Assembly: GCF_964204865.1 (NCBI RefSeq)
Contig: NC_135255.1
Location: 496,001-560,000 of the forward strand
From: Styela clava
Taxonomy: Eukaryota; Chordata; Ascidiacea; Stolidobranchia; Styelidae
Direction of reading: 5' to 3'
DNA length: 64,000 nt
The notes under the pieces were generated by a model that did not search any database, was not told the DNA's origin, and saw only the letters and a program-made list of their open reading frames with translations. Each line of letters opens with the position of its first letter. Position 1 is the first letter of the stretch. Shown here one piece after another: positions 1-64,000 of the stretch. Position numbers and translations under genes: made by a program.

Positions 1-1970
1 CAAATAGTTGTTTCGATAAAAAAATCCTTAACTGCATGAGAACGATAGAACTTTTTCAAGCTGATCTTAATACCCGAAAGTTAGTTGAGGGTTCAATTCG
101 TAATATTCCCAAACCGAGTCAAAATATTTTTATTACGTGTCGAGGTTTATCTACAAATTTAAAAATTGCATCTAACACAAAAAAGGGTCAATGGGTCACA
201 AAAATCTCATTTAAATGATCATTCAAGTCATGCCAAAGCCTTTCTATCGCCTAAAAAACTAAAATTTCCGCGGTGTCAATCAAGACATTATGCGCAAGAC
301 TAATGCAAGTCAAATATGACAACGCTAGATATCTAAGGACTGCCACTTACTTTCGTGCGTACGTTTATAATCTTTCACACCTCGTAGATTCAATATTACT
401 GTCTAAGTTAACTTGGCCAAGTAAATGTGATTCAAGAAGCTCTCTGCAGCCATTCATAACCCCAAGTATTTTGCTACGATTCCGGCTATGCTCTAACAAA
501 TAAGGAGCTATCTATTATGTTGCAATTCGATTGACAGCGCACAGATTGGACACGCTTTGTGAGTTTTGACGTCGTATGAACGACACAAAGTTGCTGAACA
601 ACGAAGCAGAAGCTTCTGTTTCAAGCGAGAGCAAGAATTCAAAAATCGAAAACCATTCAAAGGTGGGGAACCGTACGTGAGGTAATGGCGTTTTCCGCTT
701 TGTTGAATACACGGGACACAATGTATGTATTTTTTGAATACGTACTCCACATTGATCAACATGAAAATATGTGATAGATTATGAAATTTTTAAAAGAGAG
801 TAGAAAATTTAATAGGGCTGAGCAATTCAACTATTCTACCAATATTTTTAACTATCGTTTGTTTGAATGAGAACGTTTGATTTAACCGATAACTGATTAT
901 GTGCCAACAAAATGATTTAAATATCTGTGTAATCCAGACGTAACTTCGAAAAACAATGAAATTTGGAAATAACCGCTTTGGCAACGTCTTCATTTTTTGT
1001 TCCAATATCTTCGATGAACACATTCCAAGAATACGATCTTCAAATTTGATGCTTGAAATTATGGCGTATCAATGTTCAGCCAAAAAAGCGATCGATACTT
1101 CGGCGATACATACTAAAATCAAAAGGACGTACAGTATAATAAATGTATATTTAATACCAATCAAATTTTACCAAAATAAAAATGCGAATTTTGATATATA
1201 ATACTTAAATTAAGATTATTGAAACTATTGCTCTAACAAAATTTACTGAAGTCAAAAATTATAATATTTCCAATAACTTTGTGGTCAGTGTCTTTTGCAT
1301 TTCTTTCTACATATTTCTGTTGCTATCAATTTCTATATCATGGAGTAAACGATGATCCATCGACTTTTCTTCCTTTTGTCATTCGTACATTTGTACAGTG
1401 TCGTATCTACATAGGAAATGGACATCTATGCGGATTCAATCGTTGTAATTAGCCTCCAACTATGGAGACAAAAATTCATCAAATGTTAGTACCCAGAATC
1501 GATCTGCGGGTCCCACGACATTTCACTTTAGTTTTAAAATGATCGATGTCTCGAATGACCGCAATGCATGATATATTAAGATTGTAAATTTAATTAAATG
1601 GCGTTTCAAAAATCTCATAGTGAAGACACGTAGGGAAGAATAAAAAAGAATTTGAATTAGAGAAGAATTTGAATAAAACACCACGCGTTCAATTGTAGAA
1701 AAGCTCGATTGCATTATTATATGCAATGGCCTAGTATGCACTTTAATTATATCGTGACTAAATGCCTGGTTAATTTTACCGGGTCTGCAAATTACTCATC
1801 CTCGAACACAGAAGGTCGAATCAAATGCGTTTTGTTTTAAATGATGTGTAAATGAAGAGAACTTGGATATTTTGTATTGAACTGCAGGTCCTTTCTTCTT
1901 GTTTACTTTATACTTGGGATCCGTATGTGGTAATTGCCACAAGGATACGAGATAGTATTAAAGTGATAAG
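1..1970. other. AT-rich non-coding stretch, no gene seen
   Basis: No reading frame here shows a recognisable domain, and no set of exons with matching splice phases was found. The short open frames have low-complexity, AT-driven composition. It is the left flank of the first ketohexokinase-like gene. Confidence 0.5.
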
Positions 1971-2072
1971 TAAAAATAACATGATCTCTTTCAACGAAAT
2001 GGTAAATATTTTATATACTTATATATATAGTATATACTTACCATTTCGTTGAAAGAGATCATGTTATTTTTA
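1971..2072. repeat. perfect 35-bp inverted repeat (hairpin/foldback)
   Basis: Bases 1971-2005 and 2038-2072 are exact reverse complements over 35 bp, separated by a 32-bp AT-only loop that is itself partly self-complementary. The arm contains the string AACATGATCTCTTTCAACGA. One diverged arm of the same sequence occurs alone at about 52017-52046 (one changed base in the core), so it is a dispersed family rather than a chance palindrome. The lack of any mismatch between the arms suggests a recent origin or ongoing arm-to-arm correction. Confidence 0.85.
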
Positions 2073-2697
2073 AATGAAGAGAGTTTGCGTTTACAACACA
2101 TACTTTAGCAAACAAATCGTTTACTTTCATTATTTTCTCCCGCTGTTTGAATAAAAAAAGAAATATCTTCAGTTGCGCCAGTCGTTGCAGGCTTGTAGTT
2201 GCCAAAATTGACGATAGTTCATGCAAATATCGCGTAGTCTTGTGTAAATGAGATGTATTGTACGTGACAATCTCACAACCAACCAATTATAAGAGAATAA
2301 ATAGCAAAATAATATTAACTTGTAATCCAATTGCCTACAATCACCAGACAACTGGCATATCCCTGAAATGCAATGTAATAATCAAGCTCTCAAATAACTT
2401 GAACACTGTACCTGTGAGAAATATCATTTCATTAAAAATGTTAAAATTAGGTATTGCGGGGAAACTTTGCTAATACGAGTAAAGCGTTCTTAAATGGAAC
2501 ATAATTATTATTTGAGACTACACGTACGAAATACGCCGGAAGTAAGCTTGAGAGGGTTCATCTCTGTCCGCAAAATGGTGACGACATATCTCGCAATTTG
2601 CTTGTCAAAGCAAATGAAGCGTGGTATTGGTGCAGTACAGAGCAACACGAGTTCGCACTGAAAACTTCATTCCACTTTTTCGGACTAAATCTCAAGA
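2073..2697. other. 5' flank of the + strand ketohexokinase-like gene
   Basis: AT-rich sequence with no coding signal. It must hold the promoter and 5' UTR of the kinase gene that begins at 2698, but no convincing TATA box or initiator could be picked out. Confidence 0.4.
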
Positions 2698-5600
2698 ATG
2701 TCTTTCGTGAAATCTTCAAAGTATGTTCTTAGTGTTGGGCAAATATGTGCCGACTTGATAACAATATGCGAGTCATACCCCGAAGAAGATCTTCAAGTTT
2801 GGTAAGACTTTACATTATTGTACTAACTTCCGCGTCAGGCTTTGAGCTAGCCTGAACCCTGAATATTGTGTGGTATATAAAATCTGGTTCCATTACATTT
2901 GAACCCACGTACATTTGAACCCATGACAATTGCACCTGTATGCTATTGCACCTATGGAATTTTTTTTGTTTTTCGGATAGTTGAACCCATACTAACCCTA
3001 ACCCATGGGTTTAAGCACCCGCAAGTAGATTTAACCTGTGGATATACACATGGGTTCAAATGTACGTGGGTTCAAATGTACGGTCACCATAAAATCTATA
3101 TGTCTGTATTCTGTATATTATACTATATTATCTATTTTTCTGGCGATTCCACTGTTCAGCAAATTTGAGCCTTGAAAGATCGCAGCCCTTGTTTCTAATA
3201 ACGTTTAATGTAGATGAATGAATTTTGAAACAGAAAACTCCCGAACCTGATTGCATAGTCTTCTGCGAACATTGTTAAACATAATTGAACATATTAATTT
3301 TCAAACCAATGGTTACTTTTATCAACCAAAAGTCCATACACTCCATTTACATGTTCACGACGTTGAAATAAATATTTACCCAAAGCCCATATTTGAGTTG
3401 TTTACCGAGTGTCGCTGCGGAATACGCATTGAGTACTAATCATCTTGCCGCGATCTAATTTCACCGTAAATATGTCGAGTTTTTAGCGTCGTCATAATAA
3501 TAATAACAAGAACGTTGCATGCATAATGCGACTGGAAGTGGTCACATAATGCAGTTGATTGGTCGTAGTTTGTCGCCGTTATGATTATTGAACGAACATT
3601 ACAAAATTCCCTCTATAGACACATTTACTATTGTTATCAATAATTAGTGCTCAAGCCCAATATTGGCAGAGAGGTGGAAATGCCGGAAACTTTGCTGAAG
3701 TTATTTCTCATCTTGGTAATAAAGTTGAATTCATGGGAACTTTTCCTGACATGAGTAAGATGAAACAATCTATTATGGGAGGTATTGCGGAAGCCAGGTA
3801 CGCACCATTACAACTAATTGCATTTATTTTGTAATTAAACGGTTTTAGATCAATTTGACCTGATCAAGAATTTTCGAGACGTCAAAAAATTGATGTAATT
3901 GATACCAAGAATTCTTCGATTCAGGAAAATCACGTTATTACCATTTTTCTCATTGCTGGAATCATTAAAACGAATAACATTATAAAAATATTCAGATACT
4001 GCTTGGCAGAACTCGATCGAGCCCGTGTTAGTTACGAACATCTTGCTTTCCGGGATTGTCAAAGCTTCCCTTCAACATCAAGTGTATTGAGTAAAACAAC
4101 CGGAACTCGTACTATTGCCCATTACAGGGGGTAAGAGATACTTCAGGGTCTGTATAAAGTTTTGCACCATTATGTTGAAGCTCCAATATTGCCGAATGTT
4201 GTCATATTGAATAAATCTTTCCAGTTCGTTATTTTATAAAAAAAAAAATATTGATAATTGCAATAGTAGAAGTAGTCCAATTATTACTTGCTTTTATTAC
4301 CAGACCGCTGGATGAATTAACCATAGAAGATTTTGCTGTTCTTGATTTAAACAAATATTGTTGGATACATTTTGAGGTAAATATATATACAGTATGAGAT
4401 TTTAGATTTCATACTTTACTGTAAACTGTGTTTACATAATTTACCTTGGTAATACACTTTTATTGTTTTTGAATTGTTATTATTTAACTACAACTCACTG
4501 AGGGTAAATATATGCATTGAACAAAGTTGTAAAAACGATGAAAAATATTATATATAATGTCACACTAAAATATAATAGTGTTAGTAATAGTGTTATATTA
4601 AGAATAATCCCAAGTTTGGAGGTTTTCTTGGAAATCTTCTTTTTGTGGGGCTTGACCTGCGTCGAATAACTATATATATAAGATTTGGTCGATAATTTTT
4701 TTCCAATTATAGCTCTCATATTCATATATGTATCCACTTGCACTATTGTTTCTAGGGAAGAAAAAATGGCGATGTCATGGAGAAAGAAATCGAAATAATT
4801 CAACAACATAATTCAACTAAAAAGTTGGAGGATCGAGTATCGGTGTCCGTGGAACTCGAATTGCCAGAACACGCATCACTCGCTAAATTAATTCCCTTAG
4901 CGGATATGGTAAATACCAAAATTTTTGTGTATTATATATTTTTTTAAATGTTTTTGCAGAAGAGGCAAACATCGATCGTTTAATAGGCATATTAATCAAG
5001 ACAGCATTACAAATATTAGATAGGTCTGTACTTTGTAGATAGGACTGCGGATGATATAAGATATAGTAGTTGTGTTGCCAAATGTCCATATATTGGTAAC
5101 ATATAAATAAAAAGCCGTATCACCTTGCAAGGTACACGAGTTGAATTCCAAATTATAACTACATCAAAAGTAAGTTAACGAAGACATTTCTTGAACGCGG
5201 CCGGGATCACGTCATCATATTTCACGGCCCATGGCATAAAACGTTTGCATGGTAAATTTGTTATTGTTTATGCTATTATTATATGCGGAAATGAATCGGA
5301 CAACAACCTTTTTTCGTTGCATTTAAACACATGCTTCAACAATGCTCAGTGTACTTGCTACACGTATACGACTGACTATCCTTGAATATCAAGGGCCGCA
5401 AACGTTTTACTGTAAACTTTGAACACTTTAAAGGGGGCGTGAAAACAAAATAATTAGGAATACTCTTTTTAGTGGCAATGCCACGCTAATATTAGATTAA
5501 ACAGACATTACAATATAATTGTAAACTTCCGCGATTCGGATGAATTCGCAATAATTCGAGTCGCACTTCACGATTCAAAAGACGTGTCTTCGGGTTTTAT

Positions 5601-7386
5601 ACCCAATTAAAATCAAAAGAATATTTTGTTCAAAACTATATTCAACAAACAAACATTGAATTTCATTGAATCAGGACAAAATGCCACGACATGCGTGCCG
5701 CCCTTTTCTAAAGTCGGGAACTGTTAATTTTGGCACATACAATTTGTCCGTTTAAAAACCTAAGAATGGGCATTTCGTGCTTTTGAGCGATGTCTACGGA
5801 AAAAATCAAACATCAAAATATTGTAGAAAAAACAACAATCTATTTGAATAAACAAATCACTATTTTACAAATTCAACTTACAGAAGTATTGGTTGATTTT
5901 CAGGTTAAATTTCAGGGCATCTTAATTGGTCGAAAAAAAGTTTTTTATTATTTGGAATATCGCTTTAATACAGCATTGATTATCAACTGCTCGTCGTAAC
6001 GTATTGTGTTTTCATCGCTACCGTTCTACGTCGAACTACAAGTATGATAAATTACCCGTTCATTTATTGTATTTGTGTAGTTCGTGTGCGGTGTTTAAAT
6101 AACAATTATTGAAGAAGCCAAAGATCGAATCGTTGAGGCTCATTTAATATTCATATGTGGAAGAGTAAAAAAAAATTTCCTTCTGACAGATCATCATCAG
6201 CAGATATTTCGCTCGTCATTTGGGATTTCAATCTGCCATAGAATGCGTTGCAAAATTGCGTCATCAATTGAAAAAAGGGTAAGGCCTTTAAAAAAAAACC
6301 ACGTCATATACGCAATCTTGAGTTGCTACTTCATCTCAGAGTTTAGTTCTTTATATTATTGGATATGTAATGATCAACGTATAGTGGCATGTGTTTTGAT
6401 GGAAACGAACTTGATTGTTTGATGCCCCATAAATAATGCCTGGATACAAACTCACAATATTAAAAGAGTTTCCGTCTGTGACGTTAACATTATCTATTAT
6501 TATTATGATAATAAAAATGCCCGGAATTTCACTTCTAATTTGGGAGTATGAGTTCGTGTTGGTGTGTGGAACATCGTAAAAAAAGAATTGAAGCGTCAAT
6601 GTGTTAATCCGACGAATCCGACCAAATACGCCTAAGTCATGACACAGAGGTAACGAATTTATAATTCGGACGTTGGAGCTTGTGTTCATGATGATGCTTG
6701 TGAACTGAGTATTCAGCTTGTGAGCTGGTGTATTCTGGGCAAATTATAAATTTGGTAAATCAGTGTTGAAAAATAGTACTAGTTTGTGTCTCACTACGAA
6801 ATGCCACAAAATCTCTCTTCAAAATTATATGTTAAAAAGATAGCACGCTTCGCCCATGGCGACATGGACATATTTCTTCTCTCAGTGTCACATATCATGG
6901 TTTTCATTGTGTAATAATATCCATTGATTGTGTTCACTGCGTGTCATTTACAAGTACGTTTGTTCCCCACTGGCAAACGCCTCAGGGCGAATGACCCACC
7001 GCTTGCTAGTGGGCAAGTTCGGATCGCCCGAACAACTGGCATAGAGTAACATGTTTGTCAGGAATATTATCAAGAAATCATTCAACGATAAGTTTTCAAT
7101 TTGATTTTTGTTTTGTTGCAGTGGAGACATTGTCTGCTCGTGGGGGCATCTCGGTGCAGCTCACGCAAGAAACGTTCCAGATAACATTGAGCAACTTGTA
7201 CAAGCTGTGAAACCAGAAAGAGTTCTTGATACTCTCGGGGCTGGAGATACGTTCCAAGCTTCTCTGGTACATGCTAGATTAAACGGATTGGATCTCAACA
7301 GCACTGTACTGTTTGCATGTGAAGTCGCCAGCAAGAAAGTTGCTTCAATTGGGTACAACAGTGTTATCGGGTTGGGTATAAATTAG
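2698..7386 (+). CDS. ketohexokinase-like sugar kinase, copy 1 (7 exons, 322 aa)
   Basis: Exons: 2698-2801, 3648-3797, 3996-4130, 4304-4376, 4756-4908, 6190-6278, 7122-7386. All introns are GT/AG, all phases match, and the total is 969 nt including the TAG stop. The family (ketohexokinase, PfkB/ribokinase fold) phosphorylates fructose at C1 in the cytosol, using ATP. Seen here: the N-terminal beta strand with the sugar-binding Asp (VGQICADL) in exon 1; the RGGNAGN sugar-binding motif in exon 2; the TSSV / GTRTI stretch in exon 3; the KYCWIHFE strand in exon 4; and the DTLGAGDTF anion-hole and catalytic-base motif in exon 7 (Asp codon 7246-7248). Length is near the roughly 300 aa usual for the family. 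The start is the ATG at 2698, which lies directly before the family N-terminus. Oddity: in exon 5 the family VEVEKP motif reads VELELP, losing the usual Lys. Fructose as substrate is inferred from similarity; another ketose is possible. Confidence 0.93.
2886..3088. mobile_element. foldback MITE-like element in kinase copy-1 intron 1
   Basis: Arms 2894-2925 and 3049-3080 are perfect 32-bp inverted repeats. Each arm contains the word CATTTGAACCCA twice, so the arm is internally repetitive. Similarity continues weakly outward, GGTTCC on the left against GGTGACC (reverse complement) on the right. The element lies wholly inside the 846-bp first intron. Confidence 0.75.
4909..6189. other. intron 5 of kinase copy 1, no further feature
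   Basis: This 1.28-kb intron is AT-rich. The short open frames in it have no recognisable family and are not flanked by suitable splice sites. No repeat termini were identified. Confidence 0.5.
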
Positions 7387-8340
7387 AAAGAAAGTTGCAG
7401 ATAATTGGATGCGATAGCGTAACCAGCGTAATTGAATTGATTTTTATATTACAACAAATCACCCATCTCACCTCAATTTCATTTACACATATTATATTGT
7501 TTCTGTAACATTTTACATCAATGTACTAAACTTATTGTAATTTCATAATTGGAAGATAAGAACAATTGTTTGTGTATTCATTTGCAACTACTCTTGGGGC
7601 TGCCAGTTATATACCAGCTGTGTTTTAAGAAGATAATTTCTAAATATTGTATGGCATGCCCAAGTCTCTGCTTTCTCCTTTGACAAGCTTTGATGAGAAA
7701 AACGCGATAGGCCTGATATCCGTAAATTGCATAAATTTCGCTATGGATATCGCTACGGTAACGCCCAGGTCATAGAGTTGCTAAAAATATCTTTGGTTCA
7801 ATGGCGGCCGAGCAGTATGGAATAAAAACTATTCCCTTTCGGTTACGAAAAAGTTTTTGGTGGAATACCGGGTCCAACAGGACTTCTAGTATCTTCTGGC
7901 ATCTCTAAACTAGTGAAGTTGAAATCGATTGGTTCATTAGTTGCGGACAAAAACGATTTTTTCTGACAATTACAATTTGACAAAACAATTTATAGACCGA
8001 CTTGATGTCTAATGAAGCTTTTTACGGGTGACAAACTACTCCACACTAATTATCCATGAATGCCGAATAAAGCTTTAAAATATACATGTAACGAAGAAAA
8101 CGTTTATGCTCTAGTTTCTGCCATTTTACAATGCACCCAGAGAATTATATGGTCCATATGATACTTGGGGTGTATCACTTGAAGTTGGATTTGAGATACT
8201 CGTGCTCTTATATTTTTAATACTTATCGACTGAGTGAGAACAAATGGATGTTAATTTTAATTGAAGGTTTATATGATGGGAAGAATTTATTAGGTGCGAT
8301 ATAATTATTGGTCAGTTGCATTGTATAGATTCTTCAGACC
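7387..8340. other. 3' flank of kinase copy 1
   Basis: Contains the 3' UTR. Candidate poly(A) signals AATAAA occur at 7821-7826 and 8066-8071; which one is used cannot be told from sequence alone. Nothing else is recognised. Confidence 0.4.
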
Positions 8341-8415
8341 AGTGCTTTTCAACCTTTTTGGTGGAGCGGGACCCCGATGTAACATTCCAGATACTCGAGA
8401 AACCCTCGTGTAATT
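8341..8415 (+). mobile_element. isolated hAT-type terminus
   Basis: The string CAGTGCTTTTCAACCTTTTT followed by a GC-richer stretch is typical of the left end of short hAT-type DNA transposons. No matching right end (GGTTGAAAAGCACTG) was found downstream, so this is probably a truncated copy. Confidence 0.4.
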
Positions 8416-8867
8416 GTTCATCTGCTTTATAAACATTCATTTTAGGTTTTAAACAATTTGTGCACATTTGCAAAATAATCGCATGATTTGTAATTGTAAA
8501 TTCAATCTTAAAATCTCAACTCTAATCGAAATCGTGGCGTCGAAGCTGAGCGTCCAAACAAACAGAGGTTACGTTCTAAACATGATGCTAGACGTCCGAA
8601 CATTCAAAAATGCGAAAAGTGAAGTTTGAAACCATGTGTCCAAATATATAGAAAAAAACGGACCTCCATTACCTAGTGCGGTGGGTGTCAGGCCCGCTTC
8701 GATTTTTTGTTTTGGACTCAATCCCCATAGTCGAAATTTGGTGTTCCGTGACTTGTCAATTTTGATTCTGGCAGGCAGATTTGGGCCCAAAACGTAGGCA
8801 TGACCTATAATATAGGATAATACTGGTCCAAATCCCAATTTATAGCTTTATCTACAGTCTTCACAAT

Positions 8868-9822
8868 TAGGGTTTTGTTTTTTATCAATTCTAAAAAAAA
8901 CATCGTGTTTTAAAACAAAGGCTTGTTTTAAATCAATTTTTTTCTGTATTTTTTATTGAAATACCACTTGCATCGCCGCGATACTACGCCAAAACGTTGC
9001 ATTCTGGCAGCTGCACACGAAGCCGGAATTATAATTTCAAAAATGTCAGTAATTTTTTTTATTTTGACTTTTACCACTATTGCGTACATTTATCGCCACT
9101 TTATATCTCCACCAAAGTCACAAGATTTACCCGGAATGTTTAGCCGAGATATCAGAGAGACGTTTTGAGTAAGAAAAATCATGAAAATTAGCTCACGAGC
9201 CTACTACAAAAGCAATTCGATCAAGTGCAGCCCTTTCGCAAAACGAGTGGGTTGCGATAATGAAGAATATGCTTATATCAGCGGTAATCTACTGATATGA
9301 ACAATAAGACACCCTAACTTAACCTATGTTAATTGTAAGAGTCCTCCTCAACTAATCTGTTATGAAGCCATAATATGAATATCGAGGTCATGTCTTGACA
9401 TTTCTCTCATAAAATGAAGTCATTGTTACGGTTAATACTGTTCGGTTAATATATGCTTAGCATACTTTGTTTTTTACGATTGAAGTGAGTTTTGCAAGGT
9501 CATACAAACTCATTTACTCGATGGCATTTCAATTTTCACAAGATGGTTTCATCGCAGCAGGGTCGTTCACGTAATGGCTTATCGGTTGCGTATTACTGCG
9601 CAAACCACTGAACTATAGCTTGAGAAGGTGTGCATGAGCCTCCATCGATATTTGTGGGATATATTGGAAATAAGAGGCGCTTGGCAAGTTTTTACATCCA
9701 TTTTTCTCCAACCTATTTAATACAAAAAAATCAAATGGTACAGCCATTTTGAACAAAACAGGCAAAAAAAACTCGATTTAAAACAATTGTTTTAAAAACA
9801 ATTCTTTTTGAACAAATCCCTA
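8868..9822. mobile_element. 955-bp hAT-type element with perfect 8-bp target duplication
   Basis: The left end reads TAGGGTTTTGTT and the right end, reverse-complemented, TAGGGATTTGTT. The element is flanked by TTCACAAT at 8860-8867 and again at 9823-9830, a perfect 8-bp duplication as made by hAT transposases. Subterminal runs of GTTTTAAAAC-like sequence occur at both ends. No transposase-length frame is present, so it is non-autonomous. Confidence 0.8.
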
Positions 9823-9998
9823 TTCACAATAAATCTCACATCTAGATCGCCTTTGATTTGTATCCTTGGCAGTGGTTGTTATCAACAGCGCTTGACTTTC
9901 CATACTAGCGATTGTTTCTGGTGTATTGAAACATATCAATGACAGAAGTTGTTTTGCAGTTGATCTACTCATTCTACTGAATATGTTTACCATATAGG

Positions 9999-10070
9999 TA
10001 GGCTGACAGTCCCGGATTTGACAAGCTGTCCCGGCGTCCCGTCCGGTGTCCCAGTTATGCGGTAGGGAAC
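9999..10070. mobile_element. solo terminus related to the 41-kb hAT-type element
   Basis: The stretch TAGGCTGACAGTCCCGG followed by repeated GTCCCG words resembles the left end of the element at 41034 (TAGGCTTACCATACGTCCCG). No opposite end was found, so this is a fragment. Confidence 0.35.
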
Positions 10071-11232
10071 AATTTTTTTTATATAAGTTTTTTTTTTAAT
10101 GGAAGCATCCAATTTATCTATGATTAACTAGTTAACAGAGGGAGAGAGAACTGCTGTTTTGTTGTGTCATAAGTAATGACACAGCATGAGAGATGTTTAT
10201 TGCGATAATTTGACACCCAACGTTAACTGCCCTGCCAATAAATTATCAAAATGCCAGAGGGAGGCGTAGAATAACGAGATCAATATTGTTTTCTTCAAAC
10301 TAAAAAAAAACTGTGCGGCTCATTAACTTTTTAACTGAAGTTAATTCCGTGGATACTTTGTCCGTTTGCGTAGAAAGTCTTGTTGTCAAAATGTATATAT
10401 AAACTTTTCAAATTTTACTGTTCAGGTAACAGAGCAGGTATCATTCTGCGATTTTGTCATTATGAGTAAAACTATTGGAGTATGGCAACCGCAGGTGTCT
10501 CTCTTATGTCGATTATTGAAATGTTCGAATAATTAACTGCTCTTATAAAAAAATTGGCGACTCCGCGTATGAATTAAATCATAGCTAATTTGATGCGCTA
10601 TATCTACTCGCAAAGATAAGATAGAAGTTTCAGGTCCGAGCTAATGTTTGTCCGATCAACACTGTCCCAGTTTTTTGTTCCAGATACAGATATAGTAAGC
10701 CAGCATAATATATTATATATAGGTCAAAATAACCAATCGAATCAAATATTCTCATTTCGGGAGCTTTCCAACATCGTCTATTCTATTCCATTTCACATGC
10801 CTGATCCACATGCAACAAAGCAACGTACGTCTACGGAGAGGAAACTCGGCCTCGTCGGTTTGCGAGCACTATGGGATGTTAACGAAGATTTAGGCCGCGA
10901 GGCGAGGCCCTGAAAAACGCCTAGAAAGTGAGTTTCGTAGCGCACATCAGGTAACTACCTGAAATGATTTTAAAATGTTCATTAAAAATTTAGTAACAAA
11001 TATTGCCTTGTTCCCACTTCCAAAAGTTGCACGTTTTACGGAAAAGAAGCTTTTACTACAAGAAATATGTGCTACGATCTGTCCTATATTCTCTACATTT
11101 TCGGCAATGAACAATGACTTCTGCATGACGTAACAATTGAATCGAATCAGCTGTTAGCGAGCGAAGGAATATTAGTTATTACTGCTCGACCTTGCGTTGA
11201 GTTGGGCAGCCTTTCCATAGCCCTGTTTAGTT

Positions 11233-11890
11233 ATTATTGGACACGTAGTGGACATAACGATCGTTTCAATATTATTGGACACGTAGTGGACATAACGATC
11301 GTTTCAATATTATGTTGTTGTTGTTCTTGTTCTTGTTATCCTTGTTGTTGTTCTTTGACACGTTTTTAAAAAGTCGCTTTTCTCTTCGAATACTGGACCA
11401 ATTGCTTTGAAATTTTCAGTGGTTGAAGATAAAATTTTTCTCCAGAAGGCTATTACTTTTTTTTTCGCTATGACGTCATCAAAATTATTGCCATTGGGTG
11501 GCGCTACGTGTCCATATATTTGAGCATAGCTCTCTTGTGTTGTTCTTGTTATTTGACACAGAATAACACACCTAGTGGAGATATTAAAAAACCGCTTTTC
11601 TCTTCGAATACTGAACCAATTGCTTTGAAAATTTCAGTGGTTGAAGATAAAATATTTCCCCAGAAGGCTATTACTTTTATTCATTTTAAATATTTCTGTT
11701 AGCTCTGTGAGATTTGTTTTTGTTTGCTATGATGTCATTAAACGTTCTGCGGACATCGGACGCCATTTTGTGTCCTACTGTACTGCTTCGCTTGGTGTGA
11801 ATATATTTGTAGACTGTGATCTGACGGTACGGTAAACCGTACTGTACTGCGAACAGACGTGTCCATATATTTGGGCGTAGCTCTCTTGTT
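11233..11890 (+). repeat. dispersed repeat, inverted partner at 34787-35165
   Basis: The region from the GGACACGTAGTGGACATAAC word through TTCTCTTCGAATACTG, the GACGGTACGGTAAACCGTAC palindrome and GGGCGTAGCTCTCTTGT is repeated in reverse complement at 34787-35165. The + strand copy contains an internal partial duplication (the TTCTCTTCGAATACTG block occurs at about 11380 and 11597). A 38-bp unit at 11233-11270 is repeated exactly at 11271-11308. Both ends carry GGACACGT, suggesting degenerate terminal repeats. Confidence 0.75.
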
Positions 11891-12175
11891 AGTTAAGTTA
11901 TGCTAAGACGTTGTTGAAAAATGTATAAGTAAGTTATTAAACACTTGTAAATCCTTACCACGGATATGGGCCGTGAGACGAAGCCTTGAAAACGCCCAGA
12001 AAACGAGTTTCGTAGCGCACATCTGGTAACTGAATAAATTCTTCAGTTTTGTGTGAAAATGAACATACTGAACGCATTACAGCTTGTTCCACAATCCTGA
12101 TGCGAAATTGAATATAAGAGGTTCCCGGAAATTCAATAACCATAAGTTTACAACACATACATAAGAACTATGCAA

Positions 12176-12246
12176 TTCGAGAGCCCTACAGCACACTAAC
12201 ACAAATGTATTTCTGTAATGTTTTGCCTGACCAAAATCGGACTTCC
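12176..12246 (+). repeat. half copy of the palindromic repeat at 25179-25298
   Basis: This stretch (ACACAAATGTATTTCTGTAA through GACTTCCTCAG) matches 25196-25257 in order with scattered differences, but lacks the second inverted arm found there. Confidence 0.6.
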
Positions 12247-13578
12247 TCAGTCAATCATAATTTATTAGGTAGATTACGAAAAATATTGCATACATGTAAC
12301 TAACAACAAAAAATACTTTAATTGTGTGACAGGAGTCGCGAGTGACCACGAAAGCAGCGACACCAACAACGCTGATTTACATTAGCGAATAAATTTTATG
12401 TAATAAGTTAATAACCACAAGCAGTTTACAACAAGAACAGCATAAAAAGCTACATCCATATATAGAAGCTATCAAACGTATTTATTTTTAAGCAAGGAAG
12501 TCACAAATTACCATCGTGAGCACGAAAACACAAATAAATCAGTTATTTCTCACTTAGAAATTTACCGGAAAAGTCAAGAAAATTAAATAAATGTACAATA
12601 TGTACATAACATAGTGAACAGAAATATTATTCTTTTTTCAGTTTATGTGGTTATGTATTTGAACAAAGGCAATATTATTTCTAGACACAGGACTACGTCT
12701 ACGACACTAACGAATGTCCGAAAAAAATAAAATAAATGATACTCATTAAATCAACTGCAATATCTAATTCACTTTCTTTTGAATTGTTTTCGAAATATCT
12801 CGAAAATCGACTTTTCCTCTATAAGTGTACTGTGATTTTTGCAGTCTTGCATAAATTATTTTGACTATTTTTCTTACACTTGCAATTTGCCAACTCAAGA
12901 ACTGATTTGAGGGCCACATGCTTCTTCAGTGAATCATTGTTGGGTGAAAGAGTATAATCCTTATGTTTGGAACATTGCCGTTTCTTTTGTAGTACAGTAT
13001 CTAAAATGAGGAAGGAAATCATATTTGGAACAGCATGAGTGTAAAAATACCACTAAATACTAACTAATAACTTGAATACATAATGCATTTTATCTGATGT
13101 ACTCAATGAGCGTATATATGCTCATTGCATGTACTACGGTCCAGCAGTGTTTGCATACCATTACTAGACTATATCTACACTAAATTTTGATATATCACAG
13201 TCTGAAATGCCCTATGACAGTATGAGTATGGACTATAGACTATATTTTAAAACATCAACTGTCTGTCTACAATTTGATTTCTCACCTCTCAATGTTTCCA
13301 ATGCTACTTTTCTTTCCACTCCGGCATAACTTATCATTGCTTCCCAGGTTCTTGTCGACTATGAATTTAGATTTAGACCAACCGACATTAGTAAAGTTGA
13401 TTATTTTCTTCTCTTTCACACAACCGTGCATTACTGAAACAGCCATTAATTTCTATTTCCAAATATGCTGTGGCCTATATAGTAGTATAAGTCTGCTGAA
13501 TAGTCAAGAAGAGTCATTAAATTAATCATAAACTTTTTATGCAAGCCAGAAAATATCGTTGTTTGTGACATATTATTC
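12247..13578. other. AT-rich non-coding stretch, nothing recognised
   Basis: Short open frames only, without domains. No inverted termini or target duplications were identified in this 1.3 kb inside the foldback structure. Confidence 0.4.
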
Positions 13579-14000
13579 GGGTCTCGTGTAGTTTCGTACC
13601 TAACGTACTTCTAGTGGGCGTAGCATAACAATTTTTTGATATGTCAATCCTAACCCCCATCTGACTACGCCATCCAAAAATTAAATCACTACGACATCAC
13701 AATCACGGCATAGAGCTTGCCAAATATACGCACGATCGACCGAAACGGCATTGGCGCCGACGATAAAAAACTGACTGACGTTATCGGTCTCTCTCCTATT
13801 GGAATCGTTGCGACGAGAAAACGAGAGAACTAACTGTTCGATTTCGGGTGCTCGTTTGCGCGTCTTGGATGACAGTTCGTATAGTTTGAAGGGCTCTATT
13901 ACGTCACTGTGACCTCGTAATGACGTAATTTTTGGATGGTGTAGTCAGGTGGGGGTTAGGATTGATACGTGAAAAAAAGGTAAGAAACTACATGAGACCC
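13579..14000. mobile_element. 422-bp MITE with long terminal inverted repeats
   Basis: The left end GGGTCTCGTGTAGTTTCGTA and the right end (reverse complement GGGTCTCATGTAGTTTCTTA) begin inverted arms of roughly 80-105 bp. Both include the words AGTGGGCGTAGC or its diverged partner, CCTAACCCCCA and TGACTACGCCATCC. A 100-bp core lies between the arms. A shorter member of the same family is at 15718-15824. Confidence 0.8.
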
Positions 14001-14470
14001 TAACAACGTCTTATGAGCTAGTGCTCAACTAAAATTGCTATTTATGGTAAGGATATACAAGTGTTTGATATCTTACTTATACTTTTCAACACCTCCTTAG
14101 AATAACTGAACTAATAATAACTGAAAAAAACTATGGAAAGGCTACTCAACGCAAAAGCGAGCAGTAGTAGTACATCTGATATTCATCCGACCACTGGGGA
14201 TCCACCTACAGCTGACTAATTTGATTGTTACGTCATGCAGAAGTCTGCGTTCATTGGCCCATGATACCGGAAAAGCAGAGCAAATAGGACAGATGGTAAC
14301 ACATATTTATTGTAGTAAAAGCGTCTTTTCTGTAAAACGTGCAACTTTTGAAAGTGGGAACAAGGCAATATTTGTTACTAAATTTCTAAGAAACATTTTA
14401 AAATCATTTTCAGGTAGTTACCTTATGTGCGCTACGAAACTGAAAGATAAATGGCCTCGGCTCGCGGCCT

Positions 14471-15563
14471 AATTGATATGTATACCAATTTCCTGAGAAA
14501 ATGTCAGAAAAAAACACTTAAATAGAAACTCCGAATTGGCGCGAATGGATTATTTATTAAAAATTCTCTCGATTTTTGTGATGTTTAGCGAAGGCCATTC
14601 TCGATTTTGATGAGAAATATGATCGCCGAAATGAATTTTTTTATTTTGATGACGTCACCACACTAAACTTCAAAGGTAAGAGCGAATCCCATAGAGCTCA
14701 AAGGAATTTTTTAAATAAATAATAGTAGCCTAATAGCCAAAACCGGATTTAGACAATAAGGGGCGCAGGACTATGCTGTTTTTGAGAGCCTTTACATTGA
14801 CTGCATAAAATTCAATGTGATGTCATACTATACGTTTCTTGAGATTGTGTTATGTATTATGTCGTCATAACTTTAAATTTTATATTGCGTTGTTATATTT
14901 TATATTTATAGGTACGAAATTTTAGTAGCGGACAAGATAGTACGCTAGTGATCACCTACGTCAAATCAAAAAAACACATTATAACGGCAAAAACGGTCAG
15001 TTAATTTAAATTAGCATAGTTTGTTTTTAGGATTAAAGGGTTACACCTACAAAACTGGAGTTATACTTTTTGATTCTTTGTTTTTTAATTTGATTTTTTA
15101 CTTTTCCAAGAGTGTTTTGAAATTCTACAAAATCGTTTATTAGACCTCCAAAACGGTAAATAATTTGCGGCAAAAAATTATTAACCTGATTTAAAAATAT
15201 TTCTGTACTATTTTAAACGGGTTTCATTCTGGAGACACATACTTTAGTAACAGTTGAATAAAGTTCAAAATAGAATGTCAAGGCCCATAGGTTTTAGCCT
15301 ACCTTGTCAATGGTAAAGCTGGTCCTGGTAACAGCCTTTCAGCGACAACAACAATGCTACGTCTCGGATATGTGTTAGGACTAGGATTAGACTTTATCAA
15401 TCTTCCCCAAAAGACTGATTTGAGACTAAAGAAAATATATATATCCACAGAGTAAAAGCTGACCGATTCGCAATTTTTGATATCTACAGATCTATATGTG
15501 CTGTATCATCATAATGCAGTATTATGAGTTTGTGACGCCCGATGTAGTTATATTTTTGTTTAT
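14471..15563. other. AT-rich non-coding stretch, nothing recognised
   Basis: No coding signal and no repeat partner noted within the window. Confidence 0.35.
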
Positions 15564-15632
15564 TGCCGTAACCGTGGTTCGTCATATGATTAAGCCGTCT
15601 TGTTGGCTTCCCTCTTTCTCGGGATAAATATG
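15564..15632 (-). repeat. partial copy of a dispersed short repeat (SINE/MITE-like)
   Basis: In reverse complement this reads CCCGAGAAAGAGGGAAGCC, then an AAGACGGCTTAATCATATGA block, matching the 5' portion of the fuller copies at 28444-28775 and 56268-56600. It is truncated, and its terminal GGGATAAATATG word runs directly into the tandem array that follows. Confidence 0.65.
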
Positions 15633-16145
15633 CGAGTCAGATCCCTGGGATAAATATGTACCGTAAGTCCTATTCCATTACAGCATTATCATTGAGAGAA
15701 ATATGTGAGTTATATCCGGGTCTCATGTAGTTTCGTACCTAACATACTTTTAGTGGGCGTAGCTTGACAATTTTTTCATGTATCAAACCTAACCCCCACC
15801 TGACTATGAAACTACACGAGACCCTTATACAGTTATACCTATCCTTGGTATAAATACACAAATATGTGGGACCCATCCTCGCTGTCCTTGGGTTAAATAT
15901 GTCTGTAGGCTATGCTGGAATGCGAGTCTTATTCCAGTATTCTTGGGATAAATATGTGAGTCCTATTATTGGGATAAATAGGCTATGTCAGTCCTATAAA
16001 TATGTCAAACCTATCCTTGGGATAAATATGTCAGTACCGTACCTGTACTGCGTTACTGTATTCGAGTCCTATCCTTCAGTCCTTGGGATAAACACAGAAA
16101 TATGTCAGTCCTATCCTCTGGATAAATATGTAAGTCCTATCCCAG
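15620..16145 (+). repeat. degenerate tandem array of a GGGATAAATATG..GTCCTATCC unit
   Basis: About a dozen irregular copies of CTTGGGATAAATATGTNAGTCCTATCC (about 25-45 bp apart) fill this stretch. The unit equals the terminal segment of the dispersed short repeat adjacent at 15564-15632, so the array probably grew from the end of that repeat. A MITE (15718-15824) interrupts it. Confidence 0.7.
15718..15824. mobile_element. short MITE of the 13579-14000 family inside the tandem array
   Basis: Begins GGGTCTCATGTAGTTTCGTA and ends GAAACTACACGAGACCC. Internally it keeps AGTGGGCGTAGC and CCTAACCCCCACCTGACTA. At 107 bp it has lost most of the left-arm/core sequence of the longer member. Array-type sequence lies on both sides, so the array predates the insertion. 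Confidence 0.75.
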
Positions 16146-29332
<13,187 letters not shown>

Positions 29333-30190
29333 CTTTTATCAGTTGAATATTTTAATTTGGAATTTGTAACCGTCTAATTTTCATTCAAGCTCTTCAAATA
29401 GTTATTTGATTTTGCCATCATATAAAGCAGATATCTCTGACAGCAGTTATAACGTGTTTTTAATTAGAAACAACAGTTGATGGATTATTCCAAAGATTAC
29501 CAGACTTGATAGTTATGTTCTATTTTTATGTACAAAACTGAAGTTTTCTGAAATCTCATGTAAGTTGTTACTTGTTACCTCAGCTTACCCCTGGAATGTC
29601 TTAATAATCTTTCAAATATCTGAGCTTATTCATTCTATTGAATTAATGTTATCTTGTTGAAGATTTCATCAGACAGCTTGAATGATTTGTTTTTTAGTCT
29701 GTTCGTTTATTCCGATGCCCACCTTCATTAATGGTTTCACCATTCACAAATGTCATTCTTTTTGATTTTTATAATCATATCCATATATGGGGGCATAAAT
29801 TGATGTCCTAGATGTGACGTGACATTAAGTTCTTGTTTTGCAATATTCAAATTATATACCAGTAATCCAGAACAGTGGGTATGTTATATTTTGATCGGTG
29901 TTGTTGAAATTTAGTTTGTACAATGTCGCTCTTGAAATCATTCTTGACTGATATGTTCCATAACTAGATTGTAATCTTCTTTGTATGCTAATTACTTGTT
30001 TTTTGAAGTTTTCATCGTACTTACTGTTCGAACAATCGTTTGGGGGAATATGCACTCATGTAGACATAGATGAAACATGCTCAACAAAAATGAACTGTTA
30101 ATAACAATATAGTTATAAGCTAACATTTGGTTGGAAGTGTGTATCTGCATGAATAAAATACTTCATTTAATTAATAAATATGAATGATTT
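29333..30190 (+). other. 3' UTR region of USP7
   Basis: AT-rich sequence after the USP7 stop. A canonical AATAAA at 30152-30157 is the best poly(A) signal candidate. A 12-base A run near 30187 is genomic. A second AATAAA at 30565-30570 is possible but lies in a repeated segment. Confidence 0.5.
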
Positions 30191-30447
30191 ATATTTAAAA
30201 AAAAAAAAGGTAAGGATACAGTTCGTAGTGCCTTTGTATTGAAAATTCGAATTTTATCAATTAAATTTTGCATTATTTTATCAATAATCTTAGAAATCAA
30301 CTGGAACTGCAACCTATTGTTTTGTATACTTTGATGTTTGGGATATTGTAATGTTTCATTGTATTCTATAGGTTATTTTCAGCTTTGTTATTTTGCTTTG
30401 CATTATGCTTGTTTATGTTCAATTCTACAATGCATGCTTGTTGTTTG

Positions 30448-31140
30448 GGCTGCTTTTGTTGTATAACAATCGATTGAACTTGTAACTTGATTTGGTTCTT
30501 GGTAGAATGTGTTGTATAATTATTATTGATGCTATTATAAGTCTTTAAATATTTCTTCTAGTTCAATAAATTAACTAGAACATTTTCTCAAATTGTTATG
30601 TGAATGGTCAACATCTTTGCAGCTGTCACAAGCTATTGCGCCCTGTGGTGTCTGTATCAACACCGCGTTCAATATTTCTTCATGTAGGCCATAAACTAGG
30701 GTTGCCACACCGTCCGGAAAATTCATGTCCGGAATTTAGGGTAAAATTTTGCGTCCGGGAAGAATTTAAAAAAAGCTCAGATGTCCGGAATTTTACTGTA
30801 TCTGTAATCGTACTGTGCACACTGCTAATACATAACATTATTTCGTGCCGTGCGCATATTTTTTACTACGAGGTGATGAAAATAGTCATGCACTGTCCGG
30901 AATTTTGCTTTTTCAAATGTGGTGACCCTACTATAAACTGTCCCTGCAAACACTCATTTCATTAGGTGACAAAAACGGGAATTTGAAAGACGAGTTTATG
31001 CGTCAATGTTGGGTCATCAAAGACCTAAAATGGCTGGTGGCCAAAAAAACAAACACTTTGAAAACGCATTTCTTGTGAAGTCCGATTTACTGTCAGTCAT
31101 TGTTGTATCGGAAGAAAATAAAAGCCATTGACTTGAATTG
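30448..31140 (+). repeat. local duplication, copy 1 (interrupted)
   Basis: Matches 31602-32054 from GGCTGCTTTTGTTGTATAAC through TTGTATCGGAAGAAA and TTGACTTGAATT, with moderate divergence. Copy 1 is longer because it holds the hAT-type insertion at 30697-30930. The unit has no recognised coding content. Confidence 0.8.
30697..30930 (+). mobile_element. 234-bp hAT-type element, CCGGA-rich
   Basis: The ends are TAGGGTTGCCACAC and GTGGTGACCCTA. The flanks CCATAAAC (30689-30696) and CTATAAAC (30931-30938) match at 7 of 8 positions. The interior carries repeated GTCCGGAATTT words. The uninterrupted copy-2 site reads GTCATAAATTGT, confirming the insertion boundaries. A second member lies inverted at 32256-32466. 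Confidence 0.85.
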
Positions 31141-31601
31141 ATCTTAACCAGAATTCCTGTCGAAGAAACTGCGCACAAACGTTTCTGTCCGCAACTGAAT
31201 GCCGCTTTAGGAACGAGTAACTTGCACTTATCATAATTGGGATTACGAAAACTGCAATTTTTGTCTCATCAGGTTTCGGCTTTCAACCCGAATATTTTAT
31301 ACCAAAGTGGTCCAAACTCTGGCACGCAGGCCGCATGTTTTTTTTAACTATTAACTCTGTCTGGAATCCAAAGATTAAAACAATTTTCTAACCCCGATGT
31401 CAGACATGATAGTCTATTCGTTAATATCACGGAATTTCAAGATTGTTTCTAAAGTGATCAGTATGGTCACGTGTCTCCGTGGGTCGTTAGCAGCAGAAAG
31501 CTGTTTAATAAATCCCAGAGTAGCGTCTCCCCATTTACCAGGCGTAGTTCGGAGATTACCTTGTCAATTTCAAACAACTCTACTACACTCGCAACGGCCG
31601 T

Positions 31602-32054
31602 GGCTGCTTTTGTTGTATAACAATCGATTGAACTTGTAACTTGATTTGGTTCTTGGTAGAATGTGTTGTATAATTATTATTGATGCTATTATAAGTCTTT
31701 AAATATTTCTTCTAGTTCAATAAAATAACTAGAACATTTTCGCAAAACTTTATCTGAATGGTCGACATCTTTACAGCTGTCACAAGCTATTGCGCCCTGT
31801 CCTGTCTGTATCAACCTGCGTTTAGTATTCCTTCATGCAGGTCATAAATTGTATATTCTAGCGCAGTTTGCCCTTGCAGCCACTCATTTAATTTAAGGAC
31901 AAAAAAACGGGAATTTGTAAGATGAGTGTAAGCGTCAATGTTGGATTATCAAAATGGCTAAACGAAAACACTTTGAAAACGCGTTTCTTATGAAGTTCAA
32001 TTCACTGTCAGTCAGTGTTGTATCGGAAGAAAGTGATATCAGTTGACTTGAATT
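31602..32054 (+). repeat. local duplication, copy 2 (uninterrupted)
   Basis: Direct repeat of 30448-31140 without the inserted element. Roughly 460 bp of unique sequence (31141-31601) separates the two copies. Confidence 0.8.
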
Positions 32055-32091
32055 AGTAAATAGTAATAACCCGGATTCACGGACGACCAGA

Positions 32092-32490
32092 AATATGTGT
32101 ACCAATATCGAGGTAACTAATTTTGTTCGCCTACCCTACATCAAGTTGTGTAAGTAAAGGGACTAACCCTATGGGCATGGGTATAACCACTTGGATTACA
32201 CAGACAGTCCCGACTCTTAAAAGAACTAAAATCGGAATAAAATTATGGCCTAACCTAGGGTCACCATATTTGAAAAAGCAAAATTCCGGACAGTTCATGA
32301 CTTTTTCATGACCTCGTAGTAAAAAATATGTGCACGGTACGAAATAACAATGTTCTTTATTAGCGGTGTGCACAGTACGATTACAGATGCAGTAAAATTC
32401 CGGATTCCGGACATTTAAGCATTTTTCAAATTCTTCCGGAATTTTCCGGACGGTATGGCAACCCTACCTAACCTAACCTGGTACACATGC
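32092..32490 (+). repeat. dispersed repeat carrying a hAT-type insertion
   Basis: Inverted partner of 27361-27540. The left part runs GAGGTAACTAATTTTGTTCG to AAAATCGGAATAAAATTATG. The right part is CTAACCTGGTACACATG after the insertion at 32256-32466. The words CCCTAACCTGGTACACAT also appear at 43626-43643, next to the large composite element. Confidence 0.7.
32256..32466 (-). mobile_element. 211-bp hAT-type element, CCGGA-rich
   Basis: Same family as 30697-30930 in reverse orientation. It starts TAGGGTCACCATATTTGAAA and ends TATGGCAACCCTA. It is flanked by CCTAACC on both sides (32249-32255 and 32467-32473), a duplication of at least 7 bp. Confidence 0.85.
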
Positions 32491-33920
32491 TACGGGAGTA
32501 CCGATTCACGTCGAAGAAACTGCGTACTGACGTGAATACTCGCTCTCCTGAGATCGCCCTTGCTCATAGGAGGCTTTATAACGATCTCGAACATGAGTCC
32601 GATCTCTTGCGATTATTGGTCACTATAAGTTGTAGACAACATGCCAGACCGGGACACATCTTCGTTATTTTACAGTGCGTCCTAAGAAGTCAGACGTATC
32701 AAATAGATTTGGCAAATCCCAAAATTATAAGTTTTTTAATTTCTACGTTTATGAAGAATTCGTTGTGTTGTTTTTATTTATACGCAAATGTGCGGTACAA
32801 AAAAAAAGATCGTAGAAATGTATATACACCCAGAACTCAAGAAGTGCATACTCCCGAGCTAGACTGACCATCGGCTATTGTCATACGACAGAAATTTCAC
32901 ACAGATTATAAAGTGCAGGTTACAAAAGTAAAGTATATATTGCAAATTGGCAGTTGCTGCACAACCTGCTGCTTCGCTGCAGGCGCGGCGGTAATTGAGT
33001 GATCGGACAGTGATTTTGTTCAATGGTGGCGGTATGTTAGTCGTTGATGGTGGCAGATAGTTTATTTTGAAAACTCCGTAATACACACAAGTTAAAATTG
33101 GGGAATATTCTGGAGAGCTAGAAAGGCCTTGAAAAATTTTAAAACATGAGAAATATTATATGTCCGCTCACCGACACATAAAAAAATTTCAAACACACAT
33201 AAACCTAGACAAACGAGTAAGAAATAAACAAACCTGGAAATACGCGAATATATTGAACTTTCGGGCTGTGATACTTTTGAAACACTTAAGATAATATTGA
33301 CTAATTTAATCCAATATAAAGATAACGTGTGGAATGTGATGAAATGATGAAGATAGTCAAAAGCCATGAAAAACTACGCTGATTGGACATTGATCGAAGC
33401 TGGGGATAACATAAACAGTCAAATGTAACGAATATTTGATGATGAATTCCATAAAAAAGACTACTTACACTTACACAAAGCACAACTGAAGGCGGAACGC
33501 CAGGGCGTGGAATGCTCTTGTCATATTTTACTTCGTTTGTTGTTGGTTTCTTTTATGGTGCTTTTATTATTGTTGTTTATCGTCCAGTAGATTATTAGTT
33601 GAGTGCGTTCGTAATCACATTAATTTTATCACATATTGCGCATCACTTGTTTGTTGTAGGTTACAATTCTAGGTATTTCCATGTACAGATATAGTAGAAA
33701 CTAGAAAGTACGCCCCATGTTAAAACTCCACATCCACACCCAAGTGTTTATGCCCGAATTAATCTTTCGTGTCTCTTTTTTTTTAATTTACTTCAATGTA
33801 TTGTTTTCTGTTTGGGTTAAGTGGGCACGTGCACCAGCTCGTCTTAAATCTTTATTAAATTTTGCCCACTTTCCTGATTTTCCGTACATTTGTTTGTTTT
33901 GCCATGTATTGTTTTGTTGT
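32491..33920. other. non-coding stretch, nothing recognised
   Basis: Frames of 60-126 codons occur on both strands, but none carries a recognisable domain and they overlap one another. No exon chain could be built. Confidence 0.35.
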
Positions 33921-33960
33921 ATAATATTGGAAAATTGAAATAAACTCACTCACTCACTCA
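33921..33960 (+). repeat. LINE-like 3' tail ending in (ACTC)n
   Basis: GAAATAAACTCACTCACTCA followed by further ACTC units looks like the microsatellite-type 3' end of a non-LTR retrotransposon. A similar junction, GAAATAAACTATC followed by (TATC)n, is at about 58049-58085. The body upstream is too degraded to type. Confidence 0.4.
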
Positions 33961-34082
33961 AATTGATAAAATCGGCATATATGAGATAGATAAGTAATGC
34001 CCAGCATGCAACACTGTCATGTTTTTTTTACATTTTTTATTATAATGTTTTGAATAAAAATTTGGAAGACTGCTTCATCTAT

Positions 34083-34305
34083 TAGGGGTTCTCAACCTTT
34101 TTTCTGCCAAGTCACAAAAACGCAACATCACGAAAAATCTACGTTTCAATTGGCATCTAGTTTCAATCAACACGAATTTTCCTCTGGTAGTAATGAAGGA
34201 TATTAAAAAACAGCAACACACAAAACCTCGACTGCCGTCCAAGTACCCCTGGAAATCTTTTCTTGAACCCCTGGGGGTTCGCGAACCCCAGGTTGAGAAC
34301 CGCTG
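34083..34305. mobile_element. 223-bp hAT-type element (GGTTCTCAACC ends)
   Basis: Starts TAGGGGTTCTCAACC and ends GGTTGAGAACCGCTG, an inverted pair with one or two mismatches. The subterminal region GAACCCCTGGGGGTTCGCGA is itself palindromic. ATCTAT lies directly at both borders (34077-34082 and 34306-34311). Confidence 0.75.
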
Positions 34306-34605
34306 ATCTATAGATACCCGTACTGGGATTCCACGTTTACCTGGTACATTGGTATCATTCACTCCTATTGAGTGTCACTGTTCAGCATTATATCCGGACT
34401 GGATCATTATTCTTGCCATAACATTTCCGTGGTACATCTCTCCATCCCCGTTACTAATTTTTTATACGCCGGCACACATCCCTAATCTATGCTCCAGTTT
34501 CCAGTACTCAAATATTTACAGCTACCAGTGGTATTACGTGGTAGATGATCACATGAAATGCATGAATTATGCCAATTCCAAAGTTGGTTTATATAACAGT
34601 GTAAC

Positions 34606-34765
34606 GAACTCTAGAATCAGCTCGTTACTTGTCGATCTTGATCGGTAAGTATGTTGATAGGTATTTGTCTGTATGTCTGTGTGTTAGATGCACGAGATAT
34701 CTCACGAAAGCGAGGTTCAATCTGCTCCAAATTTTGCATGTGCATTCATCTTAGTGTAGCGTACC
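34606..34765 (+). repeat. dispersed repeat, inverted partner at 44745-44890
   Basis: Shares, in reverse complement, ATCGGTAAGTATGTTGATAG, GTATTTGTCTGT, TTAGATGCACGAGATATCTC and CAATCTGCTCCA with 44745-44890. Type unknown; it abuts the inverted repeat at 34787. Confidence 0.7.
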
Positions 34766-34786
34766 GGCAATGTATGAAATAACAAG

Positions 34787-35165
34787 AGAGCTACGCCCAA
34801 ATATATGGACACGTCTGTTCACAGTACGGTTTACCGTACCGTCAGATCACAGTCTACAAATATATTCACACCAAGCGAAGCAGTACAGTAGGACACAAAA
34901 TGGCGTCCGATGTCCGCAGAACGTTTAATGACGTCATAGCAAACAAAAACAAATCTCACAGAGCTAACAGAAATATTTAAAATGAATAAAAGTAATAGCC
35001 TTCTGGGGAAAAATTTTATCTTCAACCACTGGAAATTTCAAAGCAATTGGTCCAGTATTCGAAGAGAAAAGCGATTTTTTTTTAAAATGATGGAGACAAA
35101 TAATAACAATAACAACAAAATTTTGAAACGATCGTTATGTCCACTACGTGTCCAATTATCCAGGT
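34787..35165 (-). repeat. inverted partner of the repeat at 11233-11890
   Basis: Runs ACAAGAGAGCTACGCCCAAA to CATAACGATCGTTTCAA in reverse orientation. It lacks the internal duplication present in the 11-kb copy, so it is closer to a simple unit (about 380 bp). Confidence 0.75.
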
Positions 35166-36040
35166 TCAGAATATCTTCTAATATGATCTGACCTCTAGTT
35201 TCCCTCTCAATAGTCCAAGTCTTTACGCTGTTTTATGTCATTTATTTAACAACTCAAACAGTGAACGATCCAAAACAACCAAACACTCCAAAGGAACGAA
35301 GAGCATAAAATAAAAATAACAGATACCAGGCAGTAAAAAGGCAAGAAAGACCATATACACCATAAAAAACACTGACGAACTCTGAAATCGAAGAGACTTT
35401 CAATCGAAACTAAATGACCCCTAGAATCCAGTACAATAAACTAGCTACTACCATTTGCAGAACAGGCCGAAAATACCTTATGACAGGCATTTTTAAAAGA
35501 CGACGAACAATTCTATAGGGTGCACAACATTTGAATAGTACTAATAAAAGCTAATTTCATGATAAAACTGAAAATACTACACTACGGTAAATGAACTGTA
35601 ATGGCACTGTACTCAAACAATGACATGGTCCCTACGTCAGCCCACTGTCCAGCACAAAACATCCAACAGTCACACAACCACAGACAAACATCCCCGAAGA
35701 CCAGAGGCACCCACACAGACACTGTAACAAATTTGCAATTTGTCACTTTAAATCATCGAATATTGCCACAATTAGCCTTAAAACCTTGACTTTCGACTTA
35801 GCAGCTGTAAATTTCAACGAGCATAAAATGATTCATACTCACGGGACAAATGAAATCATTGCTATTTTTAGACATAAAACTAGGTCATTTCATAACTTTA
35901 CAAGATAATTGACCTAAATAACCATGCCGATGAAATAAGAAATCATCGTGCGCATCCAAAATTCCTCCTATCAAAAACGAGACAAACTTGAATTTGATTG
36001 GTCAAGAAAAACCTTCTTCCCGGAAAAGTAATAAATAAAG
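35166..36040. other. AT-rich stretch, nothing recognised
   Basis: No coding signal or repeat partner seen. The upstream boundary of the retrotransposon LTR may fall near its right end. Confidence 0.3.
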
Positions 36041-36632
36041 ATAGACAAATTATCCTCTAAATTGAGAAACCCCCAATTCCATATAAATAGACTTATCGGA
36101 ACAAAGAAGTTAGAGAGAGAGGAGTGGTGAACGATAGGAGAAAGGTTAGCTGTTCTGGCTAATCCAGCTGTTATCTTATGGGCAATACTATTTAAGGTAC
36201 AATTATAATTATGCTTTACCTTAGGGACAATGCTATTTAGGGTGTAAATTGTATTTTATGCTTTAAGTCGTGTTTTATAATTTCTTGTTAATGTAAATTT
36301 TAATGGTTTAAACGGAGCAATAAAATAACATTAAAGTAAAGATATTGAGTCGATCTGTTATATAAAATTAGCAGGAACTCCCAATTGAGCTCGTATAACT
36401 TCTGATTAATATAATTGTTTTATATCGGAGTCTAGACAGTCGGAGCACAATATATACCGAAGTAGTATCTATCAACTGACGGAGAAGATAACCAAATAGA
36501 AGCTTTTGGCTACACTGGTGATCCCGAATTGGGAACAAAAATTAGCGACAAAACAATGAGGTTGGTAAATTAATTTACTTATTGTTTCTACAATATAGTT
36601 TTAGATGTTAGTATTAATAAAAGCATTAGATG

Positions 36633-37312
36633 TTAACCCTTTCCATGCGATTTTTATTTTTTATTAAATAATCGTATTTGCTACGCCGACTTTATGCATT
36701 TGTACCCCCACAACTAATCGATCGACTAACGAAAAAGTAATGATCCTCTGCTGCCCACTGACGGCTCGTTGGAAAGCTTATTTAAAGAGCTTGCAATTGG
36801 CGATTGAAAATTTTTTTTTTTTTCAAAAGGGGTGGTCTGAGTCACAAACAGGATAGAAAAAAGACATTTTTTTTCTTGGGTGTTGAAACTTCAAGCCGTG
36901 ATAAAAAATAGAAATATTCGCTAAATCCTTTACTGTTACCGCTTCTTGGTTGGCAAACAATAGCATAATATTACTGTAGCAATTTCGTTATCTAACTCAA
37001 AATACTTTGGTAGATGGAAGGGATAATATATCTTCTATTACCACCCAAAAAACACCGAAATTTGCATAAATCAAAAACACTCCCTCGTTCCGCCGCAAAT
37101 AAAACTCCCATGGTAAACGAAAGCGAGATTTACCGTCGCTTATGTTAATCTCGAAGAAGGCTTCTTATCAATAAACTAAAACCCGGAAAAACTAGACCAA
37201 CAGTTTGCGACCGATTGCTAAATAAAACAGTGGAGTACATCAACGTACCCGCCGCAAACTAGCGAGTTTTGTCGTGGGTACGTATACGTGCCCACCGCAC
37301 GGAAAGGGTTAA
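36633..37312. mobile_element. piggyBac-like element in the retrotransposon leader, TTAA borders
   Basis: Left border TTAACCCTTTCCATGCG and right border CGCACGGAAAGGGTTAA form an inverted pair around 680 bp. TTAA is the target duplication used by piggyBac transposases. It separates the primer-binding region from gag. No transposase frame is present, so it is non-autonomous. Confidence 0.8.
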
Positions 37313-37321
37313 ATAAGATAA

Positions 37322-38650
37322 ATGGATAAATTCGCAAAAATGCTAACACGCAGTAAATCACGGCAAATGCAAAGTCGCGGAACGTTAGAGAGTGAATTTG
37401 AACCGTATCGACTAGTGCATGTTACTGACGAGAACATAGACTTACAGCGTGATTTCGAAAATACAATACCGGAAACGAACGCGGGTGTAGAACATAGACC
37501 TATTTCCTCTCCAAATAGATTGTCATGTTCATTAGACTCTATGGATTTGACGGAATGTAACGAAGTTAAAAATGAATTTGAAACCACTATGGGCACTCAA
37601 AAAGTAAATTTTCAACCACTGCCAAATAAAGAGCTTAACGAATATCCAAATAGATCTATAAGCACATTTACACAAACGAGAGATATTGGACAACCCACTC
37701 CAATTGGCGCAACGACATCTAGAATGTCCAGCAGTTCAGAACCGAGAGCTATATTTTACGAGAAACATCGACTTCCAATTCGAGGGCTTTGGGAGTCAGA
37801 CGTTCAAAATTGGTTCTTCTTAACAGAGCAGGAATTTATCGAGTCAGGAATTACCTTAGACTTAGAAAAGTACAAAATCGTACTGAGATGTTTAAATTCT
37901 CCACAGTTAGATCTTGTCAGAGCCAGGCTATCACCTATTGAGACCCAAAACACGTATCCAAAGCTAAAGCAGATTATACTTGATATATTCGCACCCGATA
38001 CTCGCGAAAAACTGAAGAAAATTTTTTCAGGCCAGTTACAGTTTGAAAGACCGGATGTAATTTTATAACATCTAAAGGATTCATTTATAGGGTCAGATAA
38101 AACTAATGAACAAGTACAGACACTAATCAAAAAGGTTTTTGTTTCATTGTTACCTAACTACATTGCTAATGTGTTGTATTCTGATACAAATAAATTATCT
38201 TGTGAAAACATATTGTCTAGAGCCATGCAAATCTACGATTCGTCAGAGAAACAATCAAATTATGCCTCAACTTTGCATGTGGAACACATCAGACGATAAG
38301 ACTAGTAAATTGACCGAATTGGTTACGTCTTTAGCAAAAAATGTGGACAATTTGAACAACCAAGTAAAAAACATGAACATTCAAAAATCTGACTCAAAAA
38401 TAAATCCAATCCACCGCATTAGCGCTTCAAATTATTCTAGACAGTATGTCAACCCACAAAGCAATAACAGGTACGAGTGTAGAGATTATAATTGAAATCA
38501 GTACCATCGAGAAAATTTCAACAGAAATAACTATGCTCCCAGAGAGAACGACAGGAGAGGTGATTTCAACAGAAGTAATTATGTATCTAGAAATAATGAT
38601 AGAAGAGGACTTTGTCGTTTTCTTTGGAAATTTGGCAGAAATGCAATAAA
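37322..38650 (+). pseudogene. gag region of the LTR retrotransposon, disrupted
   Basis: The first segment (37322-38068) is open for 248 codons, then meets an in-frame TAA. Coding similarity continues in the same frame to about 38300, shifts frame, and continues to about 38495 with another stop. The last segment encodes an Asn/Arg-rich tail and a Cys-rich block with a KFGRNAIKCDPPC core, similar in layout to the zinc-knuckle-like end of some retrotransposon Gag proteins. At least two stops and one frameshift mean no full Gag can be made from this copy. Confidence 0.7.
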
Positions 38651-38791
38651 ATGCGATCCACCTTGCAATTTTAATAGAAACAAGCCTTTTTTAGAAAAGG
38701 AGTAGGCGCGTTCAATAAATATAAGAGAACACGCCTACTCAAGAATACTCAAAATTCTATAAGATTACAAAAACAACATAAATGTAGTAAA

Positions 38792-40456
38792 TTGTATAAT
38801 AACGACGATACGTCGCCATCTTGTAGTGATAAATTGTTTTTTGTATATGATTATTTTTCAAATAATACTTTTCTTATCGATACTGGCTCAACCTACAGTA
38901 TATTGGATGCGAAAAAGGCAGATCAATTTAAAATTAACAACAATTCTGATAAACTAAGAGATTCAGATATACAGACAGTCGAAAATAGAAATTATAAACC
39001 TCTAGTGACAGCTAACGGAACCAAATTATCCGTTCTTGGTCACAAGCGGATTGAAATTTGCTTGTCAGCTGAGACTAAATTCATACACCAATGTATCATG
39101 GCTAATATAAATTTCGATGGCATTCTTGGTGTTGACTTTCTTTTGAAAAATAAATTGGTCGTCGACTTAGCAAATGGTTCATTGATAAATAAGTCTAATG
39201 GAGTTATTATTCCGTGTCAGAATGTTAAAATGGAACCTCCATTATCGAGTTTGCTACCTGAAACTGTAGATGAAAGATATCAGCTTTTATTAGACAAATA
39301 TCCTAACATTTTAAATCGAAAACATGCATCTCTGAGAGGTGTGAATCATAAGTTCCAACATGATATCATAACCTTCGGGCCGCCGGTTTATTCAAAACCA
39401 AGGCCGATCCCATTCAAATATAAAAAAAAAGTTGACGAAGAAATTGAGAAACTTTTAAAAAATGGTGATATTATACGCGGAACAAGTGCATACAGTATTC
39501 CAATCAACATCGTACCAAAAGGAGACAACGAGATTAGGATGTGCGTCGATTACGGGAGATTAAATCTAATTACGCGACTTCCTCGCTTCCCATTACCACG
39601 ATTGGAAAACTTCCGGTCAGAACTTTTTGGTTGCAAAGTTTTTACTAAGTTAGATCTTGAATCAGCTTATTCTAGTTTAAAAATTAACCCTTTACAACGC
39701 CACAAAGCGGCATTTTCCGTGGGTTCTTGTCATTATATACCGATCATGCTTAATTATGGCCTAAATGGTGGGGTCTCTACGTTCTCAAGATTTATGCATG
39801 AAGTCCTAATCGGAATTGAAAATGTTTTTGTTTATCTCGACGACCTACTAATTTACTGTGAAACTAAGGAGAAAAATTTAGAAATAACCGAAAAAGTATT
39901 TAAGCGGCTAAATCATTATGGCTTAACATTAAAATTAAAAAATTGTGAATTTGGAGTTTCTAAGCTTTCTTATCTAGGATACGAAGTAACAGATCAAGGA
40001 ATCAAACCACTTCCAGAAAAGGTATCAGTTATAGAAAAATTTCAACGACCTAAAACAGTAACTGAGTGTCGTAAATTCATAGGATTATGTTGCTTCTATA
40101 AAAAGCATATACCCCATTTTTCGGAGATCATAAATCCTTTGACTAAATTTGTATCAGACAAAAATCTCAAGCGTCATAAACTTAACTGGACGGGGGAATG
40201 TGAAATTGCTTTCAATAAAATAAAGCAATGCCTGTCAAATGCTTGTATGATTGCACACCCAAAAGCGGACATCCCATTATCAGTTGTATGTGATGCAAGC
40301 AACAATGCAGTGGGTGGATTTTTGACACAATTTGTAAACAACCACCAATCCAACCGAAACACTCAAACGACTGCCCCTCGTCAACCCACGGTGCAGACCA
40401 TGCCGCAAAAAAAAGGAAGGCCGACAGTGTCACAGCGCCCCCAGTGTCCTCACTGA
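38792..40456 (+). pseudogene. protease-reverse transcriptase (pol) of the LTR retrotransposon, 3' truncated
   Basis: One open frame of 554 codons. The aspartic protease active site is LIDTGSTYS near residue 30, and a second protease strand has GILGVDFL. The reverse transcriptase shows RMCVDYGRLN, KLDLESAY and the catalytic VYLDDLLIY, followed by the thumb region (GYEV, FIGLCCFYKKHIP). RNase H begins at SVVCDASNNAVGGFL and stops there. The last roughly 40 codons (Gln/Pro/Arg-rich) do not resemble RNase H and appear to be foreign sequence after a truncation near 40337. Integrase is absent. Confidence 0.85.
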
Positions 40457-41033
40457 TAGGATACCAAATATTGAAACGATATCACATGACGTCATTTAAC
40501 AGGCAAAACAAGGGTCGTCACACATGTTATCCCACCATTAGGAGATAATTTGTTAAACAACATTCAGATATGATCTTGGTTTGCAAATGCAAATAGATCT
40601 TGGTGTCTAAATTTTTCAAATATATATATATATACCAATAACATGTTGCTTGCCTTCAAACGCCTTGGTTAGTTTATATACCAAAACATTTCAGCCATAA
40701 AAGTGGTGTTGCGTGAATGGAATACCATCGATTCCAAAACTTGACTTAGGCTTCAGTTCGCGTATGAAGTTTTCTGTTTCGAAAAATGTAGTTGACTTCA
40801 AAAACATAGATCGGTGTTATTAAAGTTAACTCTCGTCGCACCTAGATTTTGGTCGCATATTGTCGCAAGAACATTTTTGTGCCACTTGGGTAGGGTGTTC
40901 ACTGTTCATTATATTCATTTGCAATTTGTGTATAATACTGGATTCGTGTCCAATCAAAGTGTTTTATTTTAACCAATCAGGTCATTATTTGTTTTTACAC
41001 TGCCTAATTGATGGTCAAATTTAGACATATATA
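40457..41033. other. AT-rich stretch, nothing recognised
   Basis: Contains a short (TA)n run near 40621. No coding or repeat assignment. Confidence 0.3.
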
Positions 41034-41669
41034 TAGGCTTACCATACGTCCCGCTTTTTAGCGCCTTGTCCCGCCCTCCCGACAAGTCAGCCAAAAGTCC
41101 CGCTTTTGCGTTCAGCCATTCAGCATATTACAAATTAACATGTTATTGTTGTCGCTGTGTAGCGCAGGCTAGCCTATTTACTTTATTTTGTTTGTTTCGT
41201 TGTTTCCCGCTAACATTGTTAGCAAACGTATAAACATGTAAAATCAATACTAATTGGTCCTGTTCTGAGGTTTACGTGAATGTGACATTGAAAAACGTTT
41301 TTTTGAAGAAGGTGTTAGTTATCCACAGAAAAGCATGCTTGGTCGTAGAGGAAAATCCCAATGCTTGAAAACGACAGGCTATTTTATTATTCTTTATTCC
41401 TTTTGCTGTACATGGGAAATCTGAATTAGGAAGATATATTTGTATCGTTAACGGCAAGTCTTTTCTATTTTTCGAACTGAACCTGATGTGTAGACAGAGA
41501 ATATGCGCATGAACTCTCGATGACACTATGGTCAATGAAGAGAGCCGGGATGGCTTTGAATGTAGGCCTATGTAGTAAAATCGGAAAATGTAAAGTTACA
41601 AAATCACAGCCAATGGGTCATTTGCCTTTTTGCGTCCCGCTTTGAAGTCACAAAAATATGGTAACCCTA
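41034..41669. mobile_element. 636-bp hAT-type element with perfect 8-bp target duplication
   Basis: Left end TAGGCTTACCATACGTCCCG; right end, reverse-complemented, TAGGGTTACCATATTTTTG. CATATATA is present at 41026-41033 and 41670-41677, although this AT repeat is a weak duplication because the flank is a TA run. GTCCCGC words recur near both ends. Non-autonomous. Confidence 0.75.
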
Positions 41670-41677
41670 CATATATA

Positions 41678-43635
41678 TATAGTCTGACTTTGCGCAACTT
41701 ACAAAAAAACGCACAATGAAGTTTAAACTGCTTTTCCAAGTGGTAAAATTTGGTTGCGCGGACTATACGCTCCCGTGGCAATAATCTGAAAATCGGAACC
41801 CAAATTAGGGAACCCTGGCGGTATAGTGCACCGTTGGCGTCCTTGCCCTGAATCCTTTTCAAAAACATTTTCTCGACACTCGAGCCTCATACACGTAACA
41901 CGTTTACGGGTCGGTCCCAGGTAAATTGCGATATACATACGTTGGTATAAGAATTGACAGGGTTTCGGTTTGACGCTAGTCAGTTTTACTAAGGTTCACT
42001 TCTCAACTGAATGTTTTCTTCAAAGTGGGTGTGTAGACGTTGACGCCATAAAAATAGAAATTTACCCTATTCACTACGAAGTTTTGAATATGAACATCAA
42101 AAGGTAAAATAAATTATCATAGCATTGGTAGTTTATTCATACAGCATTACACTTTTTATTAGTACTCGTGTACACGAAACAAATGAATTCCAGTTTCGAA
42201 TGGGGACTTAATCGGTTACTAACAATTAATGAATTTCGCCATTTATTTCTTTGAAACATAAAGGTACGACCTGGGCTATTGTCACACTTGTTATCACGAA
42301 GTCACTTTTGATGAAGCTACAACTGATGACCAAGTTTACAAACAACATTCGATCACCAAACTTTGTTAACTATCCACAGCAGGTGGAATGAGGACGCTGT
42401 TGCGCTCTACAGGCCAGGCCCATTAACCTGAAAATAATTAGTAGCTCTGAACCAAACCCTTGGCAGGGTATCATCGTAATTTTTCCCTAGCACTACGTGC
42501 GTGCCGATACCGCGCTTCTCTAAGTCTCCAGTCAAAGCGTTTGGTTTCACCATTTGTGCAAAAACGCAATGTCAAAATAAAGATTGAAAACGACACCAAT
42601 AAAATAGACAAATAAATACTTATTTGCATTTGGAATTTGACGAATACTTCGGCCTGCACAGCAAAAAGTGGTGTTAGTTCCACAATACAGAACGAAAATT
42701 TCAAAAAACCCATGTAATGGTATCAGCATGCAAATGTTCAACTTGGCGCTTGTATGCATGCAAGCAAACCTTTTTTTGTATTAAACATTAAGAGAAACAA
42801 GCAGCGATCTGTACTCTCTAAACTTATAACGAAATATTTAAAATTGTCAACTCCGATAATTATTCTCAATTGAGTGGAGAAAAGTTTTGATCTCACGTCG
42901 ATTTGTCCAGATCTTGCATTGTTTATACGCAAGATTCCGAACCAATGGCGTGTATGGCCTGTGAACAATTATTTTTAGTTGGTGTGGCCCTCTTTTTTTT
43001 TTGAGTTGTGCATGCCTGATCTATAGCATGTTCTAAAAGAACAACGCACTGTTGATGTCATTGCGCGATTTTCAATAGGGTTATATAAGTGACAATAACT
43101 AAAAGATGGGCCCGAAATCGTTAAATATTATCTATAATTTAGGATTTGCATTAATTAATATATTTCATAGTAATTGAAGTAGTAGCAATAGTAATCATGA
43201 CGCAAACTGACAAATTCAGCCACAAAAATGACATTTTAAAATTAGAGGACAATAAAACATACCGCATAGAACAGCAATTAGTGCCAGAAGCATTCGTTAG
43301 AAATTTGAGAACATACATACCAGTACATGACATATAAAAACAACCAGCACTTCAGCAAAAACCATTGGCCAGTTATGGTTTCCTTCAACATCAAGCGCAC
43401 TCATGTAAAGCGAATAATTGGTTCAGTATTCCCATATCCGTCATCGAAAGACAAACGAACAAGACATCATGGTTTGTGGTATGACTAAGTCATCTTTGCT
43501 TCTGGACAAATACGAAATTTCTATCCTATTTGTCAACAATGTGATCACCAGCCACCTGCATCATCTGGTTACCTTGGGTTTTGGCGCTCTCGAAGTATGT
43601 GCAAAAAGATGGCGCACAACCTGAACCCTAACCTG
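41678..43635. other. non-coding stretch, nothing recognised
   Basis: Short frames on the - strand (up to about 90 codons) have no recognisable domain. No repeat termini were paired here. Confidence 0.3.
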
Positions 43636-43735
43636 GTACACATTAGAGATGTACCGATACCACCTTTGTCGCCGATACCAGCTAAAAACGCCGATACCGA
43701 TACGCCGATACTATAAGAAGGCCGATATTACCGAT

Positions 43736-44744
43736 ACTATGTAATTATTACTTAATTAGGGGTGCTGTGTAGGGCAGACGGGTTAAAACAATGGTCTTTG
43801 AGCGTTGTTCATAGTACACAATATTTCAGATCGAAAAAAAAGATATATATGTCGCATAATATGAAATTAATGTTTGGAGTTTGCTTTAACTGATTAAGAT
43901 ACGCTGTACAGTAACGCTAGTAATCTCGGTGTTCAATTAGAAAACTCATAAGCCGGGATGTCAAATTTGAATTTAATGTTAATATCGCGACCTTCGAATA
44001 TCGTTATTCGTGTTTAAAAGAATATCGAATATCACCCACATATTCTAGCGCCGCCGTCCTACGTTCAAATTAAAAGCATTTTACAAATATTGTATTTCGT
44101 GGCTATTCGTAATCGTCGACGCAATAGAGAGAGAGAGAGAGAGATTTATTTCGTCAACCAGAAAAAAACAGTCATAATAATAAAAAATAGTGGCTATAAA
44201 AAAGTACGCTTTTTTCGGTGTAGACTGGAAGGAGCGATACGACCATGCGGTCATCGAAGTCAGCCCCCTCCAAGTTTACGCTGATAAATTCACAGTAAAA
44301 TAAGATTATTAGAAATGGTTGAAGTTCACGACACAAAATTTGAAAAAACAAACAAAAAAATGAAGTAAATAAAAGTAATTAATTTTTTTTCCGTGAAATC
44401 AATTTTTAAATGATGAGATTTGAAAGTGAGGAGTAAGACCCACAAATTAAAAAAAAACAATTTTGGCTATTGGACTACTATACTCAATGTAGATTTGGAC
44501 GCAAGGAGCCAGCCTTACATGTACGAATGAATTTCAGGAGATAAACAACATGGTACTCATGTAAAACAATTGGTTCAAGAGAGGAATCAACCTTCCAACG
44601 AGAATATCGGTCAGAGACCGAGGACTTATCGATCAAAAGTCAGGGGATCCCCCAAAAAAGCGCTCTTACTCCATAGTGACAACTTGTGTCCCATCACTAT
44701 TGATTAATAACTCGCTAATTATACGATATACTTCGCCCAAAATC
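43736..44744. other. unclassified interior of the composite element
   Basis: AT-rich, with a (GA)n run at about 44126-44144. No coding signal. Confidence 0.3.
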
Positions 44745-44890
44745 AATAGGCTTCTGGTCCGAGATATGATGAATGCACATGAAAAATCTGGAGCAGATTC
44801 GATCTCGTTTTCGTGAGATATCGCGTGCATCTAACAGACAGACAGACAAATACCTATCAACATACTTACCGATTAAAATCGATAAGTAAC
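44745..44890 (-). repeat. inverted partner of the repeat at 34606-34765
   Basis: Carries GAGATATCGCGTGCATCTAA, ACAGACAGACAGACAAATAC and TATCAACATACTTACCGATT in reverse orientation to 34606-34765. Confidence 0.7.
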
Positions 44891-45129
44891 AAGAAAAATT
44901 TATGGCAAATAGGTGACTGAAAAAATATTATATACCCCAATTAAGAAACAATTTTGGTAAACATACGATCGATAGTCATATATATAAATACAATTTAGGT
45001 TGAATAACTATTATTAGTAAGCCTTTCAAACAAGACAACAACTGTGGCCTATTAAAAACTTAAACCCAATATTTAAATAGGTAAACGATGACTATTATTT
45101 TGAGCAGCAATAAATCAGCCTGACAAATA

Positions 45130-46610
45130 AAAGGCAGTTTTTGCAAATATACAAGTAGCCCTCATATATAAGTGGAAAATTGGATAAATAAACATTATTT
45201 GAAGTAGCGAGGGTCAACCTCTCAAAAAAAACGAAAGATTTTACAAATGCACAAAATGTTTCTCAATATAAAGAATATGGATGAATTTATGATGTGAAGG
45301 AAAGGCAGTTTTTGCAAATACTCAATATAAAAATATGGATAAATAAACTATTATTCAAATCAACAAGAGTTCAGCCTCAATATTAGATGGCAGTTATTGC
45401 AAATAGACAAAGTAGTACTCAATATATGAATATGGATAAATAAACTATCATTCAAATCAGCAAGAGTTCAGCTGCAATATTAGATGGCAGTTATTGCAAA
45501 TAGACAAAGTAGTACTCAATATATGAATAAATATAAATAAACTATTATACAATTCAGCAAGGGTTAGCCTCAATATTAGATGGCAGTTATTGCAAATGCA
45601 CAAATAAACTCAATATATGAATATGGATAAATAAACTATCATTCAAATCAGCAAGAGTTCAGCTGCAATATTAGATGGCAGTTATTGCAAATAGACAAAG
45701 TAGTACTCAATATATGAATAAATATAAATAAACTATTATACAATTCAGCAAGGGTTAGCCTCAATATTAGATGGCAGTTATTGCAAATGCACAAATAAAC
45801 TCAATATATGAATATGGATAAATAAACTATCATTCAAATCAGCAAGAGTTCAGCTGCAATATTAGATGGAAGTTATTGCAAATAGACAAAGTAGTACTCA
45901 ATATATGAATAAATATAAATAAACTATTATACAATTCAGCAAGGGTTAGCCTCAATATTAGATGGCAGTTATTGCAAGTGCACAAATAAACTCAATATAT
46001 GGATAAATAAACTATCATTCAAATCAGCAAGAGTTCAGCTGCAATATTAGATGGCAGTTATTGCAAATGCACAAATAGTACTCAATATATAAGTATGGAT
46101 AAATAAATTATTATTCAAATCAGCAAGAGTTCAGCTGCAATATTAGATGGCAGTTATTGCAAATAGACAAAGTAATACTCAATATATGAATGAATATAAA
46201 TAAACTATTACTCAAATCAGCAAGGGTTCAGCCTTAATATTAGATGGCAGTTATTGCAAATCCACAACAAGTACTCAATATGTAAATATGGATAAATAAA
46301 ATATTATCCAAATTCACAACGGTTCAGCCTCAAAATTAAGGCAGTCAGTTATTGCAAATACACAAGTAGTAATCAATATATGAATATGAATAAATTAACT
46401 ATTATTTCAAACAGCAAGGTTCATCCCCGCAAAAAATGCATTTTTGGCATAAAAAAACAAATAGTTTGCAATATATATTTGGATAAAAAAAACTATTATT
46501 TAATTCAGCAAGGTTGCAGCCTCAAAATCGGATGACAGTATTGCAAATGCACAAATAGTACTCAATATATGAATATGGATAAATAAACTATTATTCCAAT
46601 CAGCAGACTG
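45130..46610 (+). repeat. satellite-like tandem array with 191-bp higher-order period
   Basis: About 14 or more copies of a roughly 95-bp unit containing AATATTAGATGGCAGTTATT, GCAAATAGACAAAGTAGTAC, TCAATATATGAATATGG and AAATCAGCAAGAGTTCAGC. In the centre, two alternating monomer types form a dimer repeated at exactly 191 bp: the marker CAATTCAGCAAGGGTTAGCC begins at 45550, 45741 and 45932. Units at both edges are shorter and more diverged, as expected when unequal exchange homogenises the middle. Confidence 0.9.
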
Positions 46611-47672
46611 TGTGTGTCTGTTTAGCCCTGTCTACAGATGAGAAAACGAAGTTCCTACTTCCTCCGACAGATGGGCCAATATAGGAGAAGAGATCACCCT
46701 TACATTCAATTTATATTAATTTAGATAGATATGGTAGTGCAAACATAATTCATCAATGGGAAAATTAAAAGTGCAAGAGAAACAACAGTTTGTTGTTTTG
46801 AATTTCATCACAAATTTAATGAAACATTATATGGATTTGTGAGTCACGATAAAGGATACAATTGCAAAATAATTCATATTTTTGACTTAGAAAGGCAACT
46901 ATTTACGTTACATGTCAAACCACAAAATAGAAATGTGAAAGAAATTATATCTACAGTTGACAAATCTATGTGGGCATGATTGATAAAGTGCCATAGTACA
47001 ATACTAGGTTACAAAAAAATATATATTTGTGTAAATAATAAACAAGAATAATGAACTAGGGGGACTGCAAGTACAAAAATGATATTTAACAGTAAAGTAC
47101 CATCAATGTCTTAAAAATAAAAATATAAGTGCCAGTGGGCATTTGCAACGCCAAATTTGACATGGATAAATGAGTTGTATGTACAAAAAGCAATACTCGT
47201 ATACTGAACTTATCATGGAAGCAATTTAAGTTTTAATAATTGGAACAGAATGATCTAATAGATTAATATTTAGTAGAATGCAACGATATACCAATTGAGC
47301 TCAACCATGAATTCTAATAGGCAGATATCCACATATCCATTACTGCTGAGGAAGCCAGAGTGACTCTCGAAAATCCATAAAATTGTGACATTTTTGGAAA
47401 GAAGTAGTCGGATGATAACAGAAACTATGGGGGTAGGTTTGCAGATGAAAAAAGATGTAGCACTATGAAACATGACTATTATAGTTGGAGTAGATTTCTA
47501 TTTGGCAAGCACAAGGAGAACTTTGAAAAGGCCAGTAACGGTGAACGAAGGCCCTGCTATATTATCTAATATTAACTGAGATAAGGTATTACCGGTAAAT
47601 AGTGCAAACGAATTCATAAATAGCACAGTGGCCATGCTATATAGAACAACAAATTGTGATAAACTAATACAT
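46611..47672. other. sequence between the satellite array and LINE ORF2 stop
   Basis: Presumably includes the 3' UTR of the - strand LINE, but no poly(A)- or microsatellite-type tail marking its 3' end was found, so the LINE/flank boundary is unknown. Confidence 0.4.
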
Positions 47673-50600
47673 TCAGTATTTATCGATTAGATGTTGCATA
47701 TATTTATATTTGAAAGTGCTATAGGATGATTCTATAATATCGGTGGGAATGCTATTCCATATACTTGGACCCATATTTTTAATGGAATTGTGGGATACAC
47801 TTGAGGTAGTCCTGTTGACAAAATAGGCACCTTTACTTGCTAGACGAGTGTTATGTCCATGGACTTCACTACAACTAGTAAAATAGCTGTTGAAAACTTC
47901 TGGCAACATACCGTGATTGAACTGAAACATCACTTTAGCTATTTCAAATTTATATACGTCTTCAAGTTTTAAAATGTTTAGTTGTTTATATACTGGACTG
48001 AGGCGTTGTCTCAAACATGAGCCACTCATTAGCCTCAAAGCGCGGTTTTGGAGCACAGTAATTCTTCTGAGATAAGTCTGATATGCTGAGCCCCATGCCA
48101 CAATTCCATATTGTAGGTGCGAGTAAAACAAAGCAAAATAAACGGATCGCAATATCTTTTTTGGTACGAAATGCCTTAATTTGGTCATTGCGCCAATAGT
48201 TCTTGACAACCTGCCTGCAAGAAGGTCTAAATGCATGTGCCAGTTTAAGTTATTGTCGAGAATGACTCCAAGGTACTTAACGGAGTCACAGGTATTCAGT
48301 ATTGTGTTATTTAAGATAAATTTTGGGGTGAATTTTGAGTTTCTTAGGTTTCTGTTACAATTTATCAACAGGACTTGTGTCTTTTGAGCGTTAACAGTGA
48401 GCTTGTTTTTAGTAAGCCATTCTGATAAATTATGTAAATCCCCGTTAACCCTTTTTTCCAAGGCGGTCAGATTTTTTGCAGTGGACGTATTGCTGGTGTC
48501 ATCGGCAAAAAGTTTGGTTAAGGATTCTGTAGCATTCACAACATCATTTATGTGGATAAGGAACAAAGTGGGACCGAGTACAGAGCCCTGAGGGACCCCA
48601 ACAGATAGTCTTTCTTTTGTTGATTCAAAACCAGACAAATACACAAACTGACTTCTATCCTGAAGGTAACTTTTAAACAACTTATTTGCAATTCCACGAA
48701 TTCCATAGTGATTTAATTTCCTAACTAGAATATTATGATCGACAGTATCAAATGCCTTTTTGAGATCCAAAAAGACACTACAACCTAGTAAATTCTCTTC
48801 TATAATATTATAGTATTGGCTAACAATATCTAAAATCGCGTGTGATGTGCTATGTCCATTTCTAAAACCAAACTGGTCAATATTCAAGATTGAGTTTTTA
48901 TCAAGAAAAGATTTGAGTCGCTTGAGTAGTAATTTTTCAAAAATAATAGAAATGCAGGGAAGTATTGATATGGGGCGATAATTAGATACGACCTCTTTAT
49001 TCCCGGATTTGTATACAGGTACCACCCTGGCAACTTTTAAATGATTGGGATAGATTCCCAGAGTCATAGAGGTGTTAAAAAGTTTGCTTATAATTGGGCT
49101 AATAACGGGCTTCAGTATTTTAATTAGATAGACTGGAATCCGGTCGTAGCCTTCTGCTTTGCCATTTGCAAGTGAGTTGATAATCATTTCAATTTCTGGT
49201 GTTGTAATTTCCTCAAGAAACATTGATGATTTATTAGGTCGACTAAGGTATTCGAGAAAATCATAACTATTGTGATTAGAAAAAGTTGATGCAAGCTTTG
49301 GCCCAATTTTAGAAAAATAATTGTTGAACATATTGCAAATGTCAATTGGATCTTGAGTTGATTTATTACAATAATCATCACGCAGTGTGCCGGGATAAGA
49401 TTTTTTACTTCTCCGGTTAATAATTGAATTAATGGTATTCCATGTCATTTTAGGGTCTTTTTTATGTTTATCGAAACAATTGGCATAGTAATTCTCTTTA
49501 GCTCTAATCTTAATGTGAGAGAGAGTGTTCGAGTATTTTTTGTACTGGCGCTTTTCAGACTCAGTGCCATTTAAAAATAATGATTTGTGTAATTTATTCC
49601 GAATTTTAGCAGAGCGCAATATACCTGGGGTAATCCAGGGCTTCTGTTTTAATCGTCGTTCTTTTCTAGTTAATTTTTTTAAAGGGGCATGCTTATTAAT
49701 AAGATTACTCAATTTTAGGACAAATTCATCAAAAATTATGTTAAAGTTATGAGCCTCAATTTCTGAACTTGAACCTTCATTACTGAAGATAATTTGAGCA
49801 TCAATTAGAAACTGTTCAACATTGAAATTTACCATATCTCGCTTCAATTCTGGCACATGCTTGGGGGGTTCAAGTTTCAGGTCAATCTGGCAAAAAATAG
49901 GGCAGTGGTCTGTCAGAGTGTCTTGTAGAACAAATGGTCTCATATTTTTATCAATAATATTAGTATAAATATGATCTAGTAAATTCGCAGTACTACCGGT
50001 CACTCTGGTAGGAAGCGTAATCAATGGAATTGTGGCATGGGACCGCAGCATCTCCAGGTATTGCTTTGTAAAGGTGGTGTTTGCATTAAGATTAATGTTC
50101 ATGTCACCAATAATAAAAAACTTTCTTTTATCTTGGGCTAAATTGTGCAAGGTCTGTTTCAACTTGCTAGAAAACTCATTGTGATCCGAATTGGGATGTC
50201 GATAAATTATACCAAGGGTTAGTAAGTAGGGTTTAGCAGCTCCTATAGAAATTTCAGCCCACAGTTCCTCACATCCGACCACATCTAGTTTATATTCGTC
50301 AATAAAGTTTGGAGAAAAGCATGATTTCAGATATAATCCAACGCCACCAGCATTTGTATTAGATGGTGTGTGGTAGAAGTCATACCCTTCTAAGTCAATA
50401 TTGGCCACAGGATCAGATTTTAATTTAGTTTCAGATATTGCAATGAATGATGGGGCCGAATTTAAATCATATATAAGTTTGGACAATTCATCAATATTTT
50501 TTTGGATAGATCGAATATTAACATGTGCTAAAATAGTTGGATATTTTTCAAATTGAGTGAAAGTGGTTAACGCATTGTTTCGATCATTTAAGAGAACACA

Positions 50601-50864
50601 GTTTTTAGCATTTCCAAAGTCAAAATCATCATTATTTAGGACATTACATACCGGTAATACTTCCTCATCAGTAAACTTGAGGCTATCAAGAAAAGGCAAT
50701 GGATTTGAGCATGTACAGCAGTAGTATGCTGCTCCAAACATTTTTTTGGAATGGTTTTCAGAATTATAACATAAACTATGAGTTCTAGAATCACAGATAC
50801 TACAGAAAATAAAGTTTTCTATGCATGGCTCTTTACACACCGAACAGGAATATAAGGAAGCCAT
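47673..50864 (-). CDS. LINE ORF2: endonuclease-reverse transcriptase, intact (1063 aa)
   Basis: Single uninterrupted frame. The N-terminus has a Cys/His-rich zinc finger resembling a PHD or RING fold (CSVCKEPC, CSICDSRTH, CCTC). An APE-type endonuclease follows (HVNIRSI, ISETKL, GGVGLYL, IGDMNINL, TDHCPIF). The reverse transcriptase shows NYRPISILP, QFGFRNGHST, FLDLKKAFDTVDH, GVPQGSVLGPTLF and the catalytic LFADDT. The C-terminal region has KYLGVILD and a WNSIPTDI-type tail. No RNase H is seen. The layout fits the CR1/L2/jockey group; the exact clade is not resolved. It would nick and reverse-transcribe its own RNA at the target site. An unbroken frame of this length suggests recent activity. 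Confidence 0.93.
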   Translation of the reverse strand: MASLYSCSVCKEPCIENFIFCSICDSRTHSLCYNSENHSKKMFGAAYYCCTCSNPLPFLDSLKFTDEEVLPVCNVLNNDDFDFGNAKNCVLLNDRNNALTTFTQFEKYPTILAHVNIRSIQKNIDELSKLIYDLNSAPSFIAISETKLKSDPVANIDLEGYDFYHTPSNTNAGGVGLYLKSCFSPNFIDEYKLDVVGCEELWAEISIGAAKPYLLTLGIIYRHPNSDHNEFSSKLKQTLHNLAQDKRKFFIIGDMNINLNANTTFTKQYLEMLRSHATIPLITLPTRVTGSTANLLDHIYTNIIDKNMRPFVLQDTLTDHCPIFCQIDLKLEPPKHVPELKRDMVNFNVEQFLIDAQIIFSNEGSSSEIEAHNFNIIFDEFVLKLSNLINKHAPLKKLTRKERRLKQKPWITPGILRSAKIRNKLHKSLFLNGTESEKRQYKKYSNTLSHIKIRAKENYYANCFDKHKKDPKMTWNTINSIINRRSKKSYPGTLRDDYCNKSTQDPIDICNMFNNYFSKIGPKLASTFSNHNSYDFLEYLSRPNKSSMFLEEITTPEIEMIINSLANGKAEGYDRIPVYLIKILKPVISPIISKLFNTSMTLGIYPNHLKVARVVPVYKSGNKEVVSNYRPISILPCISIIFEKLLLKRLKSFLDKNSILNIDQFGFRNGHSTSHAILDIVSQYYNIIEENLLGCSVFLDLKKAFDTVDHNILVRKLNHYGIRGIANKLFKSYLQDRSQFVYLSGFESTKERLSVGVPQGSVLGPTLFLIHINDVVNATESLTKLFADDTSNTSTAKNLTALEKRVNGDLHNLSEWLTKNKLTVNAQKTQVLLINCNRNLRNSKFTPKFILNNTILNTCDSVKYLGVILDNNLNWHMHLDLLAGRLSRTIGAMTKLRHFVPKKILRSVYFALFYSHLQYGIVAWGSAYQTYLRRITVLQNRALRLMSGSCLRQRLSPVYKQLNILKLEDVYKFEIAKVMFQFNHGMLPEVFNSYFTSCSEVHGHNTRLASKGAYFVNRTTSSVSHNSIKNMGPSIWNSIPTDIIESSYSTFKYKYMQHLIDKY

Positions 50865-50912
50865 TATATATCATAAAAAATAAAAATAAATAGTAAACTC
50901 ACTTAGAATTGT

Positions 50913-51851
50913 TTATTTCAGATTTTCGATGTCGGCTAACTTTCTAATTGGAACTCTCGGGGCATCTTTATTCTTCCGCATGTAAATGTTACCATTAGTG
51001 GTCCAGAGTCGTTCGTATTTGTTATCCTTTTTCGACATACGAGCAGTATATAGTAAATTGTTCCTGTAATCGGTTAAGTTTTCATTTATGTAAAGAGATT
51101 TCATGCCAGGTATTCCAAAACTTGCTATGCTGGATGTAGAACGCTTTTTGTCAATGAATTCATTTCTCTTATTCCTGTTGGTGAATCTAACGATGATCGG
51201 TGGGATTTTAGATTTGTCTCGTCGGAGCAGTCTATGGGATACAGATATGTCCAGTCTCTCCACATTAATATTCAACAGTTTGCCAATTTTAATGATGATT
51301 TCATCAGTTTTTTCACCCTCTTTGTATGGAATACCGTGAAATTCAATATTTTCACGTCTTACATATTGTGCTAGATCTTCGAGGTCCTTGTCGAATCTAT
51401 TTTGGAGGGCAGAAACTAAAGCTTTAAGAGCATTATTGGAGGCTGATAGCTCTTCGACTTTTTTGTGAAGATCATTTAAATGGCTTTTTTGAATTTCAAA
51501 GTCTGCACTGATAAAATCCTGACTTGCTTTCACAGCCTGAACATCATGTTGGAGAGTAGAGTTAACAACATGAATACCATTTAAATCTTCGACAAGAGAA
51601 TCCACTTTGCTCATCATGGCATCACTCTGATGAAACATGGCTTCCAATCGTTCAGTTATTAGCTGGGTATTATTTAAAACGGATTCATCTATCAGGGTTG
51701 TCATTTTTTTATCATGTTCATTAATGGAGTCTTCAAGCAGGTCTTTAATGCTTTCTTCAACAATGGCTTTGATCTCGATTTTTAGGTTATTGGTGATCCT
51801 TGCTTCCATCAGGTCCAACTTGTGTTTGAGTTCATCAATTTTCTTGTCCAT
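50913..51851 (-). CDS. LINE ORF1: coiled-coil RNA-binding protein (312 aa)
   Basis: Starts at an ATG and ends 48 bp before ORF2. Residues from about 5 to 160 are heptad-rich (many Leu/Ile/Val with Lys/Glu), predicting a long coiled coil. The following block (VRRENIEFHGIP to VSHRLLRRDKSKIPPIIVRF) resembles the RRM-like region of L1- and CR1-type ORF1 proteins, which trimerise and coat the element RNA. The gene is uninterrupted. Functional assignment rests on layout and position before ORF2. Confidence 0.85.
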   Translation of the reverse strand: MDKKIDELKHKLDLMEARITNNLKIEIKAIVEESIKDLLEDSINEHDKKMTTLIDESVLNNTQLITERLEAMFHQSDAMMSKVDSLVEDLNGIHVVNSTLQHDVQAVKASQDFISADFEIQKSHLNDLHKKVEELSASNNALKALVSALQNRFDKDLEDLAQYVRRENIEFHGIPYKEGEKTDEIIIKIGKLLNINVERLDISVSHRLLRRDKSKIPPIIVRFTNRNKRNEFIDKKRSTSSIASFGIPGMKSLYINENLTDYRNNLLYTARMSKKDNKYERLWTTNGNIYMRKNKDAPRVPIRKLADIENLK

Positions 51852-52016
51852 GATTTCAAATAATTGTTTAAGAACTAACCAGTAATTTAGAATAAATATC
51901 TGTGAACTTAATCAAATAGCGAATAATGTCAATAAGTCAAAGGCAACATGAATAAAGAATATCAATCAGCACCAACAAAAGGAAGGCCTACCTATAACCG
52001 TCGAGGAGGTTTTTTT

Positions 52017-52046
52017 AGTAAAAATAACATGATCTCTTCCAACGAA
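52017..52046 (+). repeat. single arm related to the hairpin at 1971-2072
   Basis: TAAAAATAACATGATCTCTT followed by CCAACGAAAT matches one arm of the hairpin with one or two substitutions. No inverted second arm is nearby. Confidence 0.6.
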
Positions 52047-52675
52047 ATAGATTTTATAATATTTTACAATTGCAATCATCAATCAATTTTATTCGGTCAC
52101 TCTGATACAAACAAAACACAAAACAACAACAAAGGGACAAACAAAATACAGAGGACCTGGACCTATTTTGAGACAGTCTAGGGCTAGGCGGTCATGTCAA
52201 TATATCTATAAAGTAGTTGTGTAGTTAAACAAAATTAATACCTGCGTGGAGAGATAATTGTGTCAGAATTTAGTTTATCGATGTCGACGGACTAAATGAC
52301 ACTCGTACTTGACGACAAACAGTCAGAATTTATACCCGTGCCAAAAGTCTATGTGCAGTTAATAAGGAACCCAATTCCACTGTATGATTTAAAACCGGGC
52401 GCCTGATTGCTTTTTGTTATGTGCTGTGTTGATATATTTCTTCATAATTACTATGTAATATTAAAAATGTCAATATAAAAATTTGACAGCGAAAATATCT
52501 AAATTAGTTGAACTAGTTTGGCTGGTAAATAGCTAAAAACACGTGAATATTCTCTCACGGGGTGGGAACTAGTATGGCTCATAGCTCACAATCTCTCCAG
52601 ACAAAAAATAAATTAAAAAGTAGTATTCCAACTAATCTTTTAAAACATTTTGGACCATATCAAAAAGGTAAATAT
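52047..52675. other. unclassified right interior of the composite element
   Basis: No coding or repeat assignment; it may include the 5' flank of the LINE insertion. Confidence 0.3.
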
Positions 52676-52999
52676 ATCGGAAATATCGGCCTTAATCTAA
52701 CCGATACCGATACATGGCCGATACCGAAAAAATGGCCGATATTGCCGATGCCGATACCCGATACATCTCTAGTACACATACTTCAAGAGGTCTTGGGTTT
52801 TTGTAATCTGTGCGAGTAAACACCAGAAACCCCTGAAATCAAAGTATTTTGTTGCTGTTCCAGATCTGGCAATTGTGATTTCTATGTGAGAGATACCTCT
52901 ATGTGAATGGTACCGTATGGAATATCAAAAGCTTCTACGCCTTTCTGCTGAGTTTCTGGCCTAAAATCTTTTTTCACAAACAATAATCGCTAATTGTTT

Positions 53000-55916
53000 T
53001 CAAATGGGAGGTTTGAATCCCTTCATATGATCAAAACCACAATTTGATATTTTCTTTTCCGCTACTCTGCATCCAAATTGAACACTCTTATCCAAGGGAT
53101 GCCCTTGTGATCTTGCATGGATCACTCCTGCAATAAAAGAATCACCAGCTCCGATTGTGTCAACAACTCTATCGGGTGGAATGGCAGGTACCATAGTAGA
53201 AACATCCCCAACTGTATTTATTCCAAATGCTGCACCAGAACTTCCCCATGTACACACAATTTCTGTCCTGAAATAGCAAGAATAATGATTAAGACATGTT
53301 GAAGAATGGAGATCAATAGAGTACCGGTATACACTTTCCTCCCCCAATTTTATGTGTAAAAATCTACATTGTTAAAATATCATAAAATACTGGTAGGCTA
53401 AAAAAGTGGAATGAGATAGACACAAAGATGTGAAGAATGTAACCAACATCTGCATTTTGAACTACTGTTTAGTATAATCAGCAGGCTTACAACAGCCCTG
53501 TTTTTTGAGATCCTATATATATGTATATATTCTATTTATATTCCATATTCCAATATTGGCATGCATAAAAGTGTTGACCGTTCTTAGTAGCACACTCTCA
53601 CAGTGTATAAATAAGCAAAAAAAAAATACATTCAACACTTACCCGTTTGAAACCATATTCTTTATTCCTTCAACACATTCTATGGCGGTTGTGTAACCCA
53701 AGAATTTAGCATAATCAGTACTAACAAAAACCTGTAGAAAAGATGTAGTTTGTTAACTTACCAAGAATTATTAAATTGGGAGAGTCACATAAAATAATTA
53801 GCTATTCTCTTCATATCATTCAAAATAACCTTGTACAAATATTTATTATGAGTCTACAGTAGCCTATATCATTATAACTGGTCCAATACAAAATTGCAGG
53901 ATAGTTTCAGCTCTTGTAACAGTTTGTCTCTTTTCTGATTTAAAATTGGAAGAATGCATCTCTAATGCATTTACACGCACATACCAAATCAGCCAGCTTT
54001 GCGATGCTAAACAAATTAGTCACGTGGGGTTTTTCTAATTCAACAGACATACTAATTTTCTCAGTTTCAGATCTGCTTTCATTGTAATCAACAATCATAT
54101 TCATGGCAGAAATAATGACATCAATGTTGGGTCGACCCTGTGAATGGAATGATCTCACCATTAATATAAGTGAAAAAATATCAAACATTGTTGCACATTT
54201 GTATAACATGCAGATTTTCACATTGAGACATGTGAATCCAACAGACGAACAGTAAAAAGTACTACATTTTCATTTAGTATTTGACAGAATAAATGATCCA
54301 AAGCGGGCCTAATATTTGTGGTGATAGGTTGAAAAAATTATTTGGCGAGCAACTATGACTCATCTTTATATAAAATTTGAGCATTTGCCTGAACTCGACT
54401 GATTTGAAATTTTTTGAAAGAAGCGGTGAAATTTGTAGATAAATCAGAACTTGGTGTGCGGATGCCATCAGTTGTCTGGCTAAATTTTGTTATTTTGAAA
54501 TAAGAGCAAGAAGCCAGCCCTATGAATTATAAGCAGCTATGATACAAAATTGGATATGCATAAAACCAAGTCTTTGCAATCTAATTTCCCCAGGCTCATA
54601 TTCATGATTTTATCCTTGTTTCATGATTATTGAAGAAAGCCTAAATTTTGCTGGAAACTAGATACATGAAATGTCCCAACCATATAAATATGAGAATGAA
54701 AGCAATACAAACCTCAAAGTGAAACCATGCATGATCTCCCAGATCCAAATTTTGGAAAGCTTCAACATTTAATTCTGGAAGATCTCTGTAAAATTATATA
54801 ATGTTAAAACATAAAACCAATGTTACTCTGCCAAACATAAAGATAACAAACGGATCAGACACATTCTAATGAAAAATTTGAAAAAATTGTGTGCCTCATG
54901 TAAAGTAATATTGTATGATGTTTTCTAGAAGATTTGTTCTTGGAAAATACAAATACATTGGGCATCAATTATTGCAAAAAGTACAGAAGTATGTACCCTC
55001 TAAAATGCATTATTGTCCTTGAACCATTTTGTTTATTCACAATAACAGAAGAAGTTGGAAAATCTACGCAATCCCAGTGATGAACATCACTAATATCAAC
55101 ACCATATTTTTCCAACCCCTGCAAAGCAAATCTGAAAAACAAAAATTCTGATTTCAATAATTTCAACAGTTGTTAATTGACTTATAAGAATATACATTTT
55201 CAATATTGTGTACGAAAAATTCACGCCATTTTATGACTGTGAACAAATCCCAAAACTTTCTACACATAAAAAAGGCACTGCCTCGCATACATAATTTTAA
55301 ATCAAAGTTGCCATATATAGAAATATTTATATCTAAAACCTCTCTTGACCTTTTACAAAATGATAAATACAAAAATGAACGAATGTAACATGCAATAGAA
55401 AAGTAGAAGTGGAGCATTTACCTAGAGGCATCAAGACCCCAAGGCAAATCATCACTATTCATAGTTGGTGCACTTCCAATAAATTTTGTTTTGGACCCAA
55501 GAATGGAAAGTACAGTACAAGTATTGGCTGCATTACCTCCTCTTTGCCAATAGAGCGACAGTGATCTGTTCAACAAGAAGGTTAAAAAATTTATTACAGG
55601 CCAATGCGCATATGAACAGAGATAAAAATTAATTGAAAGATGGAAATGAAAATTCAAGGATAGGATTTACATATTTATCCCGGAGGAGAGGAAAGTTGAT
55701 AAGCTGGCTCAAGCAAATGACGAATGTCTCGTCCTGTTATCAGTCCAGTCCAGGTCAGGTATGGGATTAGGAATTTTGAGAACCCACAAATCATAAATTT
55801 TCAGACCTCTGATCACTATCTTCTGAAGGAAATTTCGAACAAGTATTCACTATATCGACACACACGAGGCCAACACATGCGACAAATCCCGTCAAACTCG
55901 TCTTAGAATCTTCCAT
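53000..55916 (-). CDS. ketohexokinase-like sugar kinase, copy 2 (7 exons, 323 aa)
   Basis: Exons in transcript order: 55916-55807, 55565-55422, 55131-54997, 54785-54713, 54137-53985, 53731-53643, 53267-53000 (TGA). All introns are GT/AG with compatible phases, 972 nt in total. Exons 3-6 have exactly the lengths of those in copy 1 (135, 73, 153, 89 nt). Motifs: [12 protein letters not shown] with the sugar-binding Asp, [35 protein letters not shown] (the Lys kept, unlike copy 1) and DTIGAGDSF (Asp codon 53143-53141). It is closer to the vertebrate ketohexokinase pattern than copy 1, so the more conservative fructokinase candidate. Transcribed toward the composite element whose border lies about 220 bp past the stop. 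Confidence 0.93.
55655..55760 (+). repeat. truncated dispersed short repeat in kinase copy-2 intron 1
   Basis: GGATAGGATTTACATATTTA then CCCGGAGGAGAGGAAAG and TCTCGTCCTGTTATCAGTCC match the first third of the 56268-56600 copy. It lies entirely within the intron 55566-55806. Confidence 0.7.
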
Positions 55917-56267
55917 GGTCAACATAAAAAAAACACTAAATAATAGGAAATCACCAACTTCATTTCAAAATATAACCCTCAATTTCCCTCAGCACCTGTC
56001 ATAACAGGAGGAAAACAGTATTTAACAAGGCTTACGTCATTTGGGGATGGCGAACCTTTTTTATTGGATGGGTCAGAAATTATAGGGGCAAGTTCACTAA
56101 TTGCTGTTTCCTTTTAAAATAAAATGGCAGGTACCAGATAATCAGAACGAGCGATTAAGCGAAGGACCAGTGCCAAGGGAGCTGATTAGAATCGAGAAAC
56201 ACAATTGATAGAAATAGATATAATTCGGACCTTGAGTTGGCTCTTTTGTTTTCTTCCGATACAGTGA

Positions 56268-56600
56268 TAGGATAGGATTTACATATTTATCCCGAGGGAG
56301 AGGAAAGCCAATAAGACAGCTTATCCATATGGCAAACCACGGCCTCTCGTCCGGTTACCATTCCATGCCGGGTATGGGATTAGTTAGTTACTTGTTTTTC
56401 GGAAGCATGGACTTGATGGTGGAGGAAGTCGTAACTGACCAGCGGTTACGTGAACCACCCTACGACAGCGAAGAGTCCAGCAATCCTCCATACCCATCCC
56501 CCATGGGATTTTAACCTGCGAACCCATGCAGAGTAATTAAATTACAGGTGCGGTGGCAAGCGTATTCCTAACGCTTAGCACGATGAGCCACACCGCCGCG
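56268..56600 (+). repeat. dispersed short repeat, fullest copy (SINE/MITE-like)
   Basis: Starts GGATAGGATTTACATATTTA and ends near GATGAGCCACACCGCCGCG. A terminal block CGTATTCCTAACGCTTAGCA is partly palindromic. Related copies are at 15564 (-), 20361 (-), 28444 (+), 55655 (+) and 56785 (+). It has no coding capacity. SINE versus MITE is undecided because neither a tRNA-like head nor clear terminal inverted repeats were proven. Confidence 0.75.
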
Positions 56601-56784
56601 CCATGATCCTACCATGTCTCAGTGATTGTGTGTGTGTGTGCTTGCTTTAAATAATTTGCTACTTTTGGGTGAGCGAACACATACCGGTACTACATCTATT
56701 AACAACACCTTTCAATCTAAATTTAGAAGAGGATAGGGGGAGACGAAAGTCGTAAGACGGCTTAATCATATGGCGGGTATTGGA

Positions 56785-56945
56785 TTAGGATAGGATTTAC
56801 ATATTTCAGTACCGGTATTTATCCCCGGGGATTAGTTAGTCAGTTATTTGTTTTCAGATAGACTACATGGACTTGATGATGGAAAAATCCGTAACCGACC
56901 AGCGGTAATCAGAGGAGCGGTTCGAGAGTATTCCTAACTGACTGA
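56785..56945 (+). repeat. internally deleted dispersed short repeat
   Basis: Begins GGATAGGATTTACATATTT, jumps to ATTAGTTAGTCAGTTATTTG, then GACCAGCGGTAATCAGAG and GAGTATTCCTAAC, skipping middle parts of the fuller copy. Confidence 0.65.
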
Positions 56946-59044
56946 CTGACTTCTGCCAGACTGCCGTCTGGGTCGGACGTGTTTTTGTTGCTCTGTTAGA
57001 TGAAAGATCGATCAATGCTGTTGGACTGAGAATGCTACGCGCTGTGTGTTTCGGTATTTACTATTAGATTTGTATCTCGTGATATCAACATAATCAAGGC
57101 CCATCCACCGGAATTAAAGAAGTTCATGGATAAAAGATTGGATTTAAAGTTTGTGTTTGGCAGTCGTCGGGTGCGGTCGCATTTTTGAACAGCGCAGAAA
57201 GATTAGATTGACAACAATGAACCAGCACTTAAGGAATATCAACAAGTAAAGGCCGAAATATGAAATTGCATGGCAGCATAAAGGCAACATACGGACATCA
57301 TAACAGAATCGAAAGATGACCACAACAGGGATTGATTCAGATATTTTATTTTGTGACAAAGAGTATGATATACTGCTATTTCTAGACATTCCGCTTGAAT
57401 ACTGAGTATTCAACTATATATGTGTAAATAGTTTGCAGTGTAACTTACAGTGTAACATTTTTAAACATTCATTTAGTGGCATATTTTTGATTTGTTCTCT
57501 CTGTGTGTATACCGGTACTGTTTTAACAATGTTGGCCACGTCAATGTATCAATTAGGCTACAGACCTGCTCACGTGTGATTAGTGTTTTTCCTAATAATT
57601 GCTTTTATGAGTGTCCGCACATCGAATTTGCCGCCATGGTTTTGCGTTTGTTTGTATATTAAACCACTTATCACCTTTTCCGCAATGCCCAATCAAGCAA
57701 TCAGTGTAGTTTTTCATGGCTTGGTTTTTCTTAAAGCTTTCATGGCTTCATGAGTATGACTATCGTCGCAAATTTATTACATTCCACTCCCCACATTATC
57801 TTTGCATGAGGTTGTAGGTATTGGTCATCATCAACGTAATTATTGAAAGAGAGTACAACAGCCCGAAAGTTATTACTATCGTGTATTTTGTTTTTTAAGA
57901 AAGCCCAAGCCTCATTTAATTGGGCTTGTGTTTTTGTGTGCGTGCTGGTGGGCAGGCACATGAGATACTTCATGTTTTAAACTTTTTTGTAGGTTTTGCT
58001 TGCCCTCCAGAATTCTCCATTTTTAATTTAGGTTTGTTATGGAGTTTTCGAAATAAACTATCTAAACTATCTATCTATCTATCTAACGCTGTACCTAACT
58101 CTTACCACGATGCGCTACACCGCCACGTCAATCTACAATCTGTACCGTACCGGTAAGGCTTTGTTTGCTCTCCCGATTCTATAATCAGGTTGTAAACATA
58201 ATTAGACTATATTTATTTAAGGAAAAGAAGATTTTGGGTCACAAATACTCAATCAATACCGGTACCGGTACAGCTTACATAAGTATAAGTTTATTTCGAC
58301 TCCATAATCAGCAAAACAATAAAATGAATGCTAAAAATAAAAACTGATTATGAAATCAGGAGAGCGAACAAAACCTTAGATAAGGTTTAAAACGTACAGA
58401 ATGTATATAAGATGGAAGGTTTTGCCAAGAAGATGTGGTACGTGTTCACTCACCTAAAATAATTGAAATATTTCACACACGCTCACACGCACCCACACAC
58501 ACAACCATATACAAGTTATTAAGTAAAGGGAACATGAAAAATTACATACTGGTAGTTAATAAAAAATAAATAAATAAAAATTACTTGCCACACCATATTA
58601 ATAAATTTATCATAGTGCCACTGCCAAATTGATCAATTTTATAAATGGGAGTGAACAGTAAAGATAAACTTTTATAAAAAAATATATTGTCAAGCTGATT
58701 ATAGATGGAGTCAAATGCCAAAATGCCCAACCAAAGTTGCCAGAATTGGGTGCATGAAGAGGTGGGCTAGACCACTTCATTGCCCAAACTAGAGCCTATT
58801 ATTGCCAAATTGTAGTCCAGATTGCAATAGGTATTTAAATCTATCACTAACTTTATAAGTATGAGTAATTATAATTAATTAAGGTAGAAAGACAGGGTAT
58901 AGGAATATGTTGGTTGCTAAGGTTATAAGGTTTTTTTTTTCATACTTAGATATTGACTTCTGCAAGGATAAAGGAATTAGTATTGTTATTTCACAGGATC
59001 ATTTCTTCATTTAATTATTGTGGCGTAATAGATTCAAGTTTATC
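56946..59044. other. non-coding stretch, simple repeats only
   Basis: Includes a LINE-like tail GAAATAAACTATC followed by (TATC)n at about 58049-58085. A (GT)n run lies at about 56628-56641, just left of this block. No gene seen. Confidence 0.35.
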
Positions 59045-59049
59045 GTGGA

Positions 59050-59153
59050 TGAGACATCAGCCTGCGAATTTTGTTGTTGTAGACACCATTTATATTCAAT
59101 AAACTAGCCATTGTATTGATCATCACAGAACGACCTGAAAAACAGAAAACAAA
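59050..59153 (-). other. possible terminal coding exon (unrecognised)
   Basis: On the - strand a GTTTTTCAG acceptor at about 59154 is followed by an open stretch (RSVMINTMASLLNINGVYNN ...) ending in TAA near 59050. Composition looks protein-like, but the family is not recognised and no upstream exon with a matching phase was found. It may be chance or a remnant. Confidence 0.2.
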
Positions 59154-59941
59154 TCTGCGAGTAGGATATTCAAGGGTTACATATTTGGAAACAGCACTAC
59201 CCTACACTTTTGTTTAGAATTAATTATTATTTCGAGTAGATATTGATTATTAGTTATCTATCTATAAAACGCTAGTTCAAAGACCAGAGTTGAAATATGG
59301 TTGGGACACAAGGTGAATTCCTCGCAAACCATGCAGTCACTCTCAAACCACACTGACCATTCGTATGTTGGCCTTCACATCAACTTCACAGCAGAACCTC
59401 AACCTAGGATAAAATTTTGTATACACACAAAACAAATCATAGAATACCACAACAAATTAAAATGAAGGGGAGAATCCAATATATCTCCACTGGTCGCCTA
59501 ATTACAATAATAGGTACAGGAGCTAAACTATACGGTCTACAACCCTCATAAGGTATCACACCACCCATATAGAAACAAAGACCATGCATGTGTAATGTCA
59601 AAAATGCAGATGTCAGAGTGTAAACAGCCATATAAAAAATAAATAAATAAAATAATTTGCTGTGCATGCTACAGAACCCGACACACCAACAATAGATGTA
59701 GAACAGGTGGAGAGAGATTAACTGCCGGCTCAACAACAATCAGCAGCTGCAGGAGCAATAGCAATATTGTAGCTGTTTAATATTTTCATGAAAATAAGTA
59801 TGTGCAAGTGAAGAGTGTCCCAACTTTCTATCATGGTCATTCATGAAGGTTCAATATTTTTTGTGTCCGAGCTATCAAAACGTTGTAGCTAATTTCATAC
59901 GAAAGAGTATATATATCAGTGTGGTTATGGGAAAATAACTT
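59154..59941. other. non-coding flank and probable 3' UTR of the LINE fragment
   Basis: AT-rich. The right part should be the 3' UTR of the - strand LINE fragment; its end was not located. Confidence 0.35.
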
Positions 59942-60622
59942 TTAATATTTGGATACCAAGTACGACTTAACTTGTTTCTGAAATGATTTTTTGGATTTTA
60001 ATGACTTCAAATTCAAGGGGAGAGAGTTCCATAGCTTAGGTCCAATATAGCATAGGGCATGCTGGCTCACAGATTTACTCATAAACGGTATAAATAAATT
60101 GGAATTACTTCTTCGATTGGAGGTGGTTTTGGTTAGTATGTCGTCAAAGCAGTTTGACAATGAGTTGTCATGAAAATCATAAACTAATGATAATACTTCA
60201 AATTTCATTATGTCTTCAACCTTGAGTATATTTAGCGATTTATAGAAATGATTTACGCTTTCACGTTTACTTTTCCTAAAGACAATTCTTAAAAAATTAT
60301 TACAAATGCTTTGCAATTTCGAGACAAGTGTTTTATTACCATGGAGCCAGACTGAGCTACAATATCGGATATGACTTAGTAGTAGAGATTGAAACATTGC
60401 TAGTAAAGCTGATTGATTAACGCACTGGGATACTTTAGCAGCAACTGCCAAGTTCCTTTTTGTTTTACCAATAACATGCAACATTTGTGATTTCCATGAT
60501 AGATTTTCATCAAAGATAACTCCTAGAAATTTTATTTCTTTCACTCTTTCAATTTCATTGTCATTGAGCAGTAGTGGTTTTGAACAACTCACACTTTTAG
60601 GTAGGTAACATTGCTGGTACAT
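59942..60622 (-). pseudogene. 5'-truncated LINE, C-terminal part of reverse transcriptase ORF (226 codons)
   Basis: The frame begins downstream of the RT catalytic core. It shows KEIKFLGVIFDENLSWKSQM, LLLSHIRYCSSVWLHG, NILKVEDIMKFEVLSLVYDF and a terminal GPKLWNSLPLNLKSLKS, the same domain order as the end of the ORF2 at 47673-50864 but clearly diverged, so it belongs to a different family. Missing endonuclease and RT core fit ordinary 5' truncation during insertion. Confidence 0.85.
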
Positions 60623-61370
60623 AATGCCTCGTAGATAGGTTTGTTTAAATTTAGGAATTCAGCTCATAGCCCACTAATTAATATTATCTTCTATGCAGGA
60701 GGTTGCAGGGCTGAATTCAACCTGCAGCCTTACCGATCACCTGGCCATGCTCATTTAGTTTGGCTCGAGCAAGTCTTCTTGAAAGACTTGTGTGAATGGA
60801 AACTACCTATATGTTTTGCCTTCCTCCGATTTTAGAAGACAAATTTATTCTGAGGGATTTCGCATATAATTCTCATTGGTTGTTGGCTGTTTATAATTCC
60901 TATTAATTGTGGATTCTGATTATAACAGAGTTAAAAAAAAATTACGTAATTTACTGGCACCTCTTTCTTGTCAATACTCCAAGCTGAGGTAATAAACAAG
61001 ACAATACATTTATGTCATCTGGAAGCAAAATATGCACACTAATTAATAGTTTGACAACTTGAGATAACACATCATCAGAATATACAAGTTAAAGATATGT
61101 ATGACCATCACATGGTATTTAAAATTAAAAAATAATTAATAGCGGCTGTGGAGTATGAAAAGTTCAAGACAAAGAAAAGAACATAAGTTTATAGCTCATG
61201 AACTCTCAATTTTGCCTCCATTGTTTTGTGAAGGCCAATATATTTCGAGTGGCTGAATTAGTTTACCTTTATGATAACAACGATTTTGTATTTAATATAG
61301 CAAGATTTTTTTCAATTTGATTGAAGTGATATTATTTCCCAAAGCAATGCTTGAATCGTCTAGAATAGAT
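60623..61370. other. non-coding stretch, nothing recognised
   Basis: No coding signal and no repeat partner noted. Confidence 0.3.
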
Positions 61371-62532
61371 CAGTGGTGCCAAACTCATGGGTTTTCGAGA
61401 GCCGCATTGCATTTTGGAAATTGTAAAAAGGGCCGCAAACAGTTTTTGATAATGTATACTTGAAAGATATTTTTAAGATAGTTTTAGTTTGTGACATATG
61501 TTGTGATGCAACTAAACAGTTGGATTAAGTTTCATTATTTTCTTTAATTTCAAATGCAATTACATATTAATATTTGCATTCCACTATTATTGCAAGTTAC
61601 TGTATTTATTACAAAAAATCATAAAATTCTATGTACATCCATCAAAATCATTTTTGAACAAACTTTGGATAAGGAAAGAATAATACATACACTAAAAATG
61701 ACTTATTTTAAATATATGGACCTAAAATTAACAAAAATACTACAGTATAAACTCAATGTTTTTTTTTAATTTCTTTTGTCCTGACGTTTGGTATCTTTTT
61801 TGTGTCACCAGCATACTAAGGCCAGGCTGAAATGATTTTGTAGTACCAACTCTAACTAACGAGGTCACATGATCATGGGCTAATCTGGATCTTTGCGAAA
61901 ATTAATTTCAGTAATGCAAAAAAGTGATTTTTATAATTTCATGTATAGATACAAAAAGAACACATGACAGATTTTTTCGACAAGACATTTCGCACCACAT
62001 TGCGTGGCATAGGATTGCTTGAATTATTATTGATATTGATTTTTAGTAACTAAGTCGTTGTATAATTTTATTTTAATATACAAACACATGAAAATTTTCT
62101 GTTCAAAGTTGCTCTTCGAATTTGTGATATTGACTGCTGAGCTTATTGTGCTTTTTCATTGTATTGATGGAAATATGACAAATTAAACAATGTGCTTCAG
62201 AATTTTGTGAAATGCAGAAATATTGCAACTCTCATTTTCTTTGAAAATGCCACCTTCTTTATGTACTTTGCGTTTAATTTAATCACTCAAGTGTTTTATT
62301 CAAGTATTCTTTTGCTAGCTTAATGAGTATTCTTAATTGGGTAAAAATGTGGACAAAAAAAAATTAATTTTCCAAAACTACTTTCAGTAAATTGTTTTCT
62401 GTGTGGATAATCAATTTTGAAAAATCTATTACATTTAGATAGAAAAAAACTTCCAAAATACTATTACAATTATTGCTAAGCGTTCGAGGGCCGCACTGGA
62501 AGTTCTCTGGGGCCGCGAGTTTGACATCCCTG
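61371..62532. mobile_element. 1.16-kb hAT-type element
   Basis: Left end CAGTGGTGCCAAACTCATGG; right end, reverse-complemented, CAGGGATGTCAAACTCGCGG. GGGCCGCA and GGCCGCAC words are subterminal. Flanks GAATAGAT (61363-61370) and GTCTAGAT (62533-62540) agree at 6 of 8 positions, an eroded target duplication. The AT-rich interior lacks a transposase frame. Confidence 0.7.
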
Positions 62533-62689
62533 GTCTAGATTGAAGTTGTCCAAAATATATATAACAGTATTTTATCATGAATCATGATTATACCCTTTCC
62601 TGAATTTCTTCTATAGTACTACCAAAAGTTGATGAACCAAATATAACACAGGTGTAGTGAGTTAGCCGTAATCCTCATTTTTCAAAGCT

Positions 62690-63115
62690 GTTTTAAGTAT
62701 GTCTGGTGTGTTTTGTGCCTTTTTACAAATAGGACCGCTTATGCAATCTCACGCTTTAGAATTTTTTGATATTTTCCTTAAGCCCTGCAGGATGTGGGTG
62801 CCATACACAACTCTACCGGAGGGTCAAATGTCTTTGCATGCCTCCCATAGGTTGTTCTTCTATTGCAAACATTTATGGAGTACTCTAAATATATTTCTTG
62901 GAATCACACGGTCACTGATATGTAGCCAGACTTCTGATATCTCCCCTTCTGCTGTAGTTGTCCTGTGAATAAGTAATAGGAAATTGAGCTTAGACGATTA
63001 GTTGAAACTTTTGCTTTATGTCGCCTTAATTTCTTGATTGATATACATACTATTTTTGCTATTGCGTCTGGTGCTGCAGGAGTCTCACAATGCTTAGACA
63101 GGTTTGTCCACATTC
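62690..63115. other. possible degraded coding sequence (unrecognised)
   Basis: Open stretches exist on both strands (89 codons + at 62699; two - strand pieces separated near 62952 with an ATTCACAG acceptor and a GTATGT donor). The - strand pieces do not join in one phase and hit stops, so a functional gene is unlikely. A remnant of an unidentified element fits better. Confidence 0.2.
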
Positions 63116-63785
63116 ACATCTGAAGAAGGAGAGGAGATTTATTAATTTTCGTCAAGAATAAATGAAGCAGTCTATATGATTTAGAATGGAAAAGCTAATA
63201 AATCCAATATCTCATGTTTAATGTAAAAAATGTTTTACTGAATTTGGTATATAAACCAACTAATAAAGGAATTTAGTCAGAAAATTACAAGCATTCGTGA
63301 CTCCATATACTTGAGAGATCAGACTATACAATATAGACCGGTATGAGTGAAATGTTAGGTGAACTTGTTAACTCTTTGATTCAATCCTCACTGATTAAAA
63401 AAAATCTAAATGGAGGTGCATGAACTATTTGAAACCCTAAGGGGTAAGTAAATATGCAATTTTGGCAAATGGGCAACTACGTACCGTACTGAATTAATAA
63501 CTTCGTAGTATTTGACAAAAGCTGGCTTTCCCACATTTACTTAACAGTGCGATGCCCGGGTGTGATATACAACAATAGTATTTACCTTGCCTTTTTCCGA
63601 TTTCTTTTTACCTCAACTTTCCAAAATATCATTAAAATCGACAACAACTGTCAAAGCCGGCACGAACACCATTCGTGCTATGCTTGAAAGCAGCACACAT
63701 CCGCTCGTTTTCGTCTCGTCAAGTATGTGCATTGGAGCGTGCTATCGGATACGATCTTCGGCCAAAAATGCCGTAGTTGCGCATC

Positions 63786-63908
63786 ATGTTGTTTAATGTC
63801 ATTGGTGGGGACAACACTAAAAGGCTGAAGGAAGAAACGGATGAAGTGGAGGAAAAACGGAAGTTCTTCCGACGAATAATGAGGTGGTTGAAGTCACTAA
63901 AAAGATGA
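63786..63908 (+). CDS. small ORF, 40 aa with cationic C-terminus (unrecognised)
   Basis: ATG at 63786, TGA at 63906. The first half is acidic/mixed and the last 17 residues (KRKFFRRIMRWLKSLKR) are strongly basic with hydrophobics spaced 3-4 apart, so they could form an amphipathic helix. It may be a last exon or a chance frame. The right half lies in a 72-bp direct repeat. No function is claimed. Confidence 0.2.
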   Translation: MLFNVIGGDNTKRLKEETDEVEEKRKFFRRIMRWLKSLKR

Positions 63909-64000
63909 ACACTAAAAGGAAGAAGTAGGTGAAATTTCTTCCGACGAATAATGAGGTGGTTGAAGTCACTAAAAAGATGAACACTAAAAGGAAGAAGTGG
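63864..64000 (+). repeat. 72-bp tandem repeat at the window edge
   Basis: TTCTTCCGACGAATAATGAG begins at 63864 and again at 63936, and about 60 bp after each start are identical. The array may continue beyond the window. Confidence 0.8.

Follow-up and report, generated by a model that had tools for sequence, protein, structure and literature searches.

The window analysed here is a stretch of 64,000 nucleotides of Styela clava DNA, in which a hAT-type element with ends at 43644 and 52771 encloses a LINE on the minus strand. The following features were assigned, in window coordinates:

43636..43643, no strand: hAT target site duplication, left copy (GTACACAT)
43644..44126, no strand: non-autonomous hAT, left part, to which 20/20 relatives align; one copy of the LINE duplication makes up its final five bases
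44122..44126, no strand: LINE target site duplication, left copy (CAATA)
44127..51929, minus strand: LINE insertion of 7803 bp, 5' end at 51929 and 3' (TC)n end at 44127, placed by junction searches and empty sites
44127..44379, minus strand: 3' tail of the LINE, with (TC)n at its end and a predicted stem-loop
44597..44897, minus strand: dispersed repeat of about 300 bp within the lineage A 3' UTR
45319..46605, minus strand: satellite within the LINE 3' UTR, an array of 13.5 repeats of about 97 bp, in 191-bp dimers
46606..47672, minus strand: 3' UTR stretch from the satellite to ORF2, matched in the A copies L029 and L031
47673..50864, minus strand: LINE ORF2, 1063 aa, endonuclease and reverse transcriptase
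50913..51851, minus strand: LINE ORF1, 312 aa
51930..51934, no strand: LINE target site duplication, right copy (CAATA)
51930..52771, no strand: non-autonomous hAT, right part, placed by relatives and the right-junction search
52772..52779, no strand: hAT target site duplication, right copy (GTACACAT)

An earlier note on this DNA had described hAT-type inverted ends and a perfect 8-bp duplication enclosing a satellite and an intact LINE. The left end, TAGAGATGTACCGATACC, is exact at 43644, and the direct duplication is exact at both flanks, 43636-43643 and 52772-52779. The inverted ends hold in part: they agree perfectly over their first 10 bp (TAGAGATGTA) and at 12 of 13 positions from the tip, but are not 18-bp inverted copies, and a search of the window for the full 18-mer of the left end, with up to three mismatches tolerated, gave one occurrence. 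Both ends start with TAGAG, a short terminal inverted repeat of the YAGNG type, which is the terminal consensus motif of hAT elements. Four ATG-initiated ORFs of at least 80 aa overlap the element, namely the two LINE ORFs, to which the Pfam scan was confined, and two frames of 81-82 aa; no hAT transposase frame was seen among the four, as the note had also reported. The natural comparison group is the non-autonomous hAT elements, which are MITE-like and of the Ac/Ds type. The window element resembles them in its TAGAGATG-type ends, its 8-bp duplications, its subterminal GCCGATACC motifs and the transposase result just given, and differs in nothing essential, the window copy being split by the LINE.

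Relatives of the hAT element were inspected in 20 of the 39 scored matches other than the window itself (40 scored of 817 candidates). The left part of the element aligns to all 20. Both ends were found in 17, which measure 901-1299 bp and have, like the window copy, perfect 8-bp target site duplications of their own; in the remaining three no right end was found at the expected position. The 7.8-kb interior was present in 0 of these 20 copies from the same genome.

The LINE is real and both of its ORFs are open, the 1063-aa ORF2 matching PF03372 (2.4e-06) and PF00078 (1.5e-32) in Pfam as well as the L1 and R2 structures by sequence, and being accompanied by the 312-aa ORF1. Its copies have a common 3' end and include 5'-shortened ones, such as L031, which begins at ORF2 residue 414; the window copy is flanked by a target site duplication. 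The consensus fold of seven 3' tails contains a stem of 12 pairs (columns 110-156) and, inside it, a hairpin of 6 pairs; the single-strand fold scored z -2.6 against shuffles, 1 of 200 of which folded equally well. Some one-sided changes occur in the stem, some pairs are broken in the C copy, the covariation term is unfavourable, and no two-sided changes were seen among the seven tails. We therefore regard the predicted tail structure as likely, short of proof by covariation.

Queries laid across both junctions revealed an exact switch from hAT to LINE sequence. The left-junction query had 54 matches (40 scored of 1203 candidates), and the extension into hAT sequence was found in the window copy only. 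None of the other 53 begins before query base 123, and 38 of them begin at bases 123-137; this is the LINE 3' end, which is thus shared among copies. The right-junction query had 40 matches (40 scored of 433 candidates), with the junction spanned by the window copy only; among the others, seven LINE matches end at or before base 430 and 32 hAT matches begin at 430 or 431. At the corresponding site, the 20 unfilled hAT copies have a single CAATA (14), CAACA (4) or TAATA (1), and one copy (L017) is without this stretch.

We are highly confident that the composite is an ordinary nested insertion, in which the recent entry of one satellite-bearing LINE split a short hAT element already in place. 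A non-autonomous hAT of about 1.3 kb, from a family that is large in this genome, inserted first, leaving the 8-bp duplication observed at its two flanks. One LINE later entered it on the minus strand, as indicated by the 5-bp CAATA duplication and the (TC)n 3' tail; from known LINE biology, its entry was presumably by target-primed reverse transcription. Of the two origins that the earlier note had considered, enlargement in place is the one borne out, by the short relatives, the interior missing from all 20 and the two junctions seen only in the window among scored matches. Its suggestion that short copies with the same ends would mean later insertion led to the same answer.

The other origin, a mobile carrier, supposes that the LINE entered the hAT elsewhere and that the whole 9.1-kb block was then cut and pasted here. 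The intact ends and 8-bp duplication agree with this, and a second copy is not required after cut-and-paste movement; against it, none of the fetched hAT relatives holds the interior, and the window itself is the only scored match to span the left junction (of 54) or the right (of 40). Divergence points the same way: the hAT copy has 15 private differences in 1227 columns (1.2%), and the window LINE differs from the copy at C19 by 39 in 6376 columns (0.6%, array excluded), which makes the LINE appear the younger of the two insertions, on measures that are rough, since private differences range from 0.08% to 1.4% over the eight hAT copies compared. The hAT alignment comprised the 17 relatives with both ends found, and private differences were counted in the window copy and the seven relatives that keep the stretch beside the LINE site. 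The C19 copy is uneven, with 7 of 296 columns differing in the 300-bp repeat; it is without the first 13 bases of the window LINE, and no clear target site duplication was read at it. Two other LINE copies are 100% alike across the last 466-470 bp. Taken together, we consider the carrier very improbable. That hAT elements of this family normally contain the satellite, as the position of the array between the ends of this one copy would allow, deserves almost no credence, the array being absent from all 20 fetched hAT copies and adjoining LINE sequence at 22 of its 29 places. Equally negligible is an origin of the two ends in separate insertions that merely resemble one element: the inverted ends are perfect over 10 bp only, yet the 8-bp duplication has no mismatch, each of the 20 fetched copies is one element to which both parts align, and perfect duplications flank 17 of them.

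The satellite itself is as real as the earlier note had held, and can be counted as 13.5 monomers of 97 bp or as 6.7 dimers of 191 bp at 45319-46605, with three nearly identical dimers and with degenerate units reaching to about 45061. What had been listed as two interior items, satellite and LINE, is one LINE: judged from its flanks in the genome, the satellite belongs to the LINE and lies in its 3' UTR. A search that skips very common words yielded 29 merged satellite places, of which 17, including the window, adjoin LINE matches in the search tables; of the other 12, flanks were fetched at seven, and five of these adjoin LINE sequence as well. The remaining five places are C13:14337680, C18:19578959, C2:20305453, C6:14558690 and C6:21744180. 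At L036 and L041, whose arrays are copies of each other, the fetched flanks gave no match to ORF2 or the tail, and an origin within a LINE is accordingly not shown for every array. Classical satellites form long free-standing arrays, unlike the places listed by this search, where the matched lengths were 83 to 1790 bp. LINE copies at C19 and C10, 99-100% alike with the window LINE over the 1.5 kb adjoining the array, have it at the same position with 9.5 and 8.5 units, respectively, against 13.5 in the window. Array length thus differs between closely similar LINE copies. As the relatives show, the satellite arrived inside the LINE's own 3' UTR; its length probably changes by slippage in reverse transcription or by unequal exchange, and retrotransposition may then disperse short arrays through the genome, as their places suggest.

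In retrozymes and other hammerhead-bearing repeats, the repeat unit contains a self-cleaving ribozyme, according to the available part of PMC7229834. An Rfam search of 43600-52800 with E up to 1 gave no match to a hammerhead (retrozyme) or any other listed RNA family, and a retrozyme identity for the satellite was rejected.

Related arrays also occur in LINE lineages that are further removed, with ORF2 proteins about 62-71% alike. When the window LINE is compared with L030, 97 of 160 four-fold sites in ORF2 differ (61%, with a chance level of 71%), and in the last 134 codons 22 of 29 do; by this measure, synonymous sites are near saturation. One account of the persisting array is that it is a passenger, and that the likeness of the A and B 3' UTRs stems from exchange of 3' ends after the ORFs had diverged, not from a function of the array. 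It is favoured by the 3' tail, which differs by 13% between the window LINE and L030, with a step at the ORF2 stop, and by the UTR stretch 46606-47672, which is found in A copies but in none of the three B copies examined. The A-B similarity is, however, patchy (satellite 78-79%, 3' tail 85-87%, other stretches 71-79% or unmatched, and a 56-bp block 93% alike in two of three B copies), which is unexpected from one block transfer without later loss. The monomers also speak against exchange, those of A and B keeping to their own lineage: when each is paired with its closest counterpart at a different locus, 34 of 36 A monomers pair with A and two with an untyped monomer, and all 50 B monomers pair with B. 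Any exchange would therefore be old. More distant copies carry arrays too, though the sorting of their 13 monomers is unclean (4 C, 5 untyped, 2 A and 2 B). The set comprised 108 monomers from 14 loci, cut by nhmmer in place of a fixed-anchor consensus that was biased to its anchor, and hits spanning fewer than about 80 model positions were discarded. On balance, we put the account of a passenger with exchanged 3' ends at slightly less than an even chance. Rather unlikely, in our estimate, is a working role for the array within the LINE 3' UTR, for example as a platform that offers multiple sites to ORF1 protein or on which the retrotransposition particle assembles; if the array has such a role, selection would keep it across near-saturated LINE lineages while the unit number drifts between copies. 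Function and 3'-end exchange are thus the two candidate forces for its persistence across old LINE lineages.

LINEs with a specific 3' tail have been termed the stringent type (PMC4176376). As far as the available text of that source describes them, the window LINE resembles them in its endonuclease and reverse transcriptase ORF2, short-repeat 3' end and conserved 3' tail with a predicted stem-loop, and differs in its 3' UTR of 3.5 kb, where a 1.3-kb tandem array separates the tail from ORF2. In the accessible part of a review (PMC9659126), hypervariable tandem repeats in the 3' UTR of the pea Ogre LTR retrotransposons gave rise to the satellite PisTR-A. Ogre shares with our case the tandem repeats in a retrotransposon 3' UTR; it is, however, a plant LTR element, whereas here the arrays are short (longest matched place 1790 bp), sit in a LINE, and are of one unit family that occurs in several LINE lineages of the genome. 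The same portion of the review links a cetacean satellite to the L1 3' end and the chicken HinfI satellite to CR1; those satellites resemble a LINE piece, whereas the window array is still inside LINEs. A long conserved satellite in the 3' UTR of a LINE was not described in any of the titles and abstract openings searched, a coverage that takes in few subscription journals. The novelty is modest: one LINE lineage has long retained, in its 3' UTR, a tandem array with units of 95-97 bp.

The nested reading removes an apparent giant hAT carrier from consideration and illustrates how a perfect outer duplication around a nested insertion can mislead. It leaves a clear example of a satellite family found mainly within LINEs of one kind, with an array length that varies between closely similar copies. 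In this system one can test whether tandem arrays are passengers in LINE 3' UTRs or belong to their working parts, and how short satellite seeds come to be scattered over chromosomes.

The earlier note had described 43644-52771 as a hAT-bounded composite holding a satellite and a LINE. Its contents and ends stand, but the structure is an ordinary nested insertion. The features of this region and of its surroundings in the window are as follows.

16922-22685: pieces of USP7-like gene sequence, with a MATH, a ubiquitin hydrolase and an ICP0-binding domain
37322-40456: coding region of a Gypsy-like LTR retrotransposon, in which 38678-40456 matches reverse transcriptase and RNase H
43644-52771: hAT element with its insertion
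44127-51929, minus strand: LINE, its 3' tail at 44127-44379
44597-44897: dispersed repeat of ~300 bp, in the 3' UTR of all three lineage A LINE copies examined (the window LINE, L029 and L031), and also at 34621-34750 and in fetched loci L013 and L026
45319-46605: satellite array of ~97-bp units in the LINE 3' UTR
53000-53371, minus strand: PfkB-family kinase exon, ~0.2 kb from the hAT end, which we take to resemble ketohexokinase
63864-63998: perfect tandem repeat of a 72-bp unit, 1.9 copies, at the window edge

The 8-bp duplication GTACACAT is exact at both borders, as had been claimed, and perfect identity between the inverted ends extends over 10 bases rather than 18. Using the left end as query against the 376.6-Mb genome, we scored the best 40 of 817 candidates and fetched 20 of the 39 other loci, 10 kb each. 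The left hAT part, followed by pieces of the right part, aligned in all 20 fetched relatives, and the 7.8-kb interior was absent from every one of these 10-kb loci. The suggested check for other copies with the same ends thus yielded short ones: 17 of the 20 are 901 to 1299 bp long and carry their own perfect 8-bp duplication, and in the other three (L011, L016 and L019) the right hAT end was not found in place. Because the interior is absent throughout and most relatives are short with their own duplications, the hAT family is one of short non-autonomous elements, of which the window copy is an enlarged member. About 84 bp of its right part (52080-52163) is unmatched in the 20 fetched relatives. 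One relative, L012, has a second copy of the same family at 5533-6106 (reversed), shorter, more diverged and ~4 kb from the first.

At the corresponding empty site, the fetched relatives have CAATA once (14/20), CAACA (4/20) or TAATA (1/20), the stretch being missing in one. The window site is split, with CAATA flanking both sides of a 7803-bp block that begins with (GA)n. On the minus strand this block is a LINE: it has ORF1 (312 aa), ORF2 (1063 aa, encoding endonuclease and reverse transcriptase) and a 3' UTR of 3.5 kb, and its 3' end is (TC)n. A left-junction query (junction at query 127/128; 40 scored of 1203 candidates) gave 54 listed matches, among which only the window's own entered the hAT flank; none of the other 53 started before base 123, and 38 started at 123-137. 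For the right-junction query, the best 40 of 433 candidates were scored and gave 40 matches: one from the window itself, seven from LINE sequence that end no later than base 430, and 32 from hAT sequence that begin at 430 or 431. With either query, no scored match besides the window's own combined hAT and LINE sequence across the junction. By these two patterns, both LINE borders are exact and the combination is unique among the scored matches.

Private differences, counted among the window hAT copy and seven relatives, number 15 in 1227 columns (1.2%) for the window copy and range from 0.08% to 1.4% for the other seven. The window LINE differs from L029, its copy on contig C19, at 39 of 6376 columns (0.6%, array left out), unevenly distributed (ORF2 14/3192; 300-bp repeat 7/296), with an ORF2 synonymous divergence of 0.009, and its last 466-470 bp are 100% alike in two other copies. 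By these rough measures the LINE is apparently the younger of the two insertions, so that enlargement in place, one of the two options of the earlier note, is favoured over a later move of the block as a whole. The block could have moved after LINE entry, since cut and paste could hide one such move, but the younger look of the LINE, rough as it is, argues against this.

The possibility that the satellite is an internal part of the hAT family is not supported, as the array adjoins LINE sequence elsewhere and the 20 fetched hAT relatives lack the interior. A satellite query gave 51 rows, merged into 29 places. In the search tables, 17 of these (the window's included) adjoin LINE matches in the same orientation, on both sides in seven, on the ORF2 side only in three and on the tail side only in seven. 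Seven of the remaining 12 places were fetched and five were not; LINE 3' UTR, tail or ORF2 sequence adjoins the array in five of the seven (L034, L035, L037, L039 and L040), as UTR pieces only in L037 and L039. The fetched flanks of L036 and L041 showed no ORF2 or tail match near the array; these two loci are copies of one another, 98.6% and 93.8% alike over two ~1.4-kb stretches. Taken together, the placements indicate that the satellite is part of the LINE. The L036 and L041 arrays are of the same unit family, with six unit matches (five full) in one and three (two full) in the other. Array size varies among close LINE copies, with 13.5 units in the window against 9.5 in L029 and 8.5 in L031, and the near-identity of three 191-bp dimers in the window array points to recent growth. 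Matched array lengths across the 29 places run from 83 to 1790 bp, which does not point to a free-standing satellite.

The association extends to a second LINE lineage, B (L030, L032 and L033), whose ORF2 protein is 63-71% like that of the window LINE over the parts present in these copies. Between L030 and the window LINE, the synonymous proportion over 670 codons is 0.71 and dN 0.195; 97 of 160 four-fold sites differ (61%, where chance pairing gives 71%), as do 22 of 29 in the last 134 codons of ORF2. Outside the ORFs, lineages A and B are 78-79% alike in the array and 85-87% in the 3' tail, and one 56-bp block is 93% alike between A and two of three B copies. The array begins 60 bp past the end of the ORF2 match in four B-like places. 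Array units of the more distant copies L034 and L035 are ~70% alike, and the L035 ORF2 protein is ~62% alike over 128 residues. Because array and tail are still alike while ORF2 synonymous sites are far diverged, the array sequence has changed slowly relative to those sites, which implies either constraint on the array or 3' ends of A and B younger than their ORFs.

The latter, with the array a passenger and the 3' ends exchanged long ago, is quite plausible, if tentative. An old transfer would produce the step in divergence seen at the ORF2 stop, whereas patchy A-B similarity and monomer sorting by lineage argue against a recent one. The nearest monomer in another locus was from A for 34 of 36 A monomers (an untyped locus for two) and from B for all 50 B monomers; 13 monomers of the more distant lineage C did not sort cleanly (C 4, untyped 5, A 2, B 2). 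Mean A-A likeness (0.77-0.83) is no closer than A-B (0.77-0.80), and B-B likeness is higher (0.84-0.88). That the array is under constraint and has a function is the less likely of the two readings. In LINEs of the 'stringent type', which PMC4176376 describes as the majority, the encoded reverse transcriptase recognises a specific 3' tail; tail conservation is thus expected, and array conservation is not. The tail core varies at 5 of 73 columns among six A and B copies (alignment columns 101-173) and at 17 of 73 with a C copy added, and is predicted to fold as a hairpin, with no two-sided changes as proof.

PMC9659126 describes 3' UTR tandem repeats in pea Ogre LTR elements, and satellites related to LINE parts in cetaceans and chicken. 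Among the literature titles and abstract openings searched, a scope with subscription journals mostly outside it, we found no LINE family whose 3' UTR contains an internal satellite that is long and conserved. The satellite-bearing LINE lineage of Styela clava is a variant on a kind already known, and is worth a note.
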